From the NCBI GenBank assembly GCA_030682655.1, contig JAUXNU010000137.1:1-49764 (forward strand): a stretch of 49,764 bases of DNA, in the 5' to 3' direction. The notes beneath the pieces were generated by a model that worked only from the letters and a program-made list of their open reading frames with translations, was not told the origin of the DNA and searched no databases. Within the stretch, counting starts at the first letter, position 1. Every line of letters begins with the position of its first letter. A program made the translations under genes and the position numbers. Positions 1 to 49,764 of the stretch are shown piece after piece. Source of the DNA: Actinomycetota bacterium (lineage in GTDB: Bacteria > Actinomycetota > Coriobacteriia > Anaerosomatales > JAUXNU01).

Positions 1-1
1 C

Positions 2-2050
2 ATCACGACGATCCACACCGCTCCGGCAAGCCAGGAGTGCGTCGACTGCCACGAGACGGCCGACGTCCGCACCATCCACGGCGCGACCCAGGCCGCCTCG
101 TGCGTGGTCTGCCACGACGGGCGCACGCTGCCCGCGACGACCCAGTGCACGAACTGCCACGCCTACTCGCCGGTCGACACGAAGCACTACCCGACCGCAC
201 CGCATCTGGCGGTCACCGCTTCGGGCTGCAGCAACTGTCACAGCCTCGACCTCAAGACAGAGCACTTCAAGTCCTCGGCAGGGCCGGTCTCATGCGTCCA
301 GTGCCACGAGACCTACGTGGACGCCTTCACGGCACCTTGGGACAAGAGCTGTGAGAAGTGCCATCCGACGAAGCACGGACAGCAGCAGAACAAACACCGA
401 TCCACGCGCACCGACTGCGCCGGAAGCGGATGCCACGTCGTCACCGATGTGGCAGCAATACACAGCGCTCTGGCGGATGGCGGGTGCAGCGCGTGCCACA
501 AGAGCGCGACCTCGCCTGCCACGACGACCGACTGCGGAGCTGCCGGATGTCATCCGACCGCCACTCCGGGACACCACGAGTCACACAATGCAGCGACCTA
601 CAACCCGACAGGGTGCAAGGGCTGTCACTTCATGTACCTGGATGATGAGCACATCAAGCTCGGGATGACCTGCGACACGTGCCACAAGTCCACGAACACG
701 CTCGTGAAGAGCGCAATCGCGAACCGCGACCGAAAGTGCCTCACTTGCCATCCGACCTCGCCGCACAACCAGCGCCAGGCCTACGAATTCGCTCCCGGCA
801 ATGCGTCGATGCACAGGGTGAGCGCTGACCTGCCCGGCATGCGGTCGACCTTCTACGTGAATGGCGGGACGTACACCTGGTCGCTCCCGCCTGCGAGTAG
901 TTTCCTCAAGACGGGCTACGCGATCAACTCGATGGTCACGTGCGACTCTTGCCACACATACAGCGGCGCAGACGGACCGCACGGCGCTGCGATGAAGGTG
1001 AACATCGACCCTGCTTATCCCACTGTTTGGACGAGTTCAAAGCTCACGCGCTCAGGCAATGGCATGAACCCGTCGACGATCATCTGTGCCAAGTGCCATA
1101 CGAACCTGGGCAGCTCAAATGGCGTCCACAACGACGGCCATCACGCGGGCGACTACTGCAATTCCTGCCACGTGAGCATCCCGCACGGCTGGGGCCGCCC
1201 ACGGCTTATCGGCTACACGACCGACCCGGCTCCCTACAAGGCCCGGTCCGGCGGACTGATTGCCATGAAGCTCAAGAACTACTCGTACTCGTCGGGTTGG
1301 AACGAGAGTGACTGCTACGCGGGTTGCGACGACCACGAGAAGACGGTCAGTCCCATCTGGCCGAATTCCGGCACCGGGACTCCTCCTCCCACGACGGGCA
1401 CTGTGACCGGGCGCATCACGGATGCAGCCACCGGTGCGAACCTGTCCGGAGCAAGCGTGTCGCTCTCTAGCGGAGCCACGGGCACAAGCGGCAGCGATGG
1501 CATGTACACGCTCACGAACGTCATTGCGGGCACGTACACCATGACCGTCAGCAAGAGCGGCTACGCTACGAAGACGCAGAGCATCACGGTGAACGTCGGC
1601 CAGACGACTACCGCCAACGTTGCTCTGACTACGAGTGCTTCCGGTGGGAATCTTGCCCTCGGCAAGACGTTCACAGCTTCACGCTTCGAGAGCTCGACCT
1701 ACGCCCCGAACAAGGCCGGAGATGGTGACTCGGCAACGTACTGGTGGTCCAGGCGCGACGGCAAGAAGGACGACACCGAATGGCTGCGGGTCGATCTTGG
1801 TTCTAGCCTGAGCGTCTCGAGCGCCGAGATCCAGTGGTTCGGCGACTACTTTGCCAAGGAGTTCCGCGTCCACACCTCGACGGACGGTTCCACTTGGGTG
1901 AAGGTCTACGAGACGAGTTCGGGCTCGAGCGGCACGAAGACCGTCACGTTCAGCTCGCGTATGGCGCGGTATGTGAGAGTTGAGTGCCGTCGGACCGGCA
2001 ACGATCGCGACACCGGATATGGTATCGCGGAGCTGCGGGTCTTCAAGTAG
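2..2050 (+). CDS. Multihaem c-type cytochrome with C-terminal discoidin domain (5-prime partial)
   Basis: The frame is open from the first base, so the start lies upstream of the window. The visible part holds 15 haem-binding motifs. Thirteen are CXXCH (CVDCH, CVVCH, CTNCH, CSNCH and others) and two are CX4CH (CAGSGCH, CGAAGCH). After the haem region, at about 1390-1635, comes a carboxypeptidase-regulatory-like beta-sandwich (GTVTGRITDAATG, then DGMYTLTNVIAGTYT). It is followed by an F5/8 type C (discoidin) domain at about 1645-2047, from NLALGKTF to GIAELRVF. Discoidin domains bind sugars or surfaces, so an extracellular, cell-surface or matrix-attached electron carrier is likely (inference). 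It leads a block of further cytochromes on the same strand. Redox partner and substrate cannot be read from the sequence. Confidence 0.9.
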   Translation: MTTIHTAPASQECVDCHETADVRTIHGATQAASCVVCHDGRTLPATTQCTNCHAYSPVDTKHYPTAPHLAVTASGCSNCHSLDLKTEHFKSSAGPVSCVQCHETYVDAFTAPWDKSCEKCHPTKHGQQQNKHRSTRTDCAGSGCHVVTDVAAIHSALADGGCSACHKSATSPATTTDCGAAGCHPTATPGHHESHNAATYNPTGCKGCHFMYLDDEHIKLGMTCDTCHKSTNTLVKSAIANRDRKCLTCHPTSPHNQRQAYEFAPGNASMHRVSADLPGMRSTFYVNGGTYTWSLPPASSFLKTGYAINSMVTCDSCHTYSGADGPHGAAMKVNIDPAYPTVWTSSKLTRSGNGMNPSTIICAKCHTNLGSSNGVHNDGHHAGDYCNSCHVSIPHGWGRPRLIGYTTDPAPYKARSGGLIAMKLKNYSYSSGWNESDCYAGCDDHEKTVSPIWPNSGTGTPPPTTGTVTGRITDAATGANLSGASVSLSSGATGTSGSDGMYTLTNVIAGTYTMTVSKSGYATKTQSITVNVGQTTTANVALTTSASGGNLALGKTFTASRFESSTYAPNKAGDGDSATYWWSRRDGKKDDTEWLRVDLGSSLSVSSAEIQWFGDYFAKEFRVHTSTDGSTWVKVYETSSGSSGTKTVTFSSRMARYVRVECRRTGNDRDTGYGIAELRVFK

Positions 2051-2094
2051 GGCGATAGGTCAACGGTAGGAGGGCTTCCCTGCCTCTTGCACGA

Positions 2095-2127
2095 ACGTGG
2101 GGTCGGCAGCAGTTGTCGGCCCCACGT
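2095..2127 (+). terminator. Hairpin after the discoidin cytochrome
   Basis: A 13-bp stem with two G-U pairs (arms 2095-2107 and 2115-2127, loop AGCAGTT) lies 45 bp after the stop of the first cytochrome. The following bases are not T-rich, so this would be a weak or non-canonical terminator. Such T-poor stems recur in this window. Confidence 0.5.
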
Positions 2128-2325
2128 GACGTTTGCAGGGTTCTCTCGCCGACTCCGTGGCATCTCGGGCTTCCGTTTCGGCTCGTCCGAAGCCGCTGTT
2201 CTTGTCTTAATGCTGCTTCAACGAGCGGCTGCCGCATGATAGACTGAATGCGGCGTCCTCCGCGTCCGCGAAGCGAGGAATTGAGGCGGACGGCGCTTTG
2301 TGCTGGACCCAGGAGGAGCCCGGTC

Positions 2326-3771
2326 TTGACCGATCCGGAGGTCGTCATCGACGACATCGAAGCAATCATCGGCGATGATGCGCAAGGCGGCCGCAAGCGG
2401 CGCTCCAAGCGAACGCTGCTTCTGTTGCTCCTGCTTCTGCTCTGCGGGATAACGTCGATTCTCGACGTCTGGGTCGCGCGCGAACCCAACCGGGCGCGCT
2501 TCGTTACCCGCAACCTCGAATGCCTCCAGTGCCATACGGAGCTCATCCCTGACTTCTCCAAGTCCGCGGTGCACAACCCGTTCATGCTCAAGCAGTGCAC
2601 GGTTTGTCACACTCCGCACGGCAAGGAGGTCGAGCGTACGACGCTCGCGGGGGCGTCCCGCACGTGGAAGCGCGCCCGCACGCTCATCGAATGGTTGCCG
2701 CTGAAATGGATCATCAGCGCATACGACAGTGTCGCCGGAGTGACGGACACGGATTCGGGCGGCGAGGTCATCGGGAAGCAGACCGAGCAGCTCAAGGACT
2801 CCGAGTCCCATCTCGTCGCACCCGAGACCGAGCTGTGCTGGATCTGCCATGGTGATCTGGGTCCGAAGCTCTCGATGTCCTACCAGCACGCGCCGTTCTC
2901 GGGCGGCTTCTGCACGGACTGCCACGACCCGCATGCCTCGGACTTCCGGGCTTTGCTCAATCAAGATGAGCGCGACTTGTGCGTCACCTGTCACCCGATA
3001 GGCCCCGAGCTCGCTCGCAAGCAGGTGCACCCACCTGTCGAAGGCAGGTTCTGCACGAACTGCCACGATCCCCACGCTTCGGACTGGCGCGGGATTCTCG
3101 TGGCGCGGCAGAGAGAGCTGTGCTTCCGCTGCCACCCGACGGTCGCGCTGCTCAGCCTCAAGGCCGTGCAGCACAACCCGTTCCTCTACGACAACTGCAC
3201 GGGATGCCACGAGCCGCATGGCTCGGACTACATTCCGTTGCTCATCGCGAACCAACCCGGTCTCTGCTACATGTGCCATCCGGGGATACGGAACGACTTC
3301 CTCAAGAAGAGCCATCATCCGGTCGACACACTCAAGCTCAACTGCGCCGACTGCCACAACCCGCACGCGGCTGACTACAAGGCGCTGCTCATCGCCGAGG
3401 ACAACAAGCTGTGCTACGTCTGTCACGCCGTGGCGATCAAGGCGACCTATGAGAAATCCGCGCACGTGGATACACTGTGTATCGAGTGCCATACGCCCCA
3501 CGGCTCGGAGTTCGCTCCCATACTCCAGGAGCCGCATCCGGAACTCTGTTTCAACTGTCATCCGTGGGCTCGCAACAAGAACAACCACCCGTACCGCCCC
3601 GACCTCTACTACGACACCTACGCACGCAAGCGAATGACATGCGTGTCAACGTGCCATGATCCGCACGGAACGCTGTATCCAAAGATGATCCAGCTCCCGT
3701 ACGGCGTGAAAGGGTATGGCCACGACAATCTGTGTCTCGCATGTCACAAGGGAGTCGGGAAGACATTCTGA
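2326..3771 (+). CDS. Membrane-anchored 15-haem cytochrome, doubled-CXXCH type
   Basis: The chosen start is TTG 2326, preceded by AGGAGG at 2311-2316 (9-nt spacer). The in-frame ATG at 2248 would add an arginine-rich leader with no ribosome site. An N-terminal membrane segment (nine leucines, then CGITSILDVWV) at about residues 25-43 anchors the protein. Outside it lie 15 haem motifs: 14 CXXCH and one CX3CH (CVSTCH). They alternate in the paired pattern of the doubled-CXXCH family, with repeated C-x-x-C-H-(D/E/N/T)-P-H-(A/G)-(S/A/K)-(D/E) units such as CTDCHDPHASD and CTNCHDPHASD. This predicts a long wire-like relay outside the membrane. It sits between other cytochromes on the same strand. 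Function beyond electron transfer is inference. Confidence 0.9.
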   Translation: MTDPEVVIDDIEAIIGDDAQGGRKRRSKRTLLLLLLLLLCGITSILDVWVAREPNRARFVTRNLECLQCHTELIPDFSKSAVHNPFMLKQCTVCHTPHGKEVERTTLAGASRTWKRARTLIEWLPLKWIISAYDSVAGVTDTDSGGEVIGKQTEQLKDSESHLVAPETELCWICHGDLGPKLSMSYQHAPFSGGFCTDCHDPHASDFRALLNQDERDLCVTCHPIGPELARKQVHPPVEGRFCTNCHDPHASDWRGILVARQRELCFRCHPTVALLSLKAVQHNPFLYDNCTGCHEPHGSDYIPLLIANQPGLCYMCHPGIRNDFLKKSHHPVDTLKLNCADCHNPHAADYKALLIAEDNKLCYVCHAVAIKATYEKSAHVDTLCIECHTPHGSEFAPILQEPHPELCFNCHPWARNKNNHPYRPDLYYDTYARKRMTCVSTCHDPHGTLYPKMIQLPYGVKGYGHDNLCLACHKGVGKTF

Positions 3772-3820
3772 TCTGCAGCGACCATCTTGCACGTGTACCC
3801 CACGAAGGGTGTGACCCCGC

Positions 3821-4966
3821 GTGACCCGCATCTCGTTCGATGGTTGGAAGGATCCGGCCAGACGTTCCCGCTACGTCATCTGGACAGGCGTCAGCGTGCT
3901 CGTGCTCGCGGCGGTTGTTGTTGTCGCGCTCGGGGTGACCTCGACCTACTGGTTCTGCGCCAACGGTTGCCACAAGGTGCAGGACGACACGATCACCGCA
4001 TACAATCGCTCGTCCCACTCGGAGATATCGTGCATGTCCTGCCACATGCCCGCGAATTCGGGGCCGGTGACGTTCCTGCTCCACAAGGCCACGGCGCTCG
4101 GTGAGCTGTATCTCACGGTGACTGGCGGCTACGAGCTCCCGCTCAACGGGGAGTCGGCCGTGGCGCTCGAGATGCCCTCGGCGCAGTGTACGCAGTGCCA
4201 CAAGGAAGATCGCGTCGCTACGCCCTCGGCCGGGATCATCATCGACCACGCCGTTCACGCCGAGAACGAGGTCACGTGCACCATCTGCCACAACCGCGTC
4301 GCGCATCGCGAGGACTTCGATCTCGAACTCACTGACCCCAAGACGGGCGAGCCCAGCCGCAAGCACGACGACTTCATGGAGATGACAGCCTGCTTCCGCT
4401 GCCACAGCCTCGAGAAGGACGCCCGGGCGCCGGGTGCGTGCTTGGCGTGTCACTCGGCCGACTTCGAACTCAAGCCGGCGAACCACTTCGAGCCTGGCTT
4501 CTACCAGCTTGGCGGCGAATCCGAAGGTCACACGAAGCTTGCGAACGCGGCCCTTGCCGCAACCGGCGAACCCACGGCCACGGCCGAACCAACGGCGGCA
4601 CCCGTTGCGCACGAGGAAGGTGAGCTGCCCACTGTCTCGAGCATCTTCTACTGCGAGACCTGCCACGCCAAGGAGTTCTGTACGAATTGCCATGGGCTCC
4701 CCATGCCACACCCGACGGACTTCAAAGAGGGCCACGGCGGATTGGGCAAGAGCAAGCCCAAAGTCTGTGCGAACTGTCATGCGACCGGCGGAGAGAGCAC
4801 GCAGGGTCTCGAGTTCTGCAATTCCTGCCACCACCCCGAGAAAGACCCGCTCAGGTCGTGGATCAGCCAGCACTTCGTAGTCGTGCGAGAGAAGGGCGCC
4901 CAGTCTTGCTTCGATTGCCACAATCCGACATACTGCGCCGAATGCCACGTCAGGTCCATCCAGTAG
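3821..4966 (+). CDS. NapC/NirT-like membrane-anchored 12-haem cytochrome
   Basis: The start is GTG 3821, with GAAGGG about 10 nt upstream. One membrane segment (about residues 18-42, VSVLVLAAVVVVALGVTS) is followed at once by CANGCH (CX3CH) and CMSCHMP. That spacing is typical of the NapC/NirT/NrfH quinol-oxidising family. Twelve haem motifs are present in total, including CTQCH, CTICH, CFRCH, CLACH, CTNCH and CAECH. A low-complexity TAEPTAAP linker divides the protein near residue 250. The motif CHGLPMPHP recurs in the cytochromes at 8130 and 9074. The likely role is passing electrons from menaquinol to the large relay cytochromes nearby (inference). At 381 residues it is about twice the length of a tetrahaem NapC. 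Confidence 0.88.
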   Translation: MTRISFDGWKDPARRSRYVIWTGVSVLVLAAVVVVALGVTSTYWFCANGCHKVQDDTITAYNRSSHSEISCMSCHMPANSGPVTFLLHKATALGELYLTVTGGYELPLNGESAVALEMPSAQCTQCHKEDRVATPSAGIIIDHAVHAENEVTCTICHNRVAHREDFDLELTDPKTGEPSRKHDDFMEMTACFRCHSLEKDARAPGACLACHSADFELKPANHFEPGFYQLGGESEGHTKLANAALAATGEPTATAEPTAAPVAHEEGELPTVSSIFYCETCHAKEFCTNCHGLPMPHPTDFKEGHGGLGKSKPKVCANCHATGGESTQGLEFCNSCHHPEKDPLRSWISQHFVVVREKGAQSCFDCHNPTYCAECHVRSIQ

Positions 4967-5029
4967 GAGGGTTCGCCGTGATAGCGTCCGGTATCCTCTT
5001 CCGTGTCATGAATACCGAAAGGCCCTGCC

Positions 5030-5683
5030 ATGTCTACTGACCCGCGCGAACGCCAGGTGCGGCGCCTGTTCTTTGCTGCGAGCGTCCTGATCATCATCGT
5101 GCTCGTGACCGTTGCGGCCGGCGCCTGGTACCTGCTTGCCGCGCGGGCTCCACGGACCCAACTCGAATCCGACCTCGTAGCGGCGCGCGCGGCGGTGCAG
5201 TCCAAGCCGCAGGACCCCATCGCGCACGAGGACATGTCGTTCGTCTACGTCCGCATGGGACGGCAGAGCTCGGCCATCGATGAAATGAAGACGGCCGTGA
5301 AACTCGCACCCGACAACCCTCGCATAAGGACGAATCTCGCCTTGCTGTACGGTCGCTACGAAATGCACGAGGAGGCGATTGCTGCCGCCAAGGACGCGAT
5401 CAAGCTCTACGATCGGGCAGCGCCGGCCTACTTCGTCCTGGGGAAGAGCTACGAAGCCCTCGGAAACCTCACCGAGGCGCGCAAGGCACTCGAGCGGGCA
5501 GTCGAACTTGAGTCCGCCGACGCAGATTCCCGTTTCGCTCTCGGCCAGGTGCTTCTCGACCTGGGCAAGACCAAGGAAGCCGCCGAGCAGTTCAAGATCG
5601 TCAAATCGCAGGTGGCGGAGTATCCGGGCATCGATGAAGCGCTCGCCAAAGCCGGCGTCGAAGCTGCGGACACCGCCAAGTGA
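5030..5683 (+). CDS. Membrane-anchored TPR protein
   Basis: The protein has 217 residues. One N-terminal membrane segment (about residues 13-35, LFFAASVLIIIVLVTVAAG) is followed by roughly four tetratricopeptide repeats. These start near AHEDMSFVYVRMG, IRTNLALLYGRYE, AYFVLGKSYEALG and SRFALGQVLLDLG. TPR proteins scaffold protein assemblies and often accompany cytochrome maturation or cytochrome complexes. The gene sits inside the cytochrome block and its stop lies 17 nt before the chosen start of the NHL gene, so the two are probably cotranscribed. A role in holding the cytochrome assembly together is inference. The ribosome site is weak (AAAGG). Confidence 0.85.
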   Translation: MSTDPRERQVRRLFFAASVLIIIVLVTVAAGAWYLLAARAPRTQLESDLVAARAAVQSKPQDPIAHEDMSFVYVRMGRQSSAIDEMKTAVKLAPDNPRIRTNLALLYGRYEMHEEAIAAAKDAIKLYDRAAPAYFVLGKSYEALGNLTEARKALERAVELESADADSRFALGQVLLDLGKTKEAAEQFKIVKSQVAEYPGIDEALAKAGVEAADTAK

Positions 5684-5700
5684 CCATGAAGGAGCACAGC

Positions 5701-6918
5701 GTGTCGGATTTCGACGGAATAGGGACCATCGAACAGGATCGTGCCGCCGACGAGGACAAGCGTCTCAACAGGCAGCGTCGCGCCCTCCTTGCTGTTGTCG
5801 TTCTGCTGCTTCTGATCCTCTGCGGCACGATGTCGGTGTTCTTCTACCTCGCCCGCCCCATCCAGTCCGTCGATCAGCCTCCTGCCGAGGAGGGGTGGAC
5901 CTTCAAGACGTCCATAACGTCGTGGGGAGCAGGACCGTCCGACCAGCTGCTAAAGCCCCAGGGAGCTGCATACGGCCCGAACGACGAACTGGTAGTCAGC
6001 GACTACAACGTGCGTCCGCGTATCCTGGTCTTCAAGAAGGGAGATAACGTTCCGGACCTCGTGTTCGGGGAGTTCGGCAGCGAGCCCGGGCAAATCGGTG
6101 GTTCGTGGTCCCTGGCGGTTGATTCGCAGGGAAACATCTACTCTGCGGACAACCGCAACTCACGTGTGCAGGTGTGGAACGCGCTCGGGGAGCGCTTGAG
6201 GGAGATTCCGGCGCGTCACCCACAGACCGTCCGAGTAGTGGACGACGCCCTGTACGTGGGCGAACAGGGATCGGTGGCAGTCTTCTCACTGGAAGGCGAC
6301 TTGATCGATCGCTTCGGTGAGTTCGGACGCAAGGAAGGCCAGTTCGATCGCATATCCGGTCTCGACGTCGACGCCGATGGAAGTATCTACGTGGCGGACG
6401 GCCCGCTGAACCGTGTGCAGAAGCTCGACAAGGCCGGCAAAGTAGTCTGGGTTGCAGGTACTGTGCCGACGAGTATGAACGAACGCGAGCGCCTGTTCGA
6501 CTTCGCAGCCGATGTGCGGCTTGCGGGAGACGGGAACCTCTATGTTCTCGAGGGCCTTCGCAGCCGCGTGGCCGTCGTCGATCCCAAGACCGGCAAGGTG
6601 CTCAGGACCCTTGGCGAGCGTGGGCAGGAAGACGGGCAACTACTGCAGCCCAAGCAGCTGGCGCTGGACTCCACGGGTCTGACCCTCGCGGTCACGGACA
6701 CGTTCAACGACCGCGTGCAGATCGTATACCTGGGTTCAGAGTCTCTTCTCGACCGCCTTGCCGGGCCGCGCCGCGTGGGCGAGTGGCAATCGTGGTTCAG
6801 CCCGCTCACAGTATGCGGTATCCCGCTGGCCCTGATTCTTCTCATAATCATCCTCGTATTTGTGTCAGATCGTGTTGCACGTGCCCGGAGAGACGGGTAC
6901 AATTCTGATGGAAGCTAA
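5701..6918 (+). CDS. Membrane-anchored NHL-repeat beta-propeller protein
   Basis: GTG 5701 is preferred because AAGGAG lies at 5689-5694. In-frame GTG 5680 and ATG 5686 would overlap the previous stop region and lack a ribosome site. The 405-residue product has a membrane segment near residues 28-48 and another at the C-terminus (GIPLALILLIIILVFVSD), so the propeller is tethered at both ends. Between them are NHL-type blades with recurring G-x-I-Y-V-A-D-x-x-N-x-R-V-Q patterns (SIYVADGPLNRVQK, TLAVTDTFNDRVQI). NHL proteins occur in several cytochrome gene clusters and are thought to mediate protein contact. No enzyme residues are evident. It probably acts with the adjacent TPR protein and cytochromes (inference). 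Confidence 0.88.
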   Translation: MSDFDGIGTIEQDRAADEDKRLNRQRRALLAVVVLLLLILCGTMSVFFYLARPIQSVDQPPAEEGWTFKTSITSWGAGPSDQLLKPQGAAYGPNDELVVSDYNVRPRILVFKKGDNVPDLVFGEFGSEPGQIGGSWSLAVDSQGNIYSADNRNSRVQVWNALGERLREIPARHPQTVRVVDDALYVGEQGSVAVFSLEGDLIDRFGEFGRKEGQFDRISGLDVDADGSIYVADGPLNRVQKLDKAGKVVWVAGTVPTSMNERERLFDFAADVRLAGDGNLYVLEGLRSRVAVVDPKTGKVLRTLGERGQEDGQLLQPKQLALDSTGLTLAVTDTFNDRVQIVYLGSESLLDRLAGPRRVGEWQSWFSPLTVCGIPLALILLIIILVFVSDRVARARRDGYNSDGS

Positions 6919-7013
6919 AGGCGCGGGGAAAGCGCCTTCGGCAAGGACTCATTGCTCGGCGCGTGAGCGCCGATAATAGCCATGAGTACATCAACGCGGA
7001 GGAGGTGAACTGC

Positions 7014-7919
7014 ATGAGGAAATTTCTGTTCTTGGCCCTCGTGTTCGTTTTCGTGATGGCGTTTGCCGGCGTGGCTGTTGCCAACCCGGACAGCTGGAAC
7101 CCACCCGGCCCGACCTACCGTGACCCGGTGACCACTGGTGCGTCGCCCGATTCGCCGCACGGCAGCTATGCCACGACGAACGACGAGTGCGAGATTTGTC
7201 ACAGCCCCCACCAGGCCGGTACCGCTGGTAGCACGTACAAGTTGCTGCGCGGCAACAACGCCGCGTCTGCGTGCGACTACTGTCATGCCAACGGTGGCAA
7301 GGCCGGAAGCCCGTACATCGTCTATGTCGTTGGCGGCGTGAACAAGATCAACGACCTGAACGGGCACGAGATCGACGCGTATACCGGTGAGGTGCCGGAC
7401 GATCTCACCAACGGCGTCGACACGGTTATCGGGGCGACACTTGACTGCTTCGACTGCCACTCGGTCCACGGTGCGCGCACGCTCACCACCGCTCAGTTTG
7501 GCGGCAGCGTCAACGGTCTGACCGCACTTCAGCTGCCGACCGCCGCGATCCTCAAAAGGGCTCCGGGTGGGGGAGCTAATGCGACCAACATCAACGAGTG
7601 GTGCGATTCCTGCCACACGGCCAACCTGGTGACGGTCATCGACGGCATATCGCACTACATGGGTACCCGCGGTGCAGTCCTTTCCACTCGCGGCAACATC
7701 GAGCTGGCAACCGTCGACTCGGACGACTGTTCGGATTGCCATAATCCTGATGGCATTACGGGCGACGACTACGTCTGGCCCCACAACAGCCGTGGTGAGG
7801 GTCTGATGGAGTGGACGTCGGCTGGCGGCGGTCCGGGTGTGGGTACTCCTGTTACCCGCGCTACCATGGACGCCAACTGCCTTGCGTGTCACAGCGGCAT
7901 CATCGGCAGCATCTACTAG
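7014..7919 (+). CDS. Secreted hexahaem cytochrome c
   Basis: The start is ATG 7014, with a strong GGAGGAGG at 6998-7005 (8-nt spacer). An upstream in-frame ATG at 6963 lacks this. The first 24 residues form a signal peptide ending AVANPDS, with probable cleavage after AVA. The roughly 280-residue mature protein has six CXXCH motifs: CEICH, CDYCH, CFDCH, CDSCH, CSDCH and CLACH. The haems are widely spaced with long glycine/threonine-rich segments, so it differs from the dense relay cytochromes around it. CEICHSPHQ resembles the opening haem of doubled-CXXCH proteins. A perfect terminator hairpin follows at once, so this gene probably ends an operon. Its strong ribosome site suggests abundant expression. 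Confidence 0.9.
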   Translation: MRKFLFLALVFVFVMAFAGVAVANPDSWNPPGPTYRDPVTTGASPDSPHGSYATTNDECEICHSPHQAGTAGSTYKLLRGNNAASACDYCHANGGKAGSPYIVYVVGGVNKINDLNGHEIDAYTGEVPDDLTNGVDTVIGATLDCFDCHSVHGARTLTTAQFGGSVNGLTALQLPTAAILKRAPGGGANATNINEWCDSCHTANLVTVIDGISHYMGTRGAVLSTRGNIELATVDSDDCSDCHNPDGITGDDYVWPHNSRGEGLMEWTSAGGGPGVGTPVTRATMDANCLACHSGIIGSIY

Positions 7920-7943
7920 GTCTTGCTCTGATATGTCGCATCT

Positions 7944-7972
7944 GTGGGGCCCCTCCTTGCGAGGGGCCCCAC
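7944..7972 (+). terminator. 12-bp perfect hairpin terminator
   Basis: A perfect 12-bp stem (7944-7955 with 7961-7972, loop CTTGC) starts 25 bp after the hexahaem cytochrome stop. The stem is very GC-rich and the following bases are only moderately T-rich. Confidence 0.7.
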
Positions 7973-8129
7973 TCCTTGTGGCCTGTTGCGCACTCCGTTC
8001 GTGCCGAATCTCCGGCCGCTCGGGAGTGATAGAATCGCTCGACGCGTCAATCCGTTCGCCAATCCTCACGGGACGGTCGTGGTGGAGGACCGCCAACACG
8101 AAGAGCTCCCGGACGGGGAGCCCAACAGC

Positions 8130-9077
8130 ATGAGTCTGTCATCGCCCCGGCGCCGCCGGTTGACGGTGGCTGCATACGCGCTTGTCGGCGTCCTGGCCCT
8201 TGTGCTCGTCGTCCTCGTTTCCGTCGGTATCGGCGGGGCAACCGGTGCCGGGTGCTCGTGGTGCCACCGCGAGCCCGCCCAGGTCACCGAGGAATCCTCC
8301 AGCGCGCATGCGGCCGTTGCCTGCGCGCGCTGCCACTCGTACGGCGCAACGGGCCGGGTCAGCCTGGGCGTGCACGGGATCAGCGCATCGGTGCCAGGTG
8401 TTGGCTCCTCGGCGGTTGGTCCGGTACGGCAGGGGGCCTGCCTGGACTGTCACAAGGACGTGCTCACACGTGTGTCCGAGGGAAATGGTCTGAGGATGGA
8501 CCACCGGACGTGCGTTGGGCCGCACGAATCGTGCGCCGGCTGTCACGGAGGGTCGCTACACGAAGCACTCGGCGGTCCGCCGCGCGTCGTGACCATGGAC
8601 GAGTGCCTGGTCTGCCACGTCTCGATCAACCGAACCGAAGGCTGCTCGCTGTGTCACGTCGGCCGCCGCGAGGACGCCGGGCTACCTACCCCGTGGAAGG
8701 TCACCCACGGCATGGAATGGGAGAAGACCCATGGTGCGGGGGATCTCAGCACGTGCCGCTATTGCCACTTCGAAAGCGATTCGTGCACGGGGTGTCACGT
8801 GGACATGCCACATCCCGATCGCTGGCCATCGCTCCACGGAAAGGGCGTGGACAAGGCCCGCGCCACGTGCACGCCGTGCCACCAGAACGCATTCTGCGAC
8901 AGCTGCCATGGGATGGACATGCCGCACCCGGCTGACTGGCTCCCGACCCACCCCAAGCACACCGACGGATACGAAGATCCGTTGTGTACCCGCTGCCACT
9001 TACGGGAGGACTGCACGGCCTGCCACGTGGCGCACACGCATCCGGGCAACATTCGGGGCAAGGAGGGTGCGCGGTGA
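8130..9077 (+). CDS. Membrane-anchored 12-haem cytochrome (CHGxxMPHP family)
   Basis: The chosen start is ATG 8130, with GGGGAG at 8115-8120. Longer in-frame options run back into the terminator region. The product has 315 residues. One membrane segment (about residues 10-34) leads directly into CSWCHREPA, a NapC-like arrangement. Twelve CXXCH motifs follow, including CARCH, CLDCH, CAGCH, CSLCH, CTGCH, CDSCH and CTACH. The motif CHGMDMPHP is shared with the proteins at 3821 and 9074, marking a paralogous set. The stop overlaps the start of the next cytochrome (GTGA), so the two are translationally coupled and probably work together. A quinol-to-periplasm or quinol-to-surface step is inferred from the architecture. 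Confidence 0.88.
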   Translation: MSLSSPRRRRLTVAAYALVGVLALVLVVLVSVGIGGATGAGCSWCHREPAQVTEESSSAHAAVACARCHSYGATGRVSLGVHGISASVPGVGSSAVGPVRQGACLDCHKDVLTRVSEGNGLRMDHRTCVGPHESCAGCHGGSLHEALGGPPRVVTMDECLVCHVSINRTEGCSLCHVGRREDAGLPTPWKVTHGMEWEKTHGAGDLSTCRYCHFESDSCTGCHVDMPHPDRWPSLHGKGVDKARATCTPCHQNAFCDSCHGMDMPHPADWLPTHPKHTDGYEDPLCTRCHLREDCTACHVAHTHPGNIRGKEGAR

Positions 9078-10183
9078 ACCTCCAGGGCTTCGGGCTTAAC
9101 GACCTTCTGAACACCGTCGTCAACGTGGTGCGAGATCCGACGGCCAACCTCACTGCCGCCGTGCTCCTGCTCGCTGCGCTGACCATCGTACTGCTGATTC
9201 TCGTGCTTCTTGCGCTCGCTGTGATCATGCGTCCGGCCAGGACCGAGCACGCTCCACTGATTCCTGCTGAGAGAAGCCCGGAGGACTTGCGAGGACTCCG
9301 TCACCGGCGCGATATCGTGGCCCTCGGCATCCTTGCTTCCGTGGCGGTCGGCCTCGGGATCGGGTACGTGCAGATCGTGCGCACGGGCGCGTGCTTGAGT
9401 TGCCACGCCTCGAGCGCGGACGTATCGACCTCGTGGAGCGAAGGCGCGCATGCAGGCGCGGAGTGTTGGGACTGCCATGGCGGGGGAACTATCGCCAACG
9501 GTCTAGTGGCGCGAATGGAGTATGTGCGCTGGGTACGCTCTCCAGTCGACCCGGCCAAGTCGACTCGCCGTGCGTCGGTGGTGGGCGCGGCGTGTTTGAG
9601 ATGTCACGAGGATGTCCTTGGCGAGCTTGTCGAGACTACGGACCTCAAGATGAGCCACGCCGAGCCGTACGACGCCGGCTACGAGTGCACCGACTGCCAC
9701 AATCAGGCCGGGCACGCCGTGCGCTTTCCTCGCAAGGGCTCGCGGATGGCCCTGTGCCTGGACTGCCACGACGGGAAGAAGGCGGACGCGACGTGCACCG
9801 TCTGTCACGTCACGGATGTCTCGCGAATCTCCGGAACGCCCCCGGAGCGTTTTCCGAAGGTCGAACTCGGCCCACCGACGGACTGTCGGGGGTGCCACTC
9901 CATCAAGACGTGCAACGACTGCCACGGTCTCGAGATGCCTCACCCGCGGCAGTTCGCTACGACGGGCGCCCACGCCAAGCAGGCGGGCTTCGAGAAGCAG
10001 CGCCTATGCACGAAGTGCCACGACATCAAGGGGTTCTGCAACAGGTGCCATCAGTTCGGCGAGGCGCACGGTGGAGCGTCCTGGCGCGCGGAGCATGGAT
10101 CGCAGGCGAACGCGGTAGGGCGGGCATCGTGCATTGCGTGTCACCACAGATCGAAGGACTTCTGCGCGCTCTGCCACAAGTAG
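9074..10183 (+). CDS. Two-span membrane-anchored 12-haem cytochrome (CHGxxMPHP family)
   Basis: The start GTG 9074 overlaps the previous stop, with AGGAGG at 9061-9066. The 369-residue protein has two hydrophobic segments before the haems, at about residues 28-52 and 78-100. The second is followed by CLSCHASS. Twelve CXXCH motifs are present: CLSCH, CWDCH, CLRCH, CTDCH, CLDCH, CTVCH, CRGCH, CNDCH, CTKCH, CNRCH, CIACH and CALCH. CHGLEMPHP marks it as a paralogue of its neighbour. The extra membrane span sets it apart from the other two members and might form part of a quinol site (inference). It closes the cytochrome block. Confidence 0.88.
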   Translation: MNLQGFGLNDLLNTVVNVVRDPTANLTAAVLLLAALTIVLLILVLLALAVIMRPARTEHAPLIPAERSPEDLRGLRHRRDIVALGILASVAVGLGIGYVQIVRTGACLSCHASSADVSTSWSEGAHAGAECWDCHGGGTIANGLVARMEYVRWVRSPVDPAKSTRRASVVGAACLRCHEDVLGELVETTDLKMSHAEPYDAGYECTDCHNQAGHAVRFPRKGSRMALCLDCHDGKKADATCTVCHVTDVSRISGTPPERFPKVELGPPTDCRGCHSIKTCNDCHGLEMPHPRQFATTGAHAKQAGFEKQRLCTKCHDIKGFCNRCHQFGEAHGGASWRAEHGSQANAVGRASCIACHHRSKDFCALCHK

Positions 10184-10342
10184 GTCGTGGCGCCCTGGCC
10201 GTTCAGCCTGCGTCAGGATGAGGCGCATCACGGTAAGGCTTCAGGCGTGCGTGGTACACTGACCTCCATTCAGCCGTGGACCCGCGGTTCTGCCTGCGCC
10301 GCATCCCATGGGACCCCACGTCGACAGAGAGTGCCTGGGTCT

Positions 10343-12127
10343 ATGTCGCGCGTCGATCTTGTCCTGCTACACGCTCCTAGCGTCTATGATTTCCGCGAGA
10401 CTTCGATCATGTTCGGACCCGTTTCGGACATGGTGCCGTCGACACCGATCTTCGAGATGTATCCGCTCGGCTTCACGACGATCGCCGAATACATGGAACG
10501 GCACGGTTTGCGCGTCCGCATCGTGAATCTCGCCGTGTTGATGCTCAACCGGCCCGATTATGACGTCGAAGCGGCTATTCGCGACATGAACCCGGTGGCG
10601 TTCGGGATCGACCTGCATTGGCTGCCGCACGCTCACGGGTCGATCGAGGTCGCCAAGATCGTCAAGAAGCTCCATCCGGACACCCCGGTGATCTTTGGCG
10701 GGCTTTCGGCATCGCATTTTCATGAGGAACTCGCGTCCTACGACTGCGTCGACTATGTCGTACGAGGTGACTCGACCGAGTACCCGATGGCCCGGCTCAT
10801 GTTCGCGCTGAAGGGGAAGGGGCGCGTCGACGACATCCCCAACCTGACCTACACCACGCGCGACGGTTCAGTGGTCTCGACGCCGTTCAGCTGGGTGCCG
10901 GACGACATGAACGACATCTCGCTCGACTACTCTTTCAACATGAAGGCCGTCATCCGCTATCACGACATGATGGGCTTCGTTCCGTTTCGCGATTGGCTGC
11001 AGTACCCCGTCTGCGCGTCCCTGACCTGCCGCGGCTGCACGCACAACTGCGTGACCTGCGGCGGAAGCGCGTATGCGTTTCGCAACCACTTCGGTCGCGA
11101 GAAGGTGGCCTTCCGCGACCCGGAGTTGCTGGTGCGCGACATAGAGCACATCCAGCGCTACATCCCGGGTCCGATCTTCGTGCTCAACGACTTCCTTCAG
11201 GCGGGCCGGGACTACACGGCCGCGTTCATTCGCGGACTGTCCAAGATCAAGCTGCGTAACCCTATCGGGTTCGAGTTCTTCAAGCCCCCGCACGAGGAGT
11301 TCTACGAGTTCCTGAACGAGCACTTGCGCGACTACTCGGTCGAGATATCGGTCGAAAGCCACGACGACGCCGTGCGCGCTGCCTTTGGCAAGCATCACTA
11401 CACGACTGCCCAGGTCGACGAGACCGTCGCCGCGGCGCTGCGCAACGGGTGCAGCCGGTTCGACCTGTACTTCATGACGGGCATCCCGACTCAGACCCCC
11501 GAGTCGGTTCTCGAGACGCCCGACTACATCGAGTCGCTCTATTCAAAGGTCGGCAACGATCCGCGGCTGCTGTGCTTCTCCTCGCCTATGGCTCCGTTTC
11601 TCGATCCGGGCTCGATGGTCTACGACAACCCCGAGAAGTACGGCTACCGGCTACTCGCCGACACTCTCGAGGAGCACCGTCAGCTGCTCGTGCAGCCGTC
11701 ATGGCGCTACATCATGAACTACGAGAGTGAGACGCTCTCAAGGGCCGAGATGGTGGAGACGACCTACGAGGTCGGCATGCGCCTGAACCGCCTCAAAGGC
11801 AAGCTTGGCATCATAGAGCCGCAGGTTGCAGCCCGGACCGAGGAGCGAATATCGCAGGCGCGCGCCGCCATGGCCCGGATCGATGCCATCTTGGCCGAGG
11901 AATCGCCGGCACGAGACCGCAAGCTGGCTGCTCTGAAGACCGAGATAGACCGCCTCTCGGAATCCACGGTGTGCGAGAAGTCCGAGCTCAACTGGCCCGC
12001 GCACGTGAGCCCCTGGAATGTCTGGAACGTCGTTCTGTTGTGGCTGCATGAGGAACTCGCTAACCTGTTGAGACTGCGGCGGCCCGTGGCGGTCCTGCAG
12101 CCGACTGGCGAGACCTCGGAGGCCTGA
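10343..12127 (+). CDS. B12-binding domain / radical SAM protein
   Basis: The protein has 594 residues from ATG 10343. The upstream in-frame extension is arginine/proline-rich and looks non-coding. The N-terminal third resembles a cobalamin-binding Rossmann domain (VIFGGLSASHF near residue 115). A radical SAM cluster motif follows (CTHNCVTC, the CxxxCxxC form) near residue 235. The C-terminal part contains a coiled helical stretch. The architecture fits the B12-binding/radical SAM group annotated in many anaerobes, possibly the TIGR04190 type; family assignment is from memory and the substrate is unknown. Its stop overlaps the ubiE/menG start by one base, so a link to quinone or membrane metabolism is possible but unproven. 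Confidence 0.85.
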   Translation: MSRVDLVLLHAPSVYDFRETSIMFGPVSDMVPSTPIFEMYPLGFTTIAEYMERHGLRVRIVNLAVLMLNRPDYDVEAAIRDMNPVAFGIDLHWLPHAHGSIEVAKIVKKLHPDTPVIFGGLSASHFHEELASYDCVDYVVRGDSTEYPMARLMFALKGKGRVDDIPNLTYTTRDGSVVSTPFSWVPDDMNDISLDYSFNMKAVIRYHDMMGFVPFRDWLQYPVCASLTCRGCTHNCVTCGGSAYAFRNHFGREKVAFRDPELLVRDIEHIQRYIPGPIFVLNDFLQAGRDYTAAFIRGLSKIKLRNPIGFEFFKPPHEEFYEFLNEHLRDYSVEISVESHDDAVRAAFGKHHYTTAQVDETVAAALRNGCSRFDLYFMTGIPTQTPESVLETPDYIESLYSKVGNDPRLLCFSSPMAPFLDPGSMVYDNPEKYGYRLLADTLEEHRQLLVQPSWRYIMNYESETLSRAEMVETTYEVGMRLNRLKGKLGIIEPQVAARTEERISQARAAMARIDAILAEESPARDRKLAALKTEIDRLSESTVCEKSELNWPAHVSPWNVWNVVLLWLHEELANLLRLRRPVAVLQPTGETSEA

Positions 12128-12864
12128 TGACCGAGTCCGGCGAGGAGCCGAAAACTCCGGCTCCCGGCGAAGCGACAACCGAGCGCGTGCATGGGATCTT
12201 CTCCGGCATCGCCGACAGCTACGACCTCTTCAACCGGCTCTCCAGCCTGGGCGTGGACCGGTCGTGGCGGAAGACGGCCGTCGAGGCCGCCCACCTCGGT
12301 CATGACTGCCGCGTGCTCGACATATGCGCGGGGACCGGGGACTTGACCTTCGAGCTCGCGGAGCGGGCGGAACCGGCAGAGGTAGTGTGCACGGACTTCG
12401 TTTCCGAGATGCTTGCGGTTGCCGAAGGGAAGGCCAAACGCTACACCGGCCCGACGAAGCTCACGTTCTCGGTTGTTGATGCCCAGGAGCTGCCATTTCC
12501 GGATGAGTCATTCGACGCCGTTACCGTCGCCTTTGGCGTGCGCAACCTTCCCGATCGCGCCGCGAACTTCCGTGAGGTCATGCGCGTACTCAAGCCCGGC
12601 GGGCGATACGTAGTCCTGGAGTTCTCCCGGCCGCCACTTTGGCCTTGGCGACTCCTGTACCATTTCTACCTCCGAACCGTCATCCCGACCCTGGGTGCGG
12701 TGCTCACCAGAGATCGCGGCTCCTTCCAGTACCTGAACGATTCGATTCTGCGTTTCCCGAACCAGGCGTCACTCGCGGCAGAGCTGCGAGCTGCTGGTTT
12801 CTCGGCCATCACATGGAAGAACCTCACCGGGGGCATCGTGGCCGTGCACACTGCTGTGAAGTAG
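12127..12864 (+). CDS. ubiE: Demethylmenaquinone methyltransferase
   Basis: This 245-residue class I SAM methyltransferase performs the final C-methylation of demethylmenaquinone (also called menG). Motif I is VLDICAGTGDL near residue 60. Family signatures are FGVRNLPDRAANFREVMRVL and LKPGGRYVVLEFSRP. The N-terminal RVHGIFSGIADSYDLFNRLS is the conserved UbiE entry motif. It overlaps the preceding gene by one base and is followed by an amidohydrolase that could belong to the futalosine menaquinone route. Menaquinone would supply the electrons used by the upstream cytochromes (inference). Confidence 0.93.
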   Translation: MTESGEEPKTPAPGEATTERVHGIFSGIADSYDLFNRLSSLGVDRSWRKTAVEAAHLGHDCRVLDICAGTGDLTFELAERAEPAEVVCTDFVSEMLAVAEGKAKRYTGPTKLTFSVVDAQELPFPDESFDAVTVAFGVRNLPDRAANFREVMRVLKPGGRYVVLEFSRPPLWPWRLLYHFYLRTVIPTLGAVLTRDRGSFQYLNDSILRFPNQASLAAELRAAGFSAITWKNLTGGIVAVHTAVK

Positions 12865-12933
12865 GGCGCTCGCGGACCTCAATCGTGCAAGCTGCGGTAA
12901 GATAGGCTCTCCACCGTTTCCAGGAGGAACACG

Positions 12934-14283
12934 ATGCTTCTGACCGCACGCTATGTGCTTCCAGTCGCGACACCGCACATCGAGCATGGAGCCGTTCTTG
13001 TTCGCGGTGACGAGATCGTAGAAGTCGGAGAAGCCGACGCCGTTCTTGCATCTCATCCAGAGGAGGAGGTCGTTGACTTCGGTCTCGCCGCGCTGATGCC
13101 GGGCTTCGTCGACCTTCACACCCACCTGGAGTTCTCCGCGATGCGCGGGCTCGTCGATGATCTTCCCTACTCGCAATGGAAGCTCCAGCTCATGAGTCTC
13201 GAACAGCGTCTGGACATGCAGGACTGGGATGACGGCGCGCTGCTCGGGGCACTCGAAACACTCCAGTCCGGCATCACGACCGTCGCTGACGTCAGCGACT
13301 CAGGGGCATCTGCGCGAGCGGTGACTGCCGCGGGCATCCGCTCCTTCGTCTACCGCGAGGTCTCGACAATGGAGAAGGCGCGCGTTCCACAGGTCATGCA
13401 GGAAGCCTCCGAGGACCTGGCCGCCTGGCGCGACCTCGACACCGAAGGGCTTCTGACGGTCGGTCTGGCGCCGCACTCTCCGTACAGCTGTCATCCGGAG
13501 CTGTTCTCGCGCGTGGCGGAGATGGCCACCGCCGAAGACATGCCGATCTCGACTCACCTGGCGGGCTCGAAGGACGAGTACGACTTCGTGAAGTACGGCA
13601 GCTCCAGGTTGGCGGTCGACTTCCGGGCTCTATACGGCGACGACCAGGCCGGATGGCTGCCAACGGGCGTCAGCCCGGTTCGCTACGTGCTCCAGTGGGA
13701 CCTCTTGGATGCTCCCAACGTTCTTGCCGTGCACTGCACCCAGGTCGACGACGCCGACATAGAAGTCCTGGCCGATCGCGATGTCGCGATAGCGCACTGC
13801 CCCCGCTGCAACGCCAAGCTCGGCATGGGGATGGCGCCCCTTGGCAAGTTCCTGCGCAAGGGTATCCGCGTGGGCATCGGCACCGACTCGCCGGCTTCGA
13901 TCAACACGATGGACATGTTCGACGAGATGCGCATCGGACTGCTGTTCCAGAGGGCTGTAGCAGGCCACGAGGAGTTCTTCGTCGCGCACCAATTCGTCAA
14001 GCTCGCCACTCTTGATGCCGCCCGCGCTCTGCGCATCGACGACCGGGTGGGATCCCTGGAACCCGGAAAGCAAGCCGACATCATCGCGGTCGACATGTCA
14101 CACAGCCACCAGATACCTACCCAGCAACCGGACAGCACGCTCGTGCACACGGCGAATCAGGAGAACATCCTGTTCACGATGGTTGCGGGGAGGGTTCGCT
14201 ACAACCGGGGCGTGTGGAGCACGCTCGATCCGGAGCGCCTGGGCGCGCGCGCTGACGAGCTCCGGATCAAGCTCCGCGGGTAG
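12934..14283 (+). CDS. Amidohydrolase, probable aminodeoxyfutalosine deaminase
   Basis: The 449-residue protein starts at ATG 12934, behind AGGAGG at 12921-12926. It is a TRZ/ATZ-type amidohydrolase of the TIM-barrel superfamily. Metal ligands are visible: HTH in DLHTHLEFSAMRG, His in STHLAGS, His in AVHCTQ and Asp in GTDSPAS. The closing ADIIAVDM strand is typical. Family members deaminate adenine-type nucleosides such as S-adenosylhomocysteine, methylthioadenosine or 6-aminodeoxyfutalosine. Position next to ubiE favours aminodeoxyfutalosine deamination in menaquinone synthesis, but this is inference. MtaD-type activity is the main alternative. The next gene starts directly at its stop. Confidence 0.85.
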   Translation: MLLTARYVLPVATPHIEHGAVLVRGDEIVEVGEADAVLASHPEEEVVDFGLAALMPGFVDLHTHLEFSAMRGLVDDLPYSQWKLQLMSLEQRLDMQDWDDGALLGALETLQSGITTVADVSDSGASARAVTAAGIRSFVYREVSTMEKARVPQVMQEASEDLAAWRDLDTEGLLTVGLAPHSPYSCHPELFSRVAEMATAEDMPISTHLAGSKDEYDFVKYGSSRLAVDFRALYGDDQAGWLPTGVSPVRYVLQWDLLDAPNVLAVHCTQVDDADIEVLADRDVAIAHCPRCNAKLGMGMAPLGKFLRKGIRVGIGTDSPASINTMDMFDEMRIGLLFQRAVAGHEEFFVAHQFVKLATLDAARALRIDDRVGSLEPGKQADIIAVDMSHSHQIPTQQPDSTLVHTANQENILFTMVAGRVRYNRGVWSTLDPERLGARADELRIKLRG

Positions 14284-14748
14284 ATGCGGGAGACGGGCAG
14301 GGTATCCAGTGTGCTTGACGGGGTGGTTGACGTGCTCATCCAGCCATCCGAGTCGTGTGAATCCTGTGGAATCTGCAGTGAAGGTGCGGGCGGACTCCGG
14401 CTCCTCGAAGGTGTCGATGACCCCCTCGGTGTTCAGGTCGGCGACTCCGTGCTCGTTGAGACGCCTGGGGCTGCTCGACGACGCGCGCAAGTCCGGCTAT
14501 ACCTCATCCCGGTTGCTGCCCTTGTGCCGGGTTACCTGGCCGGATTCTTGCTCTCGACGAGGATTGGCATCAACCCCGATGTCGGCGGCGCGCTGTGTGC
14601 CCTGCTCGCCGGAGCCGTTGCACTTGCGACCGTTCCAGACAAGGCGGCGGGCCCCCAGGATGGTCCCGTGGTCCGTGCTATAATCGCGCGAGGTTATTCG
14701 CCCGATCCCGCAGGCGATGCGGGTTCGCAGGACAGCATTCCGAACTAG
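14284..14748 (+). CDS. RseC/MucC-family membrane protein
   Basis: The 154-residue protein starts at the base after the amidohydrolase stop. The N-terminus has a cysteine cluster (SCESCGIC, C-x2-C-x2-C near residues 21-28). Two membrane segments follow (LIPVAALVPGYLAGFLL and GGALCALLAGAVALATV). This is the SoxR-reducing system RseC/MucC architecture, found in Rnf/Nqr and respiratory contexts in anaerobes. The cysteine cluster could bind iron-sulfur or take part in redox signalling. The C-terminus is polar and the gene end contains a probable promoter for the next gene. Function here is not established. Confidence 0.82.
   Translation: MRETGRVSSVLDGVVDVLIQPSESCESCGICSEGAGGLRLLEGVDDPLGVQVGDSVLVETPGAARRRAQVRLYLIPVAALVPGYLAGFLLSTRIGINPDVGGALCALLAGAVALATVPDKAAGPQDGPVVRAIIARGYSPDPAGDAGSQDSIPN
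14676..14684 (+). promoter_or_regulatory. Extended -10 promoter candidate
   Basis: TGCTATAAT matches an extended -10 (TGnTATAAT) and sits inside the end of the RseC-like gene, 78 bp upstream of GTG 14762. No convincing -35 is present, as expected for an extended -10 promoter. Confidence 0.5.
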
Positions 14749-14761
14749 GAGGACACCACAC

Positions 14762-15160
14762 GTGAGCGATCAGGACTTCTTCTTCGACGAGGACGAGAAG
14801 CCGGCCGACGGGACCGTCGAGAAGCCTTCGGGCTCCACGAAGAACGCGTCTGGGGCAGCCCGCGCGAGTCGTCCGGCGGCAGCGGCTGCACCGGGCACCG
14901 CGCAGAGCGTGACGGTTACCGTGGCCGCTCTCATCGGAGTCATCTCGCTGCTCGTCGGCATCATCATCGGCATCCTCATTCCCGCAGGTGGATCGACCGT
15001 GAGCACGCCGACCGTCTCTCCGGGTGCGGCAACCGCACCGCAGCTGAGCCCCGAACAGCTTGACAGCGGCGCACTGCCCGAGGGACATCCATCTGTCGGT
15101 GACACGGGTGCTGCGCCAAGCGGTGAGGAAACGGCGCCAGTCGAAGACACCGGCAACTAG
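14762..15160 (+). CDS. Small single-span membrane protein, unknown function
   Basis: The start is GTG 14762 with AGGAGG at 14747-14752. The 132-residue product has an acidic N-terminus (SDQDFFFDEDEK), an alanine/serine-rich stretch, and one membrane helix (about residues 58-80, VAALIGVISLLVGIIIGILI). It ends in a proline/threonine/acid-rich tail. The topology suggests a short cytoplasmic acidic head and an exported flexible tail. No family is recognised. It is bounded by a promoter candidate upstream and a 15-bp hairpin downstream, so it may be transcribed alone. Confidence 0.75.
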   Translation: MSDQDFFFDEDEKPADGTVEKPSGSTKNASGAARASRPAAAAAPGTAQSVTVTVAALIGVISLLVGIIIGILIPAGGSTVSTPTVSPGAATAPQLSPEQLDSGALPEGHPSVGDTGAAPSGEETAPVEDTGN

Positions 15161-15174
15161 ACACATAGTATCGC

Positions 15175-15216
15175 CGCGTACGGGCCCCGGCGGCATGACA
15201 TCGGGGCCCGTACGCG
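15175..15216 (+). terminator. 15-bp perfect hairpin terminator
   Basis: Arms 15175-15189 and 15202-15216 form a perfect 15-bp GC-rich stem with a 12-nt loop, starting 14 bp after the preceding stop. The downstream bases are not T-rich. Confidence 0.65.
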
Positions 15217-15243
15217 CGCTATGACCTTTGGAGGCACGGAACC

Positions 15244-15909
15244 GTGGCCCTGAACAAGAAGCAGACCTCGCTAGTCACGAAGATCGGCATCGGCCTCGTG
15301 GCCACGCTTCTCGTGCTGTCGTTCGTGCCCTGGAACTCCGTGGGGTTCTCCGGTTCGGGCGGCACGTCCGGTGATTCGGGGACGGGCAAGCTCGATACCA
15401 TCGCGGCGAAGCACTCCGCGGCCATAGCTGCCTACGATCAGGCTCTTGCGAGCGAGCCTACGAGCTACACGGTGCTCGTGAACCAGGGCAACAGGTACTT
15501 CGACTGGGCGCTCGATGTCCAAGGAGCCGTCGCAAGTCAGGCGTCGCTCACCGGTGCCGACCGGCCCATGTGGTTGTCGGCCACGAGCTACTACGAGCGG
15601 GCTGTCGCCGTGAAATCGGGCGACCCGTCCCTCACCACCGACCTTTCGATCGCCTACTACTACACCGGGCAGACCGACAAGGCGATTCTGACCGTCGAGC
15701 CGGTCTTGGAGGCGAATCCCGATTTCGCCCAGGCGTTCTTTAATGCCGGGGTGTTCTACAACACCGCCGGGCAGTCGGTGAAGGCCGTCGCTGCCCTCAC
15801 CAGGTATCTCGAGCTCGATCCGCAGGGAGCGTCCGGCAACAGGGAATTCGCAGAGCAGACGCTCAAGGAAATCGCTTCTCCAAGCACTCCGGCGACCACG
15901 ACGCCCTAG
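15244..15909 (+). CDS. Membrane-anchored TPR protein
   Basis: The start is GTG 15244 with GGAGG at 15230-15234. The 221-residue product has one N-terminal membrane segment (about residues 12-30, IGIGLVATLLVLSFVPW), a glycine/serine linker, and three to four TPR-like repeats (AIAAYDQALASEP, ATSYYERAVAVKSG, QAFFNAGVFYNTAG). Its plan matches the TPR protein at 5030, though the two do not align closely by eye. It converges on the STAS gene with a gap of only two bases and no terminator between. Scaffold function is inferred. Confidence 0.82.
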   Translation: MALNKKQTSLVTKIGIGLVATLLVLSFVPWNSVGFSGSGGTSGDSGTGKLDTIAAKHSAAIAAYDQALASEPTSYTVLVNQGNRYFDWALDVQGAVASQASLTGADRPMWLSATSYYERAVAVKSGDPSLTTDLSIAYYYTGQTDKAILTVEPVLEANPDFAQAFFNAGVFYNTAGQSVKAVAALTRYLELDPQGASGNREFAEQTLKEIASPSTPATTTP

Positions 15910-15911
15910 TT

Positions 15912-16259
15912 CTAGTTCTCGGTGCCGAGAACCGCTTTCGCATCGCTGACGGAGCCGGCCGTCGAGAAGATGCCGTTCAGGCGCGTAAGCGACAGGATGT
16001 TGTCCACGGTCTCGTTGGTGACGAGAACAAGGCGTCCGCCTTGCGCGCCGTACTCCTTGGACAGGCTTAGAAGCAGCCCGAGACCGGAGCTGTCGAGATA
16101 CTCGAGCTGGGAGAGATCGACTATCGTGGACGGCGGGTGGGACTTCAGGATACGGTCGATGTTCATGCGAAAGGCAGCGCACTCGCCGTAGTCGAGGTCG
16201 CCGCTCAGTGTGAGCTGCCAATAGGACGTTTCTTGTGCAAGATCTATCGTCAGAGACAT
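15912..16259 (-). CDS. STAS-domain anti-sigma factor antagonist
   Basis: This 115-residue single STAS domain has the conserved phosphoacceptor loop LEYLDSSGLGLLL, in which the first serine would be phosphorylated by a partner-switch kinase. It belongs to the SpoIIAA/RsbV fold, whose members bind anti-sigma kinases and release a sigma factor. No kinase, phosphatase or sigma gene is next to it. A second STAS gene lies divergently 180 bp away, so the two may share input. ATG 16259 is the only sensible start. Confidence 0.88.
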   Translation of the reverse strand: MSLTIDLAQETSYWQLTLSGDLDYGECAAFRMNIDRILKSHPPSTIVDLSQLEYLDSSGLGLLLSLSKEYGAQGGRLVLVTNETVDNILSLTRLNGIFSTAGSVSDAKAVLGTEN

Positions 16260-16370
16260 CGACGCCCCTTCGTGAGGTGTTCAGGAGAATGGTACCCAAA
16301 TAGGTGTCCAGTGTAGCGCAGCGGGCTCCGGTCTCTTCACCGGTCTCTTCACGCGGCGCAGGCAGGTAGC

Positions 16371-16400
16371 TTGGTTCGAGCGGATATCCCACGGTACAAT
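16371..16400 (+). promoter_or_regulatory. Promoter candidate for the second STAS gene
   Basis: TTGGTT (16371-16376) and TACAAT (16395-16400) are separated by 18 bp and lie 41 bp before ATG 16441. The 12-bp CGGTCTCTTCAC is repeated in tandem just upstream at 16329-16352. Confidence 0.45.
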
Positions 16401-16440
16401 GCGTGAAGTGGGTCAAACAGACCGGAAGGCGAGACTCCCG

Positions 16441-16776
16441 ATGGAACTCGATATCTCCGTGGAACTTGACGGCACCACATGCATCATGACACTCGAGGGC
16501 GAGGTGGACATCTATACCGCTCCGCGCCTCAAGGAGAGTCTGATCGAGAACCTGGAGTCCGGGTGCGCGAACGTGCTCGTTGACCTCGAAGGAGTCGGAT
16601 TCATCGACAGTTCCGGCCTGGGAGTGCTTGTCGGGGGGCTGCGTCGTGCCAAGGAGAAGTCCGGCACGGTACGGCTCGTGTGTACCCGCGAAAACGTCCT
16701 GAAGATCTTCAGAATCACCGGCCTCGACAGGGTCTTTCCTATCTTCGCGAGCGTCGCTGAGGCTCGCGAGTTCTGA
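16441..16776 (+). CDS. STAS-domain anti-sigma factor antagonist
   Basis: ATG 16441 is preferred over ATG 16399, because the longer form would start inside the -10 element and GGAAGG lies about 14 nt before 16441. The 111-residue protein is a complete STAS domain with the phosphoserine loop GVGFIDSSGLGVLVGG. It is longer and more canonical in sequence than the STAS gene on the opposite strand. Partner-switch control of a sigma factor or a stress response is the known family role. Its target is not visible here. Confidence 0.88.
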   Translation: MELDISVELDGTTCIMTLEGEVDIYTAPRLKESLIENLESGCANVLVDLEGVGFIDSSGLGVLVGGLRRAKEKSGTVRLVCTRENVLKIFRITGLDRVFPIFASVAEAREF

Positions 16777-16783
16777 GTATCCT

Positions 16784-16805
16784 TGCAGGGGGGCATCCCC
16801 CGGCA
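16784..16805 (+). terminator. Short hairpin between STAS gene and tatA
   Basis: A G5/C5 stem with loop GCAT, extended by TGC/GCA across one mismatch, lies 8 bp after the STAS stop. It is weak and without a T-tract. Confidence 0.35.
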
Positions 16806-16875
16806 TAGACTGCTTTCCACGGCCTTCGGGCGCTACGGTCGACCGGCATCGGACCGATGGGAGTGTGCACGCCAG

Positions 16876-17133
16876 GTGTTCGGCATCAGTGGCCTTGAGT
16901 TGATGATCATCGTGGCGTTCGCGCTCGTCGTCTTCGGCCCGGACAAGCTGCCTGAGATGGGCCGAACGGTCGGCCGGTTCATGCGCGAGTTCAAGCGCAC
17001 TCAGGAGAGCATGGAGGCGATGATCCGCGCCGAGGTGTATGGCGAGCGCCCGACAGAGGCCAAGAAGACTCCCGCCGCGAAGCCCGCTCCCAGCGCCATG
17101 GAGTTCGAGGACGAAGAGGAGGAAGAGGAGTAG
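16876..17133 (+). CDS. tatA: Sec-independent translocase subunit TatA/TatB
   Basis: The start is GTG 16876, giving FGISGLELMIIVAFALVVFG as the membrane helix at the N-terminus, as in TatA/TatB. The upstream in-frame ATG at 16783 would add an unlikely arginine-rich leader. The helix is followed by GPDKLPEMGRTVGRFMREFK, the amphipathic helix, and then an acidic tail ending in six glutamates. The product has 85 residues. The next gene is tatC, so the pair forms a minimal Tat system exporting folded, cofactor-bearing proteins. TatA versus TatB cannot be separated by eye. Confidence 0.88.
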   Translation: MFGISGLELMIIVAFALVVFGPDKLPEMGRTVGRFMREFKRTQESMEAMIRAEVYGERPTEAKKTPAAKPAPSAMEFEDEEEEEE

Positions 17134-17157
17134 CGCCTCGCGCCTCCGGACACGCAT

Positions 17158-17907
17158 ATGCCCATCGGACCCAAGCGCATGCCCTTCCTCGACCACCTCG
17201 AAGAGTTCCGCAAGCGGCTGGTCATTGTCGTGATCACCATCGCAGTGTCCTCCACGGCCCTGTACTACTGGTCATGGGACATGCTCGATATCATCCTCAA
17301 ACCGATTCTGCCCTACATCGGCAAGCTCAACGTGTTCGGCCCTTTCGAATCGTTCACGTTTCGGTTCAAGGTCGCATTGTACGGAGCCCTCGTCCTTACG
17401 AGCCCGATACTCATCTGGCAGGTGCTGGCGTTCTTCCTGCCTGCGCTCAAACCCAAGGAGCGACGCTACTTCGTTCCGACTTTCATCGCGGGCGTTGTGC
17501 TGTTCATAGCTGGAAACGCATTTGCGTACTACGTGATCCTGGATCCGGCGTTCAAGTGGATGCTGGGGCAGGTGGCGGGTGGGTCCGTCGAGGTCTTGCC
17601 CGATGCATCGAAGTTCCTTTCGGGCGTCACCCTGCTCATGCTCGGTTTCGGGCTTGCTTTCGAGTTGCCCGTCGTCGTCTTCTACCTCCTCCTATTCGAC
17701 TTCATCTCCTACAAGAAGCTTCGCGCAAGTTGGCGGGTCGTCTACGTTCTCCTCATGCTCGTGGCGGCCATAGCCACTCCCGACTGGTCGCCGGTGACGA
17801 TGGGCGCGCTCTTCGCGGCACTCATCGCGCTGTACGAGGGTAGTCTCGGACTGGCACGCCTGGTGCTGGCGAAGCGAATTGCGCAGCAGAAGGCGATGGG
17901 TCTCTAG
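17158..17907 (+). CDS. tatC: Sec-independent translocase subunit TatC
   Basis: The 249-residue protein has six predicted membrane segments. It opens with MPFLDHLEEFRKRL, the conserved TatC cytoplasmic N-terminus. FGPFESFTFRFKVALYG and the segment LMLGFGLAFELPVVVFYLL match the family core. It lies 24 bp after tatA. TatC recognises the twin-arginine signal and, with TatA, forms the translocation site in the cytoplasmic membrane. The ribosome site is weak, so coupling to tatA is likely. Confidence 0.95.
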   Translation: MPIGPKRMPFLDHLEEFRKRLVIVVITIAVSSTALYYWSWDMLDIILKPILPYIGKLNVFGPFESFTFRFKVALYGALVLTSPILIWQVLAFFLPALKPKERRYFVPTFIAGVVLFIAGNAFAYYVILDPAFKWMLGQVAGGSVEVLPDASKFLSGVTLLMLGFGLAFELPVVVFYLLLFDFISYKKLRASWRVVYVLLMLVAAIATPDWSPVTMGALFAALIALYEGSLGLARLVLAKRIAQQKAMGL

Positions 17908-17929
17908 GACCCTGCCGAGGAGGCTCCAT

Positions 17930-18328
17930 ATGCACGAGATGGGTATCTGCAACGGAATCCTTGCGGCCGCGTTCGACGCTGCCAAGGAGCAGGGCGCGAC
18001 ACGCATCACCGAGATCCACATCAGCGTTGGAGAGCTCTCGGAGGTCGTGGACTACGCGCTCCAGTTCGCCTTTGAGTCTCTGAGTCCCGGGACCATGGCC
18101 GAGGACGCAACACTGTTCATCGAGTCCATATCGCCCAGGTCGCGCTGTTTGCAGTGCCAGACGGAGTTCGATCACGGGCGTTTTGACGCGATCTGTCCGG
18201 AGTGTGGCAACCCGTTCAACGAGGCCATCCAGGGCCGGGAGTTGCGCATCGACAGCATCGAGGTCGACCTTCCCGATGAGGAGTCCGAGACGGACGCCGG
18301 GTCCGAAACCCCTGCGAAGGAGCGGTAG
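17930..18328 (+). CDS. hypA: Hydrogenase/urease nickel incorporation protein HypA
   Basis: The start is ATG 17930 with GAGGAGG at 17917-17923. The 132-residue protein begins MHEMGICNGI, with the nickel-binding Met-His of HypA. It has the zinc site CLQC...CPEC near residues 73-96, and GELSEVVDYALQFAFE is characteristic. HypA delivers nickel to NiFe hydrogenase with HypB, which follows 2 nt after its stop. The C-terminus carries an acidic extension (DEESETDAGSE). No hydrogenase or urease gene is in the window. Confidence 0.93.
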   Translation: MHEMGICNGILAAAFDAAKEQGATRITEIHISVGELSEVVDYALQFAFESLSPGTMAEDATLFIESISPRSRCLQCQTEFDHGRFDAICPECGNPFNEAIQGRELRIDSIEVDLPDEESETDAGSETPAKER

Positions 18329-18330
18329 CC

Positions 18331-18996
18331 GTGGAAATCGACATCTCGAAGCCGATTCTGGACCGCAACGAGAGGCTTGCTGCCGAGAACCGGACGCTCT
18401 TTGACGAGAAGGGCGTCTTCGTCCTGGATCTCATGGCAAGCCCCGGCGCCGGCAAGACCTCCACGATACTTGCCACCATCGCCGTGCTACGCGACCGGTA
18501 CCGCATCGCGGTCATCGAAGGGGACATCGCCAGCAGGGTCGACGCGGAGAAGATCTCCGCCCACGGTATCCCGGCCGTGCAGATAAACACCGGCGGCGCG
18601 TGCCACCTCGAGTCCGACATGATCGGTCGCGCCATCGCCACCCTCGATCTCGATGAGCTCGACCTTATCATCATCGAGAACGTGGGCAACCTCGTCTGCC
18701 CGACCGATTTCTACCTCGGGGAACACGCCAAGGTGATGATCCTGTCCGTGCCGGAGGGCCACGACAAGCCCTACAAGTACCCGAACATCTTCGCCATATC
18801 CGAGGCGGTCATCCTCAACACGTACGACACGCTCAGCGTGTTCGATTTCGATGAGGACGAGTTCCGTACTGTCGTGCGGTCGCTGAACGCCGCGGCCCCC
18901 ATCTTCCCGACGTCTGCAACGAAGGGCGACGGCATCGACGCCTGGGCGGAGTGGCTGGCCGGGCGGATCGAGGGTGTCCGGGCGGCCGAGGCCTAG
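18331..18996 (+). CDS. hypB: Hydrogenase nickel incorporation GTPase HypB
   Basis: The 221-residue SIMIBI GTPase starts at GTG 18331, with AAGGAG at 18317-18322. The P-loop is ASPGAGKTS near residue 35. The conserved GDIASRVDAEKI, NTGGACHLES and IIENVGNLVCP segments carry the metal-site Cys-His and switch residues. It lacks the N-terminal CxxCGC and histidine-rich nickel-storage region seen in some HypB proteins, so it is the minimal form. It works with HypA in hydrogenase maturation. Confidence 0.93.
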   Translation: MEIDISKPILDRNERLAAENRTLFDEKGVFVLDLMASPGAGKTSTILATIAVLRDRYRIAVIEGDIASRVDAEKISAHGIPAVQINTGGACHLESDMIGRAIATLDLDELDLIIIENVGNLVCPTDFYLGEHAKVMILSVPEGHDKPYKYPNIFAISEAVILNTYDTLSVFDFDEDEFRTVVRSLNAAAPIFPTSATKGDGIDAWAEWLAGRIEGVRAAEA

Positions 18997-19044
18997 CACG
19001 CGCGTGTCCTTGGCAGGGGAGAGAGTAGGCATGGAGGGGCGATG

Positions 19045-19596
19045 ATGGACCGCAGCGAAGCATTCGCGCTAGTGAGCCAGGAGATTCCGAACCGCAATCT
19101 CGTGAACCATTGCGTGGCGGTCGAGGCGATCATGGAGGCGCTGGCGGTCCACTTCGAGCTCGCCGAGGAGGAGCAGCGGCGCTGGGCGCTCACCGGCTTG
19201 CTGCACGATCTCGACTACGCCGAGACTGCCGAGGATCCCGATCGCCACGGCTACGTGACGGCGGAGATGCTCGGCGACCGGGTGGACGACGGAATCGTCC
19301 ACGCGATCCTTGGTCATGCCGAGAAAGCACCTCGCGAGTTGCCTATGGACCGCGCACTCTACGCTGCGGATCCCACGACGGGTTTCATCGTTGCGGCGGC
19401 CCTCGTGCGACCCGACAAGTCCCTTGCGAATGTCGAGGTGCGCTCTCTGAAGAAGCGCTGGAAGGAGAAGGCGTTTGCGCGCGGCGCCAGCCGCGATCAG
19501 ATGGCGACATGCGAGTCGATCGGGCTTTCCCGCGATGACTTCCTTGAGCTTGCGCTTCGCGCCATGCAGGCCCGCGCGACGGAAATCGGGCTCTAG
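19045..19596 (+). CDS. HD-domain hydrolase
   Basis: The protein has 183 residues. Of two adjacent ATGs (19042 and 19045), the second gives a better 5-nt spacing to GGAGGGG at 19033-19039. The HD signature is GLLHDLDYAE near residue 52, with an upstream His (NHCVAVEAIM) and a later HAILGHAEK, completing the H...HD...H pattern of metal-dependent phosphohydrolases. It is a compact member related to HDIG proteins. Substrate is unknown. It is flanked by hypB upstream and a promoter for topA downstream. Confidence 0.85.
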   Translation: MDRSEAFALVSQEIPNRNLVNHCVAVEAIMEALAVHFELAEEEQRRWALTGLLHDLDYAETAEDPDRHGYVTAEMLGDRVDDGIVHAILGHAEKAPRELPMDRALYAADPTTGFIVAAALVRPDKSLANVEVRSLKKRWKEKAFARGASRDQMATCESIGLSRDDFLELALRAMQARATEIGL

Positions 19597-19635
19597 GGCT
19601 TCGGCCCCGCGGAAAGACGCCGGATAGGTTCGGGG

Positions 19636-19664
19636 TTGACCGCGCAGTATATACTTCCAAGAAT
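19636..19664 (+). promoter_or_regulatory. Promoter candidate for topA
   Basis: TTGACC (19636-19641) and AAGAAT (19659-19664) are separated by 17 bp, 32 bp before ATG 19697. The -35 is near-consensus and the -10 matches four of six. Confidence 0.45.
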
Positions 19665-19696
19665 GCTGCCGCCCGACCTTCGAACGGACACCCTGT

Positions 19697-22255
19697 ATGC
19701 GACTCGTTGTTTCCGAAAAGAACATAGCCGCCCGCCGTATCGCCGAGATTCTGGCGGTGGGCAAGCCCACGGCCGAAAAGGTCTACAACACGCCGGTCTA
19801 CAAGTTCAGGCGTGATGGTGAGGACTGGGTCTCCATCGGACTCAAGGGCCACATCCTTGGCGTGGACTTCCCCGAGCGGCTCGTGCACGAGAAGGGTGCC
19901 TGGTACGCCGAGTGGGAGGAGGGCGTCCGGACGCCGACGACGTTGCCGGAGAGACTGGCAGCGCCGCCCTGGCCGGCACCGGTCAGGAAGCCGTTCTCGG
20001 CCGACGGCGTGGACCTCAAGCAGTGGAGGTTGCAGTCCCTGCCCTATCTGGTCTGGACGCCTGTAGGGAAGCATCCGACCGAGAAAGAGATCGTCCGGTC
20101 GCTCAGAACACTGGCGAAGAAGGCCGACGAGGTCATCATCGCCACCGACTTCGACCGCGAGGGCGAACTCATCGGCGCGGACGCGCGCGGCCTTGTCCGC
20201 GAGGTCAACTTCGACGTGCCTGTCTCGCGGGCACGCTTCTCGGCGATCACCAATGACGAGATCGAGCGCGCCTTCGGCGACCTGGGGCAGGTGTCGGACG
20301 AGCTCGCCGCAGCCGGTGGAGCGCGTCAGGACATCGACCTCGTCTGGGGCGCCGTGCTGACACGCTATCTGACCAAGGTGCGCTTCTCCGGAGTCGCTCG
20401 TCCCCGCTCCGCGGGACGCGTGCAGACCCCGACCCTCAAACTCATCGTCGACCGGGAGTTCGAGCGCGAGGCGTTCGTGCCGGAGACATACTGGACCGTG
20501 AAGGCGGTCTTCGCCAAGGACGGCGAGGAGTTTTCGGCGACGCACGCGACTGAGCGCTTCAAGAGCGAGGACGTCGCGACGAAGGCGCTCGATGCCGCCA
20601 ACAGCGTTCTCGGCGACGGGGCGAGTCCCGACGGCGGCAAGGGTAAGGGCAAGATCGCCGAGGTCACGACCTCTCGCCGCACGGTGAAGCCGCCGACGCC
20701 GTTCAACACCACCGCGCTGCTCACCACTGCCGCCGCAGAAGGAATCGCGCCGGCGCGCACGATGCGTATCGCCGAGTCCCTATACATGGACGGCCTCATC
20801 TCGTATCCGCGCGTGGACAACTCGGTCTACCCGCCGAGCCTTGATCTCATCGGCATACTAAAGACGCTCGACGCAGTCCCCACCTATCACGAGCACGTCG
20901 GGCGACTGCTGAAGCGCGGCAAGCTCACGCCCACGCGCGGCGCCAAGGAGGCGACCGACCACCCGCCGATCCACCCAACGGGCGCAGCCGATCCCGAGAA
21001 ACTCAAGCCCGAGGAGTTCAAGCTCTACAACCTCGTGGCGCGGCGCTTCATGGCCACGCTGTCGGACCCGGCGATTCTCGAGTCCACGAAGGTTGGTATC
21101 GAGGTCGGAGGCGAGACCTTCAACGCGCGCGGTGACGTCGTCGTGACGCCGGGGTTCCGCGCCGTCTACCCGTACGGCCTCAAGAAGGAAGAATTCCTGC
21201 CGGCGATGGCGGAGGGCTCGGTCGTCGACTTCGGTGGCGCGAGCATGGAAGAGAAGCAGACGCAGCCGCCGGCCCGCTACTCACAGGGCAAGCTCATCCA
21301 GGAAATGGAGAAGCGCGGGCTCGGTACGAAGGCCACCCGGCACGACATCATCCAGACGCTGTATGACCGCCGCTACGCAAACGGCGATCCCATCGAGCCC
21401 ACGTGCCTTGGTCGCACCGTGATCGAGGCGCTCAGTCAGTACGCCGAGCGCATCACGACACCCGGCATGACGGCAGAGCTCGATGCCGAGATGGATGCCA
21501 TCGCCAACGGTCGCGATGAGCGAGCTCGGGTAGTGAACCACTCCCGCGAGCTTCTTGCCGGGGTGATGGAGGTGCTGTTGCCGCGCGCCGAGGACGTCGG
21601 CGAGATGCTCAAGGCCGCTGCTACCGAGGACGCGAAAGTCGGCACCTGTCCCAAGTCCGGGCACGACCTGCTCATCAAGAGCTCGGCCAAGACAAGAAGC
21701 CAGTTCGTCGGTTGCGCGGGATGGCCCGAATGTGACGTCACCTACCCGCTGCCCGAAGGTGGTATCGAGCCCGTCGAGGAAGCGTGTCCCGAGTGCGGCA
21801 CGCCCCAGGTCAAGATCGCCCAGTTCAAGCGCAAGCCTCTCGTGCGCTGTCTCGACCCCCAGTGCGCGACGAACAAGGTCCCTGAGACCGCGCTCGGCGC
21901 GTGTCCGGTCTGTGCCAAGGACGGTCGCGAGGGTCTTATCACACGACGCGTCTCCCCGCGCACCCTCAAGCAGTACGCCCGATGCACCAACTACGATACC
22001 TGCGGGAGGTCCTACCCGCTGCCCCAGAGTGGCGACATCGAGCCGACCGGCGAGATCTGCGAAGCCTGCGGGTCGCCGGTCATCGTTGCGATAACGCGCA
22101 AGGGCCCGTGGCGCGTGTGCCTCGACCCGGAGTGCCCGACGAAGGACAAGGCCGCCAAGGACGCCTCCAAGGCCGCCAAGGGCGCGAAGGGCGCCGCGAA
22201 GGGCGGCAAGGCCAAGAAGCGCTCCTCGTCCTCGGCAGGCAAGAAATCGTCCTGA
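19697..22255 (+). CDS. topA: Type IA DNA topoisomerase, archaeal-like, with four zinc ribbons
   Basis: The 852-residue protein relaxes negative supercoils through a tyrosine intermediate. The Toprim core shows MRLVVSEKNIAARRIAEIL at the start and TDFDREGELIG near residue 150. The catalytic tyrosine is in SYPRVDNSVYP near residue 375, where the usual PRTDN threonine is valine. RSAGRVQTPTLKLIVDRE is conserved. Four C-terminal cysteine ribbons follow (CPKSGHDL, CPECGTPQ, CPVCAKDG, CEACGSPV), then a lysine/alanine-rich tail as in many actinobacterial TopA proteins. The N-terminal half reads closer to the archaeal subfamily than to Escherichia coli TopA (by eye only). Confidence 0.92.
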   Translation: MRLVVSEKNIAARRIAEILAVGKPTAEKVYNTPVYKFRRDGEDWVSIGLKGHILGVDFPERLVHEKGAWYAEWEEGVRTPTTLPERLAAPPWPAPVRKPFSADGVDLKQWRLQSLPYLVWTPVGKHPTEKEIVRSLRTLAKKADEVIIATDFDREGELIGADARGLVREVNFDVPVSRARFSAITNDEIERAFGDLGQVSDELAAAGGARQDIDLVWGAVLTRYLTKVRFSGVARPRSAGRVQTPTLKLIVDREFEREAFVPETYWTVKAVFAKDGEEFSATHATERFKSEDVATKALDAANSVLGDGASPDGGKGKGKIAEVTTSRRTVKPPTPFNTTALLTTAAAEGIAPARTMRIAESLYMDGLISYPRVDNSVYPPSLDLIGILKTLDAVPTYHEHVGRLLKRGKLTPTRGAKEATDHPPIHPTGAADPEKLKPEEFKLYNLVARRFMATLSDPAILESTKVGIEVGGETFNARGDVVVTPGFRAVYPYGLKKEEFLPAMAEGSVVDFGGASMEEKQTQPPARYSQGKLIQEMEKRGLGTKATRHDIIQTLYDRRYANGDPIEPTCLGRTVIEALSQYAERITTPGMTAELDAEMDAIANGRDERARVVNHSRELLAGVMEVLLPRAEDVGEMLKAAATEDAKVGTCPKSGHDLLIKSSAKTRSQFVGCAGWPECDVTYPLPEGGIEPVEEACPECGTPQVKIAQFKRKPLVRCLDPQCATNKVPETALGACPVCAKDGREGLITRRVSPRTLKQYARCTNYDTCGRSYPLPQSGDIEPTGEICEACGSPVIVAITRKGPWRVCLDPECPTKDKAAKDASKAAKGAKGAAKGGKAKKRSSSSAGKKSS

Positions 22256-22328
22256 ACGGGTGAAGCCCGGCCGCACGCGGGCATGAAGTAGGTGTGGACC
22301 GCCCCAGACGTTCGGACGGGGAGCAGTC

Positions 22329-23027
22329 ATGCGGATCGGAGTCGTCCAGCACACGCTTCGCGCATCTGCCGAGGAAGACGCACGCGCGCTCGGTCTTGCA
22401 GCACAGGCTGCGGTCGATGCGGGGGCGGAGCTATTGGTCTTCCCCGAGGTCTTCTCGCTTCACGATCATCCCGCTCGCGATGTCCTCTCCGCCGAACTCG
22501 AGCAGTTCTCGGACAGCCTGAGCTATCTTCTTCCACACGTGGGACCCGATTCGCGTTCGTTGAGGTTCGCGGCTGCAGAGCTTCCGGGCATCTCTGGCCG
22601 CCTTGGACGCGTGGCGCTGCTGTATGGCGATGCGTGCATGGACGCAGCCGAGCTTGAGGCGGCCGCCGCGGAGCGGCCGGCGGTGCTCGTCATGGCGCCG
22701 CGGAGCGAGTCCGACCTCCAGGCGGAAGCGGTGCTCGAACTTGCGCTGAAGCTGTCTGACTCGGCTGCAGGACTGGTGCTGGTCGCCGAGCCCGACGGGG
22801 CGGAACCCGGCGAGCCGGGGCATGGCGGGAGCGTGGTCATTCTCCTTGGCCAGGTGCTGGCCGAGGCCGTTGGCGGAGACGACCTGCTCGTGTTCGACGT
22901 GCCCGAGCCGGTGCCCCAGCCGACTCCCAGGGAGCGGCTTCCGGCCGTGCCTCCCATGCTCGCCCAGCGCGTCGCCCACCATGCCGGCCGCAAGCTCGCC
23001 GTGGACTATCCGGCGGAGCTTTCGTAG
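22329..23027 (+). CDS. Degenerate nitrilase-superfamily-like protein
   Basis: The 232-residue protein starts at ATG 22329 behind GGGGAG. The N-terminus MRIGVVQHTLRAS and ELLVFPEVFSLHD match the opening and catalytic-Glu segment of carbon-nitrogen hydrolases. No clear catalytic lysine is seen, and the only candidate nucleophile region is YGDACMDAAE. The protein is shorter than the usual 260-290 residues. It may be an inactive or divergent member, and the family call is tentative. It ends just before mdh, and its last bases run into the probable mdh promoter region (TAGAAT at 23041-23046). Confidence 0.65.
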   Translation: MRIGVVQHTLRASAEEDARALGLAAQAAVDAGAELLVFPEVFSLHDHPARDVLSAELEQFSDSLSYLLPHVGPDSRSLRFAAAELPGISGRLGRVALLYGDACMDAAELEAAAAERPAVLVMAPRSESDLQAEAVLELALKLSDSAAGLVLVAEPDGAEPGEPGHGGSVVILLGQVLAEAVGGDDLLVFDVPEPVPQPTPRERLPAVPPMLAQRVAHHAGRKLAVDYPAELS

Positions 23028-23122
23028 CCTTGCAGCATGGTAGAATCACCTAATCAGTGTTGGCGGCCCGAAGAGGGCCGTCCGCGCGTCAGGGGGACAG
23101 TCCGTTTCGCGAAAGGTCGTCG

Positions 23123-24058
23123 ATGACGTATCCGAAGGTCACCGTGGTCGGAGCCGGTCAGGTGGGTGCCACAGCGGCGTTCCTGATGGCGACGAAGCAG
23201 GTAGCCGATGTCGTTATGGTCGATGTCGCCGAGGGACTGCCGCAGGGCAAGGCGCTCGACATGATGCACGCGAGGTCGGTTGAACAGTTCGGCCCGCGTG
23301 TGAGCGGGACGAACGACTACGCGGACACCGCACGCTCGGACGTGGTCGTGATCACGGCGGGCCTGCCGCGCAAGCCCGGCATGACCCGCGACGACCTGCT
23401 CGCCGCCAACTCCGCTATCGTGCGCTCGGTCGTCGGCTCCGCGCTCGAAGCGTCCCCGGACGCGGTGCTCGTGTGCGTCACGAATCCGCTCGACATCATG
23501 TGCTACCTTGCCTGGAAGCTCTCGGGCCTGCCGGCGACCCGCGTCTTGGGTATGGGCGGCGTGCTCGACTCGGCGCGCTTCGCCTACGCGATCGCCGAGG
23601 CGACCGGCGCGCCCATCGCGTCCGTGCGGGCGCTCGCGTGCGGTGCGCACGGGGACGCCATGGTGCCGCTTCCCGGGCAGTCCACGGTCGACGGGCGCCC
23701 GCTTGCAGAGATACTCTCTGCCGTCGACATCGCCGCTCTCGTCGAGCGCACGATCTTCGGCGGGGCGGAAGTCGTGGCGCTGCTGAAGACCGGGAGCGCC
23801 TTCTACGCGCCCGCCGCGTCAGTCGTGAGCATGGTCGAGGCGATTCTCGGCGACACCGGCGAAACGCTGCCGAGCTGCGTTCACCTCTCCGGACAGTACG
23901 GCATCGATGACGTGTACATGTCCGTGCCCGCGACGCTCGGACGAGAGGGTCTGCGCGCGGTGCCCGAGCTTGCGCTCTCCGCCGAGGAGACCGAGGCGCT
24001 GCGCGCTTCGGCGGCCACCATCGCCGAAGCTCTCGACGCGATGGGACTGCGGGGCTGA
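23123..24058 (+). CDS. mdh: Malate dehydrogenase
   Basis: The start is ATG 23123 with GAAAGG at 23111-23116. The upstream in-frame start at 23057 would add residues not seen in the family. The 311-residue protein is an LDH-like malate dehydrogenase. Features are the NAD motif VVGAGQVGATAAF, the substrate loop TAGLPRKPGMTRDDLL, VTNPLDIMCYL and the catalytic histidine in CGAHGDAMVPL. RKPGMTR with arginine fits malate over lactate. It is followed one base later by fumarase alpha, giving adjacent steps of a reductive or oxidative C4-dicarboxylate route. Confidence 0.94.
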   Translation: MTYPKVTVVGAGQVGATAAFLMATKQVADVVMVDVAEGLPQGKALDMMHARSVEQFGPRVSGTNDYADTARSDVVVITAGLPRKPGMTRDDLLAANSAIVRSVVGSALEASPDAVLVCVTNPLDIMCYLAWKLSGLPATRVLGMGGVLDSARFAYAIAEATGAPIASVRALACGAHGDAMVPLPGQSTVDGRPLAEILSAVDIAALVERTIFGGAEVVALLKTGSAFYAPAASVVSMVEAILGDTGETLPSCVHLSGQYGIDDVYMSVPATLGREGLRAVPELALSAEETEALRASAATIAEALDAMGLRG

Positions 24059-24059
24059 C

Positions 24060-24899
24060 GTGGTCGACTCCGCCGCCATCGCTGTAGCAGTCCGGGACGC
24101 CATCCGGCGTGCCGCGACAGAGCTGCGACCCGATGTGGCCCGGGCGCTTCGGGATGCCGCCAACAGCGAGCGTTCCGAACGCGGGTGCGCGGTCCTTGGC
24201 CAGCTCATTGAGAACTGCGAGATCGCGGCGCGAGATGCGGTGCCGCTTTGCCAGGACACAGGCACGGTGTGGGTGTGGATCGAACTCGGGGCCGAGGAAC
24301 ACGTCGGCGGCGACCTGCAGGGTGCGATCGATCGTGCCGTCGCGGAGGCGTACGCGGACGGCGCGCTCAGGATGAGCGTGTGCCGTGACGCGCTGCTGGA
24401 CCGGGCCAATACGGGAGACAACACGCCGGCGTTCGTGGACGTGACCGTGCGCCCGGGCAAAGGCGCCCGCGTGCACGTGATGCTGAAGGGCGGCGGCTCC
24501 GATAACGCGTCGGCGCTCGCCATGCTCGACCCGTCGGCGGGGCTGGACGGGGTGCGGCGCTTCGTTCTCGAGACCGTGCAGGCCAAGGCGAGCGGCGCAT
24601 GCCCGCCGGTGGTGGTTGGCGTGGGGGTAGGGACGACGTTCGACAAGGTGGGCTCGCTGGCCAAGAAGGCGCTCCTGCGCGCGGTCGGGGAGACCAACCC
24701 GGATCCGCGTCTCGCGGCGCTTGAGCGTGACCTGCTTGCCGAGATCAACGCGCTCGGCATAGGACCCGGCGGACTCGGCGGCGACACGACCGCGCTGGCG
24801 GTACACCTGGCCAGCGCTCCCTGCCACATCGCCGCGCTCCCGGTCGCTGTGAACATGGGATGCAGCGCGGTCAGGTCGGTGAGCGTCGATGTCGGCTGA
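24060..24899 (+). CDS. Fumarate hydratase class I, alpha subunit
   Basis: The start is GTG 24060, one base after the mdh stop. The 279-residue protein has the class I alpha features: PLCQDTGTVWVWIELG near residue 60, NTGDNTPAFVDVTV, a KGGGSDNAS motif, and ACPPVVVGVGVGTTFDKV, with cysteines placed to bind the 4Fe-4S cluster (PLCQ, GACPP, GCSAV). The enzyme interconverts fumarate and malate and needs a beta subunit. That subunit is at 26369, separated by an MFS gene that overlaps this stop by 11 bases. Confidence 0.9.
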   Translation: MVDSAAIAVAVRDAIRRAATELRPDVARALRDAANSERSERGCAVLGQLIENCEIAARDAVPLCQDTGTVWVWIELGAEEHVGGDLQGAIDRAVAEAYADGALRMSVCRDALLDRANTGDNTPAFVDVTVRPGKGARVHVMLKGGGSDNASALAMLDPSAGLDGVRRFVLETVQAKASGACPPVVVGVGVGTTFDKVGSLAKKALLRAVGETNPDPRLAALERDLLAEINALGIGPGGLGGDTTALAVHLASAPCHIAALPVAVNMGCSAVRSVSVDVG

Positions 24900-26376
24900 C
24901 ATGCGGCAGGGTAAGGGCCTCGAGCAGGCCGGGACGACCGTCGGGGTCTCGGCAGGCGCCTACCGAAGGCTTGCGCGAAACCCCAAGTTCCGCCGCCTGT
25001 GGCTCAGCCAGTTCGTGAGCGGGACAGGCGATTGGCTCGTTATCGGCTTCCTGATGCCGCTCGTGACACGGTTGTCAGGCGGCTCGTCGTTCGCAGTCGC
25101 CGGCATTCTCATCGCCAAGATCATCCCGGCGCTCGTGTTCTCCTCGGTCATCGGGGTGTTCGTGGACAGGTTCGACCGGCGCAGAACGATGATCGCGGCC
25201 GACGTGGTTCGCTCCGTGCTCGCGCTGGGGCTCATCGCCGTGGCGGGTTTCAGTCCCGGACTGCAGCTCGCGCTCATCTACATCGTCGTGCTGCTCATGG
25301 AGACCGCGTCGCTGTTCTTCTTCCCGGCCAAGAACGCGCTCATCCCGTACCTGGTCGAAGATGACGACATGCCTGCGGCCAACGGGCTCTCGTACACGAC
25401 GCAGCAGGCGAGCATGCTGGTGGGACTCGCCGCGTCCGGCGCCATTCTCGCAGGGTTCGAGGCGATCGTGCATGCGGTGATGTCGCTCGATATCGTGCTT
25501 GTGGACACGCTCATCGAGTTCTTCAAGCCCGCGCTTCTCGGCCCGCGTGCCGGCGTGTTCCTCGACTCGCTCACCTTCCTCATATCCGCCGTCGCGATCC
25601 TTGGCATACGGGTCAGGGCGAAGGCACCTTCCGAGGACGGCGCTCTCGACCTGTCGCTTGTGGGCAAGGACGTCGTGGAGTCGTTCCGCTTCCTTGGCCA
25701 GCACGGCGAACTCAGGGGCTTCCTTGTGACGATCGGGATGGCGATCCTCGGAGGCGGGACGATCATCCCGGTGGGGCTCACCTTCGTGCAGCAGGAGCTT
25801 TCCGGCTTTGGACCGTTCATGGGCCGCAGCGAGCTCCTGCAAAGCCTTGCCGCTTCGCCCCAGACGTTCATGCTCGTGTTCCTTGCACTAGGGATGGTCG
25901 CCGGGGCGCTTGTCGTCCCCCGTCTGGCCGGTCAGCTATCGCTGCAGCTGCTGTTCCTTGGCGGTGTCGCCGGGTTCGGCGTGGCGATGTTCGGTTTCGC
26001 GAGTTCCGGCACGTACGGCGTGGCGGGCATCTTCGCCGCAGTCGCAGGACTGTTCATCGCGACCGTGACCGTGGCAGGGAACACCTACGTGATCTGTACC
26101 GTCGCCGATGAGATCCGCGGGCGTGTGTTCACAGCCCTCGAATCGGTGATTCGTGTCTCACTCCTGCTCTCGATGATCGTCATGGCCCCGATAGGCGACT
26201 TTGCGGCGAAGATCGTGAGGCGCATCGTGGAGTTGCAGGAGATGAATCTCAGCAACGTGACGGTCTCGGGTTCGCAGGTCGCCCTGCAGCTCGCGTCGCT
26301 GATCGTGCTGGCTGCGGCCGTGTACGCCTTCCGCACCCTGAACTGGCGGACTGCTCAGGAGCATGCCGATGCGTGA
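24889..26376 (+). CDS. MFS transporter (12-span)
   Basis: The 495-residue protein has about twelve membrane segments. Motif A is visible as VDRFDRRRTMIAADVVRSV after segment 2. It resembles the MFS_3 group (EntS-like drug or siderophore exporters) more than dicarboxylate carriers, although position between the two fumarase genes makes a dicarboxylate substrate worth testing. It overlaps the fumarase alpha stop by 11 bases and the beta start by 8 bases, so all three are translationally coupled. Substrate is unknown. Confidence 0.85.
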   Translation: MSADMRQGKGLEQAGTTVGVSAGAYRRLARNPKFRRLWLSQFVSGTGDWLVIGFLMPLVTRLSGGSSFAVAGILIAKIIPALVFSSVIGVFVDRFDRRRTMIAADVVRSVLALGLIAVAGFSPGLQLALIYIVVLLMETASLFFFPAKNALIPYLVEDDDMPAANGLSYTTQQASMLVGLAASGAILAGFEAIVHAVMSLDIVLVDTLIEFFKPALLGPRAGVFLDSLTFLISAVAILGIRVRAKAPSEDGALDLSLVGKDVVESFRFLGQHGELRGFLVTIGMAILGGGTIIPVGLTFVQQELSGFGPFMGRSELLQSLAASPQTFMLVFLALGMVAGALVVPRLAGQLSLQLLFLGGVAGFGVAMFGFASSGTYGVAGIFAAVAGLFIATVTVAGNTYVICTVADEIRGRVFTALESVIRVSLLLSMIVMAPIGDFAAKIVRRIVELQEMNLSNVTVSGSQVALQLASLIVLAAAVYAFRTLNWRTAQEHADA

Positions 26377-26950
26377 CCCGGTCGACATACGGCTGCCCGC
26401 CTCGCGAAAGCAGCTCGCATCGCTTGCTGCCGGTGATACGGTGGCGCTCAGCGGACCGGTGTTCACGGCCCGCGACACGACCCACGCGCGGCTGGTCGCC
26501 GAGCTTGAGGCCGAAGAGCGACTTCCGTATGGCCTGGCGGGTCAGACGCTGCTGTACGCGGGGCCGACACCCGCGGCGGCCGGACGTGCGGTGGGCTCGG
26601 TCGGGCCGACGACTGCCAGGCGTATGGATTCGTACACACCGGCTCTTCTGGAAGCGGGTATCGTCGCGATGATCGGCAAGGGCGCTCGCGGCGCCGCCGT
26701 CATCGAGGCGTGCGCGCGTCTTGGGGCGGTCTACTTCGCAGCGGTGGGCGGTGCGGCCGCGCTGCTTGCGACCCACGTCCGTGCTGCGGAGATCGTCGCC
26801 TATCCTGAACTCGGCACAGAGGCGCTGATGCGCCTGGAGCTCGACAAGTTCCCTGTCTTCGTGGCGATCGACACGGCCGGCCACGATCTCTACTCAGAGG
26901 CGCCCGAGGACTGGCGTGGGCGCGCCGGAGCCGGAGTTGGTGAGCGATGA
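26369..26950 (+). CDS. Fumarate hydratase class I, beta subunit
   Basis: ATG 26369 sits 7 nt after AGGAG, better than ATG 26363. The 193-residue product matches the beta half of class I fumarase (TtdB type). Matching segments are LAAGDTVALSGPVFTARDTTHARL, GPTTARRMDSYTPALLEAG and MIGKGARGAAVIEAC. It pairs with the alpha subunit at 24060 to hydrate fumarate to malate. It overlaps the transporter upstream by 8 bases and tmk downstream by 4 bases. The GPTTARRMD motif carries residues that bind the dicarboxylate in the family. Confidence 0.9.
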   Translation: MRDPVDIRLPASRKQLASLAAGDTVALSGPVFTARDTTHARLVAELEAEERLPYGLAGQTLLYAGPTPAAAGRAVGSVGPTTARRMDSYTPALLEAGIVAMIGKGARGAAVIEACARLGAVYFAAVGGAAALLATHVRAAEIVAYPELGTEALMRLELDKFPVFVAIDTAGHDLYSEAPEDWRGRAGAGVGER

Positions 26951-27603
26951 CCGCCAGGGGAGTTCTCATCACACTCGAAGGCGGCGAGGGCTGCGGCAAG
27001 TCCACGCAACTCAGGTTGCTCTCAGACAGGCTGCGGGCGGCGGGATTCACCGTCACCATCGTTCGTGAACCCGGCGGTACCGCCGTGGGAGAGGCCGTGC
27101 GATCGATACTGCTGGATCGGGATCATGAAGGACTGGACTACCTTGCCGAACTTCTGCTGTACGAGGCCAGTCGTGCTCAGCTCGTCGCGCAGGTCATTCG
27201 ACCGGCGCTGGCCTCGGCCGGTATCGTCATATGCGACCGCTTCGCTGATTCCTCCACCGCCTATCAGGGCTACGGTCGAGATCTTCCGCTCGATGAGGTG
27301 CGGGCACTCAACAGGGCAGCCACAGGAGGTCTGGTGCCGGACCTGACGATCGTGCTCGACGTCCCGCCCGAGGTCGGCCTGGCGCGAGCGTCGAGGGAGT
27401 CACAGCCCGATCGACTCGAGGCGGAGTCGGTGGCTTTCCACGAGCGTGTTCGCGAGGGCTTCCTCGAGATCGCCGCCGCAGAACCGGAGCGGACGGTTGT
27501 CGTGGACGCGAGCGGTTCCGTCGCCGATGTCGCAGCGCTCGTATCGAAGGCGGTTCGCTCCATACCCGTCATCGGAGTGGTCTTCGGAGGTACGGACGAA
27601 TGA
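26947..27603 (+). CDS. tmk: Thymidylate kinase
   Basis: The 218-residue P-loop kinase phosphorylates dTMP to dTDP. Motifs are GGEGCGKSTQLRLL (Walker A), REPGGTAVGE with the dTMP-binding DRX region, and DRFADSSTAYQGYGR. It begins in an ATGA overlap with fumarase beta and ends in another ATGA overlap with holB. The tmk-holB-ricT order is common in Gram-positive bacteria. Confidence 0.95.
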   Translation: MTARGVLITLEGGEGCGKSTQLRLLSDRLRAAGFTVTIVREPGGTAVGEAVRSILLDRDHEGLDYLAELLLYEASRAQLVAQVIRPALASAGIVICDRFADSSTAYQGYGRDLPLDEVRALNRAATGGLVPDLTIVLDVPPEVGLARASRESQPDRLEAESVAFHERVREGFLEIAAAEPERTVVVDASGSVADVAALVSKAVRSIPVIGVVFGGTDE

Positions 27604-28727
27604 GTCGCCCTTGCGTCTGGGACGACATCATCGGCCAGCAGAGGGTCGTCGAGCACCTGAGGACCACGGTGACCACGGAAGCCGTCGGTCATGCCTACCT
27701 GTTCGTCGGAGCTCCGGGAGCCGGGAAGAAGACAGCGGCGAAGGCGTTCGCATGCGCGCTCTACTGCCACGACGACGGATGCGGTGCCTGCTCGACGTGT
27801 TTTCGCATCAAGAAGGGCTTCCACCCCGACGTCCACATCATCGGTCCGGAGGGTGCGGCCACCTACATGGTCCCCCAGATCCGGCAGGTGATCCACGATG
27901 TCGGTCTGAGGCCCGTCGACGGCGACCGCAAGATCTACATCATCGAATCGGCGGACACGTTCAACGACTCTTCGGCCAACGCGTTCCTCAAGACTCTCGA
28001 GGAGCCGCCGGACGACGTGGTGATCGTGCTGCTTGCGCCCTCTTTCGACTCGGTGCTGCCTACGATCGCGTCCCGCTGCCAGATCGTGCGTTTCCGCCGC
28101 ATTCCACCTCAGACCGCCGAGCGCCTGCTTGTCGAACGGACCGGCGCGCAGCCCACCGAAGCGCGCGCCGCTCTCGCCGCGACCGGCGGCGTTCTGTCCC
28201 GCGCCAAGGAGTTCCTCGCGTCGCCCTCTCGCCGGGAGGCGAGGACCGCGATGTTGCGGGTGCTGAAGGACCTTCCCGTGATGGACGGCCACGACGTGCT
28301 GCGCAGCGCTCGCGAACTGCTTGCCGCCGTCAAGGCGCCGCTTGAGGAACTCAAGGAGATCCACTCTGCCGAGGCGCGCGAGCGCCAGGAGTTCCTCGGC
28401 ACGTCGCCTGGAAAGGCGCTGGCCGACCGGCAGAAGCGGGAACTGACCGCGCGCGAGAGGGAGGGCGTTCACGAGGTTCTGAGTATCGCGGAGAGTTGGC
28501 TGAGGGATTGCTTGGTCATGTCACAGGGCGTGGGTGAGTTCGTGTCGAATGACGACGCTTCCGACGCCATGGAGGAGGTGGCTGCGATCATCACTCCTGC
28601 GGCTGTGAGCAAGGCGATAGCGGCTGTGAGGGAGACTCGGCGGCGCATCTCGTATAATGTGAGTCCCCAGCTGGCCGTCGAGGCCATGCTCTTCGATATC
28701 CAGGAGGTTCTTACGTGCCCACGGTAG
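27600..28727 (+). CDS. holB: DNA polymerase III delta-prime subunit
   Basis: The 375-residue AAA+ clamp-loader protein has the P-loop-like GAPGAGKKT near residue 41 and a zinc module with cysteines at CGACSTC plus an upstream cysteine. It also has sensor segments FLKTLEEPPDD and IASRCQIVRFR (SRC motif). It loads the sliding clamp with the tau/gamma and delta subunits. It overlaps tmk by 4 bases and ricT by 13 bases. The C-terminal third is divergent, as usual. Confidence 0.92.
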   Translation: MSRPCVWDDIIGQQRVVEHLRTTVTTEAVGHAYLFVGAPGAGKKTAAKAFACALYCHDDGCGACSTCFRIKKGFHPDVHIIGPEGAATYMVPQIRQVIHDVGLRPVDGDRKIYIIESADTFNDSSANAFLKTLEEPPDDVVIVLLAPSFDSVLPTIASRCQIVRFRRIPPQTAERLLVERTGAQPTEARAALAATGGVLSRAKEFLASPSRREARTAMLRVLKDLPVMDGHDVLRSARELLAAVKAPLEELKEIHSAEARERQEFLGTSPGKALADRQKRELTAREREGVHEVLSIAESWLRDCLVMSQGVGEFVSNDDASDAMEEVAAIITPAAVSKAIAAVRETRRRISYNVSPQLAVEAMLFDIQEVLTCPR

Positions 28728-29863
28728 TGGGAGTCAAATTGCGTCTCGCGACGAAGGTGCTCTACTTCGATCCTGCAGGCACAACCCCAGATACTTCCGA
28801 CCACGTTGTGGTCGAGACAGAGCGAGGTACGGAGATAGGTCAGGTCGTTGAGGCGCCGCACGAGGTCGCCAGCGCCGACCTTCCCGCTGCGCTCAAGCCC
28901 GTCGTGCGCGTTGCCGACGAGGCTGACCTGGCGACCGCAGCCGAGCTGCGCGAGCGCGAAGACGAGGCGATGCCCATCTTCCGCGAACTTATCGCCAAGC
29001 ACGGTCTCGACATGAAGCCGATCGACGTCGAGTACCTCTTCGACGGTGCCAAGGTCATCTTCTACTTCTCTGCCGAGGAGCGCGTCGACTTCCGCGAGCT
29101 TGTCCGTGAGATGGCTGGCCGCGTGAAGGCGCGAGTGGACATGCGACAGGTCGGAGTGCGCGACGAGGCCCGCATGGTCGGGGGCCTAGGGCACTGCGGA
29201 CAGATGCTGTGCTGCGTCAGGTTCCCCGGCGAGTTTCAGCCGGTGTCGATCCGTATGGCCAAGGAGCAGGACCTCCCGCTGAATCCCTTGAAAATCAGCG
29301 GCCTGTGTGGAAGACTCATGTGCTGTCTTCGCTATGAGTACGACGCCTACAAGGACTACAAGTCCCGGGCACCCAAGCGCGGAGCGATTATCGAGACCCC
29401 CATCGGAGCTGGCAAGGTCGTTGATCTCAACACCCCTCGCGAGACCGTGACGATGCGGACGCAGGAAGGCACGACGCTGACGGTTCCGCTTTCGGCGATG
29501 GAGTGCGGCTCGGGCAAGGGTTGTCCATGCGTCGTTCGCCAGGAAGCGCTCGAAGCGGCGGGTGTCGCTCTGCCGGCCTCGATCGCGGCTCCGGCACAAC
29601 GCGAGACTGCCGAGGAGAAGCCGGCCCGAGATCGCGGCAGGGGACGGCAGTCGGATCGGCCTGGCAGGCGGCCGGAGAAGTCCGGCCAGAAGGCGGCCCC
29701 CAAGCCGGTGGACAAGCCGACCGAGGGCAAGAGCGAGCGCAAGACCGAGGGAAGGACCCAGCCAAAGGGCGAAAGCGAAGGGGCGGCACAGCCGAAACCC
29801 GCAGCCCGGAGGCGGAGGCGTCGCCGCAAGCCATCCGGCGGCGAGGCCACACAGGACGGCTAG
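28715..29863 (+). CDS. ricT: PSP1-domain protein RicT (YaaT)
   Basis: The start is GTG 28715, preceded by CAGGAGGT at 28701-28708. The 382-residue protein has the PSP1 domain with LGHCGQMLCCVRF and GLCGRLMCCLRYEYD. These are the conserved cysteines that bind 4Fe-4S clusters in the RicAFT complex, which promotes RNA maturation in Bacillus. The C-terminal 110 residues are a long basic, low-complexity tail (KPARDRGRGRQSD and lysine/proline repeats) not found in the Bacillus protein. That tail could contact RNA (inference). Confidence 0.92.
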   Translation: MPTVVGVKLRLATKVLYFDPAGTTPDTSDHVVVETERGTEIGQVVEAPHEVASADLPAALKPVVRVADEADLATAAELREREDEAMPIFRELIAKHGLDMKPIDVEYLFDGAKVIFYFSAEERVDFRELVREMAGRVKARVDMRQVGVRDEARMVGGLGHCGQMLCCVRFPGEFQPVSIRMAKEQDLPLNPLKISGLCGRLMCCLRYEYDAYKDYKSRAPKRGAIIETPIGAGKVVDLNTPRETVTMRTQEGTTLTVPLSAMECGSGKGCPCVVRQEALEAAGVALPASIAAPAQRETAEEKPARDRGRGRQSDRPGRRPEKSGQKAAPKPVDKPTEGKSERKTEGRTQPKGESEGAAQPKPAARRRRRRRKPSGGEATQDG

Positions 29864-29874
29864 AACGATAGTGC

Positions 29875-29950
29875 GCCGACGTAGCTCAGCTGGTAGAGCA
29901 ACGCACTCGTAATGCGTAGGTCAGGGGTTCGAGTCCCCTCGTCGGCTCCA
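29875..29950 (+). tRNA. tRNA-Thr (anticodon CGT)
   Basis: A complete cloverleaf: acceptor GCCGACG/CGTCGGC, D-arm GCTC/GAGC, anticodon stem ACGCA/TGCGT with loop CTCGTAA (anticodon CGT), T-arm AGGGG/CCCCT with loop TTCGAGT, discriminator T and encoded CCA. A recombinase fragment points toward its 3-prime end. Confidence 0.96.
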
Positions 29951-29991
29951 GGTAGTTCACCTGCGGAAACACACCGTTTCGGCAGATACAA

Positions 29992-30022
29992 GAGGCCCGC
30001 AGGATTCACGTCTGCGGGCCTC
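29992..30022 (+). terminator. 11-bp perfect hairpin after tRNA-Thr
   Basis: Arms 29992-30002 and 30012-30022 form a perfect GC-rich stem with a 9-nt loop, 41 bp after the tRNA. Confidence 0.7.
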
Positions 30023-30041
30023 ATGCGTACTATCCGTGCGC

Positions 30042-30310
30042 CTATTTTGCCGCACGGGCCTCATTCCGGGCCTCTCCGAGCGCTTCCACGGCCTTTCGTT
30101 TCCGAGTGTCGAAGGCGTGGGCGTAGGTCTTGAGCAGAACGTCCGGGGAGTGCCCTGTCATGGCCGCGATCGTCACGGCGTCGAATCCGAAAGCGATCAT
30201 CTGCGATACCCAGGAGTGCCTCAGAACGTGCGGCGCGATGTGTCCGAGCGTGTTCCGCTCCGCGACGGTCCTGAAAGCGACCGAGAACGCCTCAGGAGTG
30301 ATGAGAGGTT
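30042..30310 (-). pseudogene. Tyrosine recombinase (integrase), C-terminal fragment
   Basis: The reverse frame encodes HVLRHSWVSQM and GHSPDVLLKTYAH. These are the HxxR, H and catalytic Tyr boxes of phage-type tyrosine recombinases, ending in ARNEARAAK. Only about 90 C-terminal residues remain. Upstream of about 30310 the frame runs antisense into an IS1595 fragment, so the N-terminal two thirds are gone. It points at tRNA-Thr, the usual layout for an integrated element whose attachment site is a tRNA 3-prime end. It is not an integron integrase by sequence. Confidence 0.8.
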
Positions 30311-30322
30311 TACCACCACAAG

Positions 30323-30465
30323 ATGAAGATCGTGTCACTTGTGGAGCGCGACGGAGGGCGCCGCTCGTTCCATGTTGACAAGGTGAATCCTGCAACCATC
30401 ACGCCCATCCGGTGCAACAACATCCTGGCTGAGTCACGAGTCCATACTGACGAGTCCTCGATCTA
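30323..30465 (+). pseudogene. IS1595-family transposase fragment
   Basis: The frame from ATG 30323 reads MKIVSLVERDGGRRSFHV then ATITPI...TDESSIYW, which matches an internal stretch of IS1595/ISXO2-type DDE transposases. Both ends are missing. It is joined in frame to an unrelated DUF4062 fragment. The element itself is dead. Confidence 0.7.
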
Positions 30466-30474
30466 CTGGCGGAT

Positions 30475-30612
30475 ACGGGTGGACGAGAGGTACTATCTCT
30501 TCATCAGTTCAACGTATGCCGACTCGGAGGCAGAGCTTCGTGCCGTGATTTAGGCAGTCATCGAACTGGACTGCATCCCGGTTGACATGGAGCTGCCTCC
30601 TGCAGCGGAGCC
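30475..30612 (+). pseudogene. DUF4062 domain fragment with internal stop
   Basis: The translation DERYYLFISSTYADSEAEL, stop, AVIELDCIPVDMELPPAA matches the opening of DUF4062 (FISSTYxDL...ELxCIPxGMExFPAA), a domain found in defence-associated and STAND proteins. A TAG at 30551 interrupts it, and the rest is absent before the next gene. This points to a former defence-type gene at this junction. Confidence 0.65.
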
Positions 30613-30651
30613 TGGGGTTGACGTTGCCGCCATCAGAGGGAGGAGCAATCC

Positions 30652-33600
30652 ATGAGGATTCGAAACGGACTCCGCAGGCGTGCCGCCCTAACCTCCGTGG
30701 TGATGTTCTGCGTCGCACCGTTGCTGCTCTCCGGCGTAGCCAGCTCGGCTGCGCTCGACCCGGCCTCCTCGACCCTGCTGGGAACCACGACGCGCGTCTC
30801 TGTGGCCTCGGGTGGTGAACCGGCAAACAACGTGGCGATGCTCTGCTCCATCTCTCACAACGGACGATACGTAGCATTTGCTTCGAATGCTTCCAATCTA
30901 GTCCCCGGCGACACGAACGGGACGTGGGACATCTTCGTCCGCGATTCCCTGATGGACGTCACCAACCGCGTCTCCGTGGCCACGGGCGGTGCTCAGGCAG
31001 ACTACATGAGCTGGGACAACGCCATCTCCGCCGACGGCCGCCATGTTGCGTTCACCTCACATGCGAGCAACCTTGTCCCCGGGGACACCAACGATGTCCT
31101 AGATGTGTTCATGCGTGATATGCGATCCGGTGAGACCACCCGCGTCTCGACAGCCTCCGACGGCACCCAAGGGAACTATGCTTCAGGAAGCGCCGGGGGG
31201 TTCAACGGTGAGGTCGCGATCAGCGCCGACGGCCGCTATGTCGCGTTCTCCTCTCAGGCCTCCAACCTCGTTTCGGACGACACCAACAGTGCCGAAGACG
31301 TCTTCGTGCGAGACACGCTTGCGGGCCAGACCCGCCGCGTCTCAGTGGCGTCGGATGGAGCTGAAGGAAACGCTCAGTCGGGCAACCGCGTCGGCCTCGC
31401 CATCTCCGCCGATGGCCGCTACGTCGCCTTCGCGAGCGGCGCCACCAACCTCGTCCCGGGCGGCACGACGAGGTACAGTGTCTTCGTCCATGACACCGTG
31501 GGCGGTGTGACAAGGGTGGTCGGACCGCTGATCGGACCGCCGGACGGTTACGGTTCTGCTACTGCTGGTCTGGCCATCTCCGATGATGGACGCTACGTGG
31601 CATTCGCATCTACTGTTTCCGACCTCGTCGTCGGCGACACGAACAACGCCCAGGATGTCTTCGTCCGCGACATGCAGGCCGGCGCCACCACTTGCGTCTC
31701 GGTGGACTCCGATGGCCATCCTGGAGGCGCACCCTCCGGCTACTACACCGGCATCGGCATCTCCGCCGATGGCCGCTACGCTACCTTCGCGAGCTACGCA
31801 TCGAATCTCGTACCCGACGATACAAACCACGAGATGGACATCTTCGTCCGCGATACGGGGACCGCTACGACCACTCGTGTGTCGGTAGCATCCGACGGTA
31901 CACAGGCCAACTACTGGTCTGGTGGGGGAGACGCTGTGTACTGGATCACGGGTGGCCCTGATATTTCGGCCGACGGCCGCTCTGTGGCGTTTCTGAGCAG
32001 AGCCTCCAATCTCATCCCCGGCGGCACGAGCGGCATCCAGGCCATCTTCGTCAACGAGGGCGTACGAGACGGTGACTTCTTGCTTTCAGAGGAGTCGTCG
32101 ACCACGACGAGCACCGTCGCCACGCTCCGTTCAAGGACGGCGACAGCGGATGCTCTGGCCGCCAGCGGCGACCTCACCGGCACCGTCGAATTCGAGGGCC
32201 TGGAGCTCGTCACCGTCGAGACCGGTGCTTTCGCAGACAAGGGATTCGTGAGCGCCCGATGGCGCGCCACTCTAGAGGGCGTTGAGTACACGGGGGAGTG
32301 GTCGGCACTCGTTTCGTATGAGGAGGGCGCGAGGAAGTACCGCTTGCGAGGGATGTTCGACGGCGATCTGCGGGGCACGGTTGACGGGTATCTTGCAGAG
32401 ACGACGTCAACCACCGGCGTATTCGACCGATACACAGCGACGTGGCGGCTCACGAGCGGCGGCGCCCTCCTCGTCTCGGCAGCCATCGGCGTCGAGGGCA
32501 GCTTGTCGTATGACGGACCTGCGACTGACTATCCATCGACCGAACTCGACATTGAGCAGATCGCCATGCGCGGCTCGGTCTACGGATCCAACGGCGGGCC
32601 GCTCGGCGCCACGCTCACAACTGCCCGAATCACGGACCCGGCCAGTCCGTTCACCGGCAAAGGCTTCACCATCATGTCGTACGTCTGGGGCGGAGGTTCC
32701 GGCCAAGGGTGGGCAACCGTCCGTCCAGATTCCCTATATGCTTCGACCGAGGCAAGGGGGATGCTCAGCGGACCGCTTGCGGGAAGCATCGAGGGACGCT
32801 TTGACGAAGGTACATTCCGGGGGACGACTCAGCGAATCGATGCGGGCCGTCCGCCTCAGCCGGAGCTTAGGGCGAGGATTATTGGGCCGGAGCGTGTCAG
32901 CCCCGGCCAGACGGTAGACTACGTCGTGGAGCTGCGCAACGACGGCTTGCTCCCGGCGAAGGACGTGAGCGTCGTCCTTCTGCCCTCCGGCTTGGGCGAT
33001 CATGTCTCGTCGACTGACGGCGGCGTCTACGATGGCGTGCTGCACTCGGTGCGATGGGATCTCATCGAGGTTCTGCCCCGCTCGACCGTTCGTTTCTACT
33101 ACCGCACGACGATCATCTGGGGTTTGCCGAACGACGCCCCACTCGGATTCAGCTCCGCGGCACTTACGCACGACGGGGCAGATGCGCTGCTCGCCCACCA
33201 CACAGCGCCTCTGAGCCGCGAGCAGATGAGCGCCGGAGAGCTGCTCTGGGGGGTTGCAGGGAATGTCGTCGGCGTTCCGTTTGTCGCTGTCAGCGAGTTG
33301 TTCGGGGTCAGCCAGCTGATGCCCGACGCCGTCTTCTACTACATCGCGAAGCGGCTCAACATGGCCATCTTGGAGGCCGACGAGACCAATCTCGACTCCC
33401 TCATCAGATATCGGGATGCAGTGCTGACGCTCTTGAATAGCTGCAGATACGATGCTAGCTACATTGCCGATCACTACCCCGCTGGCTCCACTCTCAGGAG
33501 CATCATCATTCAACTGAGGCAGGATAGCGGAGTCACGTCACTGAAGGCCGACACGTTCTCCCACGCCAATGCCGCCCGTGACCCCAACGCGATGTCGGTC

Positions 33601-35520
33601 ACTCCGACCAGCGCCATCCTGCCCGGGACCATGCTCGAGTACACGATCGACTACGAGAACGAGGGCGAAGGCACCGCCTACGGCGTCTACATCACCGACG
33701 TCCTCGACGAGGACCTGGACGATTCGACGCTGTCGATAGGCGGTGGGGGCACGTACGATGCACCGACTCGCACAATCACGTGGTTCATCGGCGAAGTCGG
33801 CCCCAGTGAGAAGGGCCAGCGCACGCTGAGCGTCAGCGTGGAAACAAGCTGCGTCTCGGGCGACGAGGTCATCAACTACGCGACCGTGCACTTCCCGAGC
33901 GTGCCGGAGGTGACTCCGACGAATCCGACCGTTTCCCGGGTCGAGACCACGCGTCCGACTACCCCGACGGTCGTCGATGATGGCTCATACACGGCGACAG
34001 AGACCGTTGTGCAGGCGACTTGGTCGGCCGCTGATCCCGAGTCGGGGATCGCGGAGTACCAGTACGCGATCGGCACGGCGCAATACCCCGCAGCTGGCTG
34101 GAATAGCGTGTCGGACTGGACTTCCGTTGGGACCGAGACCGTCGTTGCCGCGCAAGGGCTGTCTCTCGCAGATGCCGGCGTCTACTACGTTTCCGTCAAA
34201 GCGCGCAACGGCCTCGACATGTGGAGCGACGTCGGGGTCAGCGACGGCATAATCGTGGACGTCTCACCGCCGGTTCCGGCTTCTGACGCCACAGCTTCCT
34301 ACATGGGTGTCGCCACCGTCCACATCACCGCCACAGACACAGGTTCGGGCGTGGATTGGATTGAGTACGTGCTCGACTCGGCTGCCCCCGTCCGTATCGA
34401 CGGAGATGCTGCCTCCTTCACGGTCTCTTCGGCAGGAAAGCATACCGTGGCCTACCGGGCGGCGGACGCCGCGGGCAACGTTTCCGGCACCGTGTGCAAG
34501 ACCTTCACGGTCGCCACGACGGCTGAGGAAGCCGAGCGCGTTTCGAGCAAGACGCGCTACTCCACCGCGGTCGCCATAGCCCGCAAGGGTTTCGACACCG
34601 ACCCGACCACTCCCGGGACGCAGTGGGGAGGGGTGACACACGTCATAATCGCGTCGGGCGAGGACCGTGCGGCGGCCGACCCGCTTGCCGCCTCCGGTCT
34701 CGTCTGGGCATACGACGGCCCGCTGTTCCTCGTCTCTTCAAGAGATGTGCCGTCCGAGGTCGAGCAGGCCGTGGCCGAGATCAAGACCCAGGCGGGAGGC
34801 ACCGTCACCGTACACATCGTAGGCGGCCCCGTGTCCGTGCCCGAGGCGCGCTACACCGAGCTGTCCAAAGCCGTGGGAGGCGGGCTCGCCAAACACAGGC
34901 TGCTTTCCACTGGGGGAAGATACGACATGGCCGCAACGATCGCGCGTGAGATGCGGAAGGCCAACGGCGGGGTGGCTCCAGAGGTCGTGCTCATCGCGAA
35001 CGGGGCTGACCCGGCGAAGTTCTTCGACGCGCTCGCGCTCTCGCCGATAGCCGCGGCAAAGGGATATCCCATCCTGCTCGTCTCTGCAGGCTCGGTGCCT
35101 TCCGCCACGATGCGGGTGATCGACGAGTTCGACCCCGATCTCATCGTCATCGGCGGCGGGGTCAACACGGTGACCTCTCCCGTCCAGAAGGCGCTTGCCA
35201 AGAAGGCGCCTACCGAGCAGTGGTACGTCGGCTCTCGCTACACCACCGCCATCCGCATCGCCGACAAGGCTGTGGCGAAAGGCTGGCTAACCCGTACCAT
35301 GACGGGCATCGCGGCCAAGCTTCCTGATGCGCTTACCGGAGGCGGCGTGGTGGGACGCGAGGGCGGCGTGTTGCTCATCACCGATGGGGGGAAGCTCACG
35401 GGCGAGGTTGGCAGCTGGCTTTCGGCTCACAAGTCGGAGATTGCGCGATGCTACGTCTTCGGCGGGCCGAACTCGGTGACGCAGGGAGTGCTCGACGCCA
35501 TCGAGGGGAAGCTGGACTAG
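30652..35520 (+). CDS. Giant surface protein: beta-propeller, DUF11 and CWB2 repeats
   Basis: The 1,622-residue protein starts at ATG 30652 with GAGGGAGGAG at 30636-30645. A signal peptide (about 1-34, ending SSAALD) precedes about seven PD40/TolB-like repeats (ISADGRYVAFAS then NLVPGDTN then DIFVRD) up to about residue 465. A beta-rich middle follows. DUF11-type domains lie near 740-830 (VDYVVELRNDGLLPAKDV) and 985-1090 (LEYTIDYENEGEGTAYGV). Then come a fibronectin-like segment and an OmpL47-like segment (GSGVDWIEYVLD). The C-terminal 330 residues hold three cell-wall-binding-repeat-2 units (RYSTAVAIA, RYDMAATIA, RYTTAIRIA) that anchor proteins to Gram-positive wall polymer. Ligand and function are unknown. 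Confidence 0.9.
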   Translation: MRIRNGLRRRAALTSVVMFCVAPLLLSGVASSAALDPASSTLLGTTTRVSVASGGEPANNVAMLCSISHNGRYVAFASNASNLVPGDTNGTWDIFVRDSLMDVTNRVSVATGGAQADYMSWDNAISADGRHVAFTSHASNLVPGDTNDVLDVFMRDMRSGETTRVSTASDGTQGNYASGSAGGFNGEVAISADGRYVAFSSQASNLVSDDTNSAEDVFVRDTLAGQTRRVSVASDGAEGNAQSGNRVGLAISADGRYVAFASGATNLVPGGTTRYSVFVHDTVGGVTRVVGPLIGPPDGYGSATAGLAISDDGRYVAFASTVSDLVVGDTNNAQDVFVRDMQAGATTCVSVDSDGHPGGAPSGYYTGIGISADGRYATFASYASNLVPDDTNHEMDIFVRDTGTATTTRVSVASDGTQANYWSGGGDAVYWITGGPDISADGRSVAFLSRASNLIPGGTSGIQAIFVNEGVRDGDFLLSEESSTTTSTVATLRSRTATADALAASGDLTGTVEFEGLELVTVETGAFADKGFVSARWRATLEGVEYTGEWSALVSYEEGARKYRLRGMFDGDLRGTVDGYLAETTSTTGVFDRYTATWRLTSGGALLVSAAIGVEGSLSYDGPATDYPSTELDIEQIAMRGSVYGSNGGPLGATLTTARITDPASPFTGKGFTIMSYVWGGGSGQGWATVRPDSLYASTEARGMLSGPLAGSIEGRFDEGTFRGTTQRIDAGRPPQPELRARIIGPERVSPGQTVDYVVELRNDGLLPAKDVSVVLLPSGLGDHVSSTDGGVYDGVLHSVRWDLIEVLPRSTVRFYYRTTIIWGLPNDAPLGFSSAALTHDGADALLAHHTAPLSREQMSAGELLWGVAGNVVGVPFVAVSELFGVSQLMPDAVFYYIAKRLNMAILEADETNLDSLIRYRDAVLTLLNSCRYDASYIADHYPAGSTLRSIIIQLRQDSGVTSLKADTFSHANAARDPNAMSVTPTSAILPGTMLEYTIDYENEGEGTAYGVYITDVLDEDLDDSTLSIGGGGTYDAPTRTITWFIGEVGPSEKGQRTLSVSVETSCVSGDEVINYATVHFPSVPEVTPTNPTVSRVETTRPTTPTVVDDGSYTATETVVQATWSAADPESGIAEYQYAIGTAQYPAAGWNSVSDWTSVGTETVVAAQGLSLADAGVYYVSVKARNGLDMWSDVGVSDGIIVDVSPPVPASDATASYMGVATVHITATDTGSGVDWIEYVLDSAAPVRIDGDAASFTVSSAGKHTVAYRAADAAGNVSGTVCKTFTVATTAEEAERVSSKTRYSTAVAIARKGFDTDPTTPGTQWGGVTHVIIASGEDRAAADPLAASGLVWAYDGPLFLVSSRDVPSEVEQAVAEIKTQAGGTVTVHIVGGPVSVPEARYTELSKAVGGGLAKHRLLSTGGRYDMAATIAREMRKANGGVAPEVVLIANGADPAKFFDALALSPIAAAKGYPILLVSAGSVPSATMRVIDEFDPDLIVIGGGVNTVTSPVQKALAKKAPTEQWYVGSRYTTAIRIADKAVAKGWLTRTMTGIAAKLPDALTGGGVVGREGGVLLITDGGKLTGEVGSWLSAHKSEIARCYVFGGPNSVTQGVLDAIEGKLD

Positions 35521-35597
35521 TCCTGGCACTGCAACGGTGCGCATCTGCAAACAAGACTGCAAACATGCAGGACACAACGAAACGTGCCTTGACGGTG

Positions 35598-35671
35598 CCA
35601 GACGTGACGAAGCTTCAGAAGGCGCCGTGCTAGACGGTTCTAGACGTGTCTACACAACACCAGACGTGACG
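35598..35671. repeat. 12-bp direct repeats beside a tRNA-Ser scar
   Basis: CCAGACGTGACG occurs at 35598-35609 and 35660-35671, with related CTAGACG copies between them. The repeats lie just left of the truncated tRNA-Ser and look like recombinase arm-binding sites (inference). The stretch 35521-35683 holds no gene. Confidence 0.5.
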
Positions 35672-35683
35672 GAGGGACAAGAA

Positions 35684-35744
35684 CTCGAACACCGTTACGC
35701 CGGTTACCCCGGTCTCGAGGGTTCGAATCCCTCCATTTCCGCCA
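35684..35744 (+). other. 3-prime half of tRNA-Ser(CGA), attachment-site scar
   Basis: The sequence begins exactly at an anticodon loop (CTCGAAC, anticodon CGA) and continues through the 3-prime anticodon strand, a serine-type variable arm, T-arm GAGGG/CCCTC with loop TTCGAAT, acceptor strand CATTTCC, G and CCA. No matching 5-prime half is upstream. Tyrosine recombinases often cross over in a tRNA anticodon loop, so this is probably one end (att) of a past integration. Confidence 0.75.
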
Positions 35745-35757
35745 GGACGAACGCAAC

Positions 35758-35784
35758 GGGCCGGAACTCCTGGAGTGCCGGCCC
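35758..35784 (+). terminator. Nested hairpin downstream of the tRNA-Ser fragment
   Basis: GGGCCGG (35758-35764) pairs with CCGGCCC (35778-35784), and inside it ACTCC pairs with GGAGT around a single T. This is probably the original terminator of the tRNA-Ser gene. Confidence 0.6.
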
Positions 35785-35790
35785 CGGCAT

Positions 35791-35857
35791 CGGGCGGCGC
35801 GAGATAGAATCAACATGAACGGCGCAAACCCGCCGCCCATGCCGTGACACGTTAGCA
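35791..35857 (+). repeat. attC-like site 1 (degenerate left arm)
   Basis: The right half CATGCCGTGACAC-GTTAGCA resembles the sites at 39156 and 44353. A hairpin is formed by CGGCG/CGCCG between CATG boxes. The left box AATCAAC is an imperfect RYYYAAC. The 63-bp stretch 35791-35853 is about 90 percent identical to 44353-44414. Confidence 0.55.
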
Positions 35858-35896
35858 GTATGCCGCCACTCGCACGCAGGCAGACTGTCCCATGGG

Positions 35897-36598
35897 CTAC
35901 GCGAGGATCTCGGCCACGCGACCCCGCATGGCAGCCTCGAACTTGGCCCAGGAGAGATCGCTCGCAGGTTGGCTGATGCAATCCGCTGTCAGTCCCCCGT
36001 CGCCGGTTACGAACCACGCGGCGTTGTAGAGACGCCTGAGCACGAAACGTCGACACATCGTGACGGCCCTGTCCTGGTAGGAGGAGTTCTTGAACTCCTC
36101 ATCGACGGGGAAATGCGACTGGCGCACGCTCACGGGCGACCTCGAGCCAGGCTCATCCTGCATCAGGAACACGTAGCCCAGCCACGGCGGCTTCACGCCC
36201 AGCAGGCCCTTCTCCGCCGCTTCGAGCAGATCCGTCGCGTTGCCCACGGCTTCCTCGGCGCGGTTATTCATGTTGTTGCCGTAGCTGCCCAGAATCGACT
36301 TGAGCTCGATTGCCACCACCACGACGCCGTCGTGAACGGCCACCACGTCCCAGCGTTTTTCGGGCCGGTAGTAACCCGGCAGCTCCACTCTGCTGTCGCG
36401 ATAGATGCTCGACACGGGAAGCCCGGCGTCCAGAAGAACGGACTCAGCCAACTCCGCGAGTGGATCAAGGTGTTTGCCGCTGGTGACCCCCGCCCTCAAT
36501 CCGGGGTCGGTGCTGCCTTTGTCGCGGGCTCTCTGTGCCGCCTCCGCCCGCACGCTCCAGCAGCGGACAACGGCGTCCTTGAAGTCCCGACTCGGCAT
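35897..36598 (-). CDS. Type II restriction endonuclease, PaeR7I/XhoI family
   Basis: ATG 36598 (reverse strand) is chosen, with GAGAGG upstream. Longer starts overlap the methyltransferase. The 233-residue protein has ELPGYYRPEKRWDVVAVHDG then VVVAIELKSILGSYGNN, placing the PD...ExK-type nuclease core (D of WDVV, E-x-K in IELKS) as in PaeR7I (about 246 residues). The family cuts CTCGAG, and the same specificity here is inference. It lies 10 nt downstream of its methyltransferase. Both genes run opposite to the other cassette genes, with their own promoter. Confidence 0.85.
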   Translation of the reverse strand: MPSRDFKDAVVRCWSVRAEAAQRARDKGSTDPGLRAGVTSGKHLDPLAELAESVLLDAGLPVSSIYRDSRVELPGYYRPEKRWDVVAVHDGVVVVAIELKSILGSYGNNMNNRAEEAVGNATDLLEAAEKGLLGVKPPWLGYVFLMQDEPGSRSPVSVRQSHFPVDEEFKNSSYQDRAVTMCRRFVLRRLYNAAWFVTGDGGLTADCISQPASDLSWAKFEAAMRGRVAEILA

Positions 36599-36608
36599 CG
36601 CATCCCTC

Positions 36609-38228
36609 TCAATTGGGCACACCGTTGATTCCATACGCCTCCAGCGAAGCGGCGGTCGCCGCCGCGACATCGCGCTCCTCGAACGCTTGGCCCAGCCGCA
36701 CCTTCAAGTCGAGTGGTATGTCTTCGGGTCTCGGAACACGGATGAGCCGCAGGTACTGAGCCTGAAAGCGCAGGGTTCCACCTCTCATGCGAACAGCGTA
36801 CGACGACACGAAGAACTCAGCCACCCGCGAGAGCAACAAGCCTCCCAGCACCTTCAGATCCCATGCGTCTGAGGTGACCCAGTACAGGTTGTGGTGCGGG
36901 TAGTAGCTGCCTTCATCCAGCACCGGCTCGATAGTCATCTTCATATCCTGGAAGAGCAACTTCGGTCGCTCACGCAGTCCGGGCATGACCTTGTCGATCG
37001 TCCGATACCAGCGGCCTCCTTCGCTCTTCTTGGCAATGTGCCGCTTCGAGAGTTGCGGTTCGTGTGTCTGAAAATACGACCTGAGCTTCGGGTACTCCTG
37101 CAGCGGCACGAGCGTGCCATCGGCCGCCCACGGATTCACCAGCCACGTTCGATGCCCCTCGACACGGCCGGAGGTGATGTCGCCCGTCTTCACCAGGGGC
37201 AACAGGCGATCGGATTCGACGGCGCTCGCATCGGACGTGACGAAGACATTGTCTGCGCCGGTCGCAATGCCGATTCCCACCTTTGCGCCGGTCTCTTCGA
37301 GAAGCGGGAAGCGCGCTTCGAGTTCACGTAGCAGAGTCAAGCTCTCGGGCGTGCCTGTGGGCCAATGCGCATCGGTATGGAACCAGTCGCTCAGGACCGT
37401 AGCCGCGAAGTCGGGGTCGCGAACCGGCTCGCCTCCGTTGTTGGACCACGCCTCTAGGCGGCTGGCCGCACGGGCATCGAAAGTGGGGCATGCGATCGCA
37501 TAGCGGACTCTCGCCTGTCGGCCCCTGCCAATAATCGTCACGGCAGGATATGCAGAAACCTCCTCGGCGAAGGCATCCACTCCGTGCATCTCGTAGACTG
37601 CCCGGACGTTGTACTCCTCCGTGACCAAACGGCGCAGCTTCTTGCCGTATCCGTTGCGCATCCAGCGATCGGCACAGATGAAACAGAGGGCTCCGGCCGG
37701 CTTCAGCGAACTGAGACCGACCTCAAAGAAGCCAACGTAGATGTCGCTGCCTTCCGTCATAGTTGAGCATGATCCGACGTATTTCGCCCTCAAGTCCCTG
37801 GGAATAGCCTCAGCTCGGATGTACGGCGGATTGCCTATGACAAAGTCGGCCTCATCTCGGTCGTGGCATCGCAGCAGATAGTCGTCGCATGTGACCCAAC
37901 GCTCCGCCAGCGAGATAGCCACCTTGCGTGGCCATCCCTCCTCGCACAGCCACCTCTCGACCGCTGCTCTGCATGTCTCGACGTGCTGAGTCTGCAGGTC
38001 GAAGGCACGGATGCCATCGGCAGCATCGGCAATGTCCAGACCGCGCAAATGACACGCGGCAGACAGGCGTTCGACCATCGGCAGGAGGAAGGCGCCGTCG
38101 CCACACGATGGTTCCACAGCCACGCAGCGAGAGAGATCCCGATCGGGCGTGTAGCCACAAAGGTCGAGCATGAGCTCAACCATCCAAGGTTTCGTGAATA
38201 CAGCACCATGCTCTTGAACAGACGCCAT
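36609..38228 (-). CDS. Type II N6-adenine DNA methyltransferase, PaeR7I/XhoI type
   Basis: ATG 38228 has GGAGG 5 nt upstream, and GTG 38240 is the alternative. The 539-residue protein has the SAM motif AVEPSCGDGAFLLP near residue 38 and the catalytic NPPY motif in DFVIGNPPYIRAEA. This is a gamma-class N6-adenine methylase, close in length to M.PaeR7I (532). A target-recognition region occupies the C-terminal half. It protects host CTCGAG sites from the linked endonuclease (inferred specificity). Methyltransferase-first order with a short gap favours early protection after entry into a new host. Confidence 0.88.
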   Translation of the reverse strand: MASVQEHGAVFTKPWMVELMLDLCGYTPDRDLSRCVAVEPSCGDGAFLLPMVERLSAACHLRGLDIADAADGIRAFDLQTQHVETCRAAVERWLCEEGWPRKVAISLAERWVTCDDYLLRCHDRDEADFVIGNPPYIRAEAIPRDLRAKYVGSCSTMTEGSDIYVGFFEVGLSSLKPAGALCFICADRWMRNGYGKKLRRLVTEEYNVRAVYEMHGVDAFAEEVSAYPAVTIIGRGRQARVRYAIACPTFDARAASRLEAWSNNGGEPVRDPDFAATVLSDWFHTDAHWPTGTPESLTLLRELEARFPLLEETGAKVGIGIATGADNVFVTSDASAVESDRLLPLVKTGDITSGRVEGHRTWLVNPWAADGTLVPLQEYPKLRSYFQTHEPQLSKRHIAKKSEGGRWYRTIDKVMPGLRERPKLLFQDMKMTIEPVLDEGSYYPHHNLYWVTSDAWDLKVLGGLLLSRVAEFFVSSYAVRMRGGTLRFQAQYLRLIRVPRPEDIPLDLKVRLGQAFEERDVAAATAASLEAYGINGVPN

Positions 38229-38254
38229 CAAAGCCTCCACATCGTCACCTCATA

Positions 38255-38282
38255 AGAATAGTCTGAACCCACGCACTTACAA
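38255..38282 (-). promoter_or_regulatory. Promoter of the restriction-modification operon
   Basis: On the reverse strand TTGTAA (38282-38277) and TATTCT (38260-38255) are 16 bp apart, about 27 bp before ATG 38228. A private promoter would let this reverse cassette be expressed independently of any array promoter. Confidence 0.5.
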
Positions 38283-38350
38283 CTGCCGAGCATGGCACTG
38301 GGCTCTTACCCGCGGCTTACCGAGGTCTTCCAGGAACCGCTCGTGGCAAC

Positions 38351-38410
38351 TGCTAGCCAGGAGATCAACTCGACTCGCTTCGCTCGCGAGTTGTCTCCAA
38401 TACGTTGGAC
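38351..38410 (+). repeat. attC site 2
   Basis: Left arm GGAGATCAACTCG (38360-38372) pairs with CGAGTTGTCTCC (38387-38398), leaving one extrahelical T. The loop holds ACTCGCTTCGCTCGC, also found in the 42264 site. The right core is GTTGGAC, and the left box TGCTAGC differs from RYYYAAC. The flank 38229-38350 holds the R-M promoter. I see no gene in 38411-38540. Confidence 0.8.
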
Positions 38411-38540
38411 GGACCCGGGGCAGGATTGTTGTCCGGAGGATCGAGGGCGAGCCTGCGGCCTACATTGGAGACCTCCGGTCGACTCGGTTGGCGCACGTAT
38501 GATCATAGTCAGCCCAGCAGGACGAACGTGAGGAGGGTTC

Positions 38541-39113
38541 ATGGAGAAGAGGACCCTTGTGGTCGTGGCGGCGATTGTGGCGGTTCTTCTTGGCGTGATG
38601 CTTGGCACGGGTTGCCGTGGGGTGGTCGGCGACCAAGAGAGCAAGCCTGCGCCAACCAGCGTGGAGCCACCGGCGGACAGCGTGGAGCCACCGGCAGACG
38701 AGAACGCAGGAGCCGACATCGAGACTGACGAGGGCGTGACAGCTGGCACGGAGCTCGCCGGTCTTCGGCTGTATCCGGATTCAGCCCAAGCGACCTACAC
38801 GAAGTTCGACTTCAAGGAAGGAGACGCTCAGATTCACATCCAGATAGACGTTGTGGCAGACGGGACCGAGCAAGAAGTGATCGCCTGGTACCAGGGCAAT
38901 CTGGCAGCCGAGCTGGCGCGACGGGGGTGGACGGCCAGCACCATCGAAATGAACGCAGTACCTGGAGACAGCAGCGTGCGGGAGACGTCGATCATGTGCA
39001 ACAAGGACTCGGACAGCTTGGGGGGTACGTTCGTGAATGTGTTCTTTGAGAAGTCGACAGGCACGAAGACGCCTGTGACAATCGTGTATCAGGGGCCGAT
39101 GCCTGCTAACTAG
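38541..39113 (+). CDS. Cassette lipoprotein, unknown function
   Basis: The start is ATG 38541 with AGGAGGG upstream. The 190-residue protein has a lipoprotein signal ending LGTGC at Cys25. A proline/acid-rich linker with a VEPPAD duplication follows. The globular C-terminal domain begins near GLRLYPDSAQAT, and its helix QEVIAWYQGNLAAELARRGW is typical of exported alpha/beta domains in which a residue pair is followed by a strand and a hydrophobic helix. No named family is recognised. It fills a single-gene cassette of about 0.8 kb between attC 2 and attC 3. It is probably anchored on the outer face of the membrane. Confidence 0.82.
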   Translation: MEKRTLVVVAAIVAVLLGVMLGTGCRGVVGDQESKPAPTSVEPPADSVEPPADENAGADIETDEGVTAGTELAGLRLYPDSAQATYTKFDFKEGDAQIHIQIDVVADGTEQEVIAWYQGNLAAELARRGWTASTIEMNAVPGDSSVRETSIMCNKDSDSLGGTFVNVFFEKSTGTKTPVTIVYQGPMPAN

Positions 39114-39155
39114 GCGCCCGCCTGCGCACCGCACCGGTCGTCACGAGACCGTGCC

Positions 39156-39219
39156 GTCCAACAACGGCATCCAGACGGACGGCGCTGCGCGCCGCCGCTC
39201 ATGCCGAAACACGTTATGC
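39156..39219 (+). repeat. attC site 3
   Basis: Left box GTCCAAC (39156-39162) fits RYYYAAC and right box GTTATGC (39213-39219) fits all but one position of GTTRRRY. CGGCAT pairs with ATGCCG, and GGCG/CGCC forms the inner hairpin. The site lies 42 bp after the lipoprotein stop and 27 bp before the next start. Confidence 0.82.
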
Positions 39220-39246
39220 GCACACGGCTCAATTGGGGAGGGGAAG

Positions 39247-39951
39247 ATGACGCAGCACCAGGACGGACAGGCGGAAGCCAGGGAACGCGGCGAGGTTGTT
39301 CTCCCGCCAGCTCTTCGACCACTTACTGAAGCCGCCCGGAATGCGTACGAGACCTGGGTGGCTGCTCGAGAGGACGATTCGTTCTTCTCCGTAGACGGCC
39401 TGGACGTGGCAGAGCTGGGGCTACGCAAGGCCCTGGAGGAGCTCATCGACGAGGCAACGGCTGTCGGCGTCGATCCGCTTGGGATGTCGGCGGCTGCTCG
39501 CCGCGCATTCCCAGAGGCGGTCGGGATCATCGAGCGGATCGTCGCCCAACCTGAGCGGACGGCTTGGCCCGACGCGGAGGTGAACGCAGATCCTCGACTG
39601 GTGGGCATTGGCGGATGGCTGGTTCTGCCAGCGATTGGACTCGTCTTGGGTCCGATCGTGAACCTCGTCATGTTGATGTCCGGAGGAGGGTCCGTGCCAC
39701 AACTTGCTTTGCGCGGAGGGTGGCTGCTCTTGGCAGTCTTCGCTGCATTCCGCTTCTTCGGCAAGAGGACCGATGCGCCGCTCTTCATGATCGCCATGTA
39801 TGTTGCGGGGTTCCTCATTGGGCTCATGCCTACAGCGGAACAGGCCGCAGAAGTGCGAGCCTTCACGCTCGTGCAAGGCTTCATAGGTAATGGCATTTGG
39901 ATTGCGTACTTCGCGGTTTCCAGGCGCGTGAAGGTAACGTTCGTCAACTGA
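39247..39951 (+). CDS. Cassette membrane protein: novel N-terminal domain plus DUF2569
   Basis: The start is ATG 39247 behind GGGGAGGGG. The longer in-frame start at 39151 lies in the attC. The 234-residue product has a soluble N-terminal domain (about 17-110: LPPALRPL, DDSFFSVD, VAELGLRKALEEL, ARRAFPEAVG) that is homologous to the middle of the next cassette protein (residues about 206-296). The C-terminal half (about 118-230) is a DUF2569-type membrane domain starting GIGGWLVLPAIGLVLGPI, with about four helices. Function is unknown. Sharing a domain with the neighbouring cassette suggests they act together or are diversifying copies. Confidence 0.82.
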   Translation: MTQHQDGQAEARERGEVVLPPALRPLTEAARNAYETWVAAREDDSFFSVDGLDVAELGLRKALEELIDEATAVGVDPLGMSAAARRAFPEAVGIIERIVAQPERTAWPDAEVNADPRLVGIGGWLVLPAIGLVLGPIVNLVMLMSGGGSVPQLALRGGWLLLAVFAAFRFFGKRTDAPLFMIAMYVAGFLIGLMPTAEQAAEVRAFTLVQGFIGNGIWIAYFAVSRRVKVTFVN

Positions 39952-40107
39952 TTGCACAACGTATTCCTGCGGCGTAAGCATCCTCGGCCTGAGGCGACTG
40001 CATTCCGAGTGCTACGCGCACCGCCAATCCGGGTGGTGCTACCCGAACCTTGGGAGGGCCAAGTCCGAACCGCCGTAGTCAAATGGAGACCACACGCGGG
40101 CCGCCGG

Positions 40108-40210
40108 TGCTAACCAGAGCTTCGACCTGGCAAGACTCGGCACGGAGAGCTACGCTCTCCCAAGGCGAGGCGGTGCCTCGCCTTGCAGGTCAAGCTCAAA
40201 CACGTTGGGC
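40108..40210 (+). repeat. attC site 4 (long terminal structure)
   Basis: GAGCTTCGACCTG (left) pairs with CAGGTCAAGCTC (right), leaving one extrahelical C, followed by GCAAG/CTTGC and an inner hairpin. The left box is TGCTAAC (one mismatch to RYYYAAC) and the right box GTTGGGC is canonical. The preceding gap 39952-40107 holds no gene that I can support. Confidence 0.85.
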
Positions 40211-40232
40211 GCAACAGGGGGAAGGAGGCACC

Positions 40233-42248
40233 GTGTACTCGGGAACGGACGCCGTGGTCGATGTCATTCTGTCCATCGGGTTCCTTCTGTCCATTTGGGG
40301 AGTGTGGATCGCGCTGTCCGGCAAGTCCATGGTCAAGGGGCAGCAGTTGACCGCTACGCAGGCACGCACGCAGGCGGCGTTTCTGATTGCGCCAACAGCG
40401 GTGAACTTCTACGTGACCTTTGCCGGACTCAGAGGGGTGCTCGGCCCAGTAGTAGCCGTGTTGGTCGTAGTCTGCTTCGTGGCTCAGATTGTCTACACGA
40501 ACCGCGCGGTTGGAGACGTGACTCTGGACTTGTTCGATGACTTGACGCCAGCGGCCCAGCAGCCTGATCCACAGCCGGCGACAAGCCCGATATCGCGTCC
40601 TGACAGTTCCCCCTCCGCACCGAGTGCGGCGCAAGTCCCTGCTCCGGCCTGGTGTCCTGACCCTACGGGTCGTCACAGCCTTCGGTACTGGGACGGCGCG
40701 ATCTGGACACACCACGTGGCGACCGACGGCCGGCAATCCGTCGATCCGCTGGATGCTGGGCCAGTCCCTGACGGCCGGGGTCCCGCGGTAGCGGGGCAGC
40801 CCGAAGGTCCCATAGGGGGGATCGTGGAGCAGGACGCGGGCGACCGCACGATGCTCCCGTCATCTCTTCGGCCGCTATTGGATGAGGCGCAGAGCGCCTA
40901 CGGAGTGTGGACCAGCCTAGATCGCGATGACTTCTTCTCCAAGGATCGCGTGCCCGTCGCTGAATCGGCCATGCAACAGGTCCTTGAGCGGTTCGTCGCT
41001 GGCGCGATCACTGCAGGCATGGCTCCGGACGACGTGTTCGCCGCTCTCCGTCGGAGGTTCCCGGGAGCAGTCGGTCACGACTTCTTTGAGAGGACCGTCT
41101 CCTCTGAGGCCGAGTTCCGGACGGCACAGGCTGCGAGAGCGGAAACCAACCGCAACACAGCGCAAGGAAGGAGGTCTTCGGTGAGAGAGCCCGCCGGTGG
41201 TGGATTGGAGAGCCGCTATGCGTCGATGTCGACTGAGGAGTTCGCCCTTCTCGAACGGGAAGACCTGACTGCGGAGGGGCGAAGCGCGTACGACCGAGAA
41301 GTCGAACGGCGCAGCAGTCCAGAATGGGCTGCACAGCAGGCATGGGAGGATGACGAGATCGCTGTACTGCAGCGCGCCGCGGAGGAGTCCTACTGGGGAC
41401 CCAACCGCTCAGTTCGTACTCTCGCTCTGTGGGGGGCCGTGAATCTTGGTTTCGGGCTCCTCGTCTCTGCGCAGAACCAGACAGTGCTCGACGGGCTTCA
41501 GACTCCAGGTTTCGGCATCTACTTCCTCCTCTACTCGGGCCTCGTCTTGGGTGCAGTCATGCTGGCGTTCGCGGCCTTTGGGCTTGTCAAGAGCGGACCC
41601 GAGATCGTCTTCATCGAGGGCTTGATGCTGATCGTCATCGGCGTGTTCAACATGTCACACGAATTCCTTGCCAGTGCTGCACTGAGCACGTATGGATACG
41701 CATTCTCGATTTCGTCAAGCCTGTGGTGGGCAGCGATTGGACTGGCGCAAGTCGTTTGGGGAGCGCGGCGGCTGGCGTGGTGGAGACGGATGAAGACGGC
41801 GGCGGTGGCGGTCACTTCGGATAGTGAGATTGACCCAGTCCCACCTGCTTGGCATCCCGACCCCACTGCTCGTCATGCCCTACGGTATTGGGACGGTACG
41901 AGCTGGACCGGCCACGTGACTGACGGCGAGCGGCAGCGGTACGACCCTCTGCCCGAAGCTGCCTCTCGCATTCAGGAGGTCGAGACGAATACCCATGCTG
42001 GCGCCCCATCGTCCGCTTCCCCTGCGTCGCCGCATGAGAACATCGACGTGATTCCCACTCAAGGTGGCTCCCCGACGCAAGAGGCCGCACCGCCCCCGCC
42101 TGCTTGGCATCCTGATCCCACGGCTCGTCATGCCCTACGATACTGGGACGGTACGAGCTGGACCGGCCACGTGGCTGACGGCGAATGTCAGCAGTACGAC
42201 CCTATTCTGGCACCAGCGCCGGAGTGCCGCGGTGCCGGATCACGTTGA
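40233..42248 (+). CDS. Cassette membrane protein with three DUF2510 domains and a shared novel domain
   Basis: The start is GTG 40233 with AAGGAGG at 40222-40228, just after the attC; upstream codons lie in the attC. The 671-residue product has N-terminal membrane segments (about 5-95) and a first DUF2510 (AWCPDPTGRHSLRYWDG, near 137-162). A domain shared with the previous cassette follows (about 206-296: LPSSLRPL, DDFFSKD, RRRFPGAVG). Next is a YASMSTEEF...LTAEGRSAY module near 330-360, then about four helices (395-516). Two nearly identical DUF2510 units close it (AWHPDPTARHALRYWDG, near 538 and 624). It is long for a cassette gene. Function is unknown. DUF2510 is mainly an actinobacterial membrane-protein domain, so the cassette probably arose in Actinomycetota. 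Confidence 0.83.
   Translation: MYSGTDAVVDVILSIGFLLSIWGVWIALSGKSMVKGQQLTATQARTQAAFLIAPTAVNFYVTFAGLRGVLGPVVAVLVVVCFVAQIVYTNRAVGDVTLDLFDDLTPAAQQPDPQPATSPISRPDSSPSAPSAAQVPAPAWCPDPTGRHSLRYWDGAIWTHHVATDGRQSVDPLDAGPVPDGRGPAVAGQPEGPIGGIVEQDAGDRTMLPSSLRPLLDEAQSAYGVWTSLDRDDFFSKDRVPVAESAMQQVLERFVAGAITAGMAPDDVFAALRRRFPGAVGHDFFERTVSSEAEFRTAQAARAETNRNTAQGRRSSVREPAGGGLESRYASMSTEEFALLEREDLTAEGRSAYDREVERRSSPEWAAQQAWEDDEIAVLQRAAEESYWGPNRSVRTLALWGAVNLGFGLLVSAQNQTVLDGLQTPGFGIYFLLYSGLVLGAVMLAFAAFGLVKSGPEIVFIEGLMLIVIGVFNMSHEFLASAALSTYGYAFSISSSLWWAAIGLAQVVWGARRLAWWRRMKTAAVAVTSDSEIDPVPPAWHPDPTARHALRYWDGTSWTGHVTDGERQRYDPLPEAASRIQEVETNTHAGAPSSASPASPHENIDVIPTQGGSPTQEAAPPPPAWHPDPTARHALRYWDGTSWTGHVADGECQQYDPILAPAPECRGAGSR
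41845..42190 (+). repeat. Direct DNA repeat encoding DUF2510 units
   Basis: About 90 bp encoding the second and third DUF2510 units are nearly identical (41845-41935 and 42103-42190). Most differences are synonymous, pointing to a recent internal duplication. Confidence 0.7.
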
Positions 42249-42263
42249 CGCAATCGTCGGTGC

Positions 42264-42323
42264 GCCCAACAATGGTTTCCACCTGACTCGCTTCGCTCGC
42301 AGGTGAAGCCAAACACGTTGGGC
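42264..42323 (+). repeat. attC site 5 (canonical)
   Basis: GCCCAAC (42264-42270) and GTTGGGC (42317-42323) are perfect inverse core boxes. TGGTTTCCACCTG pairs with CAGGTGAAGCCA with one wobble, around a loop containing ACTCGCTTCGCTCGC. This is the cleanest attC in the window. Confidence 0.9.
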
Positions 42324-42358
42324 AGACCGATGAGTTCGCACGCGATTGGAGGGCTCCG

Positions 42359-42949
42359 ATGAGACCGCTGTCCGTCGTGCTCGCCTTGGCGTGCGCGCTC
42401 AGCATCACCGCCAGCGCTTGCACACCGGCGCGACCGCTAGCAGTGCAAGGAGCGCCGACGGTCACCGCCGGGAGCGTCGGACGCGAGACGAGCTCCTCCG
42501 ACATTCCTTTCGACGAAGCAGCGGTCCTCTCCGGGCACGCGAAGGGGTTTGCTCAGTACAGTCAGATCGTTCATGGGATGACGTACAAGCAGGTAGCCAA
42601 GATCATGGGAGCACCGAATCCGCCATCCCGCTACGCCCCCGACACATCTGCGTACGAGAGGGTCATCGGGAAGCGCTATCTATGGGGCGGTCGCGACTTG
42701 GAGGAGCCAACGATTATCGTGTCGTTCAAGAACGGCGAAGTGGACACGAAGCACTTCGACTGCTCCGCTGCGGCGACTCTACTCTGGAAGAGAGGCGCCG
42801 GACTCTCCTCTACGAAGCTGAAGGGAATCATGAAGGGAATGGACCCCGGGCAGGTCCGGAGAACCGCGCGAGTGCCAATCGCTCCCCAGTTCCTTTGGGG
42901 CGACCGGACCGTCACATTCTGGGACGCCAAGGTCACCATCATCAACTGA
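42359..42949 (+). CDS. Cassette lipoprotein with BamE/SmpA-like fold
   Basis: The start is ATG 42359 behind GGAGGG. The 196-residue protein has a lipoprotein signal (ITASAC, Cys near residue 21). The domain YSQIVHGMTYKQVAKIMGAP followed by IIVSFKNGEV resembles the SmpA/OmlA/BamE or BLIP-like fold (GMT..QV..ILG, then W and a strand with FxNGxV). A second, weaker copy may follow (GMDPGQVRRTA, then TVTFWDAKV). Such exported folds bind other proteins. In a Gram-positive a BamE role is unlikely, so function is open. Its downstream attC is missing or was destroyed by the insertions that follow. Confidence 0.8.
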   Translation: MRPLSVVLALACALSITASACTPARPLAVQGAPTVTAGSVGRETSSSDIPFDEAAVLSGHAKGFAQYSQIVHGMTYKQVAKIMGAPNPPSRYAPDTSAYERVIGKRYLWGGRDLEEPTIIVSFKNGEVDTKHFDCSAAATLLWKRGAGLSSTKLKGIMKGMDPGQVRRTARVPIAPQFLWGDRTVTFWDAKVTIIN

Positions 42950-43029
42950 CGCGCACCCGACAGTAGGACTTGCGTTGGCTGTCTGAGTTCAAGTTTGAAG
43001 TGCAACACTTCGCCTTCCGAAGCGACTTC

Positions 43030-43100
43030 CTACGATCGTGCATAGCATTCCTCCGGTGTCCGGTAGCCGAGGTGGGCTGGCCCCATTCGCAGTACCGCTC
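43030..43100 (-). pseudogene. Transposase C-terminal tail fragment
   Basis: The reverse frame ends AHLGYRTPEECYARS then stop, like the C-terminal tail of rve-type transposases (LGYRTPxE). Only about 22 residues remain. The rest of 42950-43145 holds nothing I can assign. Confidence 0.35.
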
Positions 43101-43145
43101 AGCGAGTTAGGGCCTCCGGTTTCCCCTCCATCGTAGCGAAACCTC

Positions 43146-43583
43146 TCACGCCGCGTCCCATGATGCCGCGAACTGCTCAGGGGTCATGTAGCCGAGCGAG
43201 CTGTGCGGATGCTCGGTGTTGAACTCGATCCTCCATGATTCGAGGACCACGCGGGCGTGCTCGATGCTCCAGAACTCGTTCATGTTCAGGCACTCGTCAC
43301 GCACCCGGCTGTTGAACGACTCGGCGAAGCTGTTCTGCCACGGCTTCCCGGGTTCGATGTGATGCGTTGTCGCTCCCTGGGTCTCGAGCCATTCCGTGAG
43401 CTCGAAGGCGACGAACTCGGGACCGTTGTCACTTCTGATCGTCGAGGGCTTGCCACGCACCGCGAACAACTTGGCGAGCACGCCCTTGACCGCGGACGAC
43501 GTGAGCGAGCGCGCCGGCACGATCGCGAGCGCTTCCCGCGTGAACTCGTCGATCACGGTGAGGATCTTCATCCGGCGCGCGCC
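43146..43583 (-). pseudogene. IS3-family transposase, C-terminal fragment
   Basis: From about 43583 the reverse frame reads RRMKILTVIDEFTREALAI, then IRSDNGPEF and NSFAESFNSRVRDECLN, ending LGYMTPEQFAASWDAA. These segments carry the D, D and E of the rve integrase core, and the C-terminus is intact. The N-terminal third of OrfB and all of OrfA are missing. The frame continues upstream to 43718 only as antisense of an IS110 fragment, showing where the two elements abut. Confidence 0.82.
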
Positions 43584-43589
43584 GCGCTG

Positions 43590-44332
43590 CGGGAGCCGAA
43601 TCTTCCCGAGGCGCATCTGGCCGGCCCCGAGCTCGACGTACGCCTGCTCGTCGATCACCGCGCTGACCTGGTAGAGGAGCGCGGGCGCATCCAACAGAGA
43701 CTGCGTTGGAACATCCATGACCTCGAGGTCGGGCTCGAACTGCCTCCGCGGGTGCTCGACCGCTACGGCTGGACCGGCTCGAGGGTGCGCTTCTGGCGCT
43801 GCCCGACAGCGTCCGGTGCCGCATCGCCGTCGAACAGGTCGGGCGCTGTCGCGCGCTCACCGAAGAGGTCCGCTCTCTCGAACGCGAGATCGAGACTCTC
43901 ACGCTAGAGCTCATCCCCGAGCTTCTGGCCTTCCCGGGCTGCGCGGCCATCGGTGCGGCACACCTCATCGGCCAGACGGCAGGCGCTTCGCGATTCGGAA
44001 GCGAGGCGGCCTTCGCCATGCACGACGGCACGGCTCCTCTGCCGGTGTCCTCGGGCAAGTCGACACGCCACAGGCTCAACCGTACCGGGAACAGGAGACT
44101 CAACTCCACCATCCACATGATCGCGATCACGCCGATCCGTACACACCCGCCCGCGATCGCGTTCATGGAGCGCAAACGGTCGGAGGGGATGAGCAACCGC
44201 GAGGCGCTACGGTGCCTGAAGCGCCACATCTCGAGGGCGGTCTACAAGACGATGGTGAGGGCTGAGAGCGCGCGGGCGGGGCGGGTGCTCGAGGTCGACT
44301 TCATCACCGATCCGGTCGCTGTCGCGGTGTAG
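43590..44332 (+). pseudogene. IS110-family transposase fragment with frameshift
   Basis: In one frame 43595-43760 reads LPEAHLAGPELDVRLLVDHR and RIQQRLRWNIHDLEV, IS110 N-terminal domain sequence. After a shift near 43763 the frame used at 44018 continues (LPDSVRCRIAVEQVG, ELLAFPGCAAIGAAHLIGQ, GTAPLPVSSGKSTRHRLNRT), the Transposase_20 C-terminal domain, to a stop at 44332. The 5-prime end is lost at the IS3 junction. Confidence 0.8.
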
Positions 44333-44352
44333 AGTTGACATAGGAGCAACAG

Positions 44353-44418
44353 CGGGCGGCGCGAGCTAGAATCAACATGCGCGGCGAAACCCGCCGCTCA
44401 TGCCGTAACACGTTGGCC
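44353..44418 (+). repeat. attC-like site 6
   Basis: CATGCGCGGCG pairs with CGCCGCTCATG around AAACC, followed by the right half GCCGTAACAC and core GTTGGCC (44412-44418). The left box AATCAAC is imperfect. Nearly the same sequence occurs at 35791-35857. Confidence 0.6.
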
Positions 44419-44481
44419 GTCACCTCCGCCGCAACGATGCTAGAATGTTCAACGTCACGCGTTTCGCGTGCGACGCCGTTC

Positions 44482-44491
44482 GGGGGGGGGG
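44482..44491 (+). repeat. Ten-guanine tract upstream of a cassette gene
   Basis: A run of ten G lies 5 nt before ATG 44497. It may serve as a ribosome site and could vary in length. If translation starts upstream, the tract would be inside the frame. Confidence 0.6.
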
Positions 44492-44496
44492 TCTGT

Positions 44497-45132
44497 ATGG
44501 GACGCATGGCGATGTCTCGCGCTTCCAGCCGCCACCACCCGTATGCCCTGCTCTTGCTGTTGGGCGCGGCTGCACTTCTGTTCGGTTTGGGCATGGTCGC
44601 TTGCGGGCCAAAGTCGCCTGGCCCCGTGGAGCGCGAGGCGCAGCAGTCAGTGGAGTCATCGGTTCCTACCTTGCAGGAGACCACGGCCGCCCCGAACGTA
44701 CCGGCCACCCAGCCTCCTCACGCTGCGGAGCCGCCTCCTCGTCCGAAGCCCACTGCTGTCTCAATCACGGCTCCCACAGCCGGTGAGGATGTGGACGCCC
44801 AATACGGGGTCTCAGGAGTAGCTCCTCCGGGCGATGGAGAGCGGCATCGATTGTTGGTGCAGGCGGTCACCACCGGCAAGTACTTCCCCCAGGGCTCGGA
44901 TCTTGTCATCGATCCCGAGACCGGGGACTGGCTGCAGTCCTGCTACTTCGGCGACGTGGGGCGCAACGTAGGCGAGTCGTTCATAGCGATTGTCGCGCGC
45001 GTGAGCGACGGCGCGGCGAATAGTCTCGATGCATTTCAGGACGAGTGCGATCGCAAGAACGCTTGGCCTGGCATGACGTCGCTGCCCTCCGGCGTCGAGA
45101 TCGTCTGCCGCGTCGAGGTGCGGCGCCGCTAG
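44497..45132 (+). CDS. Cassette exported protein, lipoprotein-like
   Basis: ATG 44497 is chosen after the G-tract; ATG 44506 is also possible. The 211-residue product has a hydrophobic segment (ALLLLLGAAALLFGLGMVAC) ending at a possible lipobox cysteine. A proline/threonine linker follows. The C-terminal domain (about 87-211) reads VSITAPTAGEDV, KYFPQGS, GDWLQSCYFGDVG, SFIAIVARVSDG and LPSGVEIVCRVEVRR. That domain aligns with the C-terminal half of the next protein (YYPQ, G-x-W, FGxxG, LPSG...C-x-V-x-VRR). The two genes share one cassette. I know of similar immunoglobulin-like sensor domains in actinobacterial signalling proteins, but cannot name this one. Confidence 0.78.
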   Translation: MGRMAMSRASSRHHPYALLLLLGAAALLFGLGMVACGPKSPGPVEREAQQSVESSVPTLQETTAAPNVPATQPPHAAEPPPRPKPTAVSITAPTAGEDVDAQYGVSGVAPPGDGERHRLLVQAVTTGKYFPQGSDLVIDPETGDWLQSCYFGDVGRNVGESFIAIVARVSDGAANSLDAFQDECDRKNAWPGMTSLPSGVEIVCRVEVRRR

Positions 45133-45148
45133 GAGAACGGCAAAGGAC

Positions 45149-45748
45149 ATGGACGCACTACTGCGCTTCCTTGCGGGGCTCTCACCGCGCTACGCTATCG
45201 CCTTGGTCGGACTTATGTGCTTCGCCCTCAGTGTGGCGGGTGTCCTCCCGCTCCCAGGTACGAAAGGCTGTAGAGTCCTCAGACTAGTCTTGTGGCAGCG
45301 CCTGGCGTTCGCCGCAGGCGCGATCATCTTCCTGTGGGTCGCGATATGGCAGCTGGACACCCCGCCCGTCGCCATCGCCATCAACCGGCCGAGCGAAGGC
45401 GCATCCGTCGAGCGTAACGAGATCATCTCCGGTACAGTGCGGTCGCTGGATGCCAACGAGTGCTTGCGCCTGTTTGTGTTCAGCGGCGACACAGACCTGT
45501 ACTACCCTCAGGAGCGCGAGTTTGAATCCGGACGCGATGGGAACTGGAACGGCATGGCGCACTTCGGCGAGACCGGAGACGGCGGGCGCAGTTTCGCTCT
45601 CATCGCTGCTGTGGTAGACCGCGGAAGCGCTGCTGCGACCAGTGGGGCCATAGGCGGTCGGACCAGCACGGTCGCCCCTCTCGGGAATCTGCCCTCGGGC
45701 ATCATCGACAGCTGTAGCGTGAAGGTCAGACGCAGCGCGAACCCGTGA
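45149..45748 (+). CDS. Cassette two-span membrane protein, paralogue of its neighbour
   Basis: The 199-residue protein starts at ATG 45149, 16 nt after the previous stop. Two membrane segments (about 14-33 and 50-68) precede an extracytoplasmic domain (about 73-199). Landmarks are IAINRPSEGASVERNEIISG, DLYYPQER, GNWNGMAHFGETGDGGRSFAL and LPSGIIDSCSVKVRR. The same landmarks, in the same order, occur in the preceding lipoprotein-like product, so the pair derives from a duplication with a changed membrane anchor. Function is unknown. The gene ends 2 bp before an attC. Confidence 0.78.
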   Translation: MDALLRFLAGLSPRYAIALVGLMCFALSVAGVLPLPGTKGCRVLRLVLWQRLAFAAGAIIFLWVAIWQLDTPPVAIAINRPSEGASVERNEIISGTVRSLDANECLRLFVFSGDTDLYYPQEREFESGRDGNWNGMAHFGETGDGGRSFALIAAVVDRGSAAATSGAIGGRTSTVAPLGNLPSGIIDSCSVKVRRSANP

Positions 45749-45749
45749 C

Positions 45750-45811
45750 GGCTAACCAGGAGATGGAGCGGACAATGCTCTGCATTGCCGCTCATCTCCA
45801 TTGCGCTAGGT
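45750..45811 (+). repeat. attC-like site 7
   Basis: GGAGATGGAGCGG (45759-45771) pairs with CCGCTCATCTCC (45788-45799), leaving one extrahelical G. The left box is GGCTAAC. The right box GCTAGGT is one base from GTTAGGT, so the site may no longer recombine. Confidence 0.7.
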
Positions 45812-45845
45812 GAAGGGCTTTTTGCAGCAATCTCTGGCTTGGACC

Positions 45846-45897
45846 TTGTGTACGGAATCCGGTGACGGGTAGTATGTACTTGTACGGATGTCGTACA
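45846..45897 (+). promoter_or_regulatory. Promoter and operator of the HTH-ImmA-PIN module
   Basis: TTGTGT (45846-45851) and TAGTAT (45870-45875) are 18 bp apart. Just downstream, TGTACG-GATGT-CGTACA (45881-45897) is a perfect 6-5-6 palindrome, placed to block transcription if bound by the HTH protein (inference). Confidence 0.5.
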
Positions 45898-45917
45898 CGG
45901 TGGCGGGAGGCGGACAC

Positions 45918-46271
45918 ATGGGCGGTGACGCGCACCTCGGTCAGACACTGCGTGGATTTCGCGAATCGCGGGGTATCTCTCTCAAGGCGGCAGCAAGAGC
46001 ACTTGGTACCGAGCGTCACGCAACAGTCTCTGAGATTGAATCCGGTAGAAGAAGCGCCAGCTTCGCGGAGATGGTCAAGTTAGCTGAAGCGTACGGGCTC
46101 ACTCTCCCTGACGTCCTCGATGCGGTCGCTGGGAGACCGGATGTTCTTGAGGTCTCGGTAGCTCTGCCTCGAGCCGCCGGTTCTTTGGAGGATGTAGATC
46201 GAGCCGCAATCGCGCGGCTCGAGAAGCTGGCAAGAGACTACGTCTCGCTGAAGTCGGTAGTGGAATCGTGA
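45918..46271 (+). CDS. XRE-family HTH regulator (antitoxin-like)
   Basis: ATG 45918 has GGGAGG at 45905-45910. ATG 45888 would start inside the palindrome. The 117-residue protein has a Cro/C1-type helix-turn-helix (LGQTLRGFRESRGISLKAAA, then ATVSEIESGRRSASFAEMVK) at residues about 6-62. A C-terminal helical part (DRAAIARLEKLARDYVSLK) may dimerise. It overlaps the ImmA-type gene (GTGA). By analogy with XRE-COG2856 modules it represses the operon through the palindrome upstream and is cleaved or controlled by the peptidase. Confidence 0.88.
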   Translation: MGGDAHLGQTLRGFRESRGISLKAAARALGTERHATVSEIESGRRSASFAEMVKLAEAYGLTLPDVLDAVAGRPDVLEVSVALPRAAGSLEDVDRAAIARLEKLARDYVSLKSVVES

Positions 46272-47041
46272 GTCCTGCGTTCTACATCCAGGCAGAAGCG
46301 CTTGCCGGGGAAGAGCGGCGGCGCCTGGGTCTCGGCGATGACCCAGTGATCGATGCACGAGCATTGGTCGAGCAACAAGGGGTTCTCGTCTATGTGACCC
46401 CGATTCCTGGTGGCTCTCTGTCCGGCTGCTTCGTGGTTGTTGCGGGTGAGCCCTGGATGATGGTCAACTCAGCACATCCGCTCGGTCGCCAGCGTTTCAC
46501 CATTGCGCACGAATACTGCCACTCGCTTGTCCATCGCGACTTGGGCTTCGTGGTCTGTGGTCGCGAGAAGCCCCCGCATGAGAAGCTCGCGGATGCCTTT
46601 GCTGCGGCGTTCCTCATGCCGGCGGTTGGTGCGGCAACCTTCTTCGCGGCGGATCTAGGCCGTCCCAAGGTCGACGCCCAGAAGGTCGTCGACTTCTGCT
46701 ATGCCTACGGCGTGAGCTACCGCGCAGCCGTCTATCGGCTGCACAATCTGAGGATCATCACCGCCCCGCATCGTGACGCGCTCCTTGAGGAAGCTCCCAG
46801 CCGAGTGGCCGCCTCGATGGGCTATGATCTGCAAGACCCGACGTGCCCCTTCTACGCCACGAATCCTGACACTGGTCGGGCGTTTGATTCCCTGCCTCGC
46901 GGCTATCGTTCCTTGGCAATCAGTGCGTTTGAGGACGAGCGCATCTCGGAGTCCAAGCTTGCTGAACTCCTGGGCGTGGACGTTGACGACCTTGACAACA
47001 TTCTCGATCCTGTCGAGGTCGACGATGTCCTCGTCGGATGA
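46268..47041 (+). CDS. ImmA/IrrE-family metallopeptidase
   Basis: The 257-residue protein begins at GTG 46268, overlapping the regulator stop. The zinc motif is HEYCH in RFTIAHEYCHSLVHRD near residue 80 (HExxH), followed by EKLADAFAAAFLMP with the third ligand glutamate, typical of COG2856. The C-terminal part (about 150-257) has AISAFEDERISESKLAELLG, a helix-rich segment. ImmA-type peptidases cleave XRE repressors. It overlaps the PIN-domain gene by 17 bases, so all three genes are coupled. Confidence 0.9.
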   Translation: MSPAFYIQAEALAGEERRRLGLGDDPVIDARALVEQQGVLVYVTPIPGGSLSGCFVVVAGEPWMMVNSAHPLGRQRFTIAHEYCHSLVHRDLGFVVCGREKPPHEKLADAFAAAFLMPAVGAATFFAADLGRPKVDAQKVVDFCYAYGVSYRAAVYRLHNLRIITAPHRDALLEEAPSRVAASMGYDLQDPTCPFYATNPDTGRAFDSLPRGYRSLAISAFEDERISESKLAELLGVDVDDLDNILDPVEVDDVLVG

Positions 47042-47534
47042 TGGTGAGCGATATGTTCTCGACTCATGTGTCGTCATCGACTTCTGCGGTCGAACGGACA
47101 ATCTCCAACACCTGATAGCCCATGTTGGTGATGCTGCGCTCATCACCTCAGCAGTCGAGGACGAGCTCAAGCGTCTCCGCGAGAAGCAATTCCCCTTCTT
47201 GAGCAAGTTCTTCGAGCTGGTTGAATGCGGCAAGGTTCAAGTTGCTGATCCCGATATCGCGAACGAGACTGCTGAAAGAATCATCAGCAAGTGGACGCGG
47301 AGCTTCGGGGCTGGCGAGGTGTCTTCCGCAGCCCTTGCGGCATCGCGTGGATGGATCTTCGTGAGCCAGGACCTCGAGCCAATGCGACAGTTGCGACTCT
47401 CGGAGACCATCTTCATGGAAACGACCAGTGACATACTGAAGTCGCTGACCCGACAGCGCGCAATCACGAAGCAGCAGGCCACTGAGATCCAGGCAGCAAT
47501 CAGGAGATCCTCGAAGCCTCGGCGACGTCGGTGA
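47025..47534 (+). CDS. PIN-domain ribonuclease-like protein (DUF4411-like)
   Basis: The start is ATG 47025 with GAGG 6 nt upstream. The longer open frame is antisense-like in the ImmA gene. The 169-residue product shows the PIN acidic residues: YVLDSCVVIDF (first Asp), SAVEDELKRL (Glu), GAGEVSSAALA (Glu) and FVSQDLEPMR (Asp). A basic C-terminus follows (RRSSKPRRRR). PIN proteins are usually RNases of toxin-antitoxin pairs. Here it is joined to an XRE regulator and an ImmA peptidase. It fills the last complete cassette. Confidence 0.83.
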   Translation: MSSSDDGERYVLDSCVVIDFCGRTDNLQHLIAHVGDAALITSAVEDELKRLREKQFPFLSKFFELVECGKVQVADPDIANETAERIISKWTRSFGAGEVSSAALAASRGWIFVSQDLEPMRQLRLSETIFMETTSDILKSLTRQRAITKQQATEIQAAIRRSSKPRRRR

Positions 47535-47550
47535 ACTCCCGGCGCCTGGT

Positions 47551-47641
47551 GCGATGTGAAGCCCAGACTCGGCGCGCGGGATAAGCTTCTCCCGAGGCGG
47601 GGCGGGCCTCGTCTTGCAGGTCAAGCTCAACAACGTTAGGC
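47551..47641 (+). repeat. attC-like site 8 (left arm eroded)
   Basis: The right half CTTGCAGGTCAAGCTCAA...GTTAGGC is nearly identical to the site at 40108-40210, and the inner AGACTCGG and AGGCGG segments are also shared. The left GAGCTTCGACCTG arm is not recognisable. Confidence 0.55.
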
Positions 47642-47869
47642 CAAACCTGGCGGGCGGGGTCTCGGCGACTGCCACAGGAATCGGCCGCTTTCGGAGTCTG
47701 CAGGACGCGAGCACGTTGTTGCAGGAATCTGAGAAGTGTGATATCGGTGATGCGGGGCAACCCACACTTGTCGCAGCCCGCAGGCCTGCGTTCCGCAGCT
47801 GTGTTGCGCCAATAGTACACGTTTACGGGGTCTGAGCTGTGGAAACGGGCGCGAACACGCCGACACGGC
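47642..47869. other. Residual cassette sequence before an IS, no supported gene
   Basis: This stretch follows the last attC and precedes the IS1634-type element. Short frames on both strands have no ribosome site or recognisable domain. It may be the start of a cassette cut off by the insertion. Confidence 0.4.
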
Positions 47870-49669
47870 GTGTATCTAGGGGTCGGCGTTACCGCAGGTC
47901 AGGAGCTTGCGGGTGCCGGAGTGAGTTCGTGGATCCGGGGCGGCTCTGGAAGCGCGAGCTTGGCGAGGATGGCACGTTGGGGGGCGGTGATCTCGGTGCG
48001 CTGACTGAAGGTGCCGGCGGGACCCCGGAAGGTGCCGATCCGCATGCGCTGAAGCTCGTGGCGGATATCGGGCCAATGTCCGCCACACGTGGTCTCGACG
48101 ACGCGGACCATCAACAGGGCCAGCCAGCACAGCAGCACATGGGCGCGGATGCGCTCCTCTTTCCGGTGGTAGACCGGTCGCAGGTCGATGATCTGTTTCA
48201 TGTCCCTCCACCCCCGCTCGACCTCGAGCAGCTGCTTGTAGCCCAGCGCTATGTCCTCTGCCGACAGCGTGGGATCGGAGCAGCGCAGCAGGTACTTGCC
48301 GTCGAGCTTGCTCTCGGTCTCGACCGCGGCCGCGTTGACGCGCAACAGCCCACTGGGTGTGACCCGCAGGAAACGGTTCAGACCGGGCTTGGTCGAGATC
48401 ACGCCACGCAGCTCCGCCCGCTTGGTGGCGGTGAGCCTGTCCGTGCCGGCGATCGTGTCTTGAAGACTCGCGACGAGGCTCGCGCGCACGGCGGCGTCCC
48501 GCACGGCTCCTTCGGGGTTGTGGCAGATGATGAAGCGCTCGTGCTCCGAGATGCGGACCTCTTTGACGCGCAGGTTCTCGGCGACGGTCCGGTAGCGGCC
48601 GGCCCGCGACAGGGCGGCGGTGGCTTCGGCCGAGCCCGAGCGCAGCTTCTCCCCGATGATGTAGTGGTGGTCCCCGCGGCGCAGGAAACGGCGATTCTGT
48701 GCTGAGGAGAACCCCCGATCCGCGACCCAGACGATCCGCGACAGCGTCCAGTCCCGCAGATCGTCCTTGGCCTGGCGGATCAGGGCGGAGTCAGACGTGT
48801 TGCCCGGCCAGCACCACGTCCGCACCGGGATCCCCTCCCTCGTGACCGCCATGCCGATCACGACCTGCGGCAGGTCGCCGCGGTGGTCTTTGGACTTGCC
48901 GTGGGTACGGAAGCCCACGGTCGAGGCGGCGTCGGCGGCGTCCGCGTCTTGGAGAACACGGCCAAGCTCGTCCCTCGCGACCGGCTCGTCGGCCTCGTCG
49001 ACTTGGAAGTAGGTCGACGTGGTGTCGAAGAACAGCAGGTCGACCTCCAGATCGAGCAGGTTGGCGACCTGATGGAACACCTCGCGCTCCAGCTCCGGCG
49101 CGATCTGGAGCAGCCAGTCCATCGCCCGATAGCACGCGTCGTCGGTGGTGCTCGGCATCCCCTCGATCGCGACGTCCTCGCAGACCCAGTGAGACGCGGC
49201 GAGCTTGGACGACGGGGCCAGCGCCCGGTTCGCGACGAGAGCGAAGAGCACTCGCTCGGCGGAGACGTCGAGCCGGCGCCCCGCAAGGAGTCTGCGCATC
49301 ACGGAGTCGATCCCGAGGCGGTGCCACACTCCTTGGAGCACCCAGACACCGCCCGAAGGCCGGGACTCGAGATACGAGAGCCCCTCGGGGGCGGCCGCCG
49401 TCAGAGCGGCATCCGGATCCAGGAAGCGCGACACCGAGCCGATCAGACGCCGCAGGGCCTCACGGTTGGCGTCGTCCTCCCGGCCGAAGTTGTGGATCAC
49501 GGTGACCTTGGAGCGTTTGGCCACCGGGTCCCACACGTTGTGGGCCAGCTGCAGGTAGCGGACGACCGAGCCGTCCTTGTTCTTCCGTGGTGTCGTCCGC
49601 AGGTACATGACTAGACAATCCCACATATGCACAGGCGGCACAACCCGTAATCTGAGAAACGTGTATCTA
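47870..49669 (-). mobile_element. IS1634-type insertion sequence
   Basis: A single intact transposase gene is flanked by CGTGTATCTA at 47870-47879 and 49660-49669, a 10-bp direct repeat that may be the target duplication. Next to it TCGGCGTTAC (left) and TCAGATTAC (right, reversed) are weak candidates for terminal inverted repeats. Exact ends are uncertain. Confidence 0.6.
47899..49608 (-). CDS. IS1634-family transposase
   Basis: ATG 49608 gives MYLRTTPRKNKDGSVVRYLQ, the usual start of this family; ATG 49641 would add 11 residues. The 569-residue DDE transposase shows DLLFFDTTSTYFQVDE (first Asp), VWVADRGFSSAQNRRFL (second Asp) and LEVERGWRDMKQIIDLRPVY (Glu region). The frame is unbroken, so the element may be active. 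It lies at the right end of the cassette array and points toward it. Confidence 0.9.
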   Translation of the reverse strand: MYLRTTPRKNKDGSVVRYLQLAHNVWDPVAKRSKVTVIHNFGREDDANREALRRLIGSVSRFLDPDAALTAAAPEGLSYLESRPSGGVWVLQGVWHRLGIDSVMRRLLAGRRLDVSAERVLFALVANRALAPSSKLAASHWVCEDVAIEGMPSTTDDACYRAMDWLLQIAPELEREVFHQVANLLDLEVDLLFFDTTSTYFQVDEADEPVARDELGRVLQDADAADAASTVGFRTHGKSKDHRGDLPQVVIGMAVTREGIPVRTWCWPGNTSDSALIRQAKDDLRDWTLSRIVWVADRGFSSAQNRRFLRRGDHHYIIGEKLRSGSAEATAALSRAGRYRTVAENLRVKEVRISEHERFIICHNPEGAVRDAAVRASLVASLQDTIAGTDRLTATKRAELRGVISTKPGLNRFLRVTPSGLLRVNAAAVETESKLDGKYLLRCSDPTLSAEDIALGYKQLLEVERGWRDMKQIIDLRPVYHRKEERIRAHVLLCWLALLMVRVVETTCGGHWPDIRHELQRMRIGTFRGPAGTFSQRTEITAPQRAILAKLALPEPPRIHELTPAPASS

Positions 49670-49747
49670 TGACATTTCGCGTTTCCTGCTAGGCTGCAAG
49701 CCTTTGACCTGCGGTTTCAGTGTCAGACATGGCCCAAAGACCGGATT

Positions 49748-49763
49748 AGCTGCGGAACGCAGG
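49748..49763. repeat. 16-bp inverted repeat flanking the IS
   Basis: AGCTGCGGAACGCAGG at 49748-49763 is the exact reverse complement of 47785-47800. Each copy is itself a short hairpin (CTGCG/CGCAG). The two lie outside the direct repeats of the IS. The remaining end sequence 49670-49747 holds no gene. Confidence 0.55.
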
Positions 49764-49764
49764 G

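Follow-up and report, generated by a model that had tools for sequence, protein, structure and literature searches.

Extracellular electron transfer by Gram-positive bacteria without a porin is already known from organisms of the Thermincola and Parvivirga kind. In Thermincola, the chain comprises ImdcA, PdcA, CwcA and OcwA; its quinol oxidase is an anchored decahaem cytochrome, and the hexahaem CwcA has been modelled on OmcS as a stack that crosses the peptidoglycan (PMC7911101). Parvivirga hydrogeniphila, an obligate Fe(III) reducer, carries a cluster (MCL4079323-32) that combines a Rex-type regulator and genes for cytochrome c biogenesis with MtrA-, OmcH- and quinol-oxidase-like multihaem cytochromes. 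Its appendages were seen with ferrihydrite only, the word nanowire does not occur in the report, and the relative Anaerosoma, with 18 multihaem genes, does not reduce Fe(III) (PMC9686372). In Geobacter, the osc (omcS companion) operon is said to serve the folding, secretion and morphology of OmcS (PMC13194489), and the physiological role of the cytochrome filaments is disputed (PMC12203936). For Dethiobacter alkaliphilus, the passages devoted to its clusters for extracellular electron transfer place CymA-like quinol oxidases and genes for NHL- and TPR-repeat proteins alongside the multihaem cytochromes; those passages list the NHL and TPR proteins as auxiliary and do not describe a fixed TPR-NHL-OmcS-type order (PMC10376724).

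The locus analysed here comes from the same order as Parvivirga, and by published description it resembles the Parvivirga cluster in its Rex-type regulator, its biogenesis genes and its MtrA-/OmcH-like and quinol-oxidising multihaem cytochromes; to these it adds 43- and 14-haem cytochromes and a TPR-NHL-OmcS-type module that can be defined across the order. As in Thermincola, a porin-free Gram-positive chain is encoded, but the phylum is another one, and the locus combines giant cytochromes and an anchored MtrA/DmsE-like rod with two OmcS-type proteins, each accompanied by a TPR-NHL pair; no OcwA was identified in it, and CwcA is likened through its published description. The TPR-NHL pair is comparable with the companion proteins that osc encodes in Geobacter (PMC13194489, PMC9473688). 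The host differs in being Gram-positive, and among the Pfam-scanned genes of the locus we recognised neither a prolyl isomerase or a counterpart of the folding factor OscH nor a secretion channel or counterparts of the secretion proteins OscEFG.

Extent and haem content of the locus

The window, by which we mean the whole 49.8-kb stretch analysed, is an entire contig (C137) of a genome assembled into 221 contigs and estimated to be 97.4% complete. Six cytochrome frames lie on its + strand and contain 13, 14, 11, 6, 12 and 12 CXXCH motifs by direct count. Non-canonical motifs were also found, namely one CXXXCH in each of the second and third cytochromes and two CX4CH in the first. Counted with these, the six proteins carry 15, 15, 12, 6, 12 and 12 motifs, exactly as the initial annotation had listed them. 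Its total of about 72 haem motifs holds as a sum (68 CXXCH, 2 CXXXCH and 2 CX4CH) but mixes the two kinds, only 68 being canonical. Across all six frames of the window there are 69 CXXCH, just one of which falls outside the cluster. Chance origin of the motifs was ruled out by residue shuffles of the same cytochromes, which gave 0.01-0.12 CXXCH per protein and at most 2 in 500 shuffles. The features are collected in Table 1, where the starts of cytochromes D, E and F have been corrected and probably lie near 7014, 8130 and 9074.

Table 1. Features of the locus within the window, with window coordinates
Feature	Position	Strand	Basis or remark
Giant multihaem cytochrome, 3' part (682 aa, 13 CXXCH + 2 CX4CH)	1..2050	+	cut by contig end
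Cytochrome B, 14 CXXCH + 1 CXXXCH, N-terminal membrane anchor	2248..3771	+	MtrA/DmsE-like
Cytochrome C, NapC/NrfH-type anchored dodecahaem (11 CXXCH + 1 CXXXCH)	3821..4966	+	
TPR protein, one N-terminal membrane anchor	5030..5683	+	Pfam
NHL beta-propeller-type protein, hydrophobic segments at N and C termini	5680..6918	+	Pfam; 4-bp overlap with TPR gene
Cytochrome D, OmcS-type hexahaem with signal peptide	7014..7919	+	profiles, His count
Cytochrome E, dodecahaem, N-terminal membrane anchor, NrfH-like N-terminal part	8130..9077	+	
Cytochrome F, dodecahaem, two N-terminal membrane segments, NrfH-like	9074..10183	+	4-bp overlap with E
B12-binding/radical SAM protein (TIGR04190)	10187..12127	+	conserved neighbour
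UbiE-type methyltransferase	12127..12864	+	conserved neighbour, fits quinone synthesis

The locus extends further than first noted, since a second contig appears to join the window at its 5' end. Contig C123 ends in 97 bases that are identical to the first 97 of the window and run in the same orientation, and the other end of the window shares a 141-base overlap with contig C11, which suggests that both are assembly-graph overlaps. The join to C123 is also supported by gene order in relatives, where a run of Rex, TPR, NHL, 7-haem cytochrome, lipoprotein, ResB and CcsA precedes B (locus L027) or B and C (locus L030). On C123 the genes ahead of the giant cytochrome are, in this order, those for Rex, TPR and NHL proteins, then two cytochromes with 7 and 14 haems, the latter containing propeller-like and Ig-like (Big_5) domains, and finally a lipoprotein and ResB. 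In the joined contigs the first cytochrome gene of the window continues in frame to a protein of about 1,750-1,800 aa that has a signal peptide and 43 CXXCH. Its C-terminal domains are CarboxypepD_reg and an F5/8 type C match in Pfam, in agreement with the discoidin domain that had been read at this end. From the 7-haem gene through cytochrome F there are 119 CXXCH, 51 of them upstream of the window and 68 within it. The suggestion to look upstream for a missing 5' gene was thus borne out, as the overlap completes the first cytochrome and adds further partner genes; the initial annotation had described the half of the locus that lies in the window and had missed the upstream half with the 43-haem completion, the 7- and 14-haem cytochromes, ResB and Rex. 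The named relatives are Coriobacteriia (Anaerosomatales/OPB41), on which we base the placement of the host in that class and order, and they include a contig of the biocathode strain EMTCatB1. Giant cytochromes with 33-43 haems also occur in relatives, directly 5' of TPR-NHL-hexahaem genes.

OmcS-type cytochromes and their TPR-NHL partners

Two cytochromes of the joined locus, D and the 7-haem protein, are by their profiles of OmcS type, relatives of the subunit of Geobacter's nanowires. A profile of D that took in two relatives from the order and NHL-linked hexahaems from Bacillota and Chloroflexota matched OmcS at 2.1e-21 over nearly the full length of OmcS, and the second-best match was MtrA at 2.7e-9. 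D and the 7-haem protein were also profiled jointly with 14 homologues; searched against 177,635 PDB sequences, this profile returned OmcE (8e-8) and OmcS (1.8e-7) as its top two matches, and in the OmcS alignment the haem motifs were paired in order. The density of CXXCH motifs does not account for this result. The sibling cytochromes have other top matches in the PDB (MtrA for B, NrfH for C and F, OcwA/NrfH for E), and both OmcS and OmcE were lost in a scrambled control, available for 10 of the 16 sequences, in which CXXCH was held fixed and the spacers were reversed. According to PMC9473688, no sequence similarity is shared by OmcE and OmcS themselves, so what the profile match reflects is largely the spacing of haems and ligands.

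The 7-haem family was tied to this type less directly, as OmcS was not the top match when its profile alone was searched against the PDB; the assignment comes from the joint profile and from a comparison with OmcS-like hexahaems at 2e-18. Profile comparisons with those hexahaems gave 2e-16 and 2e-18, whereas D was compared with B at 5e-10 and with E at 5e-8, weaker signals over part of the chain that are expected among multihaem proteins. D contains exactly 12 His, six in CXXCH and six others that are conserved in the family, and the 7-haem protein has seven in CXXCH and seven others; as a count, this number suffices for bis-His ligation of every haem in both proteins. At the first haem aligned with OmcS, the motif CXXCHXXH does not vary. 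Single-sequence PDB searches returned nothing informative, and the AlphaFold models, with mean pLDDT of 40 for D (16-sequence alignment) and 35 for the 7-haem protein (9-sequence alignment), were useless. That D is of OmcS type had escaped the initial annotation.

Both OmcS-type genes have an NHL gene directly upstream, and the joined locus therefore holds two TPR-NHL-cytochrome modules, whose NHL proteins are 28% identical and thus old paralogues. Pfam confirmed the TPR and NHL genes between the cytochromes of the window. One membrane segment is predicted for the TPR proteins and one or two hydrophobic segments for the NHL proteins. Across the order, where 35 of 41 genomes had a match, 78 NHL genes were compared: a TPR gene lay directly upstream in 69, typically with a 4-bp overlap, an OmcS-type cytochrome lay directly downstream in 48, and both were present in 44. 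A further class of NHL gene, encoding about 500 aa, has no downstream cytochrome, and in four genomes it is B that follows the NHL gene. The arrangement extends in part beyond the order. Among 47 loci with weaker matches, nearly all from outside the order and collected by cytochrome motifs alone, the NHL gene was directly upstream in 26 and downstream in four, and three of these loci (Anaerolineales, Chloroflexi and Bacillota) also had the TPR gene when judged in this way. On a Firmicutes contig (L086) the genes stand in a row as C-like, B-like, TPR, NHL, hexahaem, 14-haem and 40-haem. The gene-order comparison proposed with the initial annotation thus revealed a TPR-NHL-cytochrome order conserved through the order, and the neighbourhood counts make of the supposed generic scaffold a conserved partner of OmcS-type cytochromes. 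OscD, among the Geobacter companions, is beta-propeller-like, and in having a propeller gene beside the cytochrome the module resembles osc.

Anchored cytochromes and accessory genes

Cytochrome B carries doubled-CXXCH repeats and one predicted N-terminal membrane segment. Its best match in a profile search of solved structures was 6r2q_A at 1.7e-21, a chain named MtrA in PMC12203936 and labelled otherwise in the PDB copy, and it scored 166.8 bits against the DmsE family TIGR03508, below the cut-off of 192.2. We therefore regard B as an MtrA/DmsE-like rod in which a membrane anchor takes the place of the porin. The likeness to MtrAB and DmsEF lies in these matches to their cytochromes; B differs in having 15 haems instead of 10, an N-terminal membrane anchor and no porin. 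A porin-cytochrome complex (MtrAB, DmsEF, Pcc) was rejected, as no porin was found among the Pfam matches of the scanned locus genes, in line with the absence noted before. Cultured relatives have a Gram-positive wall (PMC9686372).

An N-terminal anchor with a NapC-type haem domain is present in C, which matched NapC/NirT (PF03264) at 3.7e-12 and NrfH at 9.4e-5 in the PDB profile search and is a probable quinol oxidase. The same architecture is seen weakly in E and F by PDB and NCBIfam profiles. E matched OcwA (6i5b) and NrfH, and F matched NrfH at 1.1e-9 and stretches of OmhA (6qvm) and NrfA; the chain names OcwA and OmhA are taken from PMC12203936. Of the three NapC-like anchors claimed earlier, that of C is supported by Pfam, while E and F match NrfH by other profiles only. 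The E-F gene pair is conserved among relatives. NrfA (PF02335) was not matched anywhere in the 97.4%-complete genome, and a nitrite reductase system of the NrfHA type was rejected on this ground.

ResB has its partner CcsA encoded on contig C21. No match to the Rex-operator consensus was found in either contig stretch, which leaves the gene's adjacency as the ground for Rex control, and scans for promoters and terminators gave nothing beyond chance level. The genome has MqnC and an MqnA/D-type gene of the futalosine route, which fits a supply of quinone; no respiratory quinone was detected in the Parvivirga or Anaerosoma isolates (PMC9686372). No terminal reductase was recognised in the extended locus from Rex to the amidohydrolase gene, and none had been identifiable in the initial annotation. 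Elsewhere in the genome, contig C54 has a molybdopterin-enzyme-like gene near other cytochromes.

A candidate conduit and its alternatives

Taken as a whole, the locus probably encodes a porin-free conduit for extracellular electron transfer with OmcS-type chains. Quinol would be oxidised at the membrane by the NrfH/NapC-like anchored cytochromes C, E and F, and electrons would pass to the anchored 15-haem rod B. D and the 7-haem protein could then lead them across the wall, either linked end to end in chains or as filaments on the surface, and the secreted giants, one of 43 haems with a discoidin domain and one of 14 haems with propeller and Ig-like domains, would collect or deliver electrons at the surface. 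The TPR protein and NHL propeller might guide folding, export or chain assembly of the OmcS-type protein, haem would be attached by ResB with the CcsA encoded elsewhere, and Rex may tie expression to NADH/NAD+. The conduit across a porin-free Gram-positive envelope, as initially proposed, is the best-supported reading, given the parts, the cluster in the cultured Fe(III) reducer Parvivirga (PMC9686372) and the highly transcribed multihaem genes of the biocathode relative (PMC7943316); that first interpretation is partly supported overall. More tentatively, the TPR-NHL pair may assemble OmcS-type wall filaments order-wide, with the anchored MtrA-like rod in place of a porin, the module recurring in Bacillota and Chloroflexota and the NHL-cytochrome core in further phyla.

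The same conduit could operate with D and the 7-haem protein as relays that do not polymerise, embedded in the wall or loosely bound, the giant cytochromes spanning the wall; we consider this a serious but less likely possibility. A single 43-haem chain might be long enough to cross the wall, the giants stand directly before the TPR-NHL-hexahaem genes in relatives, D has His enough for all haems within one chain, and the low-confidence models yielded no interface for D or the 7-haem protein. Against this, the invariant CXXCHXXH and the full-length OmcS match fit a polymer-forming relative, and the repeated TPR-NHL partners suggest a dedicated assembly step. Rather unlikely is an inward conduit, in which Fe(II), a cathode or a partner cell would supply the electrons for CO2 reduction or H2 formation. 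Multihaem chains are able to run both ways, but NrfH-type anchors are known chiefly for oxidising quinol. Strain EMTCatB1 is the dominant member of a methane-producing biocathode and expresses multihaem genes among its strongest, and electron uptake through multihaem cytochromes was proposed by the authors (PMC7943316); Parvivirga, however, takes electrons from H2 or formate and passes them to Fe(III) (PMC9686372).

An internal acceptor had been considered equally open. Delivery of electrons by the cytochromes to a soluble or membrane-bound terminal reductase dedicated to nitrite or a sulfur compound would agree with the resemblance of C, E and F to NrfH, with the stretches of OmhA and NrfA matched by F, and with the molybdopterin-enzyme-like gene on C54. 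With no reductase gene recognised in the locus and no NrfA match in the genome, this acceptor is now less likely, and giant cytochromes with adhesive domains fit it badly; we consider it improbable.

In the outward conduit that we favour, the new elements are the OmcS-type subunits, whose pairing with TPR and NHL partners is conserved across an order of actinobacteria, and, alongside them, the 43-haem protein and the anchored MtrA-like rod. For the question of how electrons get through a thick Gram-positive wall in the absence of a porin, the locus supplies a concrete and testable parts list. The TPR-NHL-OmcS-type order offers a genomic signature by which candidate systems of cytochrome filaments can be sought elsewhere, including in cultured relatives, and the conduit would give the iron respiration of a widespread subsurface order, and its behaviour on electrodes, a basis in defined genes.

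Further cytochrome loci in the same genome

On contig C32, the genome carries a second locus resembling the window's cytochrome cluster in type, and on contig C54 a third cytochrome cluster. The latter is reminiscent of the cluster containing a molybdopterin oxidoreductase in Parvivirga, a cultured Fe(III)-reducing relative (PMC9686372), the molybdopterin-enzyme-like and ferredoxin-like genes of C54 having been assigned by eye alone.

Features of the window, its genome and relatives
Feature	Position	Content
C32 (L034)	1821-10538	7-haem cytochrome (541 aa); dodecahaems like the window's anchored E and F; TPR; NHL; lipoprotein
C54 (L198), first	153-18665 (whole cluster)	20-haem cytochrome; TPR; NHL (523 aa)
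C54 (L198), then		molybdopterin-enzyme-like and ferredoxin-like genes, with 6- and 13-haem cytochromes
Window, 3' of cytochromes	10187-14283	TIGR04190 B12/radical SAM; UbiE-type methyltransferase; amidohydrolase
Window, outside cytochrome cluster	30652-35520	open frame, 1,622 aa
Window, right end	49624-49764	141 bases identical to C11, opposite strand
L113 (Bacillota)	from 6957	giant cytochrome, 2411 aa, 67 CXXCH
L086 (Bacillota)	from 13452	giant cytochrome, 1288 aa, 40 CXXCH
L026 (relative)	11352-14876	NHL protein, 1174 aa, three CWB2 domains

Surroundings of the window's cytochromes

The trio of genes downstream also lies 3' of the cytochromes in several relatives, and its amidohydrolase is aminofutalosine-deaminase-like, with a score under the cut-off. 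Because of the identical bases at the window's right end, the sequence could be followed on into C11, the neighbouring contig. The best solved-structure match of cytochrome B, chain 6r2q_A, was named cystathionine beta-synthase in the PDB copy that was searched; contrary to that label, the chain is MtrA (PMC12203936).

Giant cytochromes and a candidate wall anchor

On each of the two Bacillota contigs, the giant cytochrome adjoins TPR, NHL and hexahaem cytochrome genes. The L026 NHL protein, whose CWB2 domains are cell-wall-binding, adjoins a cytochrome cluster and is a candidate wall anchor.
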